DNA from: Occultella kanbiaonis
GTDB lineage: Bacteria > Actinomycetota > Actinomycetes > Actinomycetales > Beutenbergiaceae
Direction: 5' to 3'
DNA: 64,000 nt
NCBI RefSeq assembly: GCF_009708215.1
Contig: NZ_CP046175.1
Coordinates: forward strand, 2,356,001-2,420,000
Position 1 is the first letter of the stretch. Every line of letters starts with the position of its first letter. The translations under genes were made by a program, and so were the position numbers. The notes beneath the pieces are model-generated. The model saw only the letters and a list, made by a program, of their open reading frames with translations. It was not told where the DNA came from and made no database searches. Positions 1-64,000 of this stretch are shown one piece after another.

Positions 1-1
1 G

Positions 2-610
2 ACGCTGGCCCGCGGCACGAAGGTGACCGCGGTCGAGCTGCAGGCCTCGTATCTGCAACGCGCCCGCGACTTCATCGCCGAGGCACCCGAGGGGGGCCCG
101 CACGACGAGTGGGTCCTCGAACTGTGGGGGCGCGGGCTGGACGCGCTCCGCAGCGGCGACCTCAGCCTCGTGGACCGGGACCTGGACTGGGCCATCAAGA
201 AGCGCCTCGTGGACCGCTACGTCGACGCCCACGACGTGCCGCTGTCCGACCCCCGGGTGCAGCGCCTCGACCTCGCCTACCACGACATCTCCCGCACCGA
301 CGGCTTGTTCGCCCGGCTCGCCGCGCGCGGCATGGTCAGCCGGGTCGTCACCGACGACGAGATCGACGCGGCCACCACCGAGCCGCCGCAGACCACCCGG
401 GCCAAGCTCCGCGGTGACTTCGTGACGGCGGCGACCGCGCGCCGCCGGGACTACACGGTCGACTGGGTGCACCTGAAGCTCAACGACAACGCCGGCCGGA
501 CCGTGCTCTGCAAGGACCCGTTCCGCAACGTCGACGACCGGGTGGACCGGCTGATCGCGAGCCTCGATCCACCGGCGCAGGCCCAGGGGACTCCCAGCCT
601 CGCCCCGTAG
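2..610 (+). CDS. pafA: Pup--protein ligase PafA, C-terminal part (5' end outside window)
   Basis: PafA attaches the small protein Pup to lysines of target proteins, marking them for the actinobacterial proteasome. The frame is open from the first base, so only about the last 200 residues are present. The tail carries the family's C-terminal signature: a WVHLKLND stretch, then a TVLCKDPFR stretch, then an RLIASL end. This ending distinguishes PafA from the related depupylase Dop. The stop codon TAG also forms the start of a TAGACT -10-like hexamer for the next gene. The GTG at 23 is internal and is not the true start. Catalytic N-terminal residues lie outside the window and cannot be judged. 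Confidence 0.93.
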   Translation, partial: TLARGTKVTAVELQASYLQRARDFIAEAPEGGPHDEWVLELWGRGLDALRSGDLSLVDRDLDWAIKKRLVDRYVDAHDVPLSDPRVQRLDLAYHDISRTDGLFARLAARGMVSRVVTDDEIDAATTEPPQTTRAKLRGDFVTAATARRRDYTVDWVHLKLNDNAGRTVLCKDPFRNVDDRVDRLIASLDPPAQAQGTPSLAP

Positions 611-613
611 ACT
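608..613 (+). promoter_or_regulatory. -10-like hexamer of a probable leaderless promoter
   Basis: TAGACT lies 8 nt before the ATG at 622 and overlaps the pafA stop codon. This spacing would place transcription initiation at or next to the start codon, giving a leaderless mRNA. No clear -35 or Shine-Dalgarno sequence was seen. Confidence 0.5.
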
Positions 614-621
614 CGACGATC

Positions 622-1524
622 ATGCCTGCTTCTCGACGACCCCACGGCCCCGGCCCGGTGGGGATGATGGTCCTGCGTCTGCTGGCCGTGATGGCCCTGC
701 TGACCGTGGCCGCCTGCGCCCCCGACGAACCCGAGCCGACCGGGATCGACCTGGTCAGCGTGGGTGGCAACTTCGGTGCGCACCCGCAGGTGACCTTCGA
801 CGCCCCGCTCGAGGTCACCGAGACCGACACCGAGGAACTGGTCACCGGCGAGGGCACCCTGCTCGTCGACGGCGCCGCCGTGATGGTCTCCTTCCTCGCC
901 GTGGACGCGGTCACCGGTGAGGTGATCGAGGACACGTTCAGCGCCCAGCCGGAAGTGATCCTGCTCACCGAGGCGGATGCCGGGCCGCTGTACGAGGACC
1001 TGCTCGGTCGTACCGAGGGATCCCGGCTGCTGCGCGTGGAGGTCGGCACCACCACCAAACCGAACCCGCTGGTGCTCGTCTACGACATCCTGCACACCCG
1101 CGCCTGGGGTGAGGAGGCGCCCGCGGTCGCCGGGATGCCGGTGGTGACCCGCAGTGAGACCGGCGAGCCCACCGTGGCCGTCCCGGACACCGCACCGCCC
1201 GCGGACCTGAGCGTGGTGCAGCTGATCCGGGGCGACGGCGCCCAGGTGCGATCCGGGCTGGCCGTCACCGTGCGCTACACCACGGTCGCCTGGAGCACCG
1301 GCGCGGTCGTCGAGTCGACCTGGGGGGAGGGGCAGGCGCCCACCACGGTGGCGTTCACCGGGCTCATCCAGGGCTGGCAGGAGGGCCTGGTCGACGAGAC
1401 CGTCGGCTCGCAGGTGATGCTGGTGGTGCCGCCCGAGCAGGCGTTCGGTGACGATACGCTCGTCTACGTGATCGATGTGCTGGCCGTGTCCGCCCTGAAC
1501 GGCACCGATGGGGCGGGCGAGTGA
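622..1524 (+). CDS. FKBP-type peptidyl-prolyl isomerase lipoprotein
   Basis: Predicted exported lipoprotein of 300 aa with a C-terminal FKBP domain that would catalyse cis-trans isomerisation of prolyl bonds outside the membrane. The N-terminus has arginines, a hydrophobic stretch and an LTVAAC lipobox around residue 32. The last 110 residues have the FKBP pattern: [13 protein letters not shown], an [12 protein letters not shown] core and a VPPEQAFG segment before the final strand. The middle region looks like a second, degenerate isomerase-like domain. It lies 11 bp after pafA, a common pairing in Actinobacteria, and its end overlaps hisF by 4 nt. The start at 622 is favoured by the -10 hexamer just upstream; internal ATGs near 664 are alternatives. 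Confidence 0.85.
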
Positions 1525-2291
1525 GCCTCGCGCTGCGGGTGATCCCCTGCCTGGACGTGAACGCGGGCCGCGTCGTCAAGGGCGTGAACTTCGAGAACCT
1601 GCGCGACGCCGGGGACCCGGTCGAGCTGGCCCACCGCTACGACGCCGAGGGCGCCGACGAGGTGACGTTCCTCGACGTGAGCGCCTCCACGGAGGGGCGG
1701 GCGACCACGCTGGAGATCGTCGCCCGCACCGCCGAGGAGGTCTTCGTGCCGCTGACGGTGGGCGGCGGGGTGCGCAGCACCGACGACGTGGACGCCCTGC
1801 TGCGCGCGGGCGCGGACAAGGTCGGCATCAACACGGCCGCGATCGCCCGCCCGGAGCTCATCGCCGAGGTGGCGCACCGGTTCGGTTCCCAGGTACTGGT
1901 GCTGTCCGTGGACGCCCGCCGCACGCCCGACGGCGTCAGCACGCCCTCCGGCTACGAGGTCACCACGCACGGGGGTCGCCGGGGCACCGGCATCGACGCG
2001 CTCGACTGGGTCAGCCGGGCTCAGGACGCCGGGGTCGGGGAGATCCTCCTGAACTCCATCGACGCCGACGGCACCACGTCCGGGTTCGACCTCGAGATGC
2101 TCACCGACGTGCGCGCGCGGGTCCAGGTACCGCTGATCGCCAGCGGCGGCGCCGGCACCGCCGAGCACTTCGTCGAGGCGGCCCGCACCGGCGCGGACGC
2201 GCTGCTCGCGGCCAGCGTGTTCCACTACCGCACCCTCACCATCTCCGAGGTCAAGGACCACCTGCGGGCGGCCGGCTTCGAGGTGCGCTGA
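1521..2291 (+). CDS. hisF: Imidazole glycerol phosphate synthase subunit HisF
   Basis: HisF is the cyclase half of IGP synthase. It uses ammonia from the HisH glutaminase to convert PRFAR into imidazole glycerol phosphate and AICAR, linking histidine and purine synthesis. At 256 aa it has normal length. It begins with the family's [20 protein letters not shown]; the Asp in CLDV is the first catalytic aspartate. It continues with LTVGGGVRS and the phosphate-binding GGAG loop near the end, typical of a (beta/alpha)8 barrel. The GTG start overlaps the FKBP stop as GTGA, which suggests translational coupling. hisI follows about 4.6 kb downstream; hisH is not in the window. Confidence 0.97.
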
Positions 2292-2326
2292 GCGCAGGCT
2301 GAGCCGCTGAGCGCAGGGCTGAGCCG
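2288..2326. repeat. Short tandem duplication spanning the hisF stop codon
   Basis: A 19-20 bp unit beginning CTGAGCGCAGG and ending CTGAGCCG occurs twice in succession; the second copy has one extra G. The first copy contains the hisF TGA stop. A third, partial GCGCACAGGCCTGA copy follows. It lies between convergent genes and probably arose by slippage. Confidence 0.7.
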
Positions 2327-2345
2327 CCGCGCACAGGCCTGAACG

Positions 2346-2987
2346 TCAGAGCGCCGCCCAGGCCTCGAAGGCGGTGACGGCGTCAGGCGTTCCGGTGACC
2401 TGCACCTGCGCGGCGCCGCGGCGCCCCATCGCGAACAGCGCCTGCTCGAGGGGACCACCGGTGAGGGCCACCGACACCGCGCCGGAGCGGGCACGCCGTC
2501 GGCGGCCCCCTGGGACCACCAGCACCACACCGACGGGCGCGGACCGGAACGCGAACCCGGCGAACTGACCGAGGCGCCGCCAGATGTCGTCGAGCATGGG
2601 CGCCGGCAGCTCCCGCGGGGACAACGGCTCAGGGCCGCCGCGACGGACGTCCTCGTGGTGGACCACGTACTCGAGCAGGTTCATCGCCTCGTCGGCCCGG
2701 CCGCGCACCAGCCGCATCGGGTTCGCCCCGTCCGGGCCGGCCGCGAACGTCTCGACCGCGTCGGTGTAGGCGGCGCGCTCGCGCAGGCCGTCCGCGACGT
2801 CGTCGATGAGCCGGTCCGCGGCGTCGGGCGCCCACGGCAGCGGGGTCAGCCGCCACGGTTCCTGCCCGCGCAGGAGCAGGTGCGCGGCCAGGTGCCGGGT
2901 CTGCCAGCCCTCGCACAGCGTGGGGGCGTTCGGACCCGCCTCCGTCAGGGACTCGACCAGGGCGGACTTCTCGCGCGCGGACCACAT
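2346..2987 (-). CDS. TIGR03085-type metal-binding protein (DinB/mycothiol maleylpyruvate isomerase fold)
   Basis: About 213 aa. The opening WSAREKSALVESL followed by APTLCEGWQTRHLAAHLLLR is characteristic of the TIGR03085 family, which has the N-terminal fold of mycothiol-dependent maleylpyruvate isomerase. The first metal-ligand His lies in the AAHL segment, and VVHHEDVRR supplies the usual HHxD motif. Such proteins are found widely in Actinobacteria, but the reaction of this family is not established. The ATG at 2987 matches where family members begin; a GTG at 3008 in the same frame is possible. It is convergent with hisF and divergent from the ABC exporter genes. Confidence 0.8.
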   Translation of the reverse strand: MWSAREKSALVESLTEAGPNAPTLCEGWQTRHLAAHLLLRGQEPWRLTPLPWAPDAADRLIDDVADGLRERAAYTDAVETFAAGPDGANPMRLVRGRADEAMNLLEYVVHHEDVRRGGPEPLSPRELPAPMLDDIWRRLGQFAGFAFRSAPVGVVLVVPGGRRRRARSGAVSVALTGGPLEQALFAMGRRGAAQVQVTGTPDAVTAFEAWAAL

Positions 2988-3055
2988 GGGCTCCACGTTC
3001 TCACACACCTGCGCCGGACTCGCGTCGGCAGGGCCGGGCCGACCTCAGGCGACGG

Positions 3056-3061
3056 TAGGCT
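3056..3061 (+). promoter_or_regulatory. -10-like hexamer of a probable leaderless promoter (ABC exporter)
   Basis: TAGGCT lies exactly 7 nt before the GTG at 3069 with no Shine-Dalgarno between them. It supports 3069 as the start of the exporter gene rather than an upstream codon in the same open frame. Confidence 0.6.
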
Positions 3062-3068
3062 TGTGCCA

Positions 3069-5024
3069 GTGCCCGCAGAACCCGCCGGAGACGGCAACCC
3101 CGCAACGCCCAGCCCCGACGACGGAGGGGGCCACGCGGAGCCCGTTCACGCTCTGTCCGGCGGCGCCGTCCGACGCTCCCTGCTCCTGATCGGCCGGGGC
3201 ATCGCCTCGCAGCCGCGCACGTTCACGATCGCGATCATCGCGAGCGTGGTCTACGGCATCGGCCTGGTCGCCTCCGGCTGGCTGCTCGGCCGGATCACCG
3301 ACGGCGTCGTGCTGCCCGCGATCCAGGGGTCCGGGGTGTCGACCGGGTCCATCTGGCTGGCCGGGTTCGGGCTCCTGCTGATCGGCGCGGTGACCGCCGT
3401 CGGAGTGGCGCTGCGCCGCATCTACGCGGGGATCGGCGCCCTCGACGTGCAGGCGGGGCACCGGCGCGCCGTCACCCGCCAGTACCTCAGGCTGCCGATG
3501 ACCTGGCACCGGCGGCACCCGGCCGGCCAACTGCTCTCCAACGCGAACGCGGACGCCGAGGCCGCCGGCGGCGTGTTCATGCCGCTGCCGTTCGCGCTCG
3601 GAGTGCTCGTGATGATCATCGTCGCCGGGGTCGCCATGATCGTCGCCGACCCGGTCCTCGGCATCATCGGGGTGAGCGTGCTCCCGCTCGTGCTCGTCGT
3701 GAACGCCGTGTACCGCAACTACATGAGTCCGGCGATCACCCGCGTCCAGCACCAGCGGGCGGTCGTGGCGGACGTCGCCCACGAGAGCTTCGAGGCGGCC
3801 GCCGTCGTGAAGGCACTCGGCACCGAGGACTTCGAGGAGCGGCGCTTCGCCTCTGCGAGCCGCACCCTGCGGGACGCGAACATCGCGGTCGGGCGGATCC
3901 GGTCCGTGTTCGACCCGGTGATCGACCTGCTCCCGGGCCTGGCCACGCTCGGCGTCCTCGCGGTGGGCGCGACGCGGGTCGCGGCCGGCGTGGTGGACAC
4001 CGGTGCCGTCATCACGACGGCCTATCTGCTCACCGTGATGACGTTCCCGGTCCGCGCGATCGGCTTCGTCCTGGGTGACCTGCCGCGCTCGCTGGTCGGC
4101 CACGACCGGGTCTCGCGGGTGATCGACGCCCGTGGCTACCTCGGCGCGGGCCGGCGCCGGCTCGGCGACGCGGCCGGAGCCGAGCAGGGCCTGCGTCTGG
4201 ATCTCGACCGCGTCGGCGTGCGGGTGCCGAGCCACGATGCCGACGGCGCGGCCACCGAGGCGGACCTGCTCACCGATGTCACGTTCTCCGTACCGGCCGG
4301 CCGGACGGTCGCGATCGTCGGGTCCACCGGCTCCGGCAAGTCGACGCTGGTGGACGTCATCGCCCGGCTGCGGGACCCCTCGGCCGGGGTGGTCCGCTAC
4401 GACGGCCGCGACGCCCGGGAGATCACCGACTCCGACCGCACCGGCGCGATCGCCCTGGTGGCGCAGTCGGCGTTCGTGTTCGAGGACACCGTCCGCGGCA
4501 ACGTCACCCTCGCCGACGAGGTGGAGCCCGACGGCGAGGGGCAGCCGGTCGGCACGGGTCACGGATACACCGACGAGCAGGTCTGGGCCGCGCTGGCGAT
4601 CGCGCAGGCCGACGGTTTCGTCGCCGCGCTGCCCGATGGCCTGGACACCGTCATCGGCGAACGGGGCGCGTCCCTGTCCGGTGGTCAGCGCCAACGGCTG
4701 GCGATCGCGCGCGCCCTCATCCGGCGCCCGAGGCTCCTCATCCTCGACGACGCGACCTCCGCCGTCGACCCGCTCGTGGAGCAGGCCATCCTGGCCGGGC
4801 TCCGCCGCAGCGCCGGGGACGTCACGGTGATCCTGGTCGCCTACCGCACCGCCACGATCGGGCTCGCCGACTCGGTGGTGCACGTCGAGCGTGGTCACGT
4901 GGTCGACGCCGGCACCCACACCGACCTGCTCGGCCGCGACCGGGGCTACCGGCGCCTGGTCACCGCCTACCAACGCGGCCGCGAGGAAAGGCACGAACAG
5001 CACGAACGGAAGGTGGCCCGGTGA
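3069..5024 (+). CDS. ABC exporter half-transporter, degenerate-site subunit
   Basis: This 651-aa protein has an N-terminal six-helix exporter transmembrane domain and a C-terminal nucleotide-binding domain. It has Walker A (VGSTGSGKST) and an intact LSGGQRQRLAIARA signature. Two catalytic positions deviate: Walker B reads LLILDDATSAVD, with Asp replacing the catalytic Glu. The H-loop region reads VAYRTAT, with Tyr where the switch His is expected. The partner gene at 5021 has the complementary pattern, so the two probably form a heterodimeric exporter with one consensus and one degenerate ATP site (as in TM287/288 and LmrCD). The substrate cannot be deduced. The start at GTG 3069 is supported by the adjacent -10 hexamer; the open frame upstream is antisense to the TIGR03085 gene. 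GTGA overlap with the partner. Confidence 0.9.
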   Translation: MPAEPAGDGNPATPSPDDGGGHAEPVHALSGGAVRRSLLLIGRGIASQPRTFTIAIIASVVYGIGLVASGWLLGRITDGVVLPAIQGSGVSTGSIWLAGFGLLLIGAVTAVGVALRRIYAGIGALDVQAGHRRAVTRQYLRLPMTWHRRHPAGQLLSNANADAEAAGGVFMPLPFALGVLVMIIVAGVAMIVADPVLGIIGVSVLPLVLVVNAVYRNYMSPAITRVQHQRAVVADVAHESFEAAAVVKALGTEDFEERRFASASRTLRDANIAVGRIRSVFDPVIDLLPGLATLGVLAVGATRVAAGVVDTGAVITTAYLLTVMTFPVRAIGFVLGDLPRSLVGHDRVSRVIDARGYLGAGRRRLGDAAGAEQGLRLDLDRVGVRVPSHDADGAATEADLLTDVTFSVPAGRTVAIVGSTGSGKSTLVDVIARLRDPSAGVVRYDGRDAREITDSDRTGAIALVAQSAFVFEDTVRGNVTLADEVEPDGEGQPVGTGHGYTDEQVWAALAIAQADGFVAALPDGLDTVIGERGASLSGGQRQRLAIARALIRRPRLLILDDATSAVDPLVEQAILAGLRRSAGDVTVILVAYRTATIGLADSVVHVERGHVVDAGTHTDLLGRDRGYRRLVTAYQRGREERHEQHERKVAR

Positions 5025-6823
5025 GCGCCACGACCCCCGGAACCAGCGCCCGGATCGAGAGCACCTCCTCGCTCGGGGTGCTCGGCACCCTCAGGGCGGG
5101 CCTGGCGCTCTCGCCGGCGATGCGCACGGGTATCGGCGTCACCCTCGCCCTCGCCGTGCTGGCCACCGCCGGGCGACTGATCGTCCCGATCGTGGTGCAG
5201 CAGACCACGGACGTCGGCATCCTCGCGCCGGGTGGGGTCGACGTCGGCCTGGTCCTGCGGCTGTGCGGGATCGCCGCGGTCGGGCTGCTCGCCGCGGCCG
5301 CGTGCACCACCTGGGTGAACGTGCGCCTGTTCCGCGCGGCCGAGGCCGGGCTCCTGCAATTGCGGGTGCGGGCGTTCCGGCACGTGCACGACCTGTCCGT
5401 GCTGACCCAGAACACGGAGCGGCGCGGGTCGCTGGTGTCCCGGGTGACCTCCGACGTGGACACCATCTCCCTGTTCGTCCAGTGGGGCGGCATGCAGCTC
5501 GTGCTGTCCGTGCTGCAGATCGCCGGCGCGACCGTGGCGATGCTGTTCTACTCCTGGCAGCTGACCGTGGTGGTGTGGCTCGCGTTCGCGCCGATGATCG
5601 TGCTCGCACCGAAGGCGCAGAAGTCCCTGAACGTGGCCTACGGCACGGTGCGCCTGCGGGTCGGGGCCATGCTCGGGCGGATCTCGGAGTCGATCGTCGG
5701 TGCGCAGACGATCCGCTCCTACGGCGCGGGTGCCCGCACCCAGCGCCGCATGGACGAGGCCATCGGCGAGCACCGGGACGCCGCGGTGCGGGCGCAGGCG
5801 TTCGCGTCGCTGGCGTTCTCCTCCGGGGTGCTGCTCTCCGGCCTTGCGCTCGGTTCCGTGGTGGTCGTGGGCACCCTGCTCGGGATCGACGGCGATCTCA
5901 CCGTGGGCGGGCTGCTCGCGTTCCTGTTCCTGGTGCAGATCTTCACCGGCCCGGTGCAGTCGGCCACCGAGGTCCTGAACGAGCTGCAGAACGCCGTGGC
6001 CGGGTGGCGCCGGGTGATCTCGGTGGTGCACACCCCGCTGGACATCACCGAGCCGGACGAGCCGACCCCGGCCGGACCGCGCGGCCCGGCGGCCCTGGAC
6101 TTCACCGACGTCACCTACGCCTACCCCGGCACGGCGGCCGCGGTGCTGCACGACATCGACCTGGCGATCCCCGCGGGTGCCCGCGTGGCCGTGGTCGGGG
6201 AGACCGGATCGGGCAAGACCACGCTCGCCAAGCTGCTCACCCGGATGATGGATCCGGACGCGGGCTCGGTGCGCCTGAACGGTGTGGACCTGCGTGAGAT
6301 CGCGCTCGCGGATCTGCGCTCGCGGGTCGTGATCGTGCCGCAGGAGGGGTTCCTGTTCGATGACACGATCGCCGGGAACGTGGCGTACGGCCGGGCGGAC
6401 ACCGACGCGGACAGCGTGGCCGCCGCGCTCGAGCGTCTCGGCCTGGGCGACTGGTTGGCCACGCTGCCGCTCGGTGTGCACACCGATGTCGGGCAGCGCG
6501 GCGAGTCCCTCAGCGCCGGCGAACGGCAGCTCGTCGCGATCGCGCGTGCCTACCTGGCCGACGCGGACGTGCTGGTCCTCGACGAGGCGACCTCCGCCGT
6601 CGACCCGGCGACCGAGCACCGGATCAGCCGGGCCCTGGCCGAACTGACCCAGGGGCGCACCTCGGTCGCGATCGCACACCGCCTCTCCACGGCGGAGGCC
6701 GCGGACCTGGTGGTCGTCGTTGACGCCGGCCGGATCGTGGAGCTCGGCCCGCACACGGCTCTGGTGGCCGCCGACGGGGTCTACGCACGGATGCACGCGA
6801 CGTGGATCTCGGCGAGCGAATGA
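5021..6823 (+). CDS. ABC exporter half-transporter, consensus Walker subunit
   Basis: This is the 600-aa partner of the preceding gene, again with a membrane domain followed by an ATPase domain. It has Walker A (VGETGSGKTT), a canonical Walker B ending in LDEATSAVDP with catalytic Glu, and an intact IAHRLST H-loop. Its signature motif is altered to LSAGERQ. In ABC dimers each site combines the Walker motifs of one subunit with the signature of the other. The altered signature therefore falls in the same site as the degenerate Walker B and H-loop of the partner, leaving one fully canonical site. Translation is coupled to the upstream gene by a GTGA overlap. hisI follows after 50 bp. Confidence 0.92.
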   Translation: MSATTPGTSARIESTSSLGVLGTLRAGLALSPAMRTGIGVTLALAVLATAGRLIVPIVVQQTTDVGILAPGGVDVGLVLRLCGIAAVGLLAAAACTTWVNVRLFRAAEAGLLQLRVRAFRHVHDLSVLTQNTERRGSLVSRVTSDVDTISLFVQWGGMQLVLSVLQIAGATVAMLFYSWQLTVVVWLAFAPMIVLAPKAQKSLNVAYGTVRLRVGAMLGRISESIVGAQTIRSYGAGARTQRRMDEAIGEHRDAAVRAQAFASLAFSSGVLLSGLALGSVVVVGTLLGIDGDLTVGGLLAFLFLVQIFTGPVQSATEVLNELQNAVAGWRRVISVVHTPLDITEPDEPTPAGPRGPAALDFTDVTYAYPGTAAAVLHDIDLAIPAGARVAVVGETGSGKTTLAKLLTRMMDPDAGSVRLNGVDLREIALADLRSRVVIVPQEGFLFDDTIAGNVAYGRADTDADSVAAALERLGLGDWLATLPLGVHTDVGQRGESLSAGERQLVAIARAYLADADVLVLDEATSAVDPATEHRISRALAELTQGRTSVAIAHRLSTAEAADLVVVVDAGRIVELGPHTALVAADGVYARMHATWISASE

Positions 6824-6873
6824 GGCCCCGCGGGGGTCCGTGAACGTGCCCCGGGCGTGGGAGGATCGAGGGC

Positions 6874-7266
6874 GTGTCCGACGTGAACCCCTCCGCCCTG
6901 GATCCCTCGATCGCGGCCCGGCTGAAGCGGGACGAGCTCGGTCTCGTCTGCGCCGTCGTGCAGGATGACGCAGGAGGTGACGTCCTCATGGTCGGCTGGA
7001 TGGACGACGAGGCCCTGCACCGCACGCTGACCACGGGCCGGGCCTGGTACTGGTCCCGGTCCCGCCAGGAGTACTGGCGCAAGGGCGACACCTCAGGGCA
7101 CACGCAGCACGTGCGCTCGGTGGCGCTGGACTGTGACGGCGACGCCCTGCTGGTCCGGGTGGAACAGATCGGCCCGGCGTGCCACACCGGCACCCGGACC
7201 TGCTTCGAGGCGGGCGGGGACCTCGGCGCCGTCGTGGGCGGCCAGACCCCGGAGGCCGGACGATGA
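6874..7266 (+). CDS. hisI: Phosphoribosyl-AMP cyclohydrolase
   Basis: HisI opens the adenine ring of phosphoribosyl-AMP in histidine biosynthesis, a zinc- and magnesium-dependent step. At 130 aa it is a stand-alone cyclohydrolase with no phosphoribosyl-ATP pyrophosphatase domain. Family signatures are visible: [10 protein letters not shown], then [14 protein letters not shown], then a DxD-type LDCDGDALL stretch, and the metal-binding Cys-His segment [10 protein letters not shown]. The GTG start is preceded by GGGAGGA, which may serve as a ribosome site, and by GAGGAT 7 nt upstream, so leaderless initiation is also possible. It ends in an ATGA overlap with trpE, coupling histidine and tryptophan genes. 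Confidence 0.96.
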
Positions 7267-8858
7267 CCGGCGCGCAGCCCGACGTCGCCGCCGACTCGGG
7301 CGCCGACCTGAAGCTGGCCTGGGGCGAGACCTGGCCCTCCGGCGCCGGCTTCCGCGACCTCGCTGAGGAGCGCCGGGTGATCCCCGTGGTGCGCCGGATC
7401 CTCGCCGACGACGTCACACCGGTGGGGCTGTATCGCCGGCTCTCCTCGGGCCGGGCCGGCACGTTCATCCTGGAGTCGGCGGCCTCGGACGGCGTCTGGT
7501 CGCGGTGGTCGTTCGTGGGGGTCTCCTCCCGGGCGATCCTCAGCGAGGCCGACGGTCAGGCCCACTGGTACGGCGACGTCCCGGTCGCGGTGCCCCGCAC
7601 CGGTGACGTCCTCGACGTGCTCCGGGAGACCCTGCGGGTGCTGCACACCCCGGCGCTGCCTGGCCTGCCGCCGCTGACCGGCGGGCTGGTCGGCGCGCTC
7701 GGCTGGGACGTGATCCACCACTGGGAACCCACGCTGCCGCGGCTGGCCCGCGAGGAGCTCGGCGTCCCGGAGGTCGCGCTGTGCCTCGTCGGGGACATGG
7801 CCGCCGTCGACCACAACACCGGTGACGTCTGGCTGATCGCGAACGCCATCAACTTCGACGACACCGACGAGCGGGTCGACGAGGCCTACGCCGACGCCGT
7901 CGCCCGGCTCGACGCCATGGCCGCCGCGCTGGTGGCCCCCGCCCCGTCCCGCGCGATGGTCACCCTCGACGGCGCGGCGGCGCGGGAACCGGAGCTGCGG
8001 TTCCGGACCGAGCGGGCCGACTTCGAGGCCGGCGTCCTCGCCGCCAAGCAGGCGATCCGCGAGGGCGAGGTGTTCCAGGTCGTGCTGTCCCAGCGCCTGG
8101 AGCTGGAGTGCACCGCGGACCCGCTCGACGTGTACCGGGTGCTGCGGACCATCAACCCGAGCCCGTACATGTACTTCCTGCACCTGGGCGACCCGGGGGC
8201 GGACGGCGAGGGCGACTACCACGTCGTCGGGTCCAGCCCGGAGACCCTCGTCAAGGTCACCGGCCGGGACGTGGTCAGCTTCCCGATCGCGGGCTCCCGC
8301 CCGCGCGGCGAGAACGCCGCCCAGGACCGCGAGCACGCCGACGAGCTGCTCGTGGACCCGAAGGAACGCGCCGAGCACCTGATGCTGGTGGACCTCGCCC
8401 GCAACGACCTCGGCCGGGTCTGCGAGCCGGGCAGCGTCGCCGTCGTGGAGTTCATGGAGATCAAGCGGTACAGCCACATCATGCACATGTCCTCCACGGT
8501 CAACGGCCGGCTCCGCCCGGAGTCGACGGCGGTGGACGTGTTCACGGCGACGTTCCCGGCGGGCACCCTCTCCGGGGCGCCGAAGCCGCGGGCGATCGCC
8601 CTCATCGACGAGCTGGAGCCGGCCCGCCGCGGCATCTACGGCGGCACGGTCGGGTACTTCGACCTGGCCGGCGACCTCGACATGGCGATCGCGATCCGGA
8701 CCGCGCTGATCTCGCGGGGCGTCGCGAGCGTTCAGGCCGGCGGGGGACTGGTGGCGGACTCGGTGCCGGAGACGGAGTACTGGGAGAGCCGGAACAAGGC
8801 CGCCGCGGCGGTGCGGGCGGTGCAGATCGCCGCCGGTATCGAAGCGATCGCACCGTGA
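7263..8858 (+). CDS. trpE: Anthranilate synthase component I
   Basis: TrpE converts chorismate plus ammonia (supplied by TrpG) to anthranilate, the first committed step to tryptophan. It is 531 aa. The C-terminal chorismate-binding domain is clear: [24 protein letters not shown], a [10 protein letters not shown] stretch, RPRG, and the [11 protein letters not shown] segment near the catalytic site. These features separate it from PabB less sharply, but the trp neighbourhood decides the call. The ATG overlaps the hisI stop (ATGA), which selects 7263 over earlier in-frame codons. The downstream membrane-protein gene overlaps by GTGA. No trpG or trpD is in the window, and no tryptophan-rich leader peptide was found upstream. 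Confidence 0.96.
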
Positions 8859-9511
8859 CGCCGGCGTTCAGGCGCCGACGGTTGGGCCGTGGTCCGGCCG
8901 TGCTGATCCTGCTCGTGGCCGGGGCGGCCCTCCTGGTCACCACGCTGGGCACCTGGGTCAGCGCGCCCGTGGCGGGCACGCTCGGGACCGAGACGGTCAG
9001 CGTGGGCGGCGCCGCTGCCGCCCCGGTGGTCCCGTCCGTGGCGCTCGTCGTGCTCGCAGCCGCGCTCGCCCTCGGCCTGTCCGGCCGGGTGGTCCGGATG
9101 CTGGCGGCCGTGCTGGCGGCCCTCGCCGGAGCTGCGGCGCTGGTGGCGGTGCTGGCGTTCCTGCGGGACCCGGCCACCCCGGCGCAGGCCGCCGCGGGCG
9201 AGCTGATCGGGGTCCGCGAGATCAGCGGCGAGCCTGCCGTGACCGCCCTGCCCTACCTCGCGCTCGGGGTGGCCGCGGTGATCCTCGTCCTCGGTATCGC
9301 CCTGCCGTTCCTGGTCGGGCAGTGGGGCCGGGTCGGCCGCCGCTACGAGCGCGGCTCCGATCCGGCCGCGGCCGGCGCCGCGGCGCCGGGACCGGGTGCG
9401 CCGGGGTCGACCGCGGCGCCGGCCGCCGCCGGGTCGGCGCGCACGGTCCGGATGGAGGACTGGGACGCGCTGAGCCGCGGCGAGGACCCGAGCGAGGAGG
9501 CGGACCGGTAG
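8855..9511 (+). CDS. Trp-operon-associated membrane protein (TIGR02234-like)
   Basis: This 218-aa protein has four predicted transmembrane segments: two near the N-terminus around residues 13-75, one around 80-105 and one around 135-160. A Pro/Ala/Gly-rich cytoplasmic tail follows. Position between trpE and trpC and the architecture match the actinobacterial Trp biosynthesis-associated membrane protein family, whose molecular role is unknown. A function in tryptophan or precursor transport is only a guess from context. The GTG start overlaps the trpE stop (GTGA). Its own stop TAG is the first part of a TAGTCT hexamer that may be a -10 element for the next gene. Confidence 0.78.
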   Translation: MTPAFRRRRLGRGPAVLILLVAGAALLVTTLGTWVSAPVAGTLGTETVSVGGAAAAPVVPSVALVVLAAALALGLSGRVVRMLAAVLAALAGAAALVAVLAFLRDPATPAQAAAGELIGVREISGEPAVTALPYLALGVAAVILVLGIALPFLVGQWGRVGRRYERGSDPAAAGAAAPGPGAPGSTAAPAAAGSARTVRMEDWDALSRGEDPSEEADR

Positions 9512-9554
9512 TCTGGTCGCGCCGAGCACGACCACCGCGAAGGGCCACAGCACC

Positions 9555-9857
9555 ATGATCAACGAAGCCATGACCGAATCCACCCGGCACTCCGAGGATT
9601 CGGTGGCGGGCGGGCACTACGCCCCCGAGAACCTGCCGACCGCCGCGCCGTCCAACCACGGCCGCACGATCGCCGGCTGGACCCTGTTCTGGGGCGGCGT
9701 GGTCGGCTCCCTGGTGGTCGGCATCGCGTTCATCCTGCAGAACCTGACGCTCGGGATCGTCGGAGCGGCCGTCGTCGTCATCGGGTGCGTCGCGAGTGCG
9801 ATCCTGCGAGCCCTCGGCTACGGCCAGCTCGAGCGGAACTCGGGGCGGAGCGCGTAG
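9555..9857 (+). CDS. Small two-helix membrane protein (HGxxPAAW-like)
   Basis: This 100-aa protein has a hydrophilic N-terminal half and two transmembrane helices around residues 40-60 and 65-85. Proteins at this locus in Actinobacteria usually carry an HGxxPAAW motif before the first helix. Here the corresponding stretch is SNHGRTIAGWTLF, so the HG and W are kept but the PAA portion is not. Function unknown. AAGGG about 12 nt upstream is a plausible ribosome site, and TAGTCT at 9509-9514 could drive a separate transcript. The next gene starts 6 bp after the stop. Confidence 0.7.
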   Translation: MINEAMTESTRHSEDSVAGGHYAPENLPTAAPSNHGRTIAGWTLFWGGVVGSLVVGIAFILQNLTLGIVGAAVVVIGCVASAILRALGYGQLERNSGRSA

Positions 9858-9863
9858 CCTGCG

Positions 9864-10409
9864 ATGTCCTACCCACCCGTGCCACCGTCCAGCGGTGGTG
9901 TGAACCCCTACGAGTCACAGGACCCGTACGGCGCGGCGGGATCGAACCCGGTCCCCTCGCACGAGGACCGGGCGTTCGTGGAGGGGCCACAGCCCTGGGA
10001 CCCGCAGGTGCCCGGCGCGTACGGCCAGTCCCAGTACGGCGCACCGCCCCAGTACGGTGGCCAGCCCCAGTACGGAGCACAGCAGTACGGGCAGCAGTAC
10101 GGCCAGCCGCAGTCGCCCTACGGCGTCAGCCCGTACGGGTACGGCCTGGCGGCCTCGCACCGGAACGGTCTCGGCACCACCGCTCTCGTGCTCGGGATCG
10201 TCGGGTTCTTCCTGGCGTGCATCCCGCTCGTGGGCCTCGGCCTCGGGATCGGCGCCGTCGTGACCGGAAACAAGGGCCGCCTGGCCGCCGACGCCGGCCA
10301 GGCGACCAACCGCGGCGCCGCGACCGGGGGCCTGGTCATGGGGGTGCTGGCCATCATCGCGGGCGTCTTCTGGATCCTCGTCTCCCTCTCCCGGGGCTAC
10401 TACGGGTGA
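9864..10409 (+). CDS. DUF4190-type membrane protein with YGQ-rich N-terminal tail
   Basis: This 181-aa protein has about 95 residues of low-complexity Pro/Gln/Tyr/Gly sequence with repeated QYG units. Two transmembrane helices follow, separated by a short loop containing VTGNKGR. This tail-plus-two-helix layout is typical of actinobacterial DUF4190 proteins, for which no biochemical role is established. The tyrosine-rich tail is intrinsically disordered in appearance. A TAGCCT hexamer overlaps the upstream stop, but only 3 nt separate it from the ATG, so it is unlikely to be its promoter. GTGA overlap with the next gene. Confidence 0.72.
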   Translation: MSYPPVPPSSGGVNPYESQDPYGAAGSNPVPSHEDRAFVEGPQPWDPQVPGAYGQSQYGAPPQYGGQPQYGAQQYGQQYGQPQSPYGVSPYGYGLAASHRNGLGTTALVLGIVGFFLACIPLVGLGLGIGAVVTGNKGRLAADAGQATNRGAATGGLVMGVLAIIAGVFWILVSLSRGYYG

Positions 10410-10819
10410 GCGTCGAGGCCACGGCACCGCCCCGGGACCGGCGCACGCCGGTGTTGGTCGGTGCCGCTGTGGCCGCCGGCACCGCGCTGCTGGCGCTGGT
10501 GGACCCGCACGACGGCGGATACGGGTTCTGCCCGATGCTGCGGCTGACGGGGTGGTTCTGCCCGTTCTGCGGTGGCCTGCGGACCACGCACTCGCTCGCG
10601 ACCGGCGACCTGGCCGGTGCGTGGGCGGCGAACCCGATGCTCACCATCGCGTTGCCGATGGTGGCGCTCGGCTGGGTCTGGTGGCTCGTGCGGGCCTGGC
10701 GTTCGGAGCCCGTCCGCCGGTCGCCGACGTGGGTGTGGGTGGCGCTCGGCGTCGGCCTGCTCGCGTTCACGGTGCTGCGCAACCTGCCCGCGCTGGCGCC
10801 CTATCTCTCCCCGGTCTGA
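10406..10819 (+). CDS. DUF2752 family membrane protein
   Basis: This 137-aa protein has three predicted transmembrane helices. The hallmark of DUF2752 is visible in the first third: a Cys-rich CPMLRLTGWFCPFCGG segment followed by LRTTHSLATGD. The paired cysteines suggest metal or disulfide chemistry, but no function is known for the family. It overlaps the preceding DUF4190 gene (GTGA), so the two are probably co-translated. An 83-bp gap with a TACGAT hexamer then leads to trpC. Confidence 0.8.
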   Translation: MSVEATAPPRDRRTPVLVGAAVAAGTALLALVDPHDGGYGFCPMLRLTGWFCPFCGGLRTTHSLATGDLAGAWAANPMLTIALPMVALGWVWWLVRAWRSEPVRRSPTWVWVALGVGLLAFTVLRNLPALAPYLSPV

Positions 10820-10902
10820 GGTGTCCCCGACGCCCTTCGTGAGATGCGTCCGGGGCGTCGGAGGTTTCGGCATACGATGGTGGCCGAGCAAGGGAGAGGC
10901 GG

Positions 10903-11717
10903 ATGGTGACCGTTCTTGAGGAGATCGTGGCCGGGGTCCGGGAGGACCTGGCGGTCCGGGAAGCGGCGACTCCGCTCGAGGAGTTGAAGGAACAGGCGGC
11001 GGCCCGGCCGTCGGCCAAGAACGCCCTCGACGCGCTCGCGAAGGACGATGCCGTCACGGTGATCGCTGAGGTGAAGCGGTCCAGCCCTTCCAAGGGTGCG
11101 TTGGCCGACATCGCGGATCCGGCCGGCCTGGCCGCGGACTACGAGGCCGGTGGGGCGTCCGCGATCAGCGTGCTCACCGAGCGACGCCGGTTCGGTGGCT
11201 CCCTCGACGACCTCGACGGGGTCCGGGCCGCCGTCGAGGTGCCGGTGCTGCGCAAGGACTTCATCGTCACCCCCTACCAGGTGTGGGAGGCCAGGGCGCA
11301 CGGCGCGGACATCGTGCTCCTCATCGTCGCGACCCTCGAGCAGACCGTGCTGACCTCGCTCACCGAACGGGTGCACTCGCTCGGCATGACCGCCCTCGTC
11401 GAGGCGCACACCGCCGAGGAGGTGGACCGAGCCGTGGATGCCGGCGCCCGCCTGCTCGGGGTGAACACCCGCAACCTGCACACCCTCGAGGTCCGCCGCG
11501 AGGTGTTCGCGGAACTGGCCCCCCGGATCCCGGACGGGATCGTCCGGGTCGCCGAGTCCGGCGTCCGGGGTCCGCACGACCTCATGGACTACGCCCGCTG
11601 GGGCGCGGACGCGGTGCTCGTCGGGGAGGCGCTGGTGACCCAGGGCGACCCGCGGTCCGCCGTCAAGGACATGGTCGCCGCAGGCACCCACCCGTCGCTG
11701 CGGGCGGTGCGGAGCCG

Positions 11718-11721
<4 letters not shown>
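10903..11721 (+). CDS. trpC: Indole-3-glycerol phosphate synthase
   Basis: TrpC closes the indole ring, converting CdRP to indole-3-glycerol phosphate with loss of CO2 and water. It is 272 aa, the usual single-function size. Signatures in order are the catalytic-Lys strand [13 protein letters not shown], then the [16 protein letters not shown] stretch. After these come PVLRKDFIV, a GVNTRNLHT segment and the phosphate-binding ESGVRGP. A purine-rich GGGAGAGGCGG lies directly ahead of the ATG. GTGA overlap with trpB. Confidence 0.97.
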
Positions 11722-13003
<1,282 letters not shown>

Positions 13004-13007
<4 letters not shown>

Positions 13008-13840
13008 CCGGATCCAGGACGGCTGCAACCATCGACGCAGCCCGGGCTGAGGGTCGCGCCGCACTCGTGGTGTACCTGCCGGTCGGGTACCCGGACGTGG
13101 ACGGCTCGATCGCGGCTGCCCGCGCCGCCGTCGAGGCCGGTGCCGACATCGTCGAGCTCGGCCTGCCGTACTCCGACCCCGGCATGGACGGCGCGGTCAA
13201 CCAGGAGGCCATGCAGGCCGCCCTGGCCGGCGGCACCCGCACCGCCGACGTGCTGCGCGCGGTCCGCGAGGTCGCCGAGACCGGTGCCCCCACGCTCGTG
13301 ATGACCTACTACAACCCGGTGCTGCGCTACGGGGTGGACCGCTTCGCGACCGATCTGGTCGCAGCCGGGGGAGCGGGTCTGATCACCCCGGACCTGATCC
13401 CGGACGAGGCCGGGGAGTGGATCGCCGCGGCGGACGCCCACGACCTGGACAAGGTGTTCCTGGTCGCGCCGAGCTCCACCACGGAGCGACTTCACCTGAC
13501 CACCGCCGCGAGCCGGGGCTTCGTCTACGCGGCCTCCACGATGGGCGTCACCGGGGCGCGCGCGAGCGTGGGCCCGAAGGCCGAGGCGCTCGTGGCGGCC
13601 ACCCGGGCGGCCGGGGCCGAACGCGTCTGCGTCGGCCTCGGGGTCTCGACCGGTGCCCAGGCGGCCGAGGTGGCGAGCTACGCCGATGGCGTGATCGTCG
13701 GCTCGGCGCTGGTGCGCACCCTGATCCGCTCCGACGGTGACCGGGACGCGGCCCTGGAGGACCTGCGCCGCCTCATCGGCGAGCTCGCCGAGGGCGTGCG
13801 ATCGGGCCGACCGGTCACGTCCGGCGGACCGGCCCGATGA
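13004..13840 (+). CDS. trpA: Tryptophan synthase alpha chain
   Basis: TrpA cleaves indole-3-glycerol phosphate and channels indole to TrpB. It is 278 aa. The catalytic Glu is in the [13 protein letters not shown] strand, although the usual DG after SDP is shifted here to SDPGMDG. The flexible loop residues follow [13 protein letters not shown], and GVTGARASV and [12 protein letters not shown] form the phosphate-binding end of the barrel. ATGA overlaps at both ends tie it to trpB and lgt. Confidence 0.97.
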
Positions 13841-14964
13841 ACACGCTGATGCGAGTGACCGCCGAGTCCGCAGGCGCCACCGGCGGTTTCGGGGGCATCC
13901 CCAGCCCTTCGCAGGGGGTCTGGTACCTCGGACCGATCCCGATCCGGGCCTATGCCCTGGCGATCCTCGCCGGCATCGTGGTGGCGGGCTTCATCGCGAT
14001 CCGCCGGTACCGGGCCCGCGGCGGACCCGAGGGCGCCGTCCTCGACGCGATCTTCTGGGCGGTGCCGTTCGGTATCGTCGGCGCGCGGATCTACCACGTC
14101 TTCTCGTCACCGGACGCGTACTTCGGGCCGAACGGCGACCCCTGGCTCGCGTTCGCGATCTGGAACGGCGGGCTCGGTATCTGGGGCGCGATCCCGGCGG
14201 GCGCGCTCGGTGCCTGGATCAGTCTGCGCCGGGCCGGCCTGCGCCTCGCCCCGTTCGCGGACTCCCTCGCGCCCGCTCTCGCCGTGGCGCAGGCGATCGG
14301 CCGGCTCGGCAACTACTTCAACCAGGAGCTCTTCGGTGCGTCCACGACGCTCCCGTGGGGCCTGCAGATCTCCGAGCAGACCCTGCGCGCCCAGGGCCTC
14401 GACTATCCCGCCGGGACCCTGTTCCATCCGACGTTCCTGTACGAGCTGCTCTGGAACCTGGCGCTCGCCGGCGTGCTCGTCTGGCTCGATCGCCGGCTCC
14501 GGCTCGGGCACGGCCGGGTGTTCTGGCTCTATGTCTTCGGGTACACCCTCGGCCGCGTCTGGATCGAGTACCTGCGCATCGATGAGGCCGAGGAGGTCCT
14601 CGGTCTGCGACTGAACGTCTGGACCTCGATCATCGTCGGTGTGGCGGCCCTGATAATCTTCATCGTGATCTCCCGCCGCCACCCCGGGCGGGACGAATCG
14701 GTCTGGCTCCCCGGTCGTGAACCGGACGAACAGAGCGAGGACGAGGCCGAAACCTCGGCCGATGACGAGGTCGACGCAGCATCCGAGCGAGACTCGGACG
14801 ACGTGGTCGACACAGCCGAGACCGATCCGGTCGACGACGCTGAGGAGAACGACATGAGCGACGAGACTCCAACGGAGACCGTCGACGAGCAGGCAGACCT
14901 CGAGCAGACCCGCACCAAGGCGGGCGCTGAGGATCCCCTCCCGGAGGACGACCCCGGTCGGTGA
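13837..14964 (+). CDS. lgt: Prolipoprotein diacylglyceryl transferase with acidic C-terminal tail
   Basis: Lgt transfers diacylglycerol from phosphatidylglycerol to the lipobox cysteine of prolipoproteins in the membrane. It is 375 aa with seven predicted helices. Signatures include the GPIPIRAYAL start of the first helix, RIYHVFSSP, the WNGGLGIWGA loop, and GRLGNYFNQELFG containing the conserved Arg-Asn pair. After the last helix (about residue 275) there is a tail of about 95 residues dominated by Asp and Glu, common in actinobacterial Lgt and of unknown role. Several substrates are encoded in this window, including the five tandem lipoproteins. ATGA overlap with trpA. Confidence 0.96.
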   Translation: MNTLMRVTAESAGATGGFGGIPSPSQGVWYLGPIPIRAYALAILAGIVVAGFIAIRRYRARGGPEGAVLDAIFWAVPFGIVGARIYHVFSSPDAYFGPNGDPWLAFAIWNGGLGIWGAIPAGALGAWISLRRAGLRLAPFADSLAPALAVAQAIGRLGNYFNQELFGASTTLPWGLQISEQTLRAQGLDYPAGTLFHPTFLYELLWNLALAGVLVWLDRRLRLGHGRVFWLYVFGYTLGRVWIEYLRIDEAEEVLGLRLNVWTSIIVGVAALIIFIVISRRHPGRDESVWLPGREPDEQSEDEAETSADDEVDAASERDSDDVVDTAETDPVDDAEENDMSDETPTETVDEQADLEQTRTKAGAEDPLPEDDPGR

Positions 14965-15034
14965 CCCGTGTGCGCAGCGAGCCCTCCACGATCGCAACGG
15001 TCCGGGCTCTGCAGGTCTGCTATTTCACATGGGC

Positions 15035-15050
15035 GTAACACAACCGAAAC
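15035..15050 (+). promoter_or_regulatory. GlnR-type binding half box upstream of gltB
   Basis: GTAAC-N6-GAAAC occurs exactly, matching one a/b-site pair of the actinobacterial GlnR consensus. The preceding pair at the expected 11-bp register (15013-15028) is weak (AGGTC and TTCAC). GlnR is the global nitrogen regulator in this phylum and glutamate synthase is a sensible target. The box is centred about 54 bp before the predicted transcription start. Confidence 0.72.
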
Positions 15051-15076
15051 ATGGGGCGTGCATCCTCTGATGGTCT

Positions 15077-15096
15077 GCGGAGAGTAAAGTCTCCGC
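15077..15096. promoter_or_regulatory. Perfect 7-bp dyad containing a candidate gltB -10 element
   Basis: GCGGAGA and TCTCCGC flank a 6-nt GTAAAG loop. The loop and right arm contain TAAAGT (15085-15090), a good -10 hexamer, which would give a start near 15097 and an untranslated leader of roughly 83 nt. The dyad may be a second operator overlapping the promoter. No convincing -35 was seen, fitting an activator-dependent promoter. Confidence 0.4.
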
Positions 15097-15179
15097 CGCA
15101 GGTGGGTCGACGGCGTCCCAACAAGTAGTGCAACCGATGCCGCGGGTCCCCCGATCTCCGCGGTGGTGAGGATGATCGG

Positions 15180-18100
15180 ATGAACAGGTCCCCGCAGTCC
15201 CGAAGCGCGAACAGCGTCGGCAACGTCACGACCGCCACGAGCGCCTTCACGGCGTTCAGCGCCACTCCCGAGAAGCAGGGTCTGTACGACCCCGCCCAGG
15301 AGCATGACGCGTGTGGGGTGGCGTTCGTCGCCACCCTGCGGGGCACGCCCGGCCGCGACATCGTCGATGCCGGCCTGACCGCGCTCGCCAACCTCGACCA
15401 CCGCGGTGCGGTGGGCGCCGAGGAGAACTCCGGCGACGGCGCGGGAATCCTGACCCAGATCCCCGATGCCTTCGTGCGGGACGTCATCCCCGGTGAGCTC
15501 CCCAGGCCCGGGCACTACGCCATCGGCATCGCCTTCCTCCCGGCCGACGCCGACGAGGCTGCCGCCGCCCAGGCGGGCATCGAGGAGCTGGCCGGTCAGG
15601 AGGGTCTTGACGTCCTCGCCTGGCGCGACGTGCCGGTGACCGCGGAGCTCGTCGGCCCGACGGCGCGCGCCTGCATGCCGACGTTCCGCCAGCTCGTGGT
15701 CGCGGACCCGGCCCGGGAGCTGTCCGGGCTCGACCTGGACCGCCGCACGTACCGGCTGCGCAAGCGCGCCGAGCACGCCCTCGGGGTGTACTTCGCGTCC
15801 CTGTCCTCGCGGACCATCGTCTACAAGGGCATGCTCACGACGACCCAGCTCGCCCCGTTCTTCCCGGACCTGACCGACCCGCGGTTCGCGTCCGAGATCG
15901 CGCTCGTGCACTCGCGCTTCTCCACGAACACGTTCCCGTCCTGGCCGCTGGCGCACCCGTTCCGGATGGTGGCGCACAACGGTGAGATCAACACGGTGCG
16001 CGGGAACCGGAACTGGATGGCGGCCCGGCAGGGCACCCTCGCCTCGGACCGGCTCGGGGACGTGCGTGACCTCCTGCCGATCTGCAGCGAGGAGGAGAGC
16101 GACTCCGCCAGCTTCGACGAGGTGCTCGAGCTCCTGCACCTGGGCGGGCGCTCGCTGCCGCACGCGGTCCTGATGATGATCCCGGAGGCGTGGGAGAACC
16201 ACGCCTCGATGAGCGCGGACCGGCGCGCCTTCTACCGGTACAACTCCACGATCATCGAGCCGTGGGACGGCCCGGCCGCGATGTGTTTCACGGACGGCCG
16301 TTACATCGGTGCGGTCCTGGACCGGAACGGGCTGCGCCCCGGTCGGTTCTGGATCACCGACGACGGGCTCGTGGTCCTCGCCAGCGAGGCAGGTGTGCTC
16401 GACATCGACCCGGCCCGGGTGGCCCGTAAGGGACGCCTGGCGCCCGGGAAGATGTTCCTGGTCGACACCGGCTCCGGCCGAGTCATCGAGGACGAGGCCA
16501 TCAAGGGCGAGCTCGCCGACGGCCACCCGTACCCGCAGTGGCTCGACGAGAACCTGGTCACCCTCGAGGACCTGCCGGACCGTGAGCACGTGGCGCACTC
16601 TCGCTCGTCCGTGTTGCGCCGCCAGCAGACGTTCGGCTACACCGAGGAGGAACTGCGGATCCTGCTCCGGCCGATGGCGGCCAGTGGTGCCGAGGCACTC
16701 GGCTCGATGGGTACCGACACCCCGATCGCGGTGCTGTCCTCACGGCCCCGGCTGCTGTTCGACTACTTCAGCCAGTTGTTCGCGCAGGTCACCAACCCGC
16801 CGCTGGACGCGATCCGCGAGGAGCTCGTCACCTCCCTCGGCGGTGCGATCGGGCCGGAGCCGAACCTGCTCGAGGACACGCCGACGCACGCCCGCAAGCT
16901 GATCGTGCCGTTCCCGACGATCGACAACGACCAGCTCGCGAAGATCAAGCACGTGCAGCGCACCCCCGGACCCGGGCGCGGCTTCGAGGCGATCACCATC
17001 TCCGGCCTGTACCGGGTCGGCGGCGGTGCCGCAGCGCTCGAGGCGCGCCTCGAGGAGATCTTCGACGAGGTGGACGAGGCCGTGGAGCGGGGCGTCTCCT
17101 TCATCGTGCTCTCCGACCGGGAGTCGGACGCCGAGCTCGCGCCCATCCCGTCCCTGCTGCTCACCTCCGCCGTGCACCACCACACGCTGCGCCGCCAGAC
17201 CAGGACCCGGATCAGTCTCCTCGTCGAGGCCGGGGACGTGCGCGAGGTGCACCACGTCGCGCTGCTCATCGGTTACGGCGCGGCCGCCGTGAACCCCTAC
17301 CTCGCGATGGAGAGCGTCGAGGAACTCGTGCGCTCCGGCGTCGTGGAGGGCGTCACGCCCGAGCAGGCCGTCAAGAACCTGATCAAGGGCCTCGGCAAGG
17401 GCGTGCTCAAGGTGATGAGCAAGATGGGCATCTCCACCGTGCACTCCTACCGCGGCGCCCAGGTGTTCCAGGCCCTCGGTCTGTCGGGCGACCTCATCGA
17501 GAAGTACTTCACGGCCACGCCGTCGCCGCTCGGCGGAGTCGGCCTGGACGTCATCGCCGCCGAGGTCGCGGCCCGGCATGCGATCGCGTATCCGAAGAGC
17601 GGCATCACGGCGGCGCACCGGCGCCTGCAGGTGGGCGGCGAGTACCAGTGGCGCCGCGAAGGTGACCCGCACCTGTTCGATCCGGAGACCGTGTTCCGGC
17701 TCCAGCACTCGACCAGGTCCCGCCGCTACGACGTGTTCCGGGACTACACCCGCCGGGTCGACGACCAGGCGCGCAGGCTGATGACGCTGCGCGGCCTGTT
17801 CCAGTTCCGCGAGGGCCTGCGCCCGCCGGTGCCGGTCGAGGAGGTCGAACCGGTCTCGGAGATCGTCAAGCGGTTCTCCACCGGGGCGATGAGCTACGGC
17901 TCCATCTCGATGGAGGCGCACGAGACCCTCGCGATCGCCATGAACCAGCTGGGCGCGAAGTCCAACACCGGCGAGGGCGGCGAGGACGCGGAGCGGTTGT
18001 ACGACCCCCGACGGCGCAGCGCCATCAAGCAGGTCGCGTCCGGCCGGTTCGGGGTCACCTCCGACTACCTGGTCAACGCCGACGACATCCAGATCAAGAT

Positions 18101-19791
18101 GGCCCAGGGTGCCAAGCCCGGCGAGGGCGGCCAGCTGCCGGGGAACAAGGTCTACCCGTGGGTGGCCCGGACCCGGCACGCGACCCCCGGCGTCGGGCTC
18201 ATCTCGCCGCCGCCGCACCACGACATCTACTCCATCGAGGACATCGCCCAGCTGATCCACGACCTGAAGAACGCGAACCCGCAGGCGCGGGTGCACGTGA
18301 AGCTGGTGTCGGAGGTCGGCGTCGGGACCGTCGCCACCGGGGTGTCCAAGGCGCACGCCGATGTCGTGCTCATCTCCGGCCACGACGGTGGCACCGGCGC
18401 GAGCCCGCTCACCTCGCTCAAGCACGCGGGCGCGCCGTGGGAGATCGGCCTCGCCGAGACCCAGCAGACGCTGGTGATGAACAACCTCCGGGACCGGATC
18501 GTGGTGCAGGCGGACGGCCAGCTCAAGACCGGCCGCGACGTGGTGATCGCCGCCCTGCTCGGCGCCGAGGAGTTCGGTTTCGCGACCGCACCGCTCGTCG
18601 TCTCCGGCTGCGTCATGATGCGGGTCTGCCACCTCGACACCTGCCCGGTGGGGGTCGCCACCCAGAACCCGGAACTGCGCGCCCGGTTCTCCGGCAAGCC
18701 GGAGTTCGTGGTCACGTTCTTCGAGTACATCGCCGAGGAGGTCAGGGAGTACCTGGCTGCCCTCGGGTTCCGCACCATCGACGAGGCCATCGGCGCGATC
18801 GATGCGCTGGACACCAGGGCCGCCGTCACCCACTGGAAGGCGTCCGGGCTCGACCTGAGCCCCATCCTGGTCCAGCCCGTGCTGCCTCCCGGATCCGCAC
18901 CCCGCGCGGTGCGCGGACAGGACCACGGGCTCGAGAAGGCACTCGACAACGAGCTGATCGCGGCCGCGCGGCCCGCCCTGGACGACGGCGAGCCGGTCCG
19001 CTACACGACGCGTGTGCGGAACGTGAACCGGACGGTCGGGACGATGCTCGGCCACGAGATCACCAAGCGCCACGGGGCCGCTGGGCTGCCTGACGGGCTC
19101 ATCGACGTGACGCTGCACGGCTCCGCCGGGCAGTCGTTCGGTGCCTTCCTCACCCCGGGCGTGACCCTGCGCCTGTTCGGGGACGCCAACGACTACGTCG
19201 GCAAGGGGCTCTCCGGTGGGCGGGTGATCGTCCGGCCCGATCCCGGCGCCACCTTCGCTCCGGGGGACAACGTGATCGCCGGGAACGTGATCGCCTACGG
19301 CGCCACGTCCGGGGAGATCTTCCTGCGCGGGCTGGCCGGCGAACGGTTCGCGGTCCGCAACTCCGGTGCGACCGCCGTCGTGGAAGGGGTCGGCGACCAC
19401 GGCTGCGAGTACATGACCGGTGGCACCGTGCTGATCCTCGGCCCGACCGGGCGGAACTTCGGTGCCGGGATGTCGGGAGGCACCGCGTACGTGCTCGACC
19501 TCGACCGCGACCTGGTCAACGGCCCCGCGGTGGCCGCCGGCGACCTGGCCCTCGACGAGCTCGACGAGGAGGACCTGAACCTGGTGATGGACCTGCTCGC
19601 CCGGCACACCGAGCACACCGGTTCGCGGATCGCGGCGCAGTTGCGCGATGACCGGGAGGAAGTGCGGCGCCGGGTCACCCGGGTGCTGCCACCGGCGTAC
19701 GCCCGCGTCAACGCCGTCCTCGCCGACGCCCGCGCGGATGGCGTGGACGTCAGCGAACCCCATGTCTGGACCCGAGTGTTGGAGGCGACCC

Positions 19792-19799
<8 letters not shown>
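15180..19799 (+). CDS. gltB: Glutamate synthase (NADPH) large subunit
   Basis: GltB hydrolyses glutamine and transfers the ammonia to 2-oxoglutarate, giving two glutamates. It is 1539 aa. A propeptide of about 44 residues precedes the presumed mature N-terminal Cys at residue 45 ([11 protein letters not shown]), the glutaminase nucleophile. The class II amidotransferase domain fills about 45-430. The FMN-binding synthase domain has [17 protein letters not shown] and a 3Fe-4S cluster motif around [12 protein letters not shown]. The C-terminal beta-helix domain has repeated Gly-rich GxG segments. The gene follows a 215-bp gap holding a GlnR half box. Its stop overlaps gltD by 8 nt. Confidence 0.98.
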
Positions 19800-21261
<1,462 letters not shown>

Positions 21262-21278
21262 GCCGCAGGAACCGGATG

Positions 21279-21299
21279 GCCACCCACCGAACGGGTGGC
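21279..21299 (+). terminator. Hairpin after gltBD
   Basis: GCCACCC and GGGTGGC form a perfect 7-bp stem around a 7-nt loop, 18 nt after the gltD stop. There is no T-run, as is common in GC-rich actinobacteria. Confidence 0.55.
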
Positions 21300-21374
21300 A
21301 AGGAGTTGTCGAACGGGCGGTGACGGCTCGTTCGAGTGATGCCGCGTGCCGTCAGGGCACCCGGCGAGAGGGCA

Positions 21375-21380
21375 TAAGGT
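21375..21380 (+). promoter_or_regulatory. -10-like hexamer of a probable leaderless promoter (pyk)
   Basis: TAAGGT ends 6 nt before the ATG at 21387 with no Shine-Dalgarno in between. A 7-bp inverted repeat (TCGAACG at 21309 and CGTTCGA at 21329) lies further upstream and could be an operator. Confidence 0.55.
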
Positions 21381-21386
21381 TTGAAC

Positions 21387-22811
21387 ATGCGTAGAGCCAA
21401 GATTGTGTGCACATTGGGACCGGCAACCGAGTCCCCCGAGATGGTCCAGGCGTTGGTGGACGCCGGCATGGACGTCGCCCGGATCAACCGCAGCCACGGG
21501 GACGTGGCGGCGCACGAGGCGGTCTACCGTCACGTGCGCGCCGCGGCGGAGGCGTCCGGGCGTGCCGTCGCCGTCCTGGTGGACCTGCAGGGACCGAAGA
21601 TCCGTCTCGGACGGTTCGTCGAGGGCAAGCACTACCTCGCCGAGGGCGACGTGTTCACGATCACAACCGACGACGTGCCCGGGACCAAGGAACTGGTCTC
21701 GACGACGTTCAAGGGCCTGCCCCAGGACGTCAAGCCGGGCGACCAGATCCTCATCGACGACGGTCGGGTGACGGTCCGGGTCACCGACGTCACGGCAACC
21801 CACGTGACGACCCGCGTCGAGGTGGCCGGCCCGGTGTCCAACAACAAGGGGCTGAACCTGCCCGGCGTGGCCGTCAACGTGCCGGCCCTGTCCGAGAAGG
21901 ACGCCGAGGACCTGCGCTGGGCGCTGCGGCTGGGCGCCGACTTCATCGCGCTGTCCTTCGTCCGGTCCGCGAAGGACTACGCCGACGTCGCGGCGATCAT
22001 GGACGAGGAGGGGCGCACCGTCCCGGTCATCGCGAAGATCGAGAAGCCGCAGGCGGTCGAGAACCTCGCCGAGATCGTCGACGCCTTCGACGGCATCATG
22101 GTCGCCCGCGGCGACCTCGGGGTGGAGCTCCCGCTGGAGCAGGTGCCGCTCGTGCAGAAGCGGGCCACCGAGATGGGCCTGCGCAACGCCAAGCCGGTCA
22201 TCGTGGCCACCCAGGTGCTGGAGTCGATGATCAGCTCGCCGCGGCCCACCCGCGCCGAGGCCTCGGACTGCGCCAACGCGGTGCTCGACGGCGCCGACGC
22301 GGTGATGCTCTCCGGTGAGACCTCCGTTGGCGAGTACCCGATCGAGTGCGTGCGGACCATGGCCCGCATCATCGAGAACACCGAGGAGCACGGCCTCGAG
22401 CGCATCGCGAAGCTGCGGGCCACCCCGCACACTCGCGGCGGCGTGCTGACCAAGGCGGCCGCGCAGATCGGCGAGACCCTCGGCGTGAAGTACCTGGCCT
22501 GCTTCACGCAGTCCGGCGACTCCGCTCGCCGGATGTCGCGGCTCCGTTCGGCGACGCCGCTGCTGGCCTTCACACCGGTCGAGGCCACCCGCAACCAGCT
22601 CGCACTGACCTGGGGCACCCAGACCTTCATCGTGCCGAAGGTGCAGCACACCGACGACATGATCGACCAGGTCGACGTGGTGCTGCGCAACTCCGGCCAG
22701 GCGGAGGACGGGGACACCGTCGTGGTGGTCGCGGGCATGCCCCCGGGCCAGCCCGGCACCACGAACTCGATCCGCGTGCACACCGTGGGCGAGGAACAGA
22801 GCGTCAACTGA
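21387..22811 (+). CDS. pyk: Pyruvate kinase
   Basis: This enzyme transfers phosphate from phosphoenolpyruvate to ADP at the end of glycolysis. It is 474 aa. It starts with the textbook MRRAKIVCTLGPATES, which fixes the ATG at 21387. A TTG codon two triplets earlier would fall between the -10 element and the start. The catalytic Lys lies in VIAKIEKPQAVEN, with metal ligands in MVARGDLGVELP and the substrate loop KPVIVATQVLESM. The C-terminal effector domain begins after about residue 350. A strong hairpin follows, so the gene is probably monocistronic. Confidence 0.98.
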   Translation: MRRAKIVCTLGPATESPEMVQALVDAGMDVARINRSHGDVAAHEAVYRHVRAAAEASGRAVAVLVDLQGPKIRLGRFVEGKHYLAEGDVFTITTDDVPGTKELVSTTFKGLPQDVKPGDQILIDDGRVTVRVTDVTATHVTTRVEVAGPVSNNKGLNLPGVAVNVPALSEKDAEDLRWALRLGADFIALSFVRSAKDYADVAAIMDEEGRTVPVIAKIEKPQAVENLAEIVDAFDGIMVARGDLGVELPLEQVPLVQKRATEMGLRNAKPVIVATQVLESMISSPRPTRAEASDCANAVLDGADAVMLSGETSVGEYPIECVRTMARIIENTEEHGLERIAKLRATPHTRGGVLTKAAAQIGETLGVKYLACFTQSGDSARRMSRLRSATPLLAFTPVEATRNQLALTWGTQTFIVPKVQHTDDMIDQVDVVLRNSGQAEDGDTVVVVAGMPPGQPGTTNSIRVHTVGEEQSVN

Positions 22812-22851
22812 AGACTTGGCTCGGCCGGGTCGAGCCCGGAGCAACACCTCG

Positions 22852-22891
22852 CCGACGGCGCAGGGCAGGACTACCCGCCCTGCGCCGTCGG
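22852..22891 (+). terminator. Strong 15-bp hairpin after pyruvate kinase
   Basis: CCGACGGCGCAGGGC (22852-22866) pairs perfectly with its complement at 22877-22891 across a 10-nt loop. It stands 40 nt after the pyk stop and 24 nt before the next start, and lacks a T-run. Confidence 0.8.
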
Positions 22892-22915
22892 GCGTTCCGA
22901 CGGACCCGTGCGACG

Positions 22916-23611
22916 ATGACGACCATGCAGAGCACCCGCGCCCACGCCCGCTCGGGCGCCGTGGTGCTCGTGCTCGGCGTGCTGCTCACCCTGGTGGGCT
23001 GCGCCGAACCGGCACCCGGGCCGGCGGGGGCGCAGACCACGCCCGGCGGGGAGGTCTCCGGCGGCGCGACCGGCCCGGCCACCGTGCCGCCCGGGCTGCT
23101 CGAGTGCGACGACGCCAGCAAGGACGCGGGCGCCGAGCCGGCGCCGCAGGTCCTGCACCGGTTCGACCACGGCGTCCCGGACGGCTTCACCGAGAGCGGC
23201 GGCTACACGCAGATCTCCTCCCCGGAGGGTGACTACACCGCCGACTACCTGGTGCCGACCGCGTCGGGCGTCGGCAACCTCAACGTCCTCGCGGTGGTCT
23301 ACTACGCCGAGCTCGCGCTCGGACCGGTGACGAGCGACTGCGGGCAGCTCGACCGCAAGCTGGTGCTCGCCCGGCTCGACGTCGTGAACGCCGAGGCCGG
23401 CGCCGAACTCCTCGGGGAGTACGCCTGGGTGGAGGTCGGCGGGCTTCCGGCCGTCCGGTACGACGCGTGGTACCCGAGCCATGGCTTCACCGTCCGCACG
23501 TACGCCGTCTACGGGGAGAGCGAGCTCGTGACGTTCGGCTGCCAGTGGGTGGAGGCGGAGTCGGTCATCACGGCCGGCTGCGACGAGCTGATCGCCTCCG
23601 CATCCTTCTGA
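22916..23611 (+). CDS. Lipoprotein of unknown function, divergent paralogue 1 of 5
   Basis: This 231-aa exported lipoprotein has a TLVGC lipobox near residue 30 and then a Pro/Gly/Ala-rich linker. It shares the skeleton of the four following genes: a GLLEC start to the folded domain and a conserved Cys in a DCGQL turn. A GLPAVRYD strand follows, then an FGCQW motif and a final Cys about 12 residues on. It lacks the YDYHGYW segment of its relatives and is the most diverged copy. It is separated from copies 2-5 by 125 bp. No homology to a family of known function was recognised. It could be a surface or cell-wall protein. Confidence 0.75.
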   Translation: MTTMQSTRAHARSGAVVLVLGVLLTLVGCAEPAPGPAGAQTTPGGEVSGGATGPATVPPGLLECDDASKDAGAEPAPQVLHRFDHGVPDGFTESGGYTQISSPEGDYTADYLVPTASGVGNLNVLAVVYYAELALGPVTSDCGQLDRKLVLARLDVVNAEAGAELLGEYAWVEVGGLPAVRYDAWYPSHGFTVRTYAVYGESELVTFGCQWVEAESVITAGCDELIASASF

Positions 23612-23724
23612 CGGGTCCGCGCCGGCCGCAGCCGGGACCGACATGGCCGGCTGGGCGGGGTGCGTCCCGGCGCCGTGGGCAGTGCTGCCCGCCCGCGGCT
23701 CCGGGCGCTCCCACCTGTGTGTGC

Positions 23725-23730
23725 TAGACA
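23725..23730 (+). promoter_or_regulatory. Possible -10 element of the lipoprotein operon
   Basis: TAGACA preceded by TGC (an extended -10 shape) ends 6 nt before the GTG at 23737. The last position is A rather than T, so this is weaker than the other leaderless-type sites. Confidence 0.35.
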
Positions 23731-23736
23731 AGCCAT

Positions 23737-24408
23737 GTGATGCGCAGTGGATGGCGGGTGGCGCTCGTGGCCACGCTCGCGACGGTGGCCCTGGCCGCCT
23801 GTGGACCGGGAGCTGACGAGCCCTCGGCGGACGATCCGACGACCCCGGCCGACGCGAGCGGCGACGCGACCGACACGCCCTCGCCGCCCGGCGGGTTCCT
23901 CGAGTGCGGCGACCCGGATGCGGACAAGGTGGTCGAGCTCGCCGACGTCGACCTCACCACCGCCACCTGGTCGACGCCGACCGGGTTCCAGGAGACCTTC
24001 ATCTACCACGAGGAGAACCCGGTCGACGAGGTGTTCTCGACCTGGACCGCGGAGCCGACCGCGGACGTCGACATCCTCAACATCGTGAACGTGGTCATCT
24101 ATGACGGCGTCGACTGGGGCGAGCAGGCGGGGGAGTGCGGCACCCTGCCCGTCGACGTGATCACCGACCAGCAGGCCGGCTACACGGAGGAGATCGGTGC
24201 CGTGCCGATCACCGAAGCGGAGGTGACCACCGTCGCCGGATTCCCCGCCGTCGAGCAGTACATCGACCTGCCCGACTACGACTACCACGGCTACTGGCTC
24301 TTCTCCCAGGATCAGCTGCTGCACGCCTACTGCCAGTGGACCAACGAGCAGGAGCTCGTCGAGGCCGCCTGTGCCGAACTGATCCCGTCGATCCAGGTCG
24401 GCCAGTGA
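23737..24408 (+). CDS. Lipoprotein of unknown function, paralogue 2 of 5
   Basis: This 223-aa lipoprotein has a TVALAAC lipobox, a short Asp/Pro/Thr-rich linker and one compact domain of about 180 residues. Landmarks shared with copies 4 and 5 are GFLEC and LADVDLTTATWSTPTGF, an NPVDE turn and VVIYDGVDWGE. A GECG cysteine, AGFPAVEQ and YDYHGYWLFS then lead to LLHAYCQWT and a last Cys in AACAEL. Four conserved cysteines suggest two disulfides. It is the first gene of a four-gene coupled operon, overlapping copy 3 by GTGA. The start could be GTG 23737 or ATG 23740. Function unknown. Confidence 0.78.
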   Translation: MMRSGWRVALVATLATVALAACGPGADEPSADDPTTPADASGDATDTPSPPGGFLECGDPDADKVVELADVDLTTATWSTPTGFQETFIYHEENPVDEVFSTWTAEPTADVDILNIVNVVIYDGVDWGEQAGECGTLPVDVITDQQAGYTEEIGAVPITEAEVTTVAGFPAVEQYIDLPDYDYHGYWLFSQDQLLHAYCQWTNEQELVEAACAELIPSIQVGQ

Positions 24409-25121
24409 GCGGCGTGCCCACGTCGGCGTGGCAGCGGGCGCTCACCGCGGGTTTGGGCGCCGGCCTGCTGCTCACCGGACTCGCCGCCTGCGCGCCGGGC
24501 GACCCCGAGGGCACCGGGGTGCCCACCGGTACCGGGACGACCACGTTCCCGGGCGGCACGGGGGGATCCGGTGGCGAGACGCCGTCGGGCGCGGGCGGAC
24601 TGTTGGAGTGCGGGCAGGAGGTCAAGGACTCCCTCGGCGACGTGGACCTGGAGGGCGTCACCTGGACCACCCCGGCGGACTTCCATGAGAGTGACGACTT
24701 CGTCTCCGTCAACGACTACGAGGAACAGAACGTCGAACTCTGGGTGGCCTCCTACGAAGGGCCGGAGGCCACGGCCGCGTCGGCGATCGCGGTGACGTTC
24801 TACCCGGAGGTCGCGTGGGGGGACCTGGTCGTCGGCGGCTGCGCCCAGATCCCGATCGAGGCAGCGCTGGCCCGGGTCGCCGAGTACTGGGAGGTTGCGG
24901 GCACCACCGATGTGCCGGTCGGTGAGCCTGAGATCGTCCGGATCGGTGGGCAGCCGGCGATCGCACACGACTTCACGTTCGAGGGCACCCAGGCGCACGG
25001 CTGGTGGCTCTACTCGAACACCCAGCTGCTGCACCTGCAGTGTCAGTGGGTCTCGGAGGCAGAACGGCCCGGCCTCGAGACGGGCTGCGACCAGTTCCTC
25101 GAGTCGGTGGTGATCCCGTGA
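24405..25121 (+). CDS. Lipoprotein of unknown function, paralogue 3 of 5
   Basis: This 238-aa lipoprotein has a GLAAC lipobox and a Gly/Thr-rich linker. The folded domain starts at GLLECGQE, where the LADVDL helix is reduced to LGDVDLEGVTW. It keeps the GGCAQIPIEAALARV segment corresponding to the second cysteine, a GQPAIAHD strand, and HGWWLYSNTQLLHLQCQW. It is intermediate in divergence. The GTG start overlaps the stop of copy 2 and its stop overlaps the GTG of copy 4. Unequal divergence argues for old duplications rather than a recent tandem expansion. Confidence 0.78.
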   Translation: MSGVPTSAWQRALTAGLGAGLLLTGLAACAPGDPEGTGVPTGTGTTTFPGGTGGSGGETPSGAGGLLECGQEVKDSLGDVDLEGVTWTTPADFHESDDFVSVNDYEEQNVELWVASYEGPEATAASAIAVTFYPEVAWGDLVVGGCAQIPIEAALARVAEYWEVAGTTDVPVGEPEIVRIGGQPAIAHDFTFEGTQAHGWWLYSNTQLLHLQCQWVSEAERPGLETGCDQFLESVVIP

Positions 25122-25807
25122 CGGCCGGACTCTGGCGGCGACTGGGAGTGCTGCTCGCGGGCGCCGTGCTCCTTGCGGGTTGCACCACGCCCACCGACGG
25201 CGCGGGGGACCCGGGCGGCGCGGACCGCCCCACCGGCGGCGGCTCGATGAACGGGACACCCACCGCCCAGCCGAGCGCGCCCGCCGGCTTCCTCGAGTGC
25301 CCCGACGCTGCGAGCGACAAGGACCTGCAGCTGGCCGATGTGGACCTGACCACGGCCACCTGGGCGACCCCGACCGGGTGGGCCGATGCTAGCGGCTACG
25401 TCGAGGACAACCCGCTGGAGGAGATCCTGGCGAACTGGGTCGGTGAGCCGGTCGACGATCCGCTACCGCGGCTGAACGTCGGCGCCGTGGTGATCTACGG
25501 CGGCCTCGACTGGACCGACCTGGCCGACGAGTGCGGCCGGGTCCCGATCACCGCGATCGAGGCCCAGCTCGACCGGTACCGCGAACAGATCGGGGCCGAG
25601 CCGCTCAGTGAGGTCGAGCGGATCACCATCGCCGGTCTGCCGGCCCTGCACCAGGACATCCGGCTCCCGTCCTACGACTACACCGGCTACTGGGTGTTCT
25701 CCGAGAACCAGCTGCTGCACGCCTACTGCCAGTGGACCGCCGAGGAGTACCGGGGCCCGATCGAGGACGGTTGCCTGCAGATCGTCGAGTCGCTGACGGT
25801 CAGCTGA
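25118..25807 (+). CDS. Lipoprotein of unknown function, paralogue 4 of 5
   Basis: This 229-aa lipoprotein has a VLLAGC lipobox and a short Gly-rich linker. It has the full family pattern: GFLECPDA, LADVDLTTATWATPTGW, DNPLEE, VVIYGGLDWTD, DECGRVPITAIEAQLDRYREQIGAEPL, then YDYTGYWVFSENQLLHAYCQW. It is closest to copy 5 (the DRYREQIGAEPL versus SYREQIDAEPL stretch), so these two share the most recent duplication. GTGA overlap upstream and TGATG overlap downstream. Confidence 0.78.
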   Translation: MTAGLWRRLGVLLAGAVLLAGCTTPTDGAGDPGGADRPTGGGSMNGTPTAQPSAPAGFLECPDAASDKDLQLADVDLTTATWATPTGWADASGYVEDNPLEEILANWVGEPVDDPLPRLNVGAVVIYGGLDWTDLADECGRVPITAIEAQLDRYREQIGAEPLSEVERITIAGLPALHQDIRLPSYDYTGYWVFSENQLLHAYCQWTAEEYRGPIEDGCLQIVESLTVS

Positions 25808-26499
25808 TGGGCCACCGGATGCGGCCCGCGTGGCGGGCGACGGCGGTGGCTGCCGTGGCGCTGGCGGTAGCCCTCGTGGCCGGGTGCGACCGGGCGGGCC
25901 CGGCGCCCGGACCCGACGGCCCCACCGGCGCGGGCGGCGGGACCGGTGCGACACCTACGGAGCCGAGGACCGTGCCGCCAGGATTCCTCGAGTGCAGCGA
26001 CAACCCGAACCCGAAGGAGCTGCAGCTCGCCGACGTGGACCTGGCCACGGCCACCTGGTCCACCCCGTCGGGCTTCGAGGTCGTCACGACCTACCACGAG
26101 GACAACCCGGTCGAGACGATCGAGAGCACCTGGTACGCGGAACCGACGAGTCCGCCGTTGCCCACGCTGAACGTGCTGAACGTGGTGCTCTACTCCGGTC
26201 TCGACTGGGGCGACGTGGCCGACGACTGTGGCCGGGTACCACTGTCCGCGATCGAGACCCGGCTCGCCTCCTATCGCGAACAGATCGACGCCGAGCCCCT
26301 CACCGACGCCAGCATGACGACAGTCGCCGGGCTGCCCGCCCTCGAGCAGGACATCGGGCTGGCCTCCTACGACTACCACGGCTACTGGCTGTTCTCCGAG
26401 ACGCAGCTGCTGCACGTCTACTGTCAGTGGACCTCCGGCAACCGGGACGTGGTCGAGGCCGGGTGCGGCCCCCTGGTGGACAGCGTCCAGGTGGGTTGA
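25807..26499 (+). CDS. Lipoprotein of unknown function, paralogue 5 of 5
   Basis: This 230-aa lipoprotein has an ALVAGC lipobox and the same folded domain as copy 4: GFLECSDN, LADVDLATATWSTPSGF, NPVET, VVLYSGLDWGD, DDCGRVPLSAIETRL, LPALEQD, YDYHGYWLFSETQLLHVYCQW and a terminal AGCGPL. The ATG overlaps the previous stop by one base (TGATG), completing a run of four coupled genes. A start here follows directly from the overlap; the open frame upstream is antisense-free but belongs to copy 4. Confidence 0.78.
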   Translation: MGHRMRPAWRATAVAAVALAVALVAGCDRAGPAPGPDGPTGAGGGTGATPTEPRTVPPGFLECSDNPNPKELQLADVDLATATWSTPSGFEVVTTYHEDNPVETIESTWYAEPTSPPLPTLNVLNVVLYSGLDWGDVADDCGRVPLSAIETRLASYREQIDAEPLTDASMTTVAGLPALEQDIGLASYDYHGYWLFSETQLLHVYCQWTSGNRDVVEAGCGPLVDSVQVG

Positions 26500-26605
26500 C
26501 CCCCGCGCGGACCCGACCGGGTGAGGACTAGCATGCGATGCGAGCGGACCGACTGCCGCCGGCATCCCGCCGGTGCCAGGGCACCGCAGAGAGCAGGTCC
26601 GCCGG

Positions 26606-27034
26606 ATGATCCGCTTGCTGATCCGACTCGCCTTCTTCCTCGGGGCGGCCGCCGTCGGGCTCGCCATCGCCGTGCTGGTCATCGACGACCTGACTATCAC
26701 CCCGGTCTCGTTCATCGCCGTGGTCGTGGTGTTCGCGGTGATCCAGTCCGTGCTCACGCCGTTCATCTCGACGGTCGCGAGGAACGCCGCGCCGGTGCTG
26801 ATCGGTGCCGCCGGACTCGTCAGCACCTTCGCCGGACTCCTGGTCAGCTCGCTGGTGTTCGGTGACAACTTCCAGATCACCGGCGGGGTGGGTTCCTGGC
26901 TCATCACGTCCGTGGTGGTCTGGCTCCTGACGATGATCGCGACCGTGCTCCTGCCGGTCATCTTCGTCAAGCGCAAGGTGGCCGACGCCCGCTCCGGCGA
27001 TGGCGGCTCGAGCAGGAAGACCAAGGCGAAGTAG
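26606..27034 (+). CDS. Four-helix membrane protein, phage-holin-4-like
   Basis: This 142-aa protein has four predicted transmembrane helices filling residues 5-125 and a basic tail (KRKVADARSGDGG, ending in KTKAK). The helix spacing and length resemble the small membrane proteins grouped as phage holin family 4-type in actinobacterial annotation; there is no prophage context, and a lytic role is not implied. ATG 26606 follows AGAGCAGG. A TAGCAT hexamer at 26529-26534 may be its promoter. It is convergent with the large flippase-like gene, the two stops being almost adjacent. Confidence 0.6.
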   Translation: MIRLLIRLAFFLGAAAVGLAIAVLVIDDLTITPVSFIAVVVVFAVIQSVLTPFISTVARNAAPVLIGAAGLVSTFAGLLVSSLVFGDNFQITGGVGSWLITSVVVWLLTMIATVLLPVIFVKRKVADARSGDGGSSRKTKAK

Positions 27035-27035
27035 T

Positions 27036-29483
27036 TCAGACGTCGCCACGCCGTCGGAGCCAGCCAAGGGCCGGGCCTCCGTAGGCGGGCGGCAGGTAGA
27101 ACGTGGCGATCCGGAACACGAGGGCCGTGGACAACGCCGTCGCCTCCTCGACGCCGGCGGCGACCAGGGCGGCGGTGAGCGCGGCCTCGGCCACCCCGAT
27201 GCCTCCCGGCACGGGCATCAGCCCGGCGAAAAGGGCGACCACACACTGGATCAGGATGAGCTCGGTGAGCGGCAGCTCCTGACCGAAGGCCCGCAGGGAC
27301 AGCCACAGCACGACGGCGAGGAGCGTCTGGGCGACGACGTTGCCGACGAGCATCAGGGCCAGGTTCTTCGGCGAGCGGAGCACCTGCAGGCTCTCGTGGG
27401 TCTCCGCGAACCGGGCCCGGAGGAATCGGCGCACGGGCGGGATCGCCCAGGCGATCGCGATCGCCGCGACCACGCCGAGGGCGATCAGTGCCAGCGGCAG
27501 GTCGATCTCCAGGCCTCCCGAGGGCAGGGTGAGCGAGACCAGGCCGGTCGCAGCCAGCACGACCAGCATGATCGCCTGGGTCACGATGCCGCTGGCGCCG
27601 TCGATCGCCCCAACGGTCACCGCGGTGGTCGAGGGCAGGCCGGCGCGCTGGAAGAAGCGCACGATGAGGGCGACGCGGGCTGCCACGCTCGGCACCACCA
27701 GCCCCATGAACTGGATGGCGTACTGGAGCGCGAGCACAGGCATGAACCGCAACGGGCGAGGCGACGCGCCGATGGTGGACATCGCCGAGCCAACCTGCAC
27801 CAGCGGTGTCACCAGGATCGCCGCGATCACCCAGCCGGGTATGGCCTCGCTGAGCTCGGCGATGAGGTTGTCCAGCCCGATGCCGCTGATCGCCCCGACG
27901 ATGACGTAGGCGAGCAGGACCACCACGACCACGGTCAGCACCTTGCCGAGGCTGAGCCGGCGCAGCTGTGCGAGCTTCGGCGGCTCCACACCGGCGGCCT
28001 CGCTGGCCATCGCGCGCAACGCGCCGAGGTCGAGCGCGTGATCGCGGACCTGCTTGCGGGTGGTGCGACCCAGCAGCCCCGGCTGCAACAGCGGTAGCAC
28101 CTCCGCGAGCCGCTCCGCGCCGAGTGCGGCCGACGCCGCCGCCACGGCGCGTTCTGGCCCGAGCACCAGGGCCGTCGCGATCAGGAGCCCGGCGTTGTCC
28201 GCCGCTCGGAGGAACGGGGTAGGGCTGATCCGGGCCTGGCTCAGGTCGGCCAGGGCGGCACTGCCATCGGCGCGCACCACCAGCGCGGAAGGCCGGAGCG
28301 AGCCATGTGAGAGCCCGATCTCGTGCAGGCGGGCGACGGCGGCCCAATAGCCCGCCACCAGGGCCTCGGGCTCACCGTCCTCACTGGCGCCCGTGTTCGC
28401 GAACGGACTGGTGTCGGCCCGCACCACGAGGAGGGCGTCCCGGTCGCCCGCGAGACCCGCGGCGACGATCGGCTGTACCGGCACCCCGGACCGTTCGGCA
28501 AGCAGGGTCGCGAAGGCCTCGTGCTGCACCTGTCCGAGCCGGGAGACGCGCGCGGACGGCTCCCGGTCGCGGTACCACAGTGAGGTGCCGACGGCCGTCA
28601 CGAACTGGCTGTCCCAGGCATCGCGACCGTAGACGCGCACCAACAGCTCCGCGCCGTCCGCGGCGACGCCGGTCACGAGGAGCTGCCCCCGCTCGTTCAT
28701 GGCCAGGTACCGCAGGTCGCCGGCATCGACCCCGATCTCCTCGAGGGCCCGCCCTACCTCGGCGAGAGTGAGCCTGCCGCCGGGTGATCCGGCGATCAGG
28801 TGGACCACGGCCGCGGCGACCCAGCCCAGGGCAACACCGGTGAGGCTGCCCCAGGGACCGGTGATGCCGGTGGCAACGGCGGCGACGGCGCCGGAGATCA
28901 CCAGAGCGCGGCCGATCCGGCGTATCGGTGCGACCACCTGCGGCGCCGTGACGGTGACGACGGCGGTCGTCACGGCGAGCACCAGGCCCGGGTACGTGGC
29001 ACCGGCGGCTGACCACGGCACGAGCGCGTCCGTCACGTCGGCCGCGGAGCCGACCGTCAGCCCCACCACGACCGCACCCGCACCCGCTGTGACGGCGGCC
29101 CCGACCTGGTCACGGACGAGGTGCCAGCGACCGCGGGCGATCGCGACCGAGACGAGCAGGACCGCCCACATCATCAGCAGGGTGAGGAGGGCCTGCCAGA
29201 TCCAGGACCCGAACCAGGCGGAGTCGGAAAAGGACTCGAGCAGCCGGACATCCGTGCTCGCGGGGCGCGCGAACGCCCACACCAGGAGCAGGACGAGCGC
29301 GGACAGGCCCAGCAGCACCGCGTCCGTCGGACGGCGGTCCCGCGGTGCCCGGGGTGCGCCGGCGAACCACCGGCTCGCCCGGCCCGACCGGCCCACCTCG
29401 CCGGCCGGCACGGTGGCCGCACCCACGTCGGGGAGCGGATCAGCGTCCGGATCGCTCGCTGCCGCGCGGTGCTCGGTGACCAT
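27036..29483 (-). CDS. Membrane fusion: pseudokinase-like domain plus LPG-synthase/flippase-type transmembrane domain
   Basis: This 815-aa protein has about six helices in residues 55-235, then a soluble region (240-510), then an eight-helix region (515-800). The last region resembles the TIGR00374/UPF0104 lysylphosphatidylglycerol synthase-type flippase domain, including PVPGGIGVAEAALTAAL near the end. The soluble region has a protein-kinase or aminoglycoside-phosphotransferase shape with its catalytic loop as HGSLRPSALVV (393-403) and a later LADLSQA. Here the catalytic Asp (HGD) is Ser, the following Asn is Ala, and DFG is DLS. The kinase-like domain is therefore probably catalytically dead and regulatory. 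ATG 29483 is chosen because the frame before it is low-complexity and lacks hydrophobic character. It may transport a lipid or lipid-linked intermediate; substrate unknown. Confidence 0.78.
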   Translation of the reverse strand: MVTEHRAAASDPDADPLPDVGAATVPAGEVGRSGRASRWFAGAPRAPRDRRPTDAVLLGLSALVLLLVWAFARPASTDVRLLESFSDSAWFGSWIWQALLTLLMMWAVLLVSVAIARGRWHLVRDQVGAAVTAGAGAVVVGLTVGSAADVTDALVPWSAAGATYPGLVLAVTTAVVTVTAPQVVAPIRRIGRALVISGAVAAVATGITGPWGSLTGVALGWVAAAVVHLIAGSPGGRLTLAEVGRALEEIGVDAGDLRYLAMNERGQLLVTGVAADGAELLVRVYGRDAWDSQFVTAVGTSLWYRDREPSARVSRLGQVQHEAFATLLAERSGVPVQPIVAAGLAGDRDALLVVRADTSPFANTGASEDGEPEALVAGYWAAVARLHEIGLSHGSLRPSALVVRADGSAALADLSQARISPTPFLRAADNAGLLIATALVLGPERAVAAASAALGAERLAEVLPLLQPGLLGRTTRKQVRDHALDLGALRAMASEAAGVEPPKLAQLRRLSLGKVLTVVVVVLLAYVIVGAISGIGLDNLIAELSEAIPGWVIAAILVTPLVQVGSAMSTIGASPRPLRFMPVLALQYAIQFMGLVVPSVAARVALIVRFFQRAGLPSTTAVTVGAIDGASGIVTQAIMLVVLAATGLVSLTLPSGGLEIDLPLALIALGVVAAIAIAWAIPPVRRFLRARFAETHESLQVLRSPKNLALMLVGNVVAQTLLAVVLWLSLRAFGQELPLTELILIQCVVALFAGLMPVPGGIGVAEAALTAALVAAGVEEATALSTALVFRIATFYLPPAYGGPALGWLRRRGDV

Positions 29484-29593
29484 CTGGTGCCCATCTGTGC
29501 TTCGGGTGGTCCGCACATCGTGGCAGCGCACCGTTCCCGGGGCCACCACCCAGTTCGGATGGTTCTGGTCCGGTCGTCCGGATCCGGGCCCGG

Positions 29594-29905
29594 TCAGCCC
29601 AACCAGAGCACGTCGAGCGAACCGACGGCGGGCCTCAGCACCAGCACCAGGGCCAGCGCCGCAACGGCGACCGCCGCCCAACGCCAGCGGGTTCCACGTG
29701 GGCTCGCGATGGCCAGGCCGAGGGACACCGGCACGGCGATCAACAGAGCCGCCAGGAGCATCGCCAGAAGCAAGGTGCCGGCTCCCCAGCCCGCAGCGGA
29801 GACGACCGCCGGCAGGATCGAGATCGCGGTGACGAGCGAGCCACCTGCGCCCACGGCGAGACCGGCGAGCGACCGGACCCGGTCGCCTCGGGCCGGCTCA
29901 GCCAC
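29594..29905 (-). CDS. Small hydrophobic membrane protein
   Basis: This 103-aa protein has three predicted transmembrane helices and a basic N-terminus (ARGDRVRS). No family recognised. The GTG start lies within the last codons of the upstream beta-lactamase gene, an 8-nt overlap, so it is probably translated from the same message. Being coupled to the lactamase it might assist it, but nothing in the sequence shows this. Confidence 0.55.
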   Translation of the reverse strand: MAEPARGDRVRSLAGLAVGAGGSLVTAISILPAVVSAAGWGAGTLLLAMLLAALLIAVPVSLGLAIASPRGTRWRWAAVAVAALALVLVLRPAVGSLDVLWLG

Positions 29906-30830
29906 GGGTCAGCTCGCTCATGATGATGCGGGTCGCCTCGGCGACGACCTCGTTATCGTTGACCGCGGCCGGGTCGTCGGTGCGGGTCAGGATCACCAGC
30001 GTGACCGGGTCGGGACCGCCGGTCCAGAGCACGCCGGCGTCGTTGACGACGCCGTAGCTGCCCGCACCGGTCTTGTCCGCCAGTTCGACGTCACCGTCCA
30101 GGCCCGCCCTGATCCGTGCGGCCGAGGTCGTGTTGCGGAGCATCCAGTCCCGCAGTCGCGCGCCCGCCAGCGCGCCGGCCCGGTCCTCGAGCAGCAGCGC
30201 CCGGTACAGCAGTGCGATGTCCGAGGGGGTGGAGGTGTCGCGCAGGTCGCCCGGGGTCGCCTCGTTGAGTTCCGGCTCCCAACGGTCCAGCCTGGTGTTC
30301 GCCGCGCCGAGGTCCGCGGCGAAGGTGGTGATCGCCTCCGGACCACCGAGCTCGGCCAACAGCAGGTTCCCCGCCGTGTTGTCGCTGAACCGCAGCGCCG
30401 CATCGGCGAGCGCCGTCGGGCTCATCGCCCACGTGGTGGTCGCCGAGGTGACCGGTGAGTCCTCGACCAGGTCCGCCGGTCCGAACGGGATCGGCTCGGC
30501 CCAGTAGGCGTCGTCATAGGCCCGCTCGCGCAGGAGCGCGGCCACGGCAAGGACCTTGAACAGGGAACACATCGGGAACGCCTCCTCGGCCCGGTGATCC
30601 ACGCGAGCGGCCGCGCTGATCCCGACGGCGCCGATCCGGACGCCGGACTCCTCCTCGAGCCTGACGAGTGCGTCGTGACCCGGGGCGGTCGGCTCGGAGC
30701 GGGCCGGCGAGGGACCGGCGCACGCAGTGAGAGCCGCGCTGCCGAACAGGCCGACGGAGGCGGCGGTGGCCGAACCCCAACGGAGCAGGGCGCGGCGGCT
30801 GGGTGCGGTGAGGTCGGTATCGGTGCTCAT
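29898..30830 (-). CDS. Class A beta-lactamase, Tat-exported lipoprotein
   Basis: This 310-aa enzyme of the serine beta-lactamase class A type would hydrolyse beta-lactam rings outside the cytoplasmic membrane. All catalytic motifs are present: S89-x-x-K92 (CSLFK), S149-D-N (FSDNTAG), the omega-loop E185 in WEPELNE, and K253-T-G. The N-terminus has a twin-arginine signal (SRRALLRWG) followed by a hydrophobic stretch and an LTAC lipobox with Cys37, so it is probably a Tat-exported lipoprotein. ATG 30830 gives the best signal; an upstream in-frame ATG near 30839 is possible. A LysR gene is divergent across a 74-bp gap with a T-N11-A dyad, an AmpR-like layout. Confidence 0.92.
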   Translation of the reverse strand: MSTDTDLTAPSRRALLRWGSATAASVGLFGSAALTACAGPSPARSEPTAPGHDALVRLEEESGVRIGAVGISAAARVDHRAEEAFPMCSLFKVLAVAALLRERAYDDAYWAEPIPFGPADLVEDSPVTSATTTWAMSPTALADAALRFSDNTAGNLLLAELGGPEAITTFAADLGAANTRLDRWEPELNEATPGDLRDTSTPSDIALLYRALLLEDRAGALAGARLRDWMLRNTTSAARIRAGLDGDVELADKTGAGSYGVVNDAGVLWTGGPDPVTLVILTRTDDPAAVNDNEVVAEATRIIMSELTRG

Positions 30831-30886
30831 GGCAGAGAGCATCGGTGCCGAGCAACCATGCAGTCCAAGCACTGAAGGTCGCCATT

Positions 30887-30903
30887 GATGCTAATTTCGC
30901 ATC
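30887..30903. promoter_or_regulatory. LysR-type T-N11-A operator between bla and lysR
   Basis: GATGC and GCATC are perfect arms around TAATTTC, with the T-N11-A core of LysR-family sites. TAATTT (30892-30897) inside it is a -10 hexamer ending 7 nt before the lysR ATG. Binding could thus repress lysR while activating bla, whose start lies about 60 bp away on the other strand. Confidence 0.68.
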
Positions 30904-30904
30904 T

Positions 30905-31831
30905 ATGCCCGTTCGGATGGATCTCGTCTCCGCGTGTGAGGTGTTCGTCAGCGTCGCGGAGCGGAGCAGCTTCACGACCGGCGCCGCAGTGGCGGGCGTG
31001 ACCCAGTCGGTGGCCAGCCGCAAGGTCGCCGCCCTCGAGGTCGAGCTCGGCGGTCGCCTCTTCGAACGGACATCGCGACGCGTGGAGCTGACTCGACTCG
31101 GCCATGAGGTGCTGCCGGCGGCCGAGCGCCTGGTCCGCGCCGCCGGTGAGCTCCGGGTGGACGCCCGGCGTTCGCGCCGCCGTCCGATCGCCCTCGGCAT
31201 ACCGAGCGGCCTCCCGCCCGCCGAGCTCGCCCACCTCGTCGCGACCGCGCGCCGCGCCGACCTTCACCTCGAGGTGCGGCCCGCGGATCCGGCCGAGCGT
31301 GCGGATGCGCTCCGCTCGGGGGTGCTGGACCTTGGACTGGAGCCCGCTGCCGCGGACCAGGCCCGGTGGTGCGTCCCGCTCGGCGTCGGCCGATCGAGCC
31401 GTGGCGGCCGGGACCCGGGTGCGGACGTCACCTTCTACCTGGCGTCGATCCGGAGCGGGCGCGGCTCCCGGCCGGCGGACGCCGGCCGGATCTGGATCCA
31501 GCCGGAGGACGCCGTGCCGCACGTGCGCGACCGCCTGGTGTTCGCCGCACAGTCCGCCGGACTGGCTCCGGCGCAGGTGCGGGTCGCGACCGACATGGTC
31601 GCCGCCGTGGCCGAGGTGTGGTCGCGGGACGACCTGGTGCTGTGCTCGGAGGCGGACGCCGAGCAGTACGGGCTCGGTTGGTCACGGGTGGGGATTGCCG
31701 GCCTGGTCAGGGGCTACGACGTGGTGGGCCGGGACGCCGACCTGGTCCGTCGGTTCCTCGTGGTGGCCATCACCGACGTCGCGGGTGCACTCGGCGCCGA
31801 GCTGACCGACCGGGTCGCGGTGGCGAGGTGA
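30905..31831 (+). CDS. LysR family regulator divergent from beta-lactamase
   Basis: This 308-aa protein has an N-terminal winged helix-turn-helix covering about residues 5-65. It includes SFTTGAAVAGVTQSVASRKVAALEVELGGRLFER and an ELTRLGHEVLPAAERL linker helix, all typical of LysR. The effector domain is weakly conserved. Start at ATG 30905 or 30917; the first sits 7 nt after TAATTT. The orientation opposite the beta-lactamase and the dyad between them suggest it controls that gene, perhaps in response to cell-wall fragments or the drug as AmpR does. It also overlaps a second serine hydrolase gene (GTGA), which would be co-regulated with it. Confidence 0.85.
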   Translation: MPVRMDLVSACEVFVSVAERSSFTTGAAVAGVTQSVASRKVAALEVELGGRLFERTSRRVELTRLGHEVLPAAERLVRAAGELRVDARRSRRRPIALGIPSGLPPAELAHLVATARRADLHLEVRPADPAERADALRSGVLDLGLEPAAADQARWCVPLGVGRSSRGGRDPGADVTFYLASIRSGRGSRPADAGRIWIQPEDAVPHVRDRLVFAAQSAGLAPAQVRVATDMVAAVAEVWSRDDLVLCSEADAEQYGLGWSRVGIAGLVRGYDVVGRDADLVRRFLVVAITDVAGALGAELTDRVAVAR

Positions 31832-32751
31832 GGCGCACCTCGGAGGTGCTGGCGGCCGCTTCGAGCGCACTGGAGGATGCCGGGCTGCGTGGCTCCTTCC
31901 TCGTTCGCGACCTCGACACCGGCCGGGAGCTCGGCCTCGAGCCCGACCTGTTGTTCCCGCTCGCCTCCCTCGTGAAGGTGCCACTCGCCCTCGACGTCCT
32001 CGAGCTCGCCGGCACCGGCGACCTCGACCTCGACGAGCAGGTCCTCATCGACGCCACGATCCGCGTGCCCGGGGCCACCGGGCTGTGCCGGTTCACCGAA
32101 CCGGCCTCCATCGCGCTCGCCGATCTGCTGTATCTCGCCGTCGCGGTCAGCGACGATACGGCGGCCGAGGCGCTCTTCCGCCTGTGCCCACCGGAGCAGG
32201 TGACCCGGCGGCTCCGGTCGATGTCGGTCACCGACGTCACCGTGCGGCACACGATCGGAGAGCTGCACCGGTCCCTTGCGTCCCGGCTCGATCCGGCCGA
32301 CGCGCATCTGGCCCAGACGCTCGCGATCGACTCCGCCACCCAGGGCCGGGGCCACGTGATCCCGCAGCTGGACGTCTCCATGGCCAACTCCGGCTCGGCG
32401 CGCGCCATGGCGGACGTCTTCGAGCGGATCTGGAGCGGCACGGACCTACGGCCGGGCACCTCCGACCGGCTTCAGGAACTGCTCGCCGGCAACCTGCTGC
32501 GGCACCGGCTCGCGCCGGACCTGGCCACCGACGCCGCGTCCTGGGCCTCGAAGACCGGCACGTTCCTGCACCTGAGGCACGAGGTGGGCGTCGTCACGCA
32601 CCGCGACGGCGGACGGTTCGTCGTGGCCGCTCTGACCGAGTCGCGAGTACCCGCCACCACGCAGCCCGTGGCCGAGCAGACGATCGGGTGGGTCGCTCGG
32701 ATGCTGCACGACGAGGTCCGCGGGTACGCCGAGCCGAGCCGGACGGGGTAG
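31828..32751 (+). CDS. Class A-like serine hydrolase without signal peptide
   Basis: This 307-aa protein of the beta-lactamase/transpeptidase-like fold has SxxK in PLASLVKVPLAL and KTG in ASKTGTF. The second motif is SDD (AVSDDTAAE) instead of SDN, and no omega-loop E-x-x-L-N is found where expected, so true lactamase activity is doubtful. There is no signal sequence or transmembrane helix, so it appears cytoplasmic, unusual for this fold. Translation is coupled to the lysR gene by a GTGA overlap. A role as sensor, esterase or amidase acting inside the cell is possible; I cannot choose between them. Confidence 0.75.
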   Translation: MRRTSEVLAAASSALEDAGLRGSFLVRDLDTGRELGLEPDLLFPLASLVKVPLALDVLELAGTGDLDLDEQVLIDATIRVPGATGLCRFTEPASIALADLLYLAVAVSDDTAAEALFRLCPPEQVTRRLRSMSVTDVTVRHTIGELHRSLASRLDPADAHLAQTLAIDSATQGRGHVIPQLDVSMANSGSARAMADVFERIWSGTDLRPGTSDRLQELLAGNLLRHRLAPDLATDAASWASKTGTFLHLRHEVGVVTHRDGGRFVVAALTESRVPATTQPVAEQTIGWVARMLHDEVRGYAEPSRTG

Positions 32752-32754
32752 CGT
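32749..32754 (+). promoter_or_regulatory. -10-like hexamer overlapping a stop codon
   Basis: TAGCGT begins with the stop codon of the serine hydrolase gene and ends 6 nt before the GTG at 32761, fitting a leaderless transcript. Confidence 0.5.
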
Positions 32755-32760
32755 GCGTTC

Positions 32761-32985
32761 GTGAATGCTGCGCAGGTGGTCGGGTCGATCGCGGACGTGT
32801 TCACCTGGACGACCCTGCCGCTCGGCCTGCTCTGCATCCTGGTCGCGGCCGTGGCCAAGGCGTGGCTGCGCGGGGCGCCGGAGCCATCCGCGATCAGCAC
32901 CCTGCGGCTCGTCGGCGGGCTGCTGGTGGGCGTTGGCCTGCTCTCGATCGTCGTCTCGGTCGTGCTGACGTTCGCGGGCGGCTGA
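32761..32985 (+). CDS. Small two-helix membrane protein
   Basis: This 74-aa protein has predicted helices at about residues 14-34 and 50-71. No family recognised. Supported by the -10 hexamer immediately upstream, GC-rich codon use typical of the window and a 5-bp gap to the next gene. Confidence 0.55.
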   Translation: MNAAQVVGSIADVFTWTTLPLGLLCILVAAVAKAWLRGAPEPSAISTLRLVGGLLVGVGLLSIVVSVVLTFAGG

Positions 32986-32990
32986 GCCGC

Positions 32991-33653
32991 GTGTTCGCCC
33001 CAGCACCACCGGACCTGGTCGAGGTGACGCCCGGTTCCGTGACGCTGCACGACCGGCGCACCTCCACGCGGTGGCAGGTCGACGTCACCGCACATCTGCT
33101 CGGACGGACACCCGTCACCCAGGCGCAGTACCGCGCCGTGCTCGGCGCCTCCCCGAGTGCCGCGACCGGAGACGATCTCCCGGTGGAGACCGTCTCCTGG
33201 CTCGACGCCGTGCGGTTCTGCAACGCGCTGTCGATGCGTGAGCACCTCGAGCCGGCCTACACGATCGACGACGAGGTGACCTCCGCCGTCGGGAGTACCG
33301 GCTACCGGCTCCCCACGGAGGCGGAATGGGAGCATGCCTGCCGGGCCGGCACCACCGGACCGCGCTACGGCGAGCTCGACGAGATCGCTTGGTACGCCGG
33401 GAACTCGGGGGAGCGGCCGCACCGGGTCGCCACCCGGGCGCCGAACGCGTGGGGGCTGCACGACATGCTCGGCAACGTCTGGGAATGGTGCTTCGAGCGC
33501 TACGACCCGGACGTCTACGGGGACTATCGGGTGTTGCGCGGCGGCGGTTGGAGCGACCCGGAGTGGAGCGTGCGGGCCGGGGTCCGTAGACGCAGTCACC
33601 CGACCTTCGCCATCGAGGACGTCGGGTTCCGGCTGGCCCGGTCGCTGCCCTGA
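32991..33653 (+). CDS. SUMF1/formylglycine-generating-enzyme-like protein lacking active-site cysteines
   Basis: This 220-aa protein has the FGE-sulfatase fold: PVTQAQYRAVLG, VSWLDAVRFCNALS, YRLPTEAEWEHACRAG, NAWGLHDMLGNVWEWC and RVLRGGGWSD. True formylglycine-generating enzymes have two cysteines in the segment after GGGW. Here that segment reads SVRAGVRRRSHPTF with none, so it should not oxidise sulfatase cysteines. SUMF1-like proteins without these residues act in other settings, for example as ligand-binding domains or non-heme oxidases. No sulfatase is encoded nearby. It ends at a bidirectional hairpin. Confidence 0.82.
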   Translation: MFAPAPPDLVEVTPGSVTLHDRRTSTRWQVDVTAHLLGRTPVTQAQYRAVLGASPSAATGDDLPVETVSWLDAVRFCNALSMREHLEPAYTIDDEVTSAVGSTGYRLPTEAEWEHACRAGTTGPRYGELDEIAWYAGNSGERPHRVATRAPNAWGLHDMLGNVWEWCFERYDPDVYGDYRVLRGGGWSDPEWSVRAGVRRRSHPTFAIEDVGFRLARSLP

Positions 33654-33681
33654 CGCGGCGTCACCGCCACGGAACGCGAAC

Positions 33682-33712
33682 GCCCGGAACCGCCTCCTCG
33701 GCGGCTCCGGGC
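33682..33712. terminator. Bidirectional hairpin between convergent genes
   Basis: GCCCGGAACCGCC (33682-33694) pairs with 33700-33712 over a 5-nt loop with a single mismatch. It lies between the SUMF1-like gene and the convergent lipoprotein gene and can serve both. Confidence 0.75.
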
Positions 33713-33734
33713 GCAGCGGCTGTGCCTCTGGGGG

Positions 33735-34457
33735 TCACTGCCAGACGATCGGGGACTCCAGGTAGGGGTTGCCCGGGGTCGCGACGAAGGAGTAGTAGCC
33801 CTCGCCGTTGTACTCGACGGCGCTCACCGGCTGGCCCGAGTTGGACAGGCCCACGAAGCAGCTGACCGCGATGTCCGTCTCCTCGTCGAACGGCGGCAGT
33901 TCGAGACCACACGCGTCGCCCGGGCTGTTGAAGGAGAACTGCGTGGTCAGGTACTCGGCGTCGGCGCCGTCGGCGAGCAGGGGGAACAGGTCCGCGGACG
34001 GCGGGTTCTCGTCCGCCGGGACGTCCCCGATCCACTGCTGCTGCGTCACGATCAGGTACGGGATGTAGTCGGCGAACTCGTCCGCGTTGGAGTACTGCTC
34101 GAACAGCGACGCGTCCGACTCGATGATCTGCAGGACGCTGATGCCCTGGGTGCCGGTCACCTCCGTCTCGTCGCTGAAGGTCACCGTCCGCTCCACCCAC
34201 GCGACCTGGCCGAGGGTCAGCGCGGCTCCGGGCGCGGTGGCCGCACCCGGCTCACCGAAGTCGATCGCGTCGACGTCGAAGGTGCTCTCGGGCTCCTCGG
34301 TGGTCTCCTCCTCCGTGGGCTCGTCGGCTGCCACGTCCTCGACGGTCGGGTCGGTACCGGCGTCCGGTTCGTCCGTGTCGCCACCGCCGCAGCCGGCCAG
34401 CAGCAACGCCCCCGCGACGGCTGCTGCCGACGCCGTCCACATACGCCTGGAGTTCAT
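33735..34457 (-). CDS. Lipoprotein of unknown function
   Basis: This 240-aa exported lipoprotein has basic residues, a hydrophobic core and an LLLAGC lipobox near residue 22. An acidic, low-complexity Asp/Glu/Thr linker (about residues 25-65) is followed by a folded domain with two cysteines, DACGLELPPF and VSCFVGL. It does not share the GFLEC pattern of the five tandem lipoproteins, so it is a separate family. The ATG at 34457 gives a compact signal peptide; a GTG or ATG four codons earlier is possible. No function recognised. Confidence 0.7.
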   Translation of the reverse strand: MNSRRMWTASAAAVAGALLLAGCGGGDTDEPDAGTDPTVEDVAADEPTEEETTEEPESTFDVDAIDFGEPGAATAPGAALTLGQVAWVERTVTFSDETEVTGTQGISVLQIIESDASLFEQYSNADEFADYIPYLIVTQQQWIGDVPADENPPSADLFPLLADGADAEYLTTQFSFNSPGDACGLELPPFDEETDIAVSCFVGLSNSGQPVSAVEYNGEGYYSFVATPGNPYLESPIVWQ

Positions 34458-34707
34458 CCCCGGTCTCACTTTCGTCTGTTCGGATCCCCGTCGCCTGATG
34501 GCACGGGTGCGGGTGGGCGCACCGGTGCACGGGTCTCATCACAGGCGCGGCGGGCCGCGCAGAAGAGCCCCGGGAGCCCTCCGCGGCGGACCGCGGGGAC
34601 TGGGGCCAACCCCCTGGCCTTCAACCCTAGTAGGCGTCGACCGGTGCGAGCGCCCCGCAGGCGTCGCGCCGATGGGGAGAAGTCACCACCTCCCACGCGC
34701 GGGTGGG

Positions 34708-35436
34708 TCAGATCAGAGTGCCGACGAGGATCGCGACCACGATCGCCACGATCACGGTGTTGAACGCGAAGGCCAACAGCCCGTGGCCGGTGACGAGCCG
34801 GCGCATGCGGGCGGTCTCGACGGTGACGTCGGAGGTCGCGAACGTGGTCGACACCGAGGTCGCGAAGTAGAGGTAGTCGGCGAGACCGTCCGGCTCCTCG
34901 CCGGGGAACCGAAGACCGGCGTCCCGGGTCTGGGCCCGCGCGTAGTGCAACGCGTAGGACACGAGCACCGTGAACCAGGAGGTGACCACCGTCGCGACAC
35001 CGACGAGGAGAAGCGCCGGATCGGACCGGACCTGGGAGTTGACGCTGAGCAGGAGTGCCGCGGCCAGCGCCACCAGGGCCACCTGAGCGGCCCAGCTCGG
35101 GCCGTCGCCACCGGTCAGCATGGTCCGGGCACCCGGCACCCGGAGGATGCGGCGCACGGCCCGGGGCTCGGTCGACTCGGCCTCGACGAGCGACCGGCGG
35201 AAGCGTTCGCCACGCAGCCCCCGGAACGCCCAGAGGGTCAGTGCGCAGTAGATGGCGGCGAAGCAGCTCCACCCGAGCATCCCGGCGCCGACCGCGCTGA
35301 CCGGACTGTCCCCGACGGGCTCGGCGAAGATGACCGGGCCGAGCACCACGACGATGACGAGGCCCGGGATCAGGCAGACCATGCTGCGTCGGATGTCCGA
35401 GGTGAGCCTCGGGATGGCGGCGGGGTCTCGGGACAC
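34708..35436 (-). CDS. DUF1345 family membrane protein
   Basis: This 242-aa protein has five predicted transmembrane helices. The DUF1345 signature is visible in the C-terminal half: VLVSYALHYARAQ, then DYLYFATSVSTTFATSDVTVET, the short loop-helix that resembles a pore region of two-helix ion channels, then a last helix. No function is established for the family. The GTG start lies 11 nt from TACGTT on this strand, which overlaps the TAACGT of the divergent cupin gene. Confidence 0.78.
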   Translation of the reverse strand: MSRDPAAIPRLTSDIRRSMVCLIPGLVIVVVLGPVIFAEPVGDSPVSAVGAGMLGWSCFAAIYCALTLWAFRGLRGERFRRSLVEAESTEPRAVRRILRVPGARTMLTGGDGPSWAAQVALVALAAALLLSVNSQVRSDPALLLVGVATVVTSWFTVLVSYALHYARAQTRDAGLRFPGEEPDGLADYLYFATSVSTTFATSDVTVETARMRRLVTGHGLLAFAFNTVIVAIVVAILVGTLI

Positions 35437-35446
35437 CGCATGAGGC

Positions 35447-35453
35447 TAACGTA
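35447..35453. promoter_or_regulatory. Overlapping divergent -10 elements
   Basis: TAACGT (plus strand, 35447-35452) and TACGTT (minus strand, 35453-35448) share five base pairs. The first is 7 nt before the cupin GTG, giving a leaderless start; the second is 11 nt before the DUF1345 GTG. The two promoters cannot be occupied together, which implies mutually exclusive initiation. Confidence 0.5.
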
Positions 35454-35459
35454 GGCGGG

Positions 35460-35804
35460 GTGAGCACCCAGAGCGCGCAGAGCAGCCGGACGAGCACCGA
35501 GTGGACCCAGGTCGACGACAAGACCCGTCGCCGGATCCTGGCACACACCCCGGAACTGATGGTGGTGGAGGTGGAGTTCGCGCCCGGCGGTGTCGGCGCC
35601 ACGCACACCCATCCGCACGTGCAGGCCACCTACGTGCGCGAGGGCACGTTCGACTTCGTGGTGTCCGGGGAACCGATCACGATCACCGACGGGGACAGCA
35701 TCGTGGTGCCGTCGAACGAGTGGCACGGCTGCGAGACCGCCACCGGCGGGACGTTGATCGACGTGTTCACCCCGGCCCGCGAGGACTTCCTGCCCGGCAC
35801 CTGA
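35460..35804 (+). CDS. Cupin domain protein
   Basis: This 114-aa single-domain cupin barrel has motif 1 VGATHTHPHVQATYVREG, with three His and the usual Gly. Motif 2 runs PSNEWHGCE. The metal-binding His/Glu set is largely intact, so it may bind a divalent metal. Small cupins of this type include sugar-binding and regulatory proteins; no specific reaction can be assigned. The GTG start is 7 nt from the -10 element. Confidence 0.8.
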   Translation: MSTQSAQSSRTSTEWTQVDDKTRRRILAHTPELMVVEVEFAPGGVGATHTHPHVQATYVREGTFDFVVSGEPITITDGDSIVVPSNEWHGCETATGGTLIDVFTPAREDFLPGT

Positions 35805-35814
35805 CCGGTTCGGC

Positions 35815-36200
35815 TCACCGCCGAGCCCGGTCCGGCCGGGTCGCGAAGGCCAGCCGTAGGAACGGCACGCGTTCCCGGGGAAGGACCGCGGTGAGGATCC
35901 GGTCACCGCGGTCCGCTGCGAGCCCGAGGACATCGGGGTCACCGTCGAGGCGTAGTCCCGGGACGTCCCGCCCGTCGACCCGGATCGGGACGTCCCGGGT
36001 GAGATCGTCCTCGGTCGCCGCGTCGCGCACGGTGCAGTGCGGCCCCCCCGCTGGTCCGCGTATCGCGGAACGTGTTCGCCAGGATGTAGTTGGTGTGATC
36101 GACGAGCTCGTACGCCGGCGTGTGCCAACCGGCGAGCGAGTGGTCACTGATGTGGGTCGTGCGGACCGCCTCCCATAGCAGGAAAGATCTAGGCGGACTC
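35815..36200 (-). pseudogene. Frameshifted remnant of an unrecognised gene
   Basis: Two adjoining reading frames look coding. The first (about 36200 to 36050) reads SFLLWEAVRTTHISDHSLAG and AYELVDHTNYILANTFRDT; the second (36048 to 35815) reads CTVRDAATEDDLTRDVPIRV and continues to RILTAVLPRE before the stop. They join at a run of seven C (36043-36049 on the plus strand): removing one base makes a single frame. No start codon fits the 5' end, so the gene is also truncated or extends into 36200 and beyond. A sequencing error at the homopolymer is possible. The family was not recognised. Confidence 0.55.
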
Positions 36201-36383
36201 GAGAACGGCGTGCTGCTGGTCGTCGGTGCTGCCGTGCGTCTCGACCTGCTCGCCGACCGAGGCCTCCTCGATCGAGTCCTGCTCGACGAGCGTCAGCAGC
36301 GGCACCGCGAAGGACCGCGCGACCTCGTCCACTCCCCGGGGTGCGGGGAGGTCGCCGGCGTCGCGATCGCGGTCGATGAACAC
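36189..36383 (-). pseudogene. Possible short gene fragment
   Basis: This is a 64-codon open frame starting FIDRDRDAG and ending HAVLESA. Codon composition is plausible for coding, but it has no recognisable domain and no ribosome site. It partly overlaps, in another frame, the 5' side of the frameshifted remnant, and may be a further piece of the same decayed gene. Low confidence. Confidence 0.25.
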
Positions 36384-36425
36384 CCGACCAGTCTCACCAT
36401 CCCGCCGTGGGCGCGCAACGACGGT

Positions 36426-37301
36426 TCAGGAGCGGTTCCGCACCAGTTCCGTGAGCTCCGCGACCTGGTCCCGCAGGCCCCGGATCTCGCCCTCCAGCGC
36501 TCGCGTGGTCGCGGCTTCGGCGGGCGCCTCGTCCTCGGTCGCCGCCGGCTCATCGGCCCGGATGTGCTGCATGGCGTCGACGATCACGGCGATGAACAGG
36601 TTCAGCACGGTGAACGCGCTCAGCAGGACGAACGGCACGAAGAACGCGACGGCCCACGGGTGGACGTCGAGGACCGCTCGGCTGATGACGCTCCAGTTGT
36701 CCAGGGTCATGATCTGGAACAGCGTGAACAGCGACCGCGAGAGACTGCCGAACTCGGTGGGGAAGGAGTCACCGAAGAGCATCGTGGCCATCACCGCGCT
36801 GACGTAGAACAGCAGGATCAGCAGGGCGCCGATCGAGAGGATCCCGGGCACCGCCTTGACCAGCGCCTCGACCACGCGGCGCAGCTGCGGGACCATCGAG
36901 ACCAGGCGTAGCACCCGCAGCACCCGCAGGGACCGCAGCACTCCGAACGCACCCGAGCCCGGGATCAGGGCGACGCCGACCACAAGCAGGTCGAACACGT
37001 TCCAGCTCGACCGGAAGAACGAGCCACGGAAGGCGTACAGCTTCACGGCGAGCTCGACGACGAAGAACGCCAGGCAGATCCGGTCGAGGGTGTGCAGCAG
37101 GTCGGCGTGCCCGGCCATCACGGCGTCGGAGGTCTCCAGCCCCAGCGTGGCGGCGTTGATCAGGATCAGGACGATCACGAATCGCTGGACCCGGTCGGAC
37201 TCCACCCAGCTGCCGAGCGTGGCGCGGGCGTACCACCGCGGGGGTGGCGTGGGACCGGCGGCGCCGGGCGCCCTCTCCTCGAGCGTCTCGGTCGTGGTCA
37301 T
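36426..37301 (-). CDS. Voltage-gated-type cation channel (single six-helix unit)
   Basis: This 291-aa ion transporter family protein resembles bacterial sodium channels, which work as homotetramers. Helices S1-S6 span about residues 40-250. S4 has regularly spaced arginines in RSLRVLRVLRLVS. The pore loop after S5 is FTLFQIMTLDNWSVI, where NaChBac-type channels have TLESW, so the selectivity filter has Asp for Glu and Asn for Ser. After S6 (LFIAVIVDAM) comes an acidic linker and a C-terminal heptad region (EGEIRGLRDQVAELTELV) that probably forms a four-helix coiled coil. ATG 37301 is chosen because the frame before it is non-homologous. Confidence 0.88.
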   Translation of the reverse strand: MTTTETLEERAPGAAGPTPPPRWYARATLGSWVESDRVQRFVIVLILINAATLGLETSDAVMAGHADLLHTLDRICLAFFVVELAVKLYAFRGSFFRSSWNVFDLLVVGVALIPGSGAFGVLRSLRVLRVLRLVSMVPQLRRVVEALVKAVPGILSIGALLILLFYVSAVMATMLFGDSFPTEFGSLSRSLFTLFQIMTLDNWSVISRAVLDVHPWAVAFFVPFVLLSAFTVLNLFIAVIVDAMQHIRADEPAATEDEAPAEAATTRALEGEIRGLRDQVAELTELVRNRS

Positions 37302-37419
37302 GCTCCTGCTCTCAGTCTCGACAAAAGCTGGCGCAGGAAGAATGCAGGCCGACGGCGGGGGTCGGCAAGGGGCGCGGGTGGTGACCGCTGCCCACCGCCC
37401 CGGTGTCCGCATGGAACTC

Positions 37420-37755
37420 TCAGCGGGATGTGGGCTCTGCGACCGGCTGTTCGCGGCCGCGAGCGAGACGGTCCACCCTGGCGAGAGCGGCAGGGATGCG
37501 ATGGGGTCCCGCCATCGCGGACACGATCCGTGCGGCCTCGGCCACGTCCAGGCCGCCGGCCGCCGTGACGTAGAGCGGCCGTGACGCGGCGCCGCGGATG
37601 ATCTGGAAGGCGTGGGTTGCGGTGCGGAACGGCGTCTTCGCGACCCCGATCACCGGGATGCCGAAGGCGTCTGCGGCATGGGCACCGAGGCCCGGGCGCC
37701 CCTCAGGATCGAGCGTGGCGTAGCCCTCGATCACTAGGAGTTCAAGTGGTGGGCC
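37420..37755 (-). pseudogene. Endonuclease V, 5'-truncated remnant
   Basis: The C-terminal half of an endonuclease V (deoxyinosine 3' endonuclease) is clear: LELLVIEGYATLDPEGRPGL, PVIGVAKTPF, SRPLYVTAAGGLD and AGPHRIPAALARVDRLARG. The N-terminal half with two of the metal-binding acidic residues is absent: the sequence before about 37755 is unrelated in this frame. The remaining metal-site Asp in the VDGY segment is Glu here. The fragment ends at a normal family position. It is most likely non-functional. Confidence 0.75.
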
Positions 37756-37962
37756 AAGGGCCCGACGGTCCTCAAGCGATCCATCGGCGCAGGCCTCGGT
37801 CGGCTCCGCCGGTGACCGGGCGGTCGCTGTGGAACGGGCTGGGCATCGGGGTGACCTCCGGGCGCGTGGTTGATGCTCCATTGTGCTGCGCCATGACGAC
37901 GGCCATGTCTGCGTCGGATGTAGAGGAGCCGTGCCGCTGCCTACCTGGCCCGCCGGAGAGGC

Positions 37963-38475
37963 TCAGGCCGGACTCGGACGCAGCCCCACCCGCCGGGCGA
38001 CGTAGGCGCCCCATTCGGTGGCCCGCTCAAGTTCGCCGGACACCACGGGCCCGTCCGTGCCTGCCACCTGGAAGCTCACCGGGTCGGTGACCAGCGTGCA
38101 GCCGCGCCGGGTCAGGAGCCTGGCCATCGTCTTGGCCGCGGATCCCGGGATCGGGGCGTTCACATGGGTGTCGAACGTCGCGACGGATAGCGACAGGGCC
38201 GACCGGGAGTCGATCCAGTCGCGCATCAGGCGGCCGTCGGAGATGACCTGACCGGCCCGGTCGACGGCGTCGTCCCGCGTGCGCGGCCGGCTCAGGCCGA
38301 ACACGTGGGTCGGCGCGCCGACGATCAGCAACTCCGTGACCAGGTCGCGGATCATCGGTGCGTCGCCGACCTCGACCAGCTCGACCGGCAGGCATGTCGC
38401 GACCCCCGCCGCTACCGACTCGGCGAGGCCGGCGGTGTTTCCGAACATGCTCTCGTAGACGATGTAGGCGGTCAT
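37963..38475 (-). CDS. Flavodoxin family protein
   Basis: This 170-aa protein opens with TAYIVYESMFGNTAGLAESV, the FMN phosphate-binding loop of flavodoxins (T/S-x-T/F-G-N-T). A later LIVGAPTHVFGLSRP segment corresponds to the isoalloxazine-contacting loop. Related proteins in Actinobacteria are single-domain flavodoxin-like oxidoreductases. ATG 38475 matches the family start; ATG 38487, four codons upstream and close to AGAGAGGA, is the alternative. Confidence 0.85.
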   Translation of the reverse strand: MTAYIVYESMFGNTAGLAESVAAGVATCLPVELVEVGDAPMIRDLVTELLIVGAPTHVFGLSRPRTRDDAVDRAGQVISDGRLMRDWIDSRSALSLSVATFDTHVNAPIPGSAAKTMARLLTRRGCTLVTDPVSFQVAGTDGPVVSGELERATEWGAYVARRVGLRPSPA

Positions 38476-38984
38476 TGCGCTCACCATTCCTCTCTGTTCT
38501 CCAGAGTGGAACGGCCCGACGGCGGATGCCAGGGACCTACGTCACGTTCCGTCGCGCTCGGCTCACCTTCGGGTGACGAATAGTTCGGACCCGCGGCACT
38601 TGACCGTGACCGGCCAGCGCCTCGCCCGACGCGAACCGAGCTGAAGCGAACCGACCGGAGTGAACGGACCGGACAACACCTGCGACGGCAGCATCCTCGC
38701 GCAGTCTGGCCCGTGCGGTCCTCCCGTCCGCGGTGGACGAGGGTTGAGCCACCGTGGTGCCTCGACCGTCTGCGATCCTGGATCTTCGCGGCGACACGCG
38801 CTCGAGCCGGAATCAAGCTACCCGGCGAGCGAATGGCTGTCTGTCAACTACCTGTGCACGCCGGCGAGCAGCCGAGACAGTCTGTCTGCCGTCCCGGTGG
38901 GTGGAACCGATCCGACGAAGCGGTCGCGGCCCGACCTAGCATGCGGCCGATGGCTTGACCAATCGTCGCGAAGAAGGTCCGCTC
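38476..38984. other. 500-bp intergenic region
   Basis: No convincing gene. It contains short direct repeats around GCGAACCGA (about 38628-38660), no clear terminator, and a TAGCAT hexamer (38937-38942) that could be the -10 of the following gene with a leader of about 36 nt. Frames here are open only because of base composition. Confidence 0.5.
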
Positions 38985-41708
38985 GTGAACAGCCCGCCCG
39001 GTCCGCACAGCATCGCCATCTCGACCGTGTGCCTCGCCGGCGCTCTCGAGGACAAGTTGGCAGCGGCAGCGGCAGCGGGGTTCACCCGTGTCGAGTTGAT
39101 CGAGTACGACCTGGTCATGTCGTCGTGGTCGCCGCGCCGGCTCGCCGAGGAGGCGGCGGGCATGGGCTTGTCCATCGAGGCGTATCAGCCGTTCCATGTC
39201 GAGGCGATCTCGCCCACTGCGTTCCACGCCACTCTTCGCCGGGCCGAGAGCAAGCTCGAACTCCTGTCTGAGCTCGGCGTTCGGGTGATGGTGTGCTGCG
39301 CGACGAGGACCGCCGACGGTATCGATGACGACGATCTGGCGGCCGATCAGCTGCGTTCGCTGGCGGAACGGGCGGAGGCGCACGGAGTCCGCCTCGCGTA
39401 CGAGGCGGTGCCCTGGGGGCGGCTGCGCACACATGAGGACGCCCTCCGTGTGGTCCGCAAGGCCGACCATCCTGCGCTCGGGCTGTGCCTCGACAGCTTC
39501 CACCTGCTATCGCCGGAGAACGATTCCTCGGCCGTGGAGCGGATCCCCGTCGACCTGGTCTCGCACGTCCAGCTCGCCGACGCCTTCAGACCGAACCTGG
39601 ACGTCCGCGAGTGGAGCCTGCACTACCGGATGTTCCCCGGCCAGGGCGCACTGGACGTCGCGGGCTTCGTCGACCGGCTGCTCGTCAAGGGCTATGGGGG
39701 ATCGATCGCGCTCGAGGTCTTCAACGACGTCTATCAGCAGGAGGACCCACGGCATGCCGCGACCGACGCGATGCGCTCGCTGTTCGCGTTCGCCGAGGCA
39801 CTGGACTCGCGAGCCTCGTTCGGCATTCCTGAGCGGTTCGGCACGGAGGACCTACCGGCGGTGCCCGAGCTGGGGGGCTTCGCGTTCGCGGAACTCGCTC
39901 TGGACGATGTGTCGTCCCCTCTGGTCTCGCGTGCACTGGCCTCACTGGGGTTCGCCCAGGTCGGTCGGCATCGCTCCAAGCCTGTGGAGCTGTGGGAGCA
40001 GGGCGGAGCTCGGGTTCTGCTCAACCTGGCGCCGGAGCGGTCCATCACTCCGGCGACAGCCTCGATCTCTGCGCTGGCGGTCGAGAGTGCCGATCCGGAT
40101 GCCTCGATGCGACGTGCCGAGCGGATGCTCGCACCGGAGCTGGCCAGGCGGCGAGCTCCTGACGAGGCCACCCTGAGCGGTGTCGCCGTGCCCGATGGCA
40201 CCGCGCTGTTCTTCTGTGCTCCCGGAACCGGGAACTCGTGGCGTGACGACTTCGACCCGACCGAGAGAACTGCGGAGCCGTCGCCGTTGCTCACCGGGAT
40301 AGATCACGTGTCGATCACCGAGTCGGTTGACGACTTCGACCAATCGACTCTGTTCTTCCGGTCGGTACTGGGACTCGTTCCGGGAGAGGCGACGGAGGTC
40401 ACGGCGCCCTTCGGGCTGATCCGTGGCTGGTCTGCGAGCGACCCCGGGCGCAACGTCCGCGTGACCCTGAATACAACCGCGCTGCGACGCGGTGACTGGG
40501 CCCCCGGCGTCTCGAGTCCCCAGGTCATCGCCTTCGCCACGGAGGACGCGATCCGGTGCGCAAAGGTCCTCCGTGAGCGGGGTGCGAGGATCCTCGAGAT
40601 CCCACGCAACTACTACGACGACCTCGACGCCCGGATGCCGCTCCCAGCCGAGGTGTTGACGGCGCTGCGTGAGAACTCGGTCGTCTACGATCGCGACTCC
40701 CGCGGCGAGTACCTGCACTTCTTCACGGAGATGCTCGGCTCGCGCGTGATCTTCGAGGTGGTCCAGAGGGTCGAGGGATACGACGGCTACGGCGATCCGC
40801 ACAGCATCCCGTTGCGAATGGCAGCGCACCGCCGTCAGCGGCTGCGCATGCTCGCGAGCGCGCCAACCGTTGCTGAGGCCGACCACTTTCATCGATACTC
40901 GCTCGCACATCTCACCGCGCTCAGCCTGTCGCCCCCGGAGCTGGTGGACGCTGCCGCTGCCGCCGGCTATCGCTATGTGGGACTTCGGATGACGAAGGTC
41001 ACCGCGCAGGAGCCCTACTACCCGCTGCCGTACGATCCGGCACTCATGCGCGCGACGAAGACGCACCTCGCCGCGACCGGCATCGAGGTGCTCGACATCG
41101 AGCTCGCACGGATGACCTCCGGTGACAGCCCCCGCGACTACCTGCGTTTCCTCGAGGCGGGTGCGGAACTCGGAGCGCGTCACGTCATCACCCAGCTACC
41201 CGACGCGGACTTCTCGCGCAAGGCGGCCCGGTTCGCCGAGCTGTGCCAGCTCGCAGCCCCGCTCGGCCTCACCATCGACCTCGAGTTCCCCTCATGGACC
41301 GAGACACCGAACCTGACCGAGGCCAGCAGGGTGCTGCGATCAGCGGATCAACCCAACGCCGGAATGCTCATCGATCTCCTCCACTTCGCCAGATCTCGTT
41401 CGAGCGTGGACGAGTTGCGTGAGCTCCCGCGGGAGTGGTTCCGCTTCGTCCACGTGTGCGATGCCCCGGCCGAGATCCCCGCCACGACTGCCGAGCTCAT
41501 CCACACGGCGCGATTCGAGCGGCTCTTCCCGGGGGAGGGAGGCATCGACATGCACGGCATCCTCGCGGCTCTGCCCGTCGGCATCCCGTACGCGCTCGAG
41601 ATCCCGCGCGCGATGCTGGTGGCGCAGGTCGGGGCCAAGGAGCACGCACGACGGGCGATCGACGCCGCGCGCCGCCACCTCGACGCGGCCGCGGCGATGA
41701 CGGCCTGA
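38985..41708 (+). CDS. Three-domain fusion: dehydroshikimate dehydratase-like barrel, HPPD-like VOC domain, second TIM barrel
   Basis: 907 aa. Residues 1-270 form a xylose-isomerase-like barrel with metal ligands E140 (YEAVPWGR), D170 and H173 (LCLDSFHLL), Q196 (HVQLADA) and E244 (ALEVFND). These match bacterial 3-dehydroshikimate dehydratase, which yields protocatechuate. Residues 435-605 form a 4-hydroxyphenylpyruvate dioxygenase-like domain, as in QuiC-type fusions. H441 and E591 are kept, but the middle His ligand is V514 (SPQVIAF). Residues 637-907 form a further AP-endonuclease-2-type barrel with its own ligand set E767, D797/H800, H823 and E872. The third domain is not part of known QuiC proteins as I know them. 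GTG 38985 follows AAGAAGG by 8 nt. Convergent with tetR; the nearby shikimate dehydrogenase homologue would supply 3-dehydroshikimate. Confidence 0.85.
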   Translation: MNSPPGPHSIAISTVCLAGALEDKLAAAAAAGFTRVELIEYDLVMSSWSPRRLAEEAAGMGLSIEAYQPFHVEAISPTAFHATLRRAESKLELLSELGVRVMVCCATRTADGIDDDDLAADQLRSLAERAEAHGVRLAYEAVPWGRLRTHEDALRVVRKADHPALGLCLDSFHLLSPENDSSAVERIPVDLVSHVQLADAFRPNLDVREWSLHYRMFPGQGALDVAGFVDRLLVKGYGGSIALEVFNDVYQQEDPRHAATDAMRSLFAFAEALDSRASFGIPERFGTEDLPAVPELGGFAFAELALDDVSSPLVSRALASLGFAQVGRHRSKPVELWEQGGARVLLNLAPERSITPATASISALAVESADPDASMRRAERMLAPELARRRAPDEATLSGVAVPDGTALFFCAPGTGNSWRDDFDPTERTAEPSPLLTGIDHVSITESVDDFDQSTLFFRSVLGLVPGEATEVTAPFGLIRGWSASDPGRNVRVTLNTTALRRGDWAPGVSSPQVIAFATEDAIRCAKVLRERGARILEIPRNYYDDLDARMPLPAEVLTALRENSVVYDRDSRGEYLHFFTEMLGSRVIFEVVQRVEGYDGYGDPHSIPLRMAAHRRQRLRMLASAPTVAEADHFHRYSLAHLTALSLSPPELVDAAAAAGYRYVGLRMTKVTAQEPYYPLPYDPALMRATKTHLAATGIEVLDIELARMTSGDSPRDYLRFLEAGAELGARHVITQLPDADFSRKAARFAELCQLAAPLGLTIDLEFPSWTETPNLTEASRVLRSADQPNAGMLIDLLHFARSRSSVDELRELPREWFRFVHVCDAPAEIPATTAELIHTARFERLFPGEGGIDMHGILAALPVGIPYALEIPRAMLVAQVGAKEHARRAIDAARRHLDAAAAMTA

Positions 41709-41749
41709 GGTGCCGCGCCGGCCGTCGTCGGCGTCTTGTCGACCGCCGG

Positions 41750-42424
41750 TCAGGCGGGCTCCGCCGAGCGCCCCTGCGTCATGGTCGCGACGACCATGTC
41801 GCCGATGAGCTGGCGGTGCGAGTCCTGTAACCCCGGCGCGAGCAGGTCGCGTTCGAAGATCGCGGCGAAGGTGTGCCGGTTCGCCACGTGGAAGCACGCG
41901 TACGCACTGATCATCATGTGCACGTCGACGGCATCGATGTCGTCGCGGAACAGGCCCACCCGCACTCCGCGCTCGATGACCTGCTCGAGCAGTGTGATCG
42001 CCGTGACGTTCTCGCGCATGATCGTCTCCGACTGCCGCAGGTGTTCGGCGCGGTGGATGTTCTCGATGCTGACGAGCTTGATGAACGCCTCGTGCGTCGT
42101 GTGATGGTCGTAGGTGGCCTCGGCGAGCCGGCGCAGTGCCTCGTCCGGCGAGAGCTCCTCGATGTCGATCCCGCGCTCCACCCGTCGGATCTGTGCGTAG
42201 ACCCGCTCGAGGACGGTGAGGTACAGGCCTTCCTTGGAGCCGAAGTAGTAGTAGATCATCCGCTTTGTGGTCCGCGTGCGGGCGGCGATGACGTCGACCC
42301 GCGCGCCGGCGTAGCCGTTCGCGGCGAACTCGTCCGTCGCGATCTCGAGGATGTCCGCCTGGGTGCGGGCAGCCCGCCGCTGGCCCGGGCGGACGTCGGC
42401 GACGTGGGCCGAACCTTCCTCCAT
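41750..42424 (-). CDS. TetR/AcrR family regulator
   Basis: This 224-aa protein has an N-terminal helix-turn-helix in ILEIATDEFAANGYAGARVDVIAARTRTT, followed by KRMIYYYFGSKEGLY, the canonical recognition helix of TetR proteins. The rest is an all-helical ligand/dimer domain. The ATG overlaps the stop of the shikimate-dehydrogenase gene (TGATG), so the regulator is translated with the enzyme. Its likely operator is the 24-bp perfect palindrome at 43418-43441 in the divergent promoter region ahead of that operon. Ligand probably an intermediate of the pathway. Confidence 0.88.
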   Translation of the reverse strand: MEEGSAHVADVRPGQRRAARTQADILEIATDEFAANGYAGARVDVIAARTRTTKRMIYYYFGSKEGLYLTVLERVYAQIRRVERGIDIEELSPDEALRRLAEATYDHHTTHEAFIKLVSIENIHRAEHLRQSETIMRENVTAITLLEQVIERGVRVGLFRDDIDAVDVHMMISAYACFHVANRHTFAAIFERDLLAPGLQDSHRQLIGDMVVATMTQGRSAEPA

Positions 42425-43305
42425 CAAGGCCTCCTCCGGCCGCGGGCCCGGTCCTCAGCGCTGGTCAGAATTCGGAAGTGCCGCTCCATACGGTCCCGAT
42501 CGGGCTGCGCGCCGGTGATGATCCGGAGACTAGCGTAGGCCTGCCCGACCGCCATCAGGCCGCCGTCGAGGACGCGATGACCGCGTTCAGCAGCCTGCCG
42601 GAGGAGTTCCGTCTGCAGTGGCCGATACACGACGTCCGACACCCAGGCGTGGGGCTGCAGGAGGCCCACATCGAAGGCGACTCCCGGGTGGTGACGCATC
42701 CCAGTCGGTGTCGCGTGGACGACGCCGGACGCTCGTGCGATCGCGGCGGAGATCTCCCCGGGCGGCCAGGTCCGGACGACCTGGGTCGGGAAACGCGTGC
42801 GCATTCGGGCCGCGAGGTCCTCGCGCCGCGCCTCGTCGACGTCGCAGAGCTCGAGCGTGGCGGTGCCGTGTGACAGCAGCGCGTAGGCGGTCGCTGCGCC
42901 CGCGCCACCGCAGCCGACCTGGACGACGCGTTCGAACGAGGCACCCGGTAGACCGATGATGAGCGCATCGCGGTAGCCCATCCAATCGGTGTTGAACGCG
43001 ACCGTGCGCGAGCCGACGAAGACGACCAGGTTCGCTGCCCGCAGGTGGTCGGCGTCCTCCTCGAGCTCATCCACGACGTCGACCACGCGCTGCTTGCACG
43101 GATGCGTGATGTTCATGGCTGAGAAGCCCTCTTGCCTCGCCTGGATCAGGAGCGAGCCCACGTCGTCCGGCGCTCGTCCGAGCCGGGCCAGGTCGAGGAT
43201 GCGGTACTCGTAGTCGAGAGCCAGCGCCGATGCCTCGGCCTCGTGCATCGGGGGAGTGAGGGACTCGGTGATGCCGGAGCCGATGAGGCCGACGAGATAT
43301 CTCAT
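42424..43305 (-). CDS. Shikimate/quinate dehydrogenase family protein
   Basis: This 293-aa protein of the AroE family would interconvert 3-dehydroshikimate and shikimate (or quinate analogues) with NAD(P)H. The substrate domain has SLTPPMHE and the catalytic Lys71 in NITHPCKQ (usually NVTxPxK). Asp107 follows in FNTDWMGY. The nucleotide-binding loop is VGCGGAGAATAYA, and the C-terminal GxxMxxxQ helix appears as GGLMAVGQAY. Location in a catabolic cluster with its own TetR and a dehydroshikimate dehydratase-like gene suggests catabolic use (QuiB/QsuD-like) rather than aromatic amino acid synthesis. No Shine-Dalgarno was seen before the ATG. Confidence 0.88.
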   Translation of the reverse strand: MRYLVGLIGSGITESLTPPMHEAEASALALDYEYRILDLARLGRAPDDVGSLLIQARQEGFSAMNITHPCKQRVVDVVDELEEDADHLRAANLVVFVGSRTVAFNTDWMGYRDALIIGLPGASFERVVQVGCGGAGAATAYALLSHGTATLELCDVDEARREDLAARMRTRFPTQVVRTWPPGEISAAIARASGVVHATPTGMRHHPGVAFDVGLLQPHAWVSDVVYRPLQTELLRQAAERGHRVLDGGLMAVGQAYASLRIITGAQPDRDRMERHFRILTSAEDRARGRRRP

Positions 43306-43417
43306 GCGGGCGCCAGGTCATGCCTGCGCGCTGCCGTCGCCTGTGTCAACGTGCGCATGGCACCCCTTCTTAGACCTGGTACGGCGGTGACCCCGACCCT
43401 CGGAGCACCGTTGCCTC

Positions 43418-43441
43418 TAAACGTACTAACTAGTACGTTTA
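43418..43441. promoter_or_regulatory. Perfect 24-bp palindromic operator
   Basis: Arms TAAACGTACTA and TAGTACGTTTA are perfectly complementary around a 2-bp AC centre. The size, symmetry and AT-rich arms are typical of TetR-family operators. It is centred in the gap between the aroE-tetR operon (minus) and the iclR pair (plus), and so can control both. Confidence 0.82.
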
Positions 43442-43492
43442 ACAGTGTAGGGCGATCTATGGCGATTCAACCCTCTTGAAGGAAGGCGCTCG

Positions 43493-44251
43493 ATGAAGAG
43501 TCTCGCCGAATGGAACACGTCGGCTACCGCCCCGGTCGCGCCGGTGTCCGTGCTCGGTCGGGTCGTTGCGATCCTCGACGGGGTCAAGGAGAGCGGAGGT
43601 CCGATCTCTATCACGGAGCTCGCCGGGCGGACCGGGATCCCGAAGTCCACCGTCTCCCGGTTGGTCGCCGAGATGGTCGACCGGCGCTATCTGCAACGCG
43701 ACGACGGCGGGGTGACCCTCGGGTTGCGGCTGTTCGAGCTCGGCGCGCGCGCGATCCTGCCCAGGCGTCTGCTGGCGGCTGCGGCACCCGTCATCCGCGC
43801 CCTGCACGACGCCACCGGGGAGAGAATCGGGCTCTGGGTGCAGCAGGGCACGGACATGGTCTCGATCGCCGTGGTCGTCGGGCGCCTGCCGATGCTCCCC
43901 ACCTGTGCCGGTATGCGATCACCCGCACTCACGACGGCGAGCGGCAAGGCGTATCTCGCGTTCTGCGCCGATCAAGCGGTGGTCAGGCGCGTGAGTGCGC
44001 CGCTCATCTCCTCTGCTGCGCACGCGTTCCTCGATGAGCTTGACCAGGTGCGGGAGGAGGTCGTCGCCGTGGACAGGGAGATCTCGTATCCCGGCATCCT
44101 CGCGGTCGCGAGTCCTGTTCTCGGGGCCGACCGGAACGTCGTCGGTGCGCTGTCGATCGCCGCTCCAAGCGGTTCGATGGACGCCGGCCACCTCGCCCCG
44201 TTGATCCGCAGCGCCGGGACTGCTGTCACCCGCCGTCTCGCGGCGGCATGA
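43493..44251 (+). CDS. IclR family regulator 1
   Basis: This 252-aa protein has a winged helix-turn-helix at about residues 20-80, SITELAGRTGIPKSTVSRLVAEMV, preceded by LGRVVAILDGV. The C-terminal IclR effector domain contains TCAGMRSPALTTASGKAYLA and the late SYPGILAVASPVLGAD and GALSIAAP segments. A GAAGGAAGG purine stretch precedes the ATG. The stop overlaps a second IclR gene (ATGA). Its promoter region holds the TetR-type palindrome, so it may be subordinate to TetR. Likely target: the TRAP and acylating-dehydrogenase operons downstream. Confidence 0.88.
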   Translation: MKSLAEWNTSATAPVAPVSVLGRVVAILDGVKESGGPISITELAGRTGIPKSTVSRLVAEMVDRRYLQRDDGGVTLGLRLFELGARAILPRRLLAAAAPVIRALHDATGERIGLWVQQGTDMVSIAVVVGRLPMLPTCAGMRSPALTTASGKAYLAFCADQAVVRRVSAPLISSAAHAFLDELDQVREEVVAVDREISYPGILAVASPVLGADRNVVGALSIAAPSGSMDAGHLAPLIRSAGTAVTRRLAAA

Positions 44252-45105
44252 CGGCCATGCGCACAGCAGGCTGGACGGAGTCCATCAGTGTCCTCGACCG
44301 GATCACGACCGTGTTCGAGGCGTTCGGCGAGACGGAAGGCATGGGAGTCACGGAGCTGGCGCGACGTGCCAACCTGCCGAAGTCGACGGTCTCACGGATC
44401 GCTGCGGACCTCGTCGGCCAACGACTGCTCGACCGCGAGGGCGACGTGCTCCTTCTCGGAGTTCGGCTCTTCGAACTGGGTCAGACGGTCGAGCGCCCGC
44501 GGCGCCTTCGCGCCCTGGCTCATCCCGTCATGACAGAGTTGCGCAACGTCACCGGTCACACCGTGCACCTCGCGGTACTCGACGACCGTGACGTCGTCCT
44601 GCTCTCTGTGGTCCGCGGCAGGACCGACGACGCCTCGTGCGCGGTGGTGGGCAGCCGTCTCCCAGCGCACGCGACCGCGCTCGGCAAGGCACTACTGGCC
44701 TTCTCGCCGTCAGATCGGACCGCGCCCTACCTGCTCGAAGGCGCGTTGCCACGACGCACGCCGAATACGATATGCGACCCGGCAGCGCTCGTTCGTGAGC
44801 TCGGTGAGGTACGGCGCAACGGCGTGGCGTTCGAGCGCGAGGAGTGCGACGCCGGCCGCGCCTGCGTCGCGGGCGCGATCCTCTCGCTGGGCACGGTGCC
44901 GAAGGCGGCGATCTCCGTGACCGGGCCGCCGCCGGTGATCGCTGAGGAGCGCGTCGCTGCCGCCGTTCGCTCCGCGGCGATCACCCTCGGCCGTCGGGTC
45001 GATGCGCGTGAGGATCGCTCACTGGAGGAGACGAAGCGGGTGGGCCATCCCGCACCCACCCGCTCTCCGACCGGTCAGCCTGCGGACTCGCGAATCGCCT
45101 GGTAG
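44248..45105 (+). CDS. IclR family regulator 2, with extended C-terminus
   Basis: This 285-aa protein has the same architecture as IclR 1: helix-turn-helix GVTELARRANLPKSTVSRIAADLV and effector domain with GSRLPAHATALGKALLAF and SLGTVPKAAISVTG. Coupled to IclR 1 by ATGA, so the two are made in similar amounts and might form heterodimers. The final 32 or so residues, from about REDRSLEETKRVG, are not family sequence. They read through a perfect 10-bp hairpin and overlap the convergent dctP stop by 31 bp. The original stop was probably lost. Confidence 0.86.
   Translation: MTAMRTAGWTESISVLDRITTVFEAFGETEGMGVTELARRANLPKSTVSRIAADLVGQRLLDREGDVLLLGVRLFELGQTVERPRRLRALAHPVMTELRNVTGHTVHLAVLDDRDVVLLSVVRGRTDDASCAVVGSRLPAHATALGKALLAFSPSDRTAPYLLEGALPRRTPNTICDPAALVRELGEVRRNGVAFEREECDAGRACVAGAILSLGTVPKAAISVTGPPPVIAEERVAAAVRSAAITLGRRVDAREDRSLEETKRVGHPAPTRSPTGQPADSRIAW
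45035..45064 (-). terminator. Terminator hairpin of the TRAP operon inside the iclR-2 reading frame
   Basis: AGCGGGTGGG (45035-45044) pairs perfectly with 45055-45064 across a 10-nt loop. It lies 11 nt beyond the dctP stop on the minus strand and within the 3' coding part of iclR 2. Confidence 0.65.
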
Positions 45106-46139
45106 GCCTCCAGGCTCTCGCCGGTGAAGTAACTCTCGAAGAACTCCTCGGATTGGCTGATGAAGGCATCAATGTCGATGTCCTCCGTCTCGACGACGGT
45201 GAACGCCGGGTCCGACCTCAGTTCGTCCAGGATCTCCTCTGTCGCCTCTTCGACGCACGTGCGGTTCTCCGGACGGATCTCCCGAATGGTCTCGTCGAGC
45301 ATGGCGGCCTGCTCCTCGCTCAGCTTCTCGTAGGTGGCGTCGCTGACCAGGATCCAGTGGATGCCCACCTGATGGTTGTTCAGGCTCGCCGTGTTGAGTA
45401 CCTCGAAGTAGCTCGAGGACTGCGTCGCCACGATCGGGTTCTCCTGACCGACGGCGATGCCCTGCTGGAGGGCGGTGTAGAGCTCTTCGACGGCCACGGA
45501 GACAGGGTTGGTGACTCCGAGAGCCTCGGCATTGGCGAGGAACTGCGGCGAGTTCGGGAAACGGATCGGCACACCCGCCAGGTCATCCGGGCTGGTGATC
45601 TCGATGTCCGCCGTCGAGAAGGTGCGGCTGCCGAAGAACCAGCCGTCGACGATCGTCACGCCGGTCGCCTCGTGGAAGTTTGTGAAGAGGCCCTCGGAAC
45701 TCTCGTCGATCCACTGGAACGCGTGTTCGACGTCGTTGAAGGCGTAGGACGCGTCGACGACCCCGATCGGCTCGAACGTCGAGCTGAGTGCCGACGCTCC
45801 CTGCAGGTCGATGTCGATGTCGCCGGCCTGCACCTGCGGGAACCGGTCGGCATCAGGGCCGAGCTGACTGGAGGGGTACAGCTCGATCGTGAACCCGACG
45901 TCAGCTGTTTCCAGGCGTTCCTTGAGCAGCTCGACGCCGCAGTAGTAGTTGGGGGTTTGCTCGTTCTGAGAAGTCGCGACACTGAGCGTGACCGGATTGT
46001 TCTCCGAACCGGCCGCGTCCCCCTCGTCCGACGTCTCCTCGGGGCCCGCGCCGCCGCCGGAGCAGGCGGCGACGAGGGTGGCGGTTGCGAGCACCGACGC
46101 GGCGACCAGGCCCCGGCGCCTCGAGCGGGCTGTGCTCAT
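45075..46139 (-). CDS. TRAP transporter substrate-binding lipoprotein (DctP family)
   Basis: This 354-aa protein is the extracytoplasmic receptor of a TRAP transporter, which takes up organic acids using the sodium gradient. It has a basic N-terminus, an LVAAC lipobox near residue 26 and an acidic linker. The DctP fold follows with IELYPSSQLGPDADRFPQVQ, GWFFGSRTFST, and the PDDLAGVPIRFPNSPQF loop whose Arg usually salt-bridges the substrate carboxylate. GTALQQG-like VEELYTALQQGIAVGQENP is also diagnostic. GAGGAG precedes the ATG. It is transcribed last in the dctQ-dctM-dctP order, after a 172-bp gap with hairpins. Substrate unknown; a carboxylate or sulfonate is likely. Confidence 0.92.
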   Translation of the reverse strand: MSTARSRRRGLVAASVLATATLVAACSGGGAGPEETSDEGDAAGSENNPVTLSVATSQNEQTPNYYCGVELLKERLETADVGFTIELYPSSQLGPDADRFPQVQAGDIDIDLQGASALSSTFEPIGVVDASYAFNDVEHAFQWIDESSEGLFTNFHEATGVTIVDGWFFGSRTFSTADIEITSPDDLAGVPIRFPNSPQFLANAEALGVTNPVSVAVEELYTALQQGIAVGQENPIVATQSSSYFEVLNTASLNNHQVGIHWILVSDATYEKLSEEQAAMLDETIREIRPENRTCVEEATEEILDELRSDPAFTVVETEDIDIDAFISQSEEFFESYFTGESLEAYQAIRESAG

Positions 46140-46158
46140 CTGACTCTCCTCTTGTCTG

Positions 46159-46176
46159 TTGCACGCCTTCGTGCAA
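46159..46176. repeat. Hairpin in the dctM-dctP gap
   Basis: TTGCACG and CGTGCAA form a perfect 7-bp stem over a 4-nt loop, about 20 nt ahead of the dctP start. A second small hairpin (CGCCTC/GAGGCG) lies upstream. Such elements may protect or attenuate the message so that the binding protein is made in excess. Confidence 0.45.
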
Positions 46177-46311
46177 GTGCAGGACTTCGAATGCCGGTTG
46201 ATCGCCTCCCAACGAGGCGGTCGTGTGGTCGTACCGACTCTGGCGGAAATCCTTACCTTCTCAAACGGATGTCCCGACGAGTGGAACAGCCTCTGCGACT
46301 TGTGCCGGGTC

Positions 46312-47592
46312 CTAGGTGAGGCCGAGCAGGGTCGGCACGATGGTGACGATCTCCGGGAACAGGGTTAGCAGCAGGAGAACCACGCCGAGGGGAATGAGGA
46401 AGGGGAGGATGCCGCGGAACAGTTCGGCCATGGGCCGTCTGGTGATCGACCCGACAACGAAGAGCACCGCGCCCACGGGTGGTGTCAGGGACCCGATCAT
46501 GAGATTGAGGATCATGATGACGCCGAGGTGGATCGGGTCGATGCCGAACTCGCCGATGATCGGCATGAGGATCGGGACGAGGACGAGGATGACGGGCGGT
46601 GCCTCCAGGAAGATGCCGAGGAGGATCAGGACGACGTTCAGCAGCAGGAGGAAGACGACCGGGTTGTCGGTGAGGCTCGCCAGCCAGTTTCCGAGGGCGC
46701 GCGACACCTGCTCGCGCGCCAGCACCTGACCCATGAGGTTGGAGGCTCCCAGGATCAGCAGGATGCCGCCCGAGACGATGACAGTGTCCTTTGCGGCCAG
46801 CCAGAAGCGCCGTAGCGTGAGCGTCCGGTAGACCACGCCGAGCGCGAGCATGTAGACCGACGCGATGCCGGCGCTCTCCGTGGGAGTGAACCACCCGCTG
46901 AAGATGCCGCCCAGGATGATCACGGGGAGTAGAAGTGGGCCCAGCACGCGCACCGAGGTGTGACGAAGCGTCCCGCCGTCGAAGGGCCGCTTCACCGCGA
47001 TGCCAGGGTGCATCTTGACCCAGACTGCGACGTAGACGGCCAACCCGACCGCCATCAGTCCTGCCGGGAGGATCGACCCCGCGAAGAGCGCCCCGGTCGA
47101 GACGGCGGCAGTCGCCGCGAAGATGACCGCGGGGATGCTGGGTGGCATCACCGTGCTCATGAGCGAGCCCGAGGCGGTGAGGCCGGCCGAGAAGCCGTAG
47201 GGGTACCCCTGCTTGAGCATCTGCGGTATCTGCACCTTGCTCGTCGAAGCAGCGTCGGCGAGCGCTGACCCGCTGATCCACGAGAACCCGATCGCCGTGC
47301 CCAGGTTCACGTACGCGAGATTGCCGGGCAATCGCGGAAGCAGTGCTTTCGCGAAGTCGTACAGCCTGGTGGCGATCCCCAGGTGGTTCGCGATCGTTCC
47401 GACGAACACGAAGAGCGGGACCGCGAGCAGGGGGAAACTGTTGATGCCGTTCAGGACCGACGTGATCGCGTATCCCGGCGACAGGTTGTGGCTGTAGAAA
47501 TACGCCATGCTGGGGGCGATCATTGCGAACGCGACGGGCACCCGGAGCAGCAGCAGGACGACGAGCAGCAGGATGTAGAGCCAGAGATCCAC
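46312..47592 (-). CDS. TRAP transporter large permease (DctM family)
   Basis: This 426-aa protein with about 12 transmembrane segments is the ion-coupled translocation subunit. Family signatures: AVPLFVFVGTIAN, GFSWISGSALADAASTSKV, MPPSIPAVIFAA, FTPTESAGIASVY and a late PPVGAVLFVVGSI. The GTG start lies 5 nt after the dctQ stop behind GGAGGG, which fixes it over several upstream in-frame codons. It forms the membrane complex with DctQ. Confidence 0.95.
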   Translation of the reverse strand: MDLWLYILLLVVLLLLRVPVAFAMIAPSMAYFYSHNLSPGYAITSVLNGINSFPLLAVPLFVFVGTIANHLGIATRLYDFAKALLPRLPGNLAYVNLGTAIGFSWISGSALADAASTSKVQIPQMLKQGYPYGFSAGLTASGSLMSTVMPPSIPAVIFAATAAVSTGALFAGSILPAGLMAVGLAVYVAVWVKMHPGIAVKRPFDGGTLRHTSVRVLGPLLLPVIILGGIFSGWFTPTESAGIASVYMLALGVVYRTLTLRRFWLAAKDTVIVSGGILLILGASNLMGQVLAREQVSRALGNWLASLTDNPVVFLLLLNVVLILLGIFLEAPPVILVLVPILMPIIGEFGIDPIHLGVIMILNLMIGSLTPPVGAVLFVVGSITRRPMAELFRGILPFLIPLGVVLLLLTLFPEIVTIVPTLLGLT

Positions 47593-47597
47593 CGTCC

Positions 47598-48212
47598 CTA
47601 GCCCTCCATCTCGGAGATGTCGAGCTTGCGCTCCGGACGATTGGCGTATGGGATCTTCCACGCCGAGTGGATCGCGGCGGAGAGGAATCCCATGAACGCG
47701 AAGACGTAGAGGGTTCCGATGGGCACGCGCATCGCGGCACTCGCGCGAGCCCACTCGATCTCGATCTTGACGAACGCCTCGTAGGCGAGCGCCAGGCAGG
47801 TGGCGACCATGATGAGGGCCGAGACGACCCGGAGCACGCTGAACGCGCGGGATCCCGCGAGGACCTGGTCGAAGACCTCGATCACGATGTGGCCATTGCG
47901 CCCGACCAGGTAGCCGGTCGTCATGAAGGTCATGGCGATCATCGACAGCAGCGCGAGCTCACCCGCACCCACCCATCCGATCTCAGGGAAGTACCGGCCG
48001 ATCACCTGGTACATCACCCCGATGACGATGAGGGCGAACAGGATCACTCCGATCGTGAGCTCCACGCCTGACCAGATGCGCAGCAGGAGGGGTTCGCGCG
48101 GCACGTCCTCACCGGCGGCCGGCGCGAGGCCGTAGTTTGACGCCGCGATGTCGGGGTCCGGCGTGTCGTCGGGTTTCGGGATCCGGTCTCCATCCGGCGT
48201 GCGCTTGCTCAC
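47598..48212 (-). CDS. TRAP transporter small permease (DctQ family)
   Basis: This 204-aa protein has four helices after a hydrophilic N-terminal extension of about 45 residues. The DctQ motif is seen in MYQVIGRYFPEIGWVGAGELALLSMIAMTFMTTGYLVGRNGHIVIEVF (given by its parts VIGRYF, ELALL, GHIVIEVF). It pairs with DctM in the membrane. It is the first gene of the TRAP operon and is divergent from the aldehyde dehydrogenase gene across 271 bp that probably contains both promoters. Confidence 0.93.
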   Translation of the reverse strand: MSKRTPDGDRIPKPDDTPDPDIAASNYGLAPAAGEDVPREPLLLRIWSGVELTIGVILFALIVIGVMYQVIGRYFPEIGWVGAGELALLSMIAMTFMTTGYLVGRNGHIVIEVFDQVLAGSRAFSVLRVVSALIMVATCLALAYEAFVKIEIEWARASAAMRVPIGTLYVFAFMGFLSAAIHSAWKIPYANRPERKLDISEMEG

Positions 48213-48344
48213 GTCGTCGCCGCCGGCAAGTCAGAAGCCATAGCCAACCTCTCCGTTGGGGTCATGCCGCTCTCGGGCGCACACGGGCGACCGTCGGTGA
48301 GACTCTCGATCGTGTGCCATGCCTGCGCAAAGCCGAGTCTCGCG

Positions 48345-48418
48345 CAATGGGACACCGGCATCGCGGTGGCGCACCGACGTGTCGCGCCGATCGGGTGGTT
48401 CTGCCCAGTGAGACACCG
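48345..48418. promoter_or_regulatory. Paired 13-bp direct repeats in the divergent TRAP/dehydrogenase promoter region
   Basis: CAATGGGACACCG (48345-48357) and CAGTGAGACACCG (48406-48418) match at 11 of 13 positions and lie 61 bp apart, close to six helical turns. Good candidates for binding sites of the neighbouring IclR proteins. Confidence 0.45.
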
Positions 48419-48483
48419 TTTGTCGGCTCGGTCGGGCCTGTGTTTGCATGCCGCCGTCGGACCAGCCTGAAGACGGAGAAGTC

Positions 48484-49926
48484 ATGGCAACCACCGCACC
48501 ATCCCGGCCATTGTCGCCTGAGCAACAGAGCGAGCTCGGCGACGTATTCGCCCGCGCGCAGGCCGCGCTCGAGGTGATCGAGATCTATGACCAGGAACGC
48601 GTCGACCGCCTGATCCAGGCCATCGCCTGGGCTGTGGCCAACCGCGCCTCGTTCGAGCGGCTCGTCCGGATGGGCATCGAGGAGTCCGGGCTCGGCGACC
48701 ACGACAGCCGGATGAACAAGCGGATGAAGATCCGCGGCGTCCTCCGGGATGCACTTCGAAGCCCGTCTGTGGGAGTCATCGAGACCGATGCCGCGCGAGG
48801 CCTCGTGAAGTATGGAAAGCCGGTCGGCATCATCGGCTGCGTGGTACCCACCACCAACCCCGACCTCACGCCGGCGGGCAATGCGATCTATGCGGTCAAG
48901 GCTCGCAACGTCGTCGTGTTCTCTCCTCACCCACGCTCACGCGAGACGACGTTCGAGACGGTTCGGCTGATGCGCGAAGCACTGGAGGCCGAGGGTGCCC
49001 CGCCCGACATCCTTCAGTGCATCACCCGTCCGAGCCTCGCAGCGTCTCAGGAGGTCATGAGGCGCTCCGATCTCGTCATCGCGACCGGTGGGCAGGGCCT
49101 CGTGCGTGCGGCGTACAGGTCCGGCACCCCGGCCTACGGGGTGGGAGCCGGTAACGCGACCGAGTTCGTGGACGAGACCGCAGACCTTCAGGAGACCGCT
49201 CGCAACTGCATGCTGTCCAAGACCTCGGATTTCGGCTCGGGCTGCTCGGCCGACGGCAATGTGCTCGTGCCCGCGGCCCGCTATCGCGAGATGCTCGACG
49301 AGCTTGAGAACGTGGGTGGGTATCTCGCCTCCGCGGATGAACGTGCCGCCCTGCAGCGCGCGATGTGGGACGAGGACGGGCAGCGACTCCCAGGCACGGT
49401 CGCGATAGCCCCGCAGGCGCTCGCGCGCGCGGCGGACTTCGAGATCGACGCCGACCGACGCTTCGTCGTCGTCGAGGGGGACGGCATCGGCGAGGATCAC
49501 CAGTTCTGCAAGGAGAAACTGACGACCCTGATGACGGTCCACGCCTACGAGGGCGACTTCGAGGACGGTGTAGAACTCGCCAAGCACCTGTACGAGATCG
49601 GAGGAAAGGGCCACTCCTGCGGCATCGCGTCAACCGATGACGCCCACATCGACTACTTCGCGCGACACATGCCCGTCTCGCGCATCATGGTGCGCCAGCC
49701 CAACTCGAAGGCGAACGCGGGCTCTTTCACCAACGGGATGCCGATGACGTCCTCCATGGGATGCGGTACCTGGGGCGGCAACATCACCTCCGAGAACGTC
49801 TCGCTCCGCCACTACCTCAACACGACGTGGGTCTCACGCACGATCGCTGAGGATCGCCCCACCGACGCCGAACTCTTCGGGGACTTCTACGATGCGGAGC
49901 TCGAGACGGCGGGCGCGGTCCCATGA
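48484..49926 (+). CDS. Acylating (CoA-dependent) aldehyde dehydrogenase, sulfoacetaldehyde-dehydrogenase-like
   Basis: 480 aa. Acylating aldehyde dehydrogenases oxidise an aldehyde with NAD(P) and release it as an acyl-CoA. The nucleotide-fold segment GIIGCVVPTTNP, ending in PTTNP, is characteristic of the acylating branch (EutE, AdhE, SauS). The catalytic Cys254 lies in FGSGCSADGN, close to the SCSAD form of sulfoacetaldehyde dehydrogenase. A late GGNITSENVSLRHYLNTTWVS block is also typical of this branch. GGAG before the ATG selects 48484. ATGA overlap with the next gene. The true substrate is unknown; a small aldehyde made by the ThDP enzyme of the same operon is the simplest idea. Confidence 0.87.
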   Translation: MATTAPSRPLSPEQQSELGDVFARAQAALEVIEIYDQERVDRLIQAIAWAVANRASFERLVRMGIEESGLGDHDSRMNKRMKIRGVLRDALRSPSVGVIETDAARGLVKYGKPVGIIGCVVPTTNPDLTPAGNAIYAVKARNVVVFSPHPRSRETTFETVRLMREALEAEGAPPDILQCITRPSLAASQEVMRRSDLVIATGGQGLVRAAYRSGTPAYGVGAGNATEFVDETADLQETARNCMLSKTSDFGSGCSADGNVLVPAARYREMLDELENVGGYLASADERAALQRAMWDEDGQRLPGTVAIAPQALARAADFEIDADRRFVVVEGDGIGEDHQFCKEKLTTLMTVHAYEGDFEDGVELAKHLYEIGGKGHSCGIASTDDAHIDYFARHMPVSRIMVRQPNSKANAGSFTNGMPMTSSMGCGTWGGNITSENVSLRHYLNTTWVSRTIAEDRPTDAELFGDFYDAELETAGAVP

Positions 49927-50783
49927 CCGAGCACTCGCCCGAGGAACTCGTCGCCGAGGTTCGGCGGTGGTGGAGCACCGGAATCATCGACGTCCGACCA
50001 GGAGAGATCGCCCTGCGCGGCTACCCGATCCAGGAACTGATCGGTGACGCGAGTCTCGTCGAGACGATCTGGCTCATGCTGCGTGGCGAGCTGCCGACAC
50101 GAGCGGAGGCCGCGCTGCTGGAGGCGGCCATGGTGGCGTCCGTCGACCACGGACCCCAAGCCCCCTCGATCGCGATCGGACGGATGGCGGTGACGTGCGG
50201 GTCGCCGATCAACGCGGCGATGGCGTCGGCCATCAACGTCCTCGACGACGTGCACGGCGGTGCCGGCCAGCAGTGCATGGAGCTGTACCTCGAGATCGAT
50301 GGCGAACGCGACCGCTCCGGCGGACTCGACACCGCCGTCGGGCTGGTCCTCCAGCGGCGTCGCGAGGCGGGGCTGAACTACGTGCCAGGATTTGGTCACC
50401 GACTTCACCCGCTCGACCCGAGGACACCCCGTCTGCTGGCGCTCGTCGACTCCGGCGCCGCAGCGGGTGTCGTGGACGGCCGGTTCGCCGCCATCGGCCG
50501 TGCCGTCGAAGTTGCGCTCAGCACGGGCAAGGCGGCACGCGTCCCGATGAACATCGACGGGGCGACGGCGGTCGTGTACTGCGAGCTCGGGCTCAGACCC
50601 GAGCTCGGACGCGGGGTGTTCGTCCTCGCGCGCTCGATCGGCATCCTCGCCCATGCCGCCGAGCAGTTGGCGCAGGGTGGACGCATCAAGGGCCCCACGC
50701 CGAAGTCGGTCCGCTACACCTACACCGGGCCGGCGCGGCGACCGGTCCCTCGCGATCGCGACGCCAGAAGGAGCCCGCTATGA
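49923..50783 (+). CDS. Short citrate-synthase-family enzyme (citryl-CoA-lyase-like)
   Basis: This 286-aa protein lacks most of the N-terminal 80-100 residues of ordinary citrate synthases. All three catalytic positions are present: H111 in DDVHGGAG, H159 in VPGFGHRLHPLDPR, and D212 in PMNIDGA. A substrate Arg is kept in the GHR/DPR segments. Such short forms include citryl-CoA lyases, but because the catalytic triad is complete, condensation of an acyl-CoA with an oxoacid (or the reverse cleavage) is equally possible. Sandwiched between an acylating dehydrogenase and a ThDP enzyme with ATGA overlaps on both sides, so the three should act in one pathway. Confidence 0.82.
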   Translation: MTEHSPEELVAEVRRWWSTGIIDVRPGEIALRGYPIQELIGDASLVETIWLMLRGELPTRAEAALLEAAMVASVDHGPQAPSIAIGRMAVTCGSPINAAMASAINVLDDVHGGAGQQCMELYLEIDGERDRSGGLDTAVGLVLQRRREAGLNYVPGFGHRLHPLDPRTPRLLALVDSGAAAGVVDGRFAAIGRAVEVALSTGKAARVPMNIDGATAVVYCELGLRPELGRGVFVLARSIGILAHAAEQLAQGGRIKGPTPKSVRYTYTGPARRPVPRDRDARRSPL

Positions 50784-52543
50784 AGGACCTCGTCTCCAAC
50801 CAGATCGTCCGATATCTCCGGGCGCGCCAGGTCGAGCACATCTTCGGACTCTGCGGGCACACGAACATCGCGCTGCTCGCCGCCATCGAGAAGAGTGCCA
50901 GCATCTCCTTCGTCAACGTGCGTCACGAGCAGATCGCGTCGCACGCCGCCGACGGCTACGCCCGGGTGACCAAGCGGGCGTCGGTGGTGCTGACCCACCT
51001 CGGACCAGGGATGACGAATGCCGCGACCGGTGTGGCGAACGCCGCACTCGACTCGATCCCGATGGTCGTGATAGCCGGCGACGTACCGAGTCACTACTAC
51101 GGCAAGCATCCGCACCAGGAGATCAACCTCCACGCCGACGGCGCCCAGTACGAGATCTACCGACCGTTCGTGAAGAGGGCCTGGCGGCTCGACCGCGCGC
51201 ACCTCGTGGCCGAGGTGCTCGACAAGGCGTTCACCCTCGCCGAGAGCGGCCGGCCCGGGCCGGTGCTCGTCGACGTGCCGATGGACGTGTTCTCCGCCGA
51301 GGTCGATGTCGCCTCGTTCGACAAGGTGATCGCCAACACCCGGTCGCTCGCGAAGCCGAGCCTCGACGAAGCGGTGGCCGAACAGATCGTGGGCAACCTC
51401 CTCGCCGCGGAACGCCCGGTCCTGTACGTCGGCGGCGGGATCGTCGGCGCCGACGCCGCGGCGGAACTCGCCGAGTTCGCCGAACTGCTCTCGCTTCCCG
51501 TTGCCCACAGCCTCATGGGCAAGGGCGCGTTACCGGATGACAACCCGCTGGTTCTGGGTATGACGGGATTCTGGGGAACGGCTCTCGTCAACTCCACGAC
51601 GCGCACCGCCGACTGGATCCTCGCCCTCGGCACTCGCTTCGCCGAGGCAGACTCGAGCTCGTGGTACCCGGAGTACACATTCGACATCCCCGCCACCAAA
51701 CTCATGCAGATCGACATCGATCCCGCCGAACTGGGCCGCAACTACCCCCTCGAGATCGGCGCGCTCGCCGACCTCAAGGCCGCGCTCATGGTGTTGGTGA
51801 GGGTCGCGCGTCGGCTCGCGCCGGCCGGCGTTTCCCGCGCCGCCCTGCGCGCGCAGATCGCGGCGAACCGTCAAGCACTGAAGGATCGCAACGCTGCGGC
51901 GCAGGCATCCGACGACTGGCCCATGCGCCCCGAGCGGATCCTCTCCGAGACGAGGGAAGTGCTCCCCGCCGACGCGATCATCACCACCGATGTGGGATGG
52001 AACAAGAACGGCGTCGGCCAGCAGTTCGACGTCCTGACGCCGGGCACGTTCCTCACCCCCGGGGGCTTCGCGACGATGGGCTTCGGCGCGTCCGCAGCGG
52101 TCGGAGCGAAGTTGGCCGGACGCGATCGCGTCGTCGTGTCGCTCGTGGGGGACGGCGGCTTCGGGCAGAACCCGTCCGTACTCTCGACCGCCCGGGAAGA
52201 GCGCATTCCCGTGGTTTGGGTCGTCATGAACAACAACGCGTTCGGCACCATCGCAGGTCTCGAGAAGGCGGCGTTCGGCACGACATACGGGACGGTCTTC
52301 GGGGACGTCGAGGATCCGATGTACACCGACTACGCGGCGATCGCTCGCGCCTACGGCGTCGAAGGAATCAGGGTCACGTCGGCGTCGGAGTTCAAACCCG
52401 CGCTCGAACGGGCCATCGCCCTGGACGAGCCGGTCGTGATCGACGTGTCGATGGTCAACGTGCCCACGCCCACCACCGGACATTGGAACATCCTGGACAT
52501 CTACTCGCCGGGCAAGAGGCTGGAGCACCTCGCGACGAACTGA
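50780..52543 (+). CDS. Thiamine-diphosphate-dependent enzyme (acetolactate-synthase-like)
   Basis: 587 aa with the three-domain ThDP layout. The N-terminal Pyr domain has FGLCGHTNIALL and the catalytic Glu50 in VRHEQIASHAADGYAR. The central domain (about 200-340) follows, and the C-terminal PP domain has the metal motif GDGGFGQNPSVL through VMNNNAFG. It resembles acetolactate synthase, oxalyl-CoA decarboxylase and sulfoacetaldehyde acetyltransferase without clearly being any of them. It could decarboxylate or ligate a 2-oxoacid. GAAGGAG precedes the ATG, which overlaps the previous stop. It is the last gene of the operon. Confidence 0.86.
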   Translation: MKDLVSNQIVRYLRARQVEHIFGLCGHTNIALLAAIEKSASISFVNVRHEQIASHAADGYARVTKRASVVLTHLGPGMTNAATGVANAALDSIPMVVIAGDVPSHYYGKHPHQEINLHADGAQYEIYRPFVKRAWRLDRAHLVAEVLDKAFTLAESGRPGPVLVDVPMDVFSAEVDVASFDKVIANTRSLAKPSLDEAVAEQIVGNLLAAERPVLYVGGGIVGADAAAELAEFAELLSLPVAHSLMGKGALPDDNPLVLGMTGFWGTALVNSTTRTADWILALGTRFAEADSSSWYPEYTFDIPATKLMQIDIDPAELGRNYPLEIGALADLKAALMVLVRVARRLAPAGVSRAALRAQIAANRQALKDRNAAAQASDDWPMRPERILSETREVLPADAIITTDVGWNKNGVGQQFDVLTPGTFLTPGGFATMGFGASAAVGAKLAGRDRVVVSLVGDGGFGQNPSVLSTAREERIPVVWVVMNNNAFGTIAGLEKAAFGTTYGTVFGDVEDPMYTDYAAIARAYGVEGIRVTSASEFKPALERAIALDEPVVIDVSMVNVPTPTTGHWNILDIYSPGKRLEHLATN

Positions 52544-53123
52544 GATCGGTGCATCGAGACGAGGGATCGCCGACGCCGAGAGCCCTGCGAACAAGCCAGA
52601 AGATGCCACCACCGGCACCAACATGGCTCGGGGTGAAGCGCGCCAGGTTCTCTGCCGCCGCAATCTGGGTTGCGACTCCCGGGTGAGGGTCGCGTAGTGG
52701 CTTTCGAACTCCGCTGGGCTCGTCATGCCAAGGGAGCCGTGAAGCCACCGTTTGGTTGTACCAGTCGACTGATGTACCGGGCGCTTCTCGGGCGAGGTCT
52801 TGTCTCCACCCAGGTCGAACTCGCTTTCACCGCCGCGCTCGACCTCGAAGGGGCTCCTCGAGGCCTTCGCCTCGTCGCAGCCTTGCGCTGGCCCACCGTC
52901 AGACCCATCCAGTTGGCGTAGAGCACTCCACCCACCACGCGACGCCACACCGACATGCGGACGTTCTCAGAGGTTCAACTGAGGCAACGTCTGGATCCAC
53001 GCGGAGGTCTTCATGAGTCAACGCGCATCCTTGACGCCCATCGGCACCGCACCTACGATCAGCCAGATCCAATTACAGTCGCCTCAATGGTTGATTATGT
53101 TGGGTCTAAAATTAGGAGACGAG
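52544..53123. other. Gap with IS debris and the promoter of the beta-propeller gene
   Basis: Apart from the transposase fragment, no gene was supported. Base composition is lower in GC than the flanks around 53040-53120. A TAAAAT hexamer (53107-53112) and TAGGAGACG precede the ATG at 53124. Confidence 0.5.
52660..52785 (-). mobile_element. IS3-family transposase C-terminal remnant (frameshifted)
   Basis: On the minus strand one frame reads TSVDWYNQ and the next reads KRWLHGSLGMTSPAEFESHY followed by ATLTRESQP. Joined, these give the typical end of IS3-family OrfB (WYN-x-RxLHxSLG-M-x-SPAEFE-x-HYATL). At least one frameshift separates them and the DDE core is absent. No terminal inverted repeats were identified. 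It shows past insertion activity next to the catabolic operon. Confidence 0.7.
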
Positions 53124-55043
53124 ATGGATCGTCGGACCATGTTGCGCATGACCGTGCTGGCCGCCGGGGCGGGCACGGGGATGGCGTGGACCTCGAGCTC
53201 GAGCGCCGGCGCGCAAGAGCCGGTAGAGACCGTTGACCTCGGACCCGCCACGTTGGCCTGCACGACCCTCTCGGGAGGTTTCGTCGGCGATCGTCCCTAC
53301 ATCGTTTCGCACTTGTTGCAGCCCGTGCGACTCGGCGTGTTCACTCCCGCCGCGGACCAGATCGTCGACCTGGTGGAGATCCCTTCCGGCGGAGGAGCAT
53401 GGGCAAGTCTCGTGGACGCCGAGCGGATCTACGTCGGTACGCACACCGTCGCCGACCTGTACGCCTTCGACACGACCACGCACCGGCTCGACAAGCTGGC
53501 CGGCCCGGCAGGAGCGACGTACATCTGGGATATGACGCGCACCTCGGATGGCACCATCTTCCTGGGCACCTACCCGGACGGGAAGGTCTGGGAGTACCGG
53601 CCCGCCGACAACACCCTTATCGACAGGGGCGTCGCCGTCGCTGGGCAGAAATACGTGCGCAGCATCATCGCCGACGACACCACCGTCTATGCGGGGGTGG
53701 GGGCGCAGGCCACCCTGGTGGCCTATGACCGCGGGACCGGCACGCGGACCGACATCACACCGCCGGAGCTCAGCGGTGAAGCCTTCATCTATCAACTGAC
53801 TCAGACCGACAGCCACGTGATCGGCGGCACCCATGGCTCCGGTGTGATCGCGATCATCTCGAAGGCGGATCCGGGCGACTATCGGATCGTGCACCCCGAC
53901 TCGGGCATCACCATCGGCAAGATGGCAGCGCAGGACGACGATGTCTACTACGGCGCCGGTGATTCTCTCTGGCACCTCGACCTCACCACAGGGGTCGCAG
54001 AAGCTGTCGGTGCCACGGCCGGCGGGGACTTCATCACCGCGGTCAGCATTCGCGCCACCACGGTCGCCGTCTTCACCAACTCGGCGACCATGTGGACCTA
54101 CGACCGCAGCACGGGGACCATGTCCATGGCCGATCTCCAGGCGGCCGGGATGCCTTCCGCACCCGATCTGCCACAGTCGATCGCCGTCCACGCCGACAAC
54201 GTCTATGTCGGAGGGCACGGTGGCTTCCAGATCCACCACCGGAGGGCGCCGGCTGCCACAGATCGAGTCCGCCTCGGTGGTGAGGTCAAGGCGATGCAGG
54301 CAGTGCGGAACACGCTCTATCTCGCGATGTATCCCTCGGCGACGATCGTGGCCTACAACCCGACCACGGGTGCCCTGAACACGATCGCGTCGATCGGACA
54401 CGACCAGAACCGCCCCGGCGACATCACCTACCATCGCCGGAGCCAGCTTCTCCTCGTCCCGACCAGCCCTGGCTACGGCCAGCTGGGTGGAGCGCTGTCG
54501 ACGCTGGACCTGCGCACCCGGAAGCTCGATGTCTACCGCAACCTGGTCGAGAACCACGCGTTGGTCTCGGTCGCCGCCCATGAACGGCGCGGCCTCGCGT
54601 ACGTCGGGAGTGCTCCGCCCGACAGTTCGTACGGTCCGGCAACCGTGGCGATCTTCGACCTGGGGACCCGGACCCGAGTCGGCACCACGGTGCCCGACAG
54701 TGCGGCGACGTCGATCCCGTCGCTGGTCGTCCTGCGCGACGCGCTCTACGGCACAACGAATGATGGCCTGCTGTTCAGGATCGACACCCGCAGCGGCGAG
54801 CTGCTCCGAACCGCCGAGATCGGCACGGCCCGAGTGGATCTCACGGTCTCTGACGATGTGCTCTACGCCGTTGATCACCAACGTCTCTGGAGGATCGACC
54901 CGACCACGTTGAGCGCCGAGACACTGGTGGATGAACTGGCTGCCGACCCGACCAGCTTTCCCATGGTGGCCGCGGACGGGACCGACCTCTTCACCATCAC
55001 CGGACGCAACCTTCTGCAAGTCTCGCTGCACTCAGTCCCGTAG
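53124..55043 (+). CDS. Exported beta-propeller (PQQ/WD-like) protein, Tat signal
   Basis: This 639-aa protein begins MDRRTMLRMTVLAAGAGTGM, a twin-arginine-type signal, with a likely cleavage after SAGAQ. The remainder is a repeated beta pattern: short strands with VYVGTHTVADLYAFD, GTIFLGTYPDGKVWEY, VYAGVGAQATLVAYD, LYLAMYPSATIVAYN and VYVGGHGGFQ-type units of about 45-50 residues. This indicates two propellers or one large one. No catalytic motif recognised; such proteins are ligand-binding or quinoprotein-like. ATG 53124 has AGGAG at 5-nt spacing; an open frame extends to 53013 but lacks these features. It may be the extracellular component of the island's catabolic role or unrelated. Confidence 0.75.
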   Translation: MDRRTMLRMTVLAAGAGTGMAWTSSSSAGAQEPVETVDLGPATLACTTLSGGFVGDRPYIVSHLLQPVRLGVFTPAADQIVDLVEIPSGGGAWASLVDAERIYVGTHTVADLYAFDTTTHRLDKLAGPAGATYIWDMTRTSDGTIFLGTYPDGKVWEYRPADNTLIDRGVAVAGQKYVRSIIADDTTVYAGVGAQATLVAYDRGTGTRTDITPPELSGEAFIYQLTQTDSHVIGGTHGSGVIAIISKADPGDYRIVHPDSGITIGKMAAQDDDVYYGAGDSLWHLDLTTGVAEAVGATAGGDFITAVSIRATTVAVFTNSATMWTYDRSTGTMSMADLQAAGMPSAPDLPQSIAVHADNVYVGGHGGFQIHHRRAPAATDRVRLGGEVKAMQAVRNTLYLAMYPSATIVAYNPTTGALNTIASIGHDQNRPGDITYHRRSQLLLVPTSPGYGQLGGALSTLDLRTRKLDVYRNLVENHALVSVAAHERRGLAYVGSAPPDSSYGPATVAIFDLGTRTRVGTTVPDSAATSIPSLVVLRDALYGTTNDGLLFRIDTRSGELLRTAEIGTARVDLTVSDDVLYAVDHQRLWRIDPTTLSAETLVDELAADPTSFPMVAADGTDLFTITGRNLLQVSLHSVP

Positions 55044-55359
55044 CCGTGATCCACCGACCTGGGTGTCGGTCGATCGAGGCAAAGGGCCGGGTCCCGTACC
55101 GGGTCACCCTGATGCGTGTGGGGGCGGAGCTGCGTGCCGCGGCACAGGACATGCTCGCGGTGATGTTGACGAGGATCCACGCCGAGATGCGGGTGCTGCT
55201 GGGTGCGAACCCGTCGACGCAGCAGCGGGCATGCGTTGTCATACCCTTGGCGAAGCAGGGGCCAGATGTAGCCACTTGGAGTTAGCCTGCGAGGGTTACT
55301 CAGGGCCCACTGATCAGGCCGAGAGATGCCGACTGGTGGGTCTGGTTGTACCTCGCTGC
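55044..55359. other. Gap between propeller gene and tRNA; possible decayed ORF
   Basis: A plus-strand frame here reads LRAAAQDMLAVMLTRIHAEM and is helical in character, reminiscent of the N-terminal helix of PucR/CdaR-type regulators. It has no start context and stops at 55285. It is probably a fragment brought with the island or chance. No other feature seen. Confidence 0.35.
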
Positions 55360-55436
55360 TGGTGCCCCGAGTGGGATTCGAACCCACACTGGATCGGGTT
55401 TGAGCCGAACGCCTCTGCCGGTTGGGCTATCGGGGC
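55360..55436 (-). tRNA. tRNA with CAA anticodon, short variable loop, encoded CCA
   Basis: Acceptor GCCCCGA (ending at 55436) pairs with TCGGGGC before ACCA. The T-arm is GTGGG-TTCGAAT-CCCAC. The anticodon loop CTCAAAC gives anticodon CAA, which reads the leucine codon UUG. The D-stem GCCC/AGGC has three good pairs. The variable region is only about five bases, whereas bacterial tRNA-Leu normally has a long arm. The anticodon stem has a T-T pair at its outer end. It could be an unusual tRNA-Leu, a degenerate tRNA, or a tRNA with other identity. Located immediately upstream of pdtaR and at the edge of the putative island. Confidence 0.82.
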
Positions 55437-55486
55437 CAGTGCGCCGCGTCACTGCGATCGCTGTCGTGCCATTCTGGCACAGGCAT

Positions 55487-55492
55487 TAGGCT
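55487..55492 (+). promoter_or_regulatory. -10-like hexamer of a probable leaderless promoter (pdtaR)
   Basis: TAGGCT ends 8 nt before the GTG at 55501, with no Shine-Dalgarno. Confidence 0.55.
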
Positions 55493-55500
55493 AGGCGATC

Positions 55501-56199
55501 GTGAGCACGGATGAGACCACCGGCGGGAAGCCGGGCAAGAAGTCGTCGAACGACGCAGATCTCCTCGACCTCGACACGGCCCCTGCGGCCGAGCCGGCGC
55601 CGAAGCCCAAGGCGGGGCGGACCCGACGCGTGGTCGTGGCCGAGGACGAGGCTCTGATCCGCCTCGACGTGGTCGAGACGCTCAACGAGGCCGGGTACGA
55701 GGTGGTCGGCGAGGCCGGTGACGGGGAGACCGCCGTGCGGCTGGCCACCGAGCTCGAACCGGACATCGTGGTGATGGACGTGAAGATGCCCATCCTCGAC
55801 GGCATCTCCGCGGCCGAGCGCATCACGAAGGCACGGATCGCCCCGGTCGTGCTGCTGACCGCCTTCTCGCAGACCGAACTCGTGGAGCGCGCCCGGGACG
55901 CCGGCGCCATGGCGTACGTCGTCAAGCCGTTCACCCCGAACGACCTGCTGCCTGCCCTGGAGATCGCCCTCTCGCGGCACCAGGAGATCGCGGCCCTGGA
56001 GTCCGAGGTCGCTGACCTGACCGACCGCTTCGAGACCCGCAAGCGGGTGGACCGGGCCAAGGGCCTGCTGATGACGAAGATGGGCCTGTCCGAGCCGGAG
56101 TCGTTCCGGTGGATCCAGAAGACCTCGATGGACCGGCGTCTCACCATGCGTGAGGTCGCCGACGCCGTCATCGCGCAGGTCGGCGCGGCCAAGGACTGA
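55501..56199 (+). CDS. pdtaR: ANTAR-domain response regulator (PdtaR family)
   Basis: 232 aa. A disordered N-terminal extension of about 40 residues is followed by a receiver domain: VVVAEDEALIRLD with the acidic pocket, phospho-acceptor D93 in VVMDVKMPILDG, and VKPF with the conserved Lys. Residues about 165-225 form an ANTAR RNA-binding domain (RAKGLLMTKMGLSEPESFRWIQKTSMDRR). In mycobacteria the orthologue, paired with the kinase PdtaS, acts by antitermination at ANTAR hairpins. The kinase is not in this window. A long hairpin follows the gene. Confidence 0.93.
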   Translation: MSTDETTGGKPGKKSSNDADLLDLDTAPAAEPAPKPKAGRTRRVVVAEDEALIRLDVVETLNEAGYEVVGEAGDGETAVRLATELEPDIVVMDVKMPILDGISAAERITKARIAPVVLLTAFSQTELVERARDAGAMAYVVKPFTPNDLLPALEIALSRHQEIAALESEVADLTDRFETRKRVDRAKGLLMTKMGLSEPESFRWIQKTSMDRRLTMREVADAVIAQVGAAKD

Positions 56200-56208
56200 C
56201 GCACGCAA

Positions 56209-56255
56209 CGGCCGACGACCGCAGTGACCGCACCCGCGGTCACGGTCGTCGGCCG
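56209..56255 (+). terminator. Two-segment hairpin after pdtaR
   Basis: An 8-bp inner stem (56224-56231 with 56236-56243) and a 12-bp outer stem (56209-56220 with 56244-56255) are separated by a 3-nt bulge. TTCTT follows. Confidence 0.8.
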
Positions 56256-56375
56256 TTCTTGTGGCGTTTCAATCCTGGTCCGGGTTTCATTCGTTCGAAT
56301 GCATATCGGGACTTCTGCCCGTGGCCCCATCGGGCGTATGGTGGGGGCCGACCTCGCTGGAACGGACGATGAACG

Positions 56376-57122
56376 GTGGTGAGACGGTTGGTTCGGATGG
56401 GTGGTGTGACCGCACGGGTGGCACACGCCGAGGACCTCGAGGCCGTCCTCCCCGTCCTCCGGGCCGCGCGGGCCGACTCACCGCTCGGCGTCCAACTGAT
56501 CAACCCCGACTCCGGGGCCCTCAACGAACTCCTGCGGGCCTGGTTCGGGATGGAGAACTCCAGCCTGATCATCGCAGAGGTGGACGAGACGATCGTCGGG
56601 CTGGCCCTCGTCCAGCAGATCGACGTGAACCTGTTCTCGGACATCGCCTACCTGCACATCGAGGCGCTCTACGTCGACAACGAGCACCGACGGCGGGGCG
56701 TGGGTCGGGCGCTGATGCACCAGATCGCGGTGGTCGCCGCCCGCTGCGCCGGCGAGCGCGTCGTGACCATGCCGCTCACCGGTGCCCGCAGCGAACAGCG
56801 CTTCCTCTCCGGGCTCGGGTTCGTCCCGGCAGGTTCCCGTCGGATCGCCGAGACCGCCGCCCTGCTCCGCCGCCTGGAGCAGCCAGCCGGCGGCCGTGAC
56901 AAGCGGGTCCGTGGCATCGACGAGCTGATCGCCCGCCGTCGGCGGTCCCGTGGGCTGCCCGAGACCCCGCCCCGGGGGCTCAGCCTGGTGGACCTGGCCG
57001 ACCGCGCGGAGCGGACCGACCGGGCCGATCAGGCGGATCAGGACGGGGCGTCCAGCAGCATGCAGGTCAACCGGGACGTGCAGACCCGCCGACCGGACTC
57101 GTCCGCCACCGCGATCTCGTAG
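56376..57122 (+). CDS. GNAT family N-acetyltransferase
   Basis: Up to 248 aa. The GNAT core covers about residues 12-150: TARVAHAEDLEAVLPVLRAAR, IAYLHIEALYVDNEHRRRGVGRALM with the acetyl-CoA loop R-x-x-G-x-G, and a late GLGFVPAG strand. The target amine is unknown. The C-terminal 100 residues are basic then low-complexity, and the final 28 codons lie over the 3' end of the convergent thioesterase gene (85-bp overlap). This suggests loss of an earlier stop. The start could be GTG 56376, ATG 56397 or GTG 56406; TATGGT at 56336-56341 may be the -10. Confidence 0.83.
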   Translation: MVRRLVRMGGVTARVAHAEDLEAVLPVLRAARADSPLGVQLINPDSGALNELLRAWFGMENSSLIIAEVDETIVGLALVQQIDVNLFSDIAYLHIEALYVDNEHRRRGVGRALMHQIAVVAARCAGERVVTMPLTGARSEQRFLSGLGFVPAGSRRIAETAALLRRLEQPAGGRDKRVRGIDELIARRRRSRGLPETPPRGLSLVDLADRAERTDRADQADQDGASSSMQVNRDVQTRRPDSSATAIS

Positions 57123-57442
57123 GTCGCCGTCGAGCGGCCCAGGTGGATGGCCGTCGCCGTCCCGGTCACCCAGCCCTCCCGCGCGGCGCGGTGGTGGGTG
57201 GCGTTCAGCTCCAGCCCGACGGCGTAGCGCCCGGGTCCCGCGTGCGCGACCGCCGCGAAGGAGCCGAGGGTCTCGGCGAGCGCCGCGGTCGCGCCGCCGT
57301 GCAGGAGGCCGACCGGCTGGGTGTTCCCGGCCACCGGCATCCGGCCGACGGCCCGCTCCGCGCTGATCTCGAGCATCTCGATACCGAGCTTCTCGATGAG
57401 CGTGCCCCGGGTCAGGTCGGCCAGGTCCGCGATGTCAGTCAT
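57038..57442 (-). CDS. Hotdog-fold thioesterase (PaaI-like)
   Basis: This 134-aa protein is of the PaaI/YbgC-type acyl-CoA thioesterase class. The hotdog signature is VGLLHGGATAALAETLGSFAA, with the HGG turn and catalytic acidic residue, followed by LNATHHRAAREGWVTGTA. ATG 57442 matches family starts; the longer open frame lies antisense to polA. Divergent from polA with only 19 bp between the starts, so the two promoters overlap. Confidence 0.88.
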   Translation of the reverse strand: MTDIADLADLTRGTLIEKLGIEMLEISAERAVGRMPVAGNTQPVGLLHGGATAALAETLGSFAAVAHAGPGRYAVGLELNATHHRAAREGWVTGTATAIHLGRSTATYEIAVADESGRRVCTSRLTCMLLDAPS

Positions 57443-57448
57443 GACGCA

Positions 57449-57454
57449 TAGGGT
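57449..57454 (+). promoter_or_regulatory. -10-like hexamer of a probable leaderless promoter (polA)
   Basis: TAGGGT ends 7 nt before the GTG at 57462, in the 19-bp gap to the divergent thioesterase gene. Confidence 0.55.
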
Positions 57455-57461
57455 GGCACCT

Positions 57462-60137
57462 GTGAGTGAGAACGTGCGACCCAAGCTCCTGCTGATCGAC
57501 GGGCACTCGATGGCGTACCGCGCCTTCTTCGCCCTGCCCGTGGAGAACTTCTCCACCTCCACGGGGCAGGCCACGAACGCCGTCTACGGGTTCACCTCGA
57601 TGATGATCAACCTGCTCCGCGACGAGGAGCCGACGCACGTCGCCGTCGCGTTCGACGTCTCGAGTCAGACGTTCCGCAAGGAGACCTACGCAGAGTACAA
57701 GGGCACCCGGAGCGAGACCCCGCAGGAGTTCCGCGGGCAGATCCCGCTGATCGAGGAGGTCATGGCCGCGCTCGCGGTGCCGACCCTCGGCAAGGAGGGC
57801 TTCGAGGCGGACGACATCCTCGCCACCCTCGCTACCCAGGCCAGCGCCGCCGGACTGGACGTGCTCATCTGTTCGGGGGACCGGGACACCTACCAGCTCG
57901 TCGGGGAGTCGGTCACGGTGCTCTACCCGCGCAAGGGGGTCTCCGACCTGGTCCGGATGACCCCGGAAGCGGTCACCGAGAAGTACGGCGTGACGCCCGC
58001 GGAGTACTCGGACCTGGCCGCACTCGTGGGGGAGACGAGCGACAACCTGCCCGGGATCCCCGGCGTCGGCCCGAAGACGGCGGCGAAGTGGATCAACACC
58101 CACGGCGGGCTCGAGGGCATCATCGCGAACGCCCCAGCGATCAGCGGCAAGGCGGGGGAGAACCTACGCGCCCATCTGGACCAGGTGATCCTGAACCGGC
58201 AGCTGAACCATCTGCTCCGGGACATGGAGCTGCCGCTCGGCGTCGATGACCTGGCCCGCCGCCCGTTCGAGCGTGAGAAGGTGCATCAGGTCTTCGACGC
58301 GCTGGAGTTCCGGGTGCTGCGGGACCGGCTGTTCGAGATGACCCCGCAGGACGCCGAGACCGAGGCGTCCGAGGGTTTCGACCTGGACGTCACCGCGCTC
58401 GCGCCGGGTGGCCTGCCCGCCTGGCTGGAAGCCCGCGCCGGTGCCGAGGTGGGCCTGGATGTGCGCGGCTCCGCGGCTCAGGGCAGCGGGGACGCGTGGG
58501 GTCTGGCGCTGGCGGCCGACGGCGGCACCGCCCTCACGATCGATCTCGCCGACATCTCGGTCGAGGACGAGACGGCGCTCGCGGCGTGGCTCGCGGACCC
58601 GGCCGCACCCAAGGTGGTGCACGAGGCCAAGGCAGCGTGGCACAGCCTGGACGGGCGCGGCCTCGTTCTCGACGGCATCACCTTCGACACCGCCATCGGC
58701 GCCTACCTGTGCCACCCGGACCAGCGCAGCTTCACGCTCGCGGACCTGTCCGTGCGGTACCTGCACCGGGAACTGCGCGCCGGCGAGGACGACTCCGGTC
58801 AGCAGATGCTCGTCCTGGAGGGTCCCGCCGAGGATGAGATCGGCGCCGTCCGGGCCGCCGCCGTCCTCGATCTGGCCGCCGCCTTGCGCACCGACCTCGC
58901 GGACCGGGGTGCGGCCGAGCTGCTCACCGATCTCGAGCTGCCGGTGGCCGCGGTCCTCGCCGAGATGGAGAAGGCCGGCATCGCCGCGGACGTCGACTAC
59001 CTCAACGAGCTCGAGAGCCAGTTCGGCGACGCGGTCACCGCTGCCGCGACCAAGGCCTACGAGGTGATCGGCCGCGAGGTGAACCTGTCCTCCCCGAAGC
59101 AGCTCCAGGAGGTCCTCTTCGACGAGCTCGGGATGCCGAAGACCCGCAAGACCAAGACCGGGTACACGACGGACGCCGACGCCCTCGCGGACCTGTACGC
59201 CAAGACCGAGCACCCGTTCCTGGAGCACCTGCTCATCCACCGGGACCAGATCCGGCTCCGGCAGACGGTCGAGGGGCTCCTGCGCACCGTGGCCCCGGAC
59301 GGGCGGATCCACACCACCTACTCCCAGACGATCGCGGCCACCGGCCGGTTGTCGTCGGCGGACCCGAACCTCCAGAACATCCCGATCCGCACCGAGGAGG
59401 GGACCCGGATCCGAGCCGCGTTCGTCGTCGGTTCCGGCTACGAGAACCTGCTCACGGCCGACTACTCCCAGATCGAGATGCGCATCATGGCGCACCTGTC
59501 CGGGGACGCCGGTCTGATCGAGGCGTTCCGGTCGGGGGAGGACCTGCACTCGTTCGTCGGGTCGCGGGTGTTCGAGGTGGAGCCGGAGGAGGTCACCGCC
59601 GCGATGCGCTCGAAGATCAAGGCGATGTCCTACGGGCTCGCCTACGGCCTGTCCGCGTTCGGGCTGTCCAAGCAGTTGAAGATCGAGACGTCCGAGGCCC
59701 GCACCCTCATGGACGGCTACTTCGAGCGCTTCGGCGGCGTCCGCGACTATCTCGCCTCCGTGGTCGCGCAGGCCCGCACCACCGGCTACACCGAGACCAT
59801 CCTCGGCCGCCGGCGGTACCTGCCGGACCTCACCTCGGACAACCGGCAGCGTCGGGAGATGGCCGAGCGGATGGCACTGAACGCGCCCATCCAGGGCAGC
59901 GCGGCGGACATCATCAAGGTCGCGATGATCGGGGTGGAGCGGGCCCTGCGCGAGCAGGGGCTGACGTCCCGCCTGCTGCTCCAGGTGCACGACGAGCTCG
60001 TGGTCGAGGTCGCACCCGGTGAGGCCGAGGCGGCGGAGGCGGTGCTGCGCGAGCAGATGGGCGCTGCCGCGGACCTGGCGGTGCCGCTGGACGTCTCCGT
60101 CGGCACCGGGAAGAGCTGGCGCGACGCGGGTCACTGA
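57462..60137 (+). CDS. polA: DNA polymerase I
   Basis: This 891-aa protein serves Okazaki-fragment processing and repair. The N-terminal 5'-3' exonuclease/flap domain opens LLLIDGHSMAYRAFFAL and has GEVTSDNLPGIPGVGPKTA-type residues (here GETSDNLPGIPGVGPKTA). The middle domain (about 310-480) keeps the fold but lacks the DxE proofreading motif, as usual in Actinobacteria. The polymerase domain has motif A DYSQIEMRIMAHLSGD, the O-helix RSKIKAMSYGLAYGLS and motif C QVHDELVVE. GTG 57462 is selected by the -10 element; upstream frame is antisense to the thioesterase. Confidence 0.97.
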   Translation: MSENVRPKLLLIDGHSMAYRAFFALPVENFSTSTGQATNAVYGFTSMMINLLRDEEPTHVAVAFDVSSQTFRKETYAEYKGTRSETPQEFRGQIPLIEEVMAALAVPTLGKEGFEADDILATLATQASAAGLDVLICSGDRDTYQLVGESVTVLYPRKGVSDLVRMTPEAVTEKYGVTPAEYSDLAALVGETSDNLPGIPGVGPKTAAKWINTHGGLEGIIANAPAISGKAGENLRAHLDQVILNRQLNHLLRDMELPLGVDDLARRPFEREKVHQVFDALEFRVLRDRLFEMTPQDAETEASEGFDLDVTALAPGGLPAWLEARAGAEVGLDVRGSAAQGSGDAWGLALAADGGTALTIDLADISVEDETALAAWLADPAAPKVVHEAKAAWHSLDGRGLVLDGITFDTAIGAYLCHPDQRSFTLADLSVRYLHRELRAGEDDSGQQMLVLEGPAEDEIGAVRAAAVLDLAAALRTDLADRGAAELLTDLELPVAAVLAEMEKAGIAADVDYLNELESQFGDAVTAAATKAYEVIGREVNLSSPKQLQEVLFDELGMPKTRKTKTGYTTDADALADLYAKTEHPFLEHLLIHRDQIRLRQTVEGLLRTVAPDGRIHTTYSQTIAATGRLSSADPNLQNIPIRTEEGTRIRAAFVVGSGYENLLTADYSQIEMRIMAHLSGDAGLIEAFRSGEDLHSFVGSRVFEVEPEEVTAAMRSKIKAMSYGLAYGLSAFGLSKQLKIETSEARTLMDGYFERFGGVRDYLASVVAQARTTGYTETILGRRRYLPDLTSDNRQRREMAERMALNAPIQGSAADIIKVAMIGVERALREQGLTSRLLLQVHDELVVEVAPGEAEAAEAVLREQMGAAADLAVPLDVSVGTGKSWRDAGH

Positions 60138-60162
60138 CGGGTGCGGGCCGGTCGTCGCCCCT

Positions 60163-60229
60163 TGGGCACCGCGGGGTCCTCGCACCCTGGGCACCGCGGG
60201 TCCTCGGACACTGGTCGCCGCGGGTCCGG
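60163..60229. repeat. Imperfect tandem repeat between convergent genes
   Basis: Two and a half to three units of about 24 bp share the core GGGCACCGCGGGTCCTCG; the third is degraded (GGTCGCCGCGGGTCC). They fill the gap between polA and the methyltransferase gene and can fold into GC-rich hairpins, possibly standing in for a terminator. Confidence 0.6.
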
Positions 60230-60237
60230 CCAGGAGG

Positions 60238-61068
60238 TCAGCCCGGCAGCCGGGTCCGCAGGATCACGGTCCCTGGCAGCAGAGCTCCCCGCTCCGGCCC
60301 CCAGCCGCCCCACATGTTCGCGTTGTCCGGGGGCCACTCCGGCTCGATCAGGTCCTCGATGACGAGGCCGGCCCCGATGACGTCCCGGACATGGTCGCCG
60401 ATGGTCCGGTGGAACTCGGCGTAGAGCGGTTCGCCGGCGTCGTCGGTCTCGACGTAGGGCGTGCGGTCGAAGTAGGACCGGACCGCGGTCAGCCCGTGCG
60501 CGCTCGGGTCGTCGGGGAACGCCCACCGGATCGGGTGGGTCACCGAGAACACCCACAACCCGCCCGGGCGCAGCACCCGCGCCACTGCTGCGTGCACCCG
60601 CTCGGCGTCGGGCACGAACGGCAGCGCCCCGAACGCCGTGAACACCACGTCGAACGAGGCGTCCGCGAACGGTAGGTCGCGGGCGTCGGCCACCACGGTC
60701 GGCACGCCGATCCCGGTCGCGGCGTCCAGCGCCGCGGCCGCGGCCACCATCCCCGGCGCCACGTCCGTCGCGACCACGTCCAGCACGCCCCGCGAACGCA
60801 ACCACCGGGAGCACTGCGCCGCCCCGGCGCCGACCTCCAGCACCGAACGGGAGGCGAGGTCCGCCGTCGGCCCTAAGAACTGGGCCCGCTCCTCCCGCAG
60901 CCCCTCCGGGCACCAGCAGAAGTCCGCCGCCCCCAGGAACTCGCCGTGCTCGCCCAGGTACTCCTGCGCACCCTCGCTCCACCAGGCGGCGTTCGCGCCC
61001 GCCGCCCGGCCGCCGTCGACCTGCTCGTACCCGGCCCTCGCCAACGGCCCGCGCCGATCGGTCCCCAT
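60238..61068 (-). CDS. SAM-dependent methyltransferase
   Basis: This 276-aa class I methyltransferase has motif I VLEVGAGAAQ, acidic residue D in VVATDVAPGM, and motif II/III DLPFADASFDVVFTAFGAL, with the post-motif RVLRPGGLWVFSV. The C-terminal region with EFHRTIGDHVRDV and WPPDNANMWGGWGP is typical of small-molecule methyltransferases in Actinobacteria. Substrate unknown. GGGAGGA stands ahead of the ATG. Convergent with polA and divergent from the phosphofructokinase gene. Confidence 0.87.
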   Translation of the reverse strand: MGTDRRGPLARAGYEQVDGGRAAGANAAWWSEGAQEYLGEHGEFLGAADFCWCPEGLREERAQFLGPTADLASRSVLEVGAGAAQCSRWLRSRGVLDVVATDVAPGMVAAAAALDAATGIGVPTVVADARDLPFADASFDVVFTAFGALPFVPDAERVHAAVARVLRPGGLWVFSVTHPIRWAFPDDPSAHGLTAVRSYFDRTPYVETDDAGEPLYAEFHRTIGDHVRDVIGAGLVIEDLIEPEWPPDNANMWGGWGPERGALLPGTVILRTRLPG

Positions 61069-61162
61069 GGGTCCTCCCTCGTTCGGCGTCAGCCTAGACT
61101 CGAACCCGGGCGGCCCTGATGCCGAGCGACCAGCCGACGGGAATCGACATCAGGGAGTGGCC

Positions 61163-62188
61163 ATGCGCATCGGACTGATCACCGGGGGCGGCGACTGCGC
61201 CGGACTGAACGCCGCGATCCGGGCGGTCGTCAAGCATGCACACGGCTCCTACGGGCACTCGGTGACCGGTTTTCGCAACGGCTGGCGCGGCGTGGCCGAG
61301 GGCGACGTCCGACCGCTCGCCCGCGACGACATCCGCGGCGTGCTGGCGCTCGGCGGGACGCTGCTCGGCACCGCACGGTTCCACCCGCACTCGGAGCCCG
61401 GTGGCATGGACGCGGTGCTGGCCACCCTGGAGGCGGAGCGGATCGACGCGATGATCTGCGTGGGCGGGGACGGCACCCTGCACGCGGCGAGCGTCGTGGC
61501 CGAGCACGGGGTGAACGTCATCGGGATCCCGAAGACCATCGACAACGACGTCGAGGGCACCGACGCCTCGATCGGATTCGAGACCGCCGTGCACGTCGCC
61601 ACGGAGGCGATCGACCGCCTGCACACCACCGCCGAGTCGCACAACCGGGTCATGGTGGTCGAGGTGATGGGCCGGCACGCCGGCTGGATCGCCGTGCAGG
61701 CCGGCATCGCCGGCGGCGCCGAGATCGTCCTCGCACCGGAGGCACCGTTCGACATGGACCGGGTGGTCCGCACACTCAAGCACCGGCACCGGGCTCACGC
61801 GTCGTTCTCCATCGTGGTGGTGGCCGAGGGTGCCGTGCCCGCCGAGGGCACGTCGTTCGAGTTCGAGACCCGGCTCGGCCCGCACGGCGAGATCATCGCC
61901 GGTTCCACGGGGGAGCGGGTCGCCGCCGAGATCGCCGCGCGCACCGGGTTCGAGACCCGGGTCACGGTGCTCGGTCACGTGCAGCGCGGGGGCACGCCGC
62001 TCCCGGGTGACCGGATCCTCGCCTCCCGGTTCGGCTACGCCGCGGTGGAGGCCCTCGCCGAGGGCCGCAGCGCCGTCATGACCGCGCTGCGCGGGGACCG
62101 GGTCGAACTGGTGCCGCTGAGCGAGGTCGCGGGCCGGTTGAAGCGGGTCCCGGACGAATTGATCGCGGTCGCGTCCGCGCTGGCGTGA
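61163..62188 (+). CDS. pfkA: 6-phosphofructokinase
   Basis: This 341-aa enzyme phosphorylates fructose 6-phosphate. The nucleotide loop starts IGLITGGGDCAGLNAAIR. The phosphoryl-donor site reads CVGGDGTL, with Gly at the position where PPi-dependent enzymes have Asp. The next motif is IPKTIDNDVEGTD, with Lys where classical ATP enzymes have Gly. This mixed Gly/Lys signature is typical of actinobacterial group III enzymes, usually ATP-dependent, but donor choice is uncertain from sequence. VEVMGRHAG and HVQRGG form the sugar site. GGGAG lies 7-11 nt before ATG 61163. Confidence 0.93.
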   Translation: MRIGLITGGGDCAGLNAAIRAVVKHAHGSYGHSVTGFRNGWRGVAEGDVRPLARDDIRGVLALGGTLLGTARFHPHSEPGGMDAVLATLEAERIDAMICVGGDGTLHAASVVAEHGVNVIGIPKTIDNDVEGTDASIGFETAVHVATEAIDRLHTTAESHNRVMVVEVMGRHAGWIAVQAGIAGGAEIVLAPEAPFDMDRVVRTLKHRHRAHASFSIVVVAEGAVPAEGTSFEFETRLGPHGEIIAGSTGERVAAEIAARTGFETRVTVLGHVQRGGTPLPGDRILASRFGYAAVEALAEGRSAVMTALRGDRVELVPLSEVAGRLKRVPDELIAVASALA

Positions 62189-62250
62189 GCCTCGGTGCCC
62201 GGGTGTCGCGGCCGACATCGGGGCTGGTAGCGATGCCTGGCCGGACACGA

Positions 62251-62256
62251 TAGACT
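62251..62256 (+). promoter_or_regulatory. Probable -10 element of rpsA
   Basis: TAGACT about 140 bp before the rpsA ATG would give an untranslated leader of roughly 134 nt. The leader holds no clear hairpin or known riboswitch; length suggests a site for S1 autoregulation. Confidence 0.4.
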
Positions 62257-62396
62257 AGTAGACGGCTTTTCGTGCCCTCCTGCGCCGCCCGGTGATCGGA
62301 ACTCCGATGACCATGGGAACACACGGTTCGCGGGGGCTACGTGTGCCACCAGCCCCTGTCCGTACTATTCCTGTCCACATCGGAGTCCAACACTCT

Positions 62397-63896
62397 ATGA
62401 CTATCACCACCCCCGCCACGACGAAGGTCCCGCAGGTCGCGATCAACGACATCGGCTCGGAAGAAGACTTCCTCGCAGCCGTCGATGCGACCATCAAGTA
62501 CTTCAACGACGGAGACATCGTCGAGGGCACCGTCGTCAAGGTCGACCGGGACGAGGTCCTCCTCGACATCGGTTACAAGACCGAAGGCGTCATCCTTTCC
62601 CGCGAGCTCTCCATCAAGCACGACGTCGACCCCGATGAGGTCGTCTCCGTGGGTGAGCGCGTCGAGGCCCTCGTCCTCCAGAAGGAGGACAAGGAGGGTC
62701 GTCTGCTCCTGTCCAAGAAGCGCGCGCAGTACGAGCGGGCCTGGGGCACGATCGAGAAGATCAAGGAGGAGGACGGCGTCGTCACCGGCACCGTCATCGA
62801 GGTCGTCAAGGGCGGCCTCATCCTCGACATCGGCCTGCGTGGCTTCCTGCCCGCCTCCCTCGTGGAGATGCGCCGGGTCCGCGACCTCCAGCCGTACATC
62901 GGCCAGGAGATCGAGGCCAAGATCATCGAGCTGGACAAGAACCGCAACAACGTGGTCCTGTCCCGTCGCGCCTGGCTCGAGCAGACCCAGTCCGAGGTTC
63001 GTTCCACCTTCCTGCAGACGCTGCAGAAGGGTCAGGTCCGCCCCGGTGTGGTCTCCTCCATCGTCAACTTCGGTGCGTTCGTGGACCTCGGCGGCGTCGA
63101 CGGTCTCGTCCACGTCTCCGAACTGTCCTGGAAGCACATCGACCACCCGAACGAGATCGTGGAGGTCGGCCAGGAGGTCACCGTCGAGGTCCTCGACGTC
63201 GACTTCGACCGCGAGCGTGTCTCCCTGTCGCTGAAGGCGACCCAGGAGGACCCGTGGCAGGCCTTCGCCCGCACGCACGCCATCGGGCAGGTCGTGCCGG
63301 GTAAGGTCACCAAGCTCGTTCCGTTCGGTGCGTTCGTGCGCGTCGAGGACGGCATCGAGGGCCTGGTCCACATCTCCGAGCTGGCCCAGCGCCACGTGGA
63401 GCTGCCGGAGCAGGTCGCGAAGGTCGACGACGAGGTGTTCGTCAAGGTCATCGACATCGACCTCGAGCGTCGCCGGATCTCGCTGTCCCTCAAGCAGGCC
63501 AACGAGGGCGTCGACCCCAGCAGCGACGACTTCGACCCGTCCATGTACGGCATGGCGGCGGAGTACGACGAGCAGGGCAACTACAAGTACCCCGAGGGCT
63601 TCGACCCGGAGACGAACGAGTGGCTCGAGGGCTACGACACCCAGCGCGAGGCATGGGAGGCGCAGTACGCGCTGGCCCAGGCTCGCTGGGAGGCCCACAA
63701 GCAGCAGGTCGCGGCGGCCATCGAGGCCGACGCCGACCCGGGCACCTCCTCCAGCAGCTCCTCGTCGTCGTCGTCCTCCTCCTCGGACTCGGGCTCGGAC
63801 TCCTCGTCCTACAGCTCGGCTCCGGTCGAGGCGGCCGGCACGCTGGCCTCCGACGAGGCCCTCGCCGCACTGCGCGAGAAGCTGACCGGCGGCTGA
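62397..63896 (+). CDS. rpsA: 30S ribosomal protein S1
   Basis: 499 aa with four S1 RNA-binding domains, at about 40-110, 125-195, 210-280 and 295-370. Each shows the GxVxxVxxxGxFVxL pattern (for example VRPGVVSSIVNFGAFVDLGG and VVPGKVTKLVPFGAFVRVED). Four rather than six domains is usual in Actinobacteria. The C-terminal tail is rich in Tyr/Glu and then has a serine run with interspersed Asp (about residues 450-478). ATG 62397 starts the conserved N-terminus; an in-frame start at 62292 lacks support. Followed by a strong terminator. Confidence 0.96.
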   Translation: MTITTPATTKVPQVAINDIGSEEDFLAAVDATIKYFNDGDIVEGTVVKVDRDEVLLDIGYKTEGVILSRELSIKHDVDPDEVVSVGERVEALVLQKEDKEGRLLLSKKRAQYERAWGTIEKIKEEDGVVTGTVIEVVKGGLILDIGLRGFLPASLVEMRRVRDLQPYIGQEIEAKIIELDKNRNNVVLSRRAWLEQTQSEVRSTFLQTLQKGQVRPGVVSSIVNFGAFVDLGGVDGLVHVSELSWKHIDHPNEIVEVGQEVTVEVLDVDFDRERVSLSLKATQEDPWQAFARTHAIGQVVPGKVTKLVPFGAFVRVEDGIEGLVHISELAQRHVELPEQVAKVDDEVFVKVIDIDLERRRISLSLKQANEGVDPSSDDFDPSMYGMAAEYDEQGNYKYPEGFDPETNEWLEGYDTQREAWEAQYALAQARWEAHKQQVAAAIEADADPGTSSSSSSSSSSSSSDSGSDSSSYSSAPVEAAGTLASDEALAALREKLTGG

Positions 63897-63916
63897 TCCA
63901 GCCCCACGCAGTACCT

Positions 63917-63955
63917 CGACGGCCCGTCACCCCGCACCGGGGTGGCGGGCCGTCG
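63917..63955 (+). terminator. 17-bp hairpin after rpsA
   Basis: Positions 63917-63933 pair with 63939-63955 across a 5-nt loop, including one G-T pair. It stands 20 nt after the rpsA stop. Confidence 0.85.
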
Positions 63956-63968
63956 CCGTCGGCGCACG

Positions 63969-63974
63969 TAGGCT
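63969..63974 (+). promoter_or_regulatory. -10-like hexamer of a probable leaderless promoter
   Basis: TAGGCT ends 6 nt before the GTG at 63981. Confidence 0.5.
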
Positions 63975-63980
63975 GCACGG

Positions 63981-64000
63981 GTGCCCGCCCTGAACCGCAC
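63981..64000 (+). CDS. coaE: 5' end of the next gene, probably dephospho-CoA kinase
   Basis: Only the first six codons are in the window, starting GTG and reading VPALNR. The call rests on gene order: coaE follows rpsA in most Actinobacteria. The -10 hexamer 6 nt upstream supports the start. Product not verifiable here. Confidence 0.4.

Follow-up and report, generated by a model that had tools for sequence, protein, structure and literature searches.

Genes at the locus

The window, i.e., the whole stretch of 64,000 nucleotides analysed from Occultella kanbiaonis, contains a complete TRAP transporter, with DctP, DctQ and DctM all over the Pfam cut-offs, and on the opposite strand three enzyme genes with overlaps of 4 bases at both junctions (Table 1). 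This arrangement agrees with an earlier note on the same DNA, and the residues named there were all located: H111, H159 and D212 of the 286-residue citrate-synthase-family protein, which we take to correspond to the catalytic residues of citrate synthase; Glu50 of the thiamine diphosphate (ThDP) enzyme; and Cys254 and the PTTNP motif (residue 122) of the aldehyde dehydrogenase, in numbering from a possible start at the ATG at 48484 (Cys266 and residue 134 of the 492-residue reading frame). The reading frame of DctM overlaps dctQ; its true start probably lies further in. The module is wider than its first coordinates, 45075–52543: the three-domain protein and the shikimate dehydrogenase also belong to it, and it spans 38955–52543.

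Table 1. Features of the module and its immediate surroundings
Feature	Coordinates	Strand	Basis and remarks
Three-domain protein: TIM barrel 1 (TIM1), HPPD-like domain (with TIM1 QuiC1-like), C-terminal TIM barrel (TIM2)	38955–41708	+	Pfam AP_endonuc_2 twice, Glyoxalase, Glyoxalase_5
TIM2 domain	40875–41705	+	Putative metal tetrad, predicted fold
TetR regulator	41750–42427	-	Pfam TetR_N, TetR_C_29; also adjoins module in L036, L040
Shikimate dehydrogenase family protein, candidate quinate/shikimate dehydrogenase	42424–43305	-	PRK12549
IclR-family regulator	43493–44251	+	NCBIfam IclR-type models, below cut-off; same position in L036, L040, L042
IclR-family regulator (BhcR/PcaR-like)	44248–45105	+	NCBIfam models, below cut-off; same position in L036, L040, L042, L043
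TRAP solute-binding protein DctP	45075–46139	-	Pfam PF03480, 164.8 bits
TRAP large permease DctM	46312–47754	-	Pfam PF06808, 348.7 bits, residues 62–469
TRAP small permease DctQ	47598–48212	-	Pfam PF04290, 64.7 bits
Acylating aldehyde dehydrogenase, candidate homocitrate-semialdehyde dehydrogenase (CoA-acylating)	48448–49926	+	Alternative start 48484; best NCBIfam match SauS, below cut-off
Citryl-CoA-lyase-like protein, candidate homocitryl-CoA lyase, 286 residues	49923–50783	+	NF004864; nearest solved chain 6hxp
ThDP enzyme, candidate cyclic 1,2-dione hydrolase (ring opening)	50780–52543	+	Pfam TPP N, M, C; His27, Glu50

The solved chains nearest to the aldehyde dehydrogenase (ALDH) are acetylating succinate-semialdehyde and acetaldehyde dehydrogenases, and its reading as an enzyme forming an acyl-CoA was accepted. 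The 286-residue protein scored 410.5 bits against the NCBIfam citryl-CoA lyase (CCL) equivalog (cut-off 261), with a citryl-CoA lyase also as its nearest solved chain. Whether it condenses or cleaves had been left open; the reverse sense, cleavage of a citryl-type CoA ester, is probably the right one.

A sulfonate substrate had also been considered. Sulfonate catabolism of the SauS/Xsc type could find a basis in the best NCBIfam match of the ALDH, SauS (NF047625, 451.7 bits), and in TauE/SafE-type exporter genes at four related loci (L028, L040, L066, L110). However, the SauS cut-off of 600 was not reached, nor was that of sulfoacetaldehyde acetyltransferase by the ThDP protein (PRK07525, 292.4 bits; cut-off 620); the ThDP clade lies away from Xsc in the tree, and the loci carry hydroaromatic genes instead. 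The sulfonate option is probably wrong, and such a pathway appears highly improbable.

Gene company across genomes

Gene company was scored at 92 loci, 83 from a first round around relatives of the ThDP enzyme and nine from fresh genomes, with 40 windows of 20 kb as controls. All locus counts rest on the best 80 of 577 confirmed relatives, and the loci are not phylogenetically independent. The acylating ALDH was present in 48 and the CCL-like gene in 32 of the 83 first-round loci, and either in 0/40 controls; the nine fresh genomes showed the same module parts. Thus the three enzymes, whose co-occurrence the earlier note had proposed to survey, travel together far above chance, and their assignment to a catabolic module holds. 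The carriers include groups known as strict anaerobes.

The ThDP clade is also accompanied by dehydrogenases of the shikimate or Zn type, by 3-dehydroquinate dehydratases, and by either a cupin or a TIM barrel resembling xylose isomerase; an ALDH with a CoA-transferase can stand in place of the acylating ALDH, and an HMG-CoA-lyase-like (HMGL) instead of a CCL-like enzyme. Among the 59 loci of at least 19 kb (again from the best 80 of 577 relatives and the fresh genomes), a dehydrogenase (SDH, Zn-ADH or PQQ) was found in 48, a 3-dehydroquinate dehydratase in 36, a TIM/cupin dehydratase candidate in 51, an acyl-CoA-forming set in 52 and a lyase in 46. All five steps were present in 21 and at least four in 42 of these loci; 39 of the 40 control windows had none and one had a single step. 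SDH occurred in 39/92 loci versus 0/40 controls. Within the 92 loci, no lyase was seen nearby in 26, no 3-dehydroquinate dehydratase in 41 (among them L036, a near-copy of the window locus) and no acyl-CoA-forming set in 17.

The alternatives at each step are largely mutually exclusive. Scored over the same 92 loci as both/first only/second only/neither, the counts were 1/35/30/26 for CCL–HMGL, 4/52/23/13 for acylating ALDH–ALDH, 0/64/10/18 for TIM2–cupin, 2/37/24/29 for SDH–Zn-ADH and 2/30/19/41 for AroD–AroQ; the CoA-transferase was present in 21 of the 27 loci with ALDH versus 5 of the 65 others. When such alternatives were mapped on an 81-row ThDP tree (FastTree), the minimum numbers of switches were 6 (CCL/HMGL), 5 (acylating ALDH/ALDH), 8 (AroD/AroQ) and 3 (SDH/ADH).

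The ThDP enzyme and the TIM2 barrel

The query ThDP proteins form their own clade (100/100). Best NCBIfam matches of the window protein were acetolactate synthases, below cut-off; the IolD model TIGR04377 (cut-off 715), on which two IolD paralogues scored 884 and 896, was absent from the best 25 of 53 models, the 25th of which had 288.1 bits. In the tree, the query clade, IolD and the solved cyclohexane-1,2-dione hydrolase (CDH) stand on one side of a branch with 87/82, below the level of strong support, CDH, Xsc and ThDP163 being long branches; a grouping of the query clade with IlvB fits worse (p-AU 0.045). In the alignment, the position of CDH His28 is histidine in 7/7 query-clade rows (His27 in the window protein), in three IolD and in CDH, and in 0 of 14 other ThDP paralogues compared; the group's nearest outside row (86/88) is ThDP163, which has no such histidine. 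Because "FG[LT]CGHTN" was one of two patterns used to find the relatives, the conservation of His27 among them is partly a product of the search; the four seed sequences were obtained independently of this pattern. The other active-site residues of CDH, His31, His76 and Asn484, are not common to the query clade (Ile, Leu/Val and Ile there), and IolD is without them too. CDH cleaves cyclohexane-1,2-dione; with H28 and N484 altered, a variant of it joins pyruvate to ketones instead (PMC12247030). Clade, His27 and gene context together suggest that the window protein is a ring-opening cyclic 1,2-dione hydrolase.

The earlier note had regarded it as a 2-oxoacid decarboxylase: an imported oxoacid would yield an aldehyde and then an acyl-CoA, which is condensed or cleaved, and the shikimate-type genes would be neighbours from another pathway. 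Decarboxylases are common among the ThDP enzymes of this superfamily, and the acetolactate synthase matches and the adjoining acylating ALDH would suit this. Against it, 3-dehydroquinate dehydratases were found in 51/92 loci versus 0/40 controls and an SDH, Zn-ADH or PQQ dehydrogenase in 69/92 versus 1/40, and TIM2 (32 loci) or a cupin (8) directly follows the ThDP gene on the same strand. With this gene company, the histidine and the grouping with IolD and CDH, the decarboxylase assignment is probably wrong, and the scheme as a whole seems quite unlikely.

In many genomes TIM2 is encoded by a separate gene close to that of the ThDP enzyme. Its putative metal tetrad (E137, D167, H/Q193, E242) was present in 52/52 aligned rows, i.e., the window domain and 51 stand-alone members. 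The predicted model (pLDDT 93.2) has Lmo2234, IolI and QuiC1 as nearest folds, with IolE and AsbF lower; both isomerases (IolI) and dehydratases are among its matches. TIM2 is a candidate for the dehydratase leading from 3-dehydroquinate to a 3,4-dione.

Proposed pathway and comparison with known systems

The plant acids quinate and shikimate are abundant, and their textbook route leads via protocatechuate, with a ring opening that needs oxygen; we know of no complete gene set described for their fermentation. The cluster probably encodes an oxygen-independent, non-aromatising pathway for both acids, as judged from sequence and gene context. The TRAP system would import the hydroaromatic acid. 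The SDH homologue, over the PRK12549 cut-off (354.4 versus 235 bits), would oxidise quinate to 3-dehydroquinate or shikimate to 3-dehydroshikimate, its family membership being established and the direction assumed; a type I or II 3-dehydroquinate dehydratase, encoded in the cluster of many relatives, would join the two products. TIM2, for which a cupin seems to substitute in some genomes, would remove the C5 hydroxyl of 3-dehydroquinate, with chemistry of the IolE/dehydroshikimate-dehydratase type. The product, 1-hydroxy-3,4-dioxocyclohexane-1-carboxylate, cannot aromatise because C1 is saturated. In the manner of IolD and CDH, the ThDP enzyme may then hydrolyse the C3–C4 bond that joins the two carbonyl carbons, with homocitrate semialdehyde as the product, which the acylating ALDH (elsewhere an ordinary ALDH with a CaiB-type CoA transferase) would convert to homocitryl-CoA. 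Cleavage by the CCL-like or, elsewhere, HMGL-like protein would give acetyl-CoA and 2-oxoglutarate; the acyl-CoA cleaved could also be another 3-hydroxy-3-carboxyacyl-CoA. The predicted net reaction is quinate + 2 NAD+ + CoA to acetyl-CoA + 2-oxoglutarate + 2 NADH, with all seven carbons kept.

Ring opening could also proceed without dehydration, through a second oxidation to a 3,4-dione with the C5 hydroxyl kept and with TIM2 acting as isomerase; the lyase would then release acetyl-CoA and 4-hydroxy-2-oxoglutarate. This is very unlikely, since SDH and Zn-ADH stand together in 2/92 loci, as expected for one oxidation, and no 4-hydroxy-2-oxoglutarate aldolase was recognised by eye among the 45 largest neighbour families, each represented by the 70 N-terminal residues of a single member.

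An aromatic route was also considered, in which quinate is converted to protocatechuate (QuiC-like), a 4,5-dioxygenase encoded elsewhere opens the ring, and the ThDP enzyme decarboxylates 4-carboxy-4-hydroxy-2-oxoadipate to citrate semialdehyde, which gives citryl-CoA and finally acetyl-CoA and oxaloacetate. The QuiC1 structure 5hmq aligns over TIM1 and HPPD of the window protein (E 9e-111; QuiC model NF042435, 454.8 bits, cut-off 1200 not reached), and this domain pair, also present in some relatives, points to protocatechuate; the middle protein passes the citryl-CoA lyase cut-off, the carbon skeleton would suit CCL and HMGL equally, and LigA occurs in 2/23 carriers. LigA or an intradiol-family protein was over cut-off in 7 of the 23, including a deltaproteobacterial MAG with LigA (G300). 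However, the window genome gave no LigA match, in a search without a control match whose model does find LigA in those two carriers; its best intradiol dioxygenase match was below cut-off (25.5 versus 27.3 bits), and its one LigB-family match was partial (57.8 bits). In 16 of the 23 carriers neither LigA nor an intradiol dioxygenase was over cut-off. TIM2 stands without TIM1/HPPD in L046, L047, L094 and L101, which are anaerobes or members of anaerobe groups, and the ThDP enzyme groups with cyclic dione hydrolases. The aromatic route is thus considered unlikely.

With little more than even confidence, the non-aromatising pathway via homocitryl-CoA is held to be complete and widespread, with unrelated enzymes filling each step (dehydrogenase, dehydroquinate dehydratase, TIM/cupin dione-forming dehydratase, acyl-CoA formation and lyase). 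It would probably have spread by gene transfer among Actinomycetota, Bacillota, Proteobacteria and sulfate- or metal-reducing lineages. Searches among open-access papers turned up no account of such a pathway. If true, it would be the missing biochemistry behind quinate and shikimate fermentation, testable gene by gene; it would give new specificities to about five generically annotated families (acetolactate synthase, citryl-CoA lyase, HMG-CoA lyase, sugar isomerase, aldehyde dehydrogenase) and be an unusually clean example of unrelated enzymes repeatedly replacing one another.

In myo-inositol catabolism the dehydratase IolE is followed by the ring-opening ThDP hydrolase IolD. The proposed pathway is similar in that a xylose-isomerase-like TIM barrel would dehydrate a ketone to a cyclic 1,2-dione and a ThDP enzyme with the GH[T/G] histidine would open the ring; it differs in its own ThDP clade, below 288 bits against the IolD cut-off of 715, in shikimate-type neighbour genes, and in products that would pass through an acyl-CoA and a retro-Claisen lyase. 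With CDH it would share, besides the His28 position, the opening of an alicyclic 1,2-dione ring by a ThDP enzyme, although the sequences are very distant; strain 22Lin has both CDH (L178) and members of the query clade (L164, L110). The protocatechuate route (QuiA/QuiB/QuiC, Qsu) has the same substrate and kinds of entry enzymes, and QuiC1-like domains recur in the window protein, whereas the proposed route would have no aromatic intermediate and no need of a dioxygenase. Citryl-CoA lyase (of the reductive TCA cycle) and HMG-CoA lyase cleave 3-hydroxy-3-substituted acyl-CoA to acetyl-CoA by retro-Claisen reaction. No citryl-CoA synthetase-like gene was recognised beside the CCL-like gene of the window, for which the same type of cleavage is proposed, with homocitryl-CoA as the different, putative substrate.

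Module genes in the window and at related loci

The dctQ-dctM-dctP genes, aldehyde dehydrogenase, citrate synthase relative and ThDP enzyme described in the earlier note were confirmed in position and order: dctPMQ run leftward from a divergent intergenic region, and the genes for an acylating aldehyde dehydrogenase (acALDH), a citryl-CoA-lyase-like protein (CCL) and the ThDP enzyme run rightward with overlaps of 4 bases. The CCL protein scored 410.5 against the NCBIfam citryl-CoA lyase model (curated cut-off 261); the acALDH was below the curated cut-offs of all 15 NCBIfam models matched, and the ThDP protein exceeded none among the best 25 of 53 models.

When plasmid records were searched with the three window proteins, ThDP enzyme and CCL were found together in Azoarcus sp. 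KH32C (locus L028). The operon, with a divergent IclR gene to its left, has the order HPPD-like protein, TIM barrel, CoA transferase, CCL, ThDP enzyme (67% identical), shikimate dehydrogenase, type I 3-dehydroquinate dehydratase and TauE/SafE exporter. Similar kinds of genes lie to the left of the reported genes in the window, namely a TIM-HPPD-TIM fusion, a shikimate dehydrogenase and two IclR genes. The loci L029 and L030 (Streptomyces, Nonomuraea) contain genes for ThDP enzyme, CCL, CoA transferase, ordinary ALDH, PQQ dehydrogenase and ABC transporter, and additionally an SDH or QuiC-like gene. The gene at 53013-55043 in the window was rejected as a module member, since its seed was unmatched in all 83 loci surveyed, including L036, which has a 99% identical ThDP enzyme and extends 10 kb downstream of it. 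Elsewhere in the window, tandem related secreted-protein-like ORFs have, by eye, a common 'LEC.D...CQW' pattern.

Positions of module genes and accompanying features (L-numbers denote separate loci)
Locus	Position	Feature
Window	22900-26500	tandem secreted-protein-like ORFs
Window	38955-41708	TIM-HPPD-TIM fusion
Window	42424-43305	shikimate dehydrogenase
Window	48448-49926	acALDH
Window	49923-50783	CCL
Window	50780-52543	ThDP enzyme
Window	53013-55043	gene rejected as module member
L095	11785-12165	small cupin
L058	9426-9806	small cupin
L197	8662	small cupin
L200	3143	small cupin
L028	15580-16329	TauE/SafE-type exporter
L040	14.5 kb	TauE/SafE-type exporter
L066	5967-6719	TauE/SafE-type exporter
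L110	13.6 kb	TauE/SafE-type exporter
L029	3218-5374	PQQ-dehydrogenase-like protein
L030	3481-5622, 16348-18420	PQQ-dehydrogenase-like proteins
L037-L039, L041, L042		PQQ-dehydrogenase-like proteins
L077	2625-3974	449-aa conserved protein
L092	6635-7192	shikimate kinase-like gene
L010	1498-2280	CCL-like gene
L179	G000:C1:507908-508264	partial LigB-family match, window genome

Interchangeable neighbours of the ThDP enzyme

A four-sequence ThDP alignment was scanned against one genome per species (84,980 species). Of 577 confirmed relatives, the best 80 were used and, together with three plasmid-record loci picked for carrying the ThDP gene, gave a set of 83 loci. The closest relative among the matches listed was Occultella aeris (99%), which places the window in a near relative of that species. 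Carriers among the best 80 included Microbacterium, Agromyces, the Bacillus group, Aromatoleum diolicum 22Lin, Accumulibacter and Thioclava, and also Desulfofustis, Desulfobulbaceae, Anaerospora, Candidatus Formimonas and Clostridiales, groups known to be strictly anaerobic.

Without prior choice, the recurring neighbour ORF families were the C-terminal TIM barrel of the fusion protein, elsewhere a stand-alone gene (TIM2), acALDH, DctM, shikimate dehydrogenase family (SDH), HMG-CoA-lyase-like (HMGL), type I and type II 3-dehydroquinate dehydratase (AroD, AroQ), Zn-ADH, CoA transferase (CoAT), ALDH and CCL. Representatives of HMG-CoA lyase, AroD and AroQ were over curated cut-offs; those of SDH, ADH, CoAT and ALDH exceeded none among the models listed, and that of TIM2 had zero NCBIfam matches at 1e-10. 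Counts by tblastn were adopted because the ORF-based count was too low for CCL (23 vs 32 loci), the ORFs being overlapping. TIM2 was present at 58 of the 83 loci, SDH at 34, HMGL and AroD at 30 each, ALDH, CoAT and Zn-ADH at 25 each and AroQ at 20. The co-occurrence of the three enzymes, which the earlier note had suggested checking across genomes, was upheld by this survey, with acALDH at 48/83 and CCL at 32/83 loci and neither in 40 control windows. The controls, at hand-picked round coordinates in 9 carrier genomes, matched none of the ten genes except for one ALDH and one Zn-ADH, besides 1 DctM and 4 IclR; Fisher values ignored relatedness.

Nine fresh loci, none near-identical to earlier ones, were drawn at a minimum of 49% identity from partly overlapping samples of 299, 398 and 398 genomes; four matches of 36-38% (G398, G404, G445, G598) were left out, and four genomes (G301, G305, G308, G314) were carriers known before and hence not fresh. 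Eight had acALDH and one ALDH with CoAT; TIM2 occurred in six and a cupin in two, both lacking TIM2. Four contained CCL, one HMGL, and four were lyase-free; SDH was found in five, Zn-ADH in one and AroD or AroQ in three. At one of them, L203, acALDH and TIM2 alone accompany the ThDP enzyme.

Over the 92 loci, alternatives within each step are largely mutually exclusive: CCL and HMGL were jointly present at 1 locus, TIM2 and cupin at 0, SDH and Zn-ADH at 2, AroD and AroQ at 2, and acALDH and ALDH at 4. CoAT was found at 21 of 27 loci with ALDH vs 5 of the remaining 65. In an 81-row ThDP tree built with FastTree, the minimum numbers of switches were 6 for CCL/HMGL (59 labelled rows), 5 for acALDH/ALDH (65), 8 for AroD/AroQ (44) and 3 for SDH/ADH (53). 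This pattern reads as one reaction per slot, with unrelated enzymes filling it. Exclusion and switching of the alternatives point to a late chemistry of aldehyde to acyl-CoA, followed by retro-Claisen cleavage releasing acetyl-CoA. Nearby, no lyase gene was found at 26 of the 92 loci, no 3-dehydroquinate dehydratase at 41 and no acyl-CoA-forming set at 17; these genes may be located elsewhere in the genome.

The small cupin adjoins the ThDP gene in TIM2-lacking loci and follows it immediately in 8 of 10 cupin loci. A looser search also matched L085, which has TIM2, and the control window L152, both gone at 60 bits. The cupin is a candidate dehydratase, unrelated to TIM2.

ThDP clade and other substrates

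Trees were built with ThDP paralogues of four carrier genomes (23 matches; L173, which gave no tblastn frame, was left out). For five of these paralogues, curated models were used to verify the IolD, Xsc, Gcl and IlvB labels; the row for cyclohexane-1,2-dione hydrolase (CDH) was confirmed as the solved enzyme, and the remaining labels were assigned by eye. The query enzymes form a single group (support 100/100), which groups with IolD and CDH at 87/82, below the level of strong support; constraining it with IlvB fits worse (p-AU 0.045). His occupies the position of CDH His28 in 7/7 query-clade rows, 3/3 IolD rows and CDH; 14 other paralogues have Gly, Glu, Ala, Asp or Ser. His31, His76 and Asn484 of CDH are absent from the query clade and from IolD in the alignment. 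According to passages of PMC12247030, CDH cleaves cyclohexane-1,2-dione and, in a variant altered at H28 and N484, catalyses the coupling of pyruvate with ketones.

Feeding of the module by protocatechuate 4,5-cleavage was rejected on a dioxygenase survey of the window's own genome, a single contig and 100% complete, and of 23 genomes of the best 80 relatives. In the window genome no LigA was detected, in a search that gave no hit in the controls either; the model itself works, as it found LigA in 2/23 carriers (G300, a deltaproteobacterial MAG, and G310). The intradiol dioxygenase match was 25.5 bits, under the cut-off of 27.3. Intradiol-family proteins over the cut-off occurred in 6 carriers, and 16 had neither. 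The window genome has a partial LigB-family match of 57.8 bits vs a longer one of 109.4 bits in the sister genome G296. PF02900 (LigB) matched 18/23 carriers and 4/14 controls, E. coli among them, and is uninformative on its own. One possibility for the QuiC1-like TIM1-HPPD part of the window protein is that it diverts part of the dehydroshikimate into protocatechuate; another is a changed function. A sulfonate substrate, left open in the earlier note, was not borne out, since SauS and Xsc-type models stayed under cut-off.

Predicted route and known systems

In the route proposed, for which atoms were accounted by hand, quinate or shikimate would yield 3-dehydroquinate, and loss of its C5 hydroxyl would give a 3,4-dione in which C1 still bears its tertiary alcohol and carboxylate groups. 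Breaking the C3-C4 bond, with C3 becoming the aldehyde, would produce homocitrate semialdehyde (C7H10O6). The acyl-CoA formed from it would be a 3-hydroxy-3-carboxyacyl-CoA, the substrate type common to CCL and HMGL, and its cleavage by the lyase would give acetyl-CoA and 2-oxoglutarate.

Several neighbouring genes were also observed. TauE/SafE-type exporter genes beside the module in a few loci are not accounted for by the proposed pathway. PQQ-dehydrogenase-like proteins by the module in actinobacterial loci are possible periplasmic quinate dehydrogenases. A 449-aa protein (family f16, 16 loci) had no Pfam or NCBIfam match; in Bacillus-group loci it often adjoins a shikimate kinase-family gene. 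At L010 (genome G034) a CCL-like gene lies near an apparent succinyl-CoA synthetase alpha subunit (by eye); a citryl-CoA lyase with such a gene is the pattern expected of the classical citryl-CoA route.

No description of the proposed route was found in the titles and abstracts listed in searches of an open-access library. Ilyobacter insuetus (Fusobacteriaceae lineage) ferments quinic and shikimic acids, as cited in a passage of PMC10512730. Among known systems, the proposed pathway would belong with the ring-opening breakdown of cyclitols, as a variant of it with predicted chemistry.
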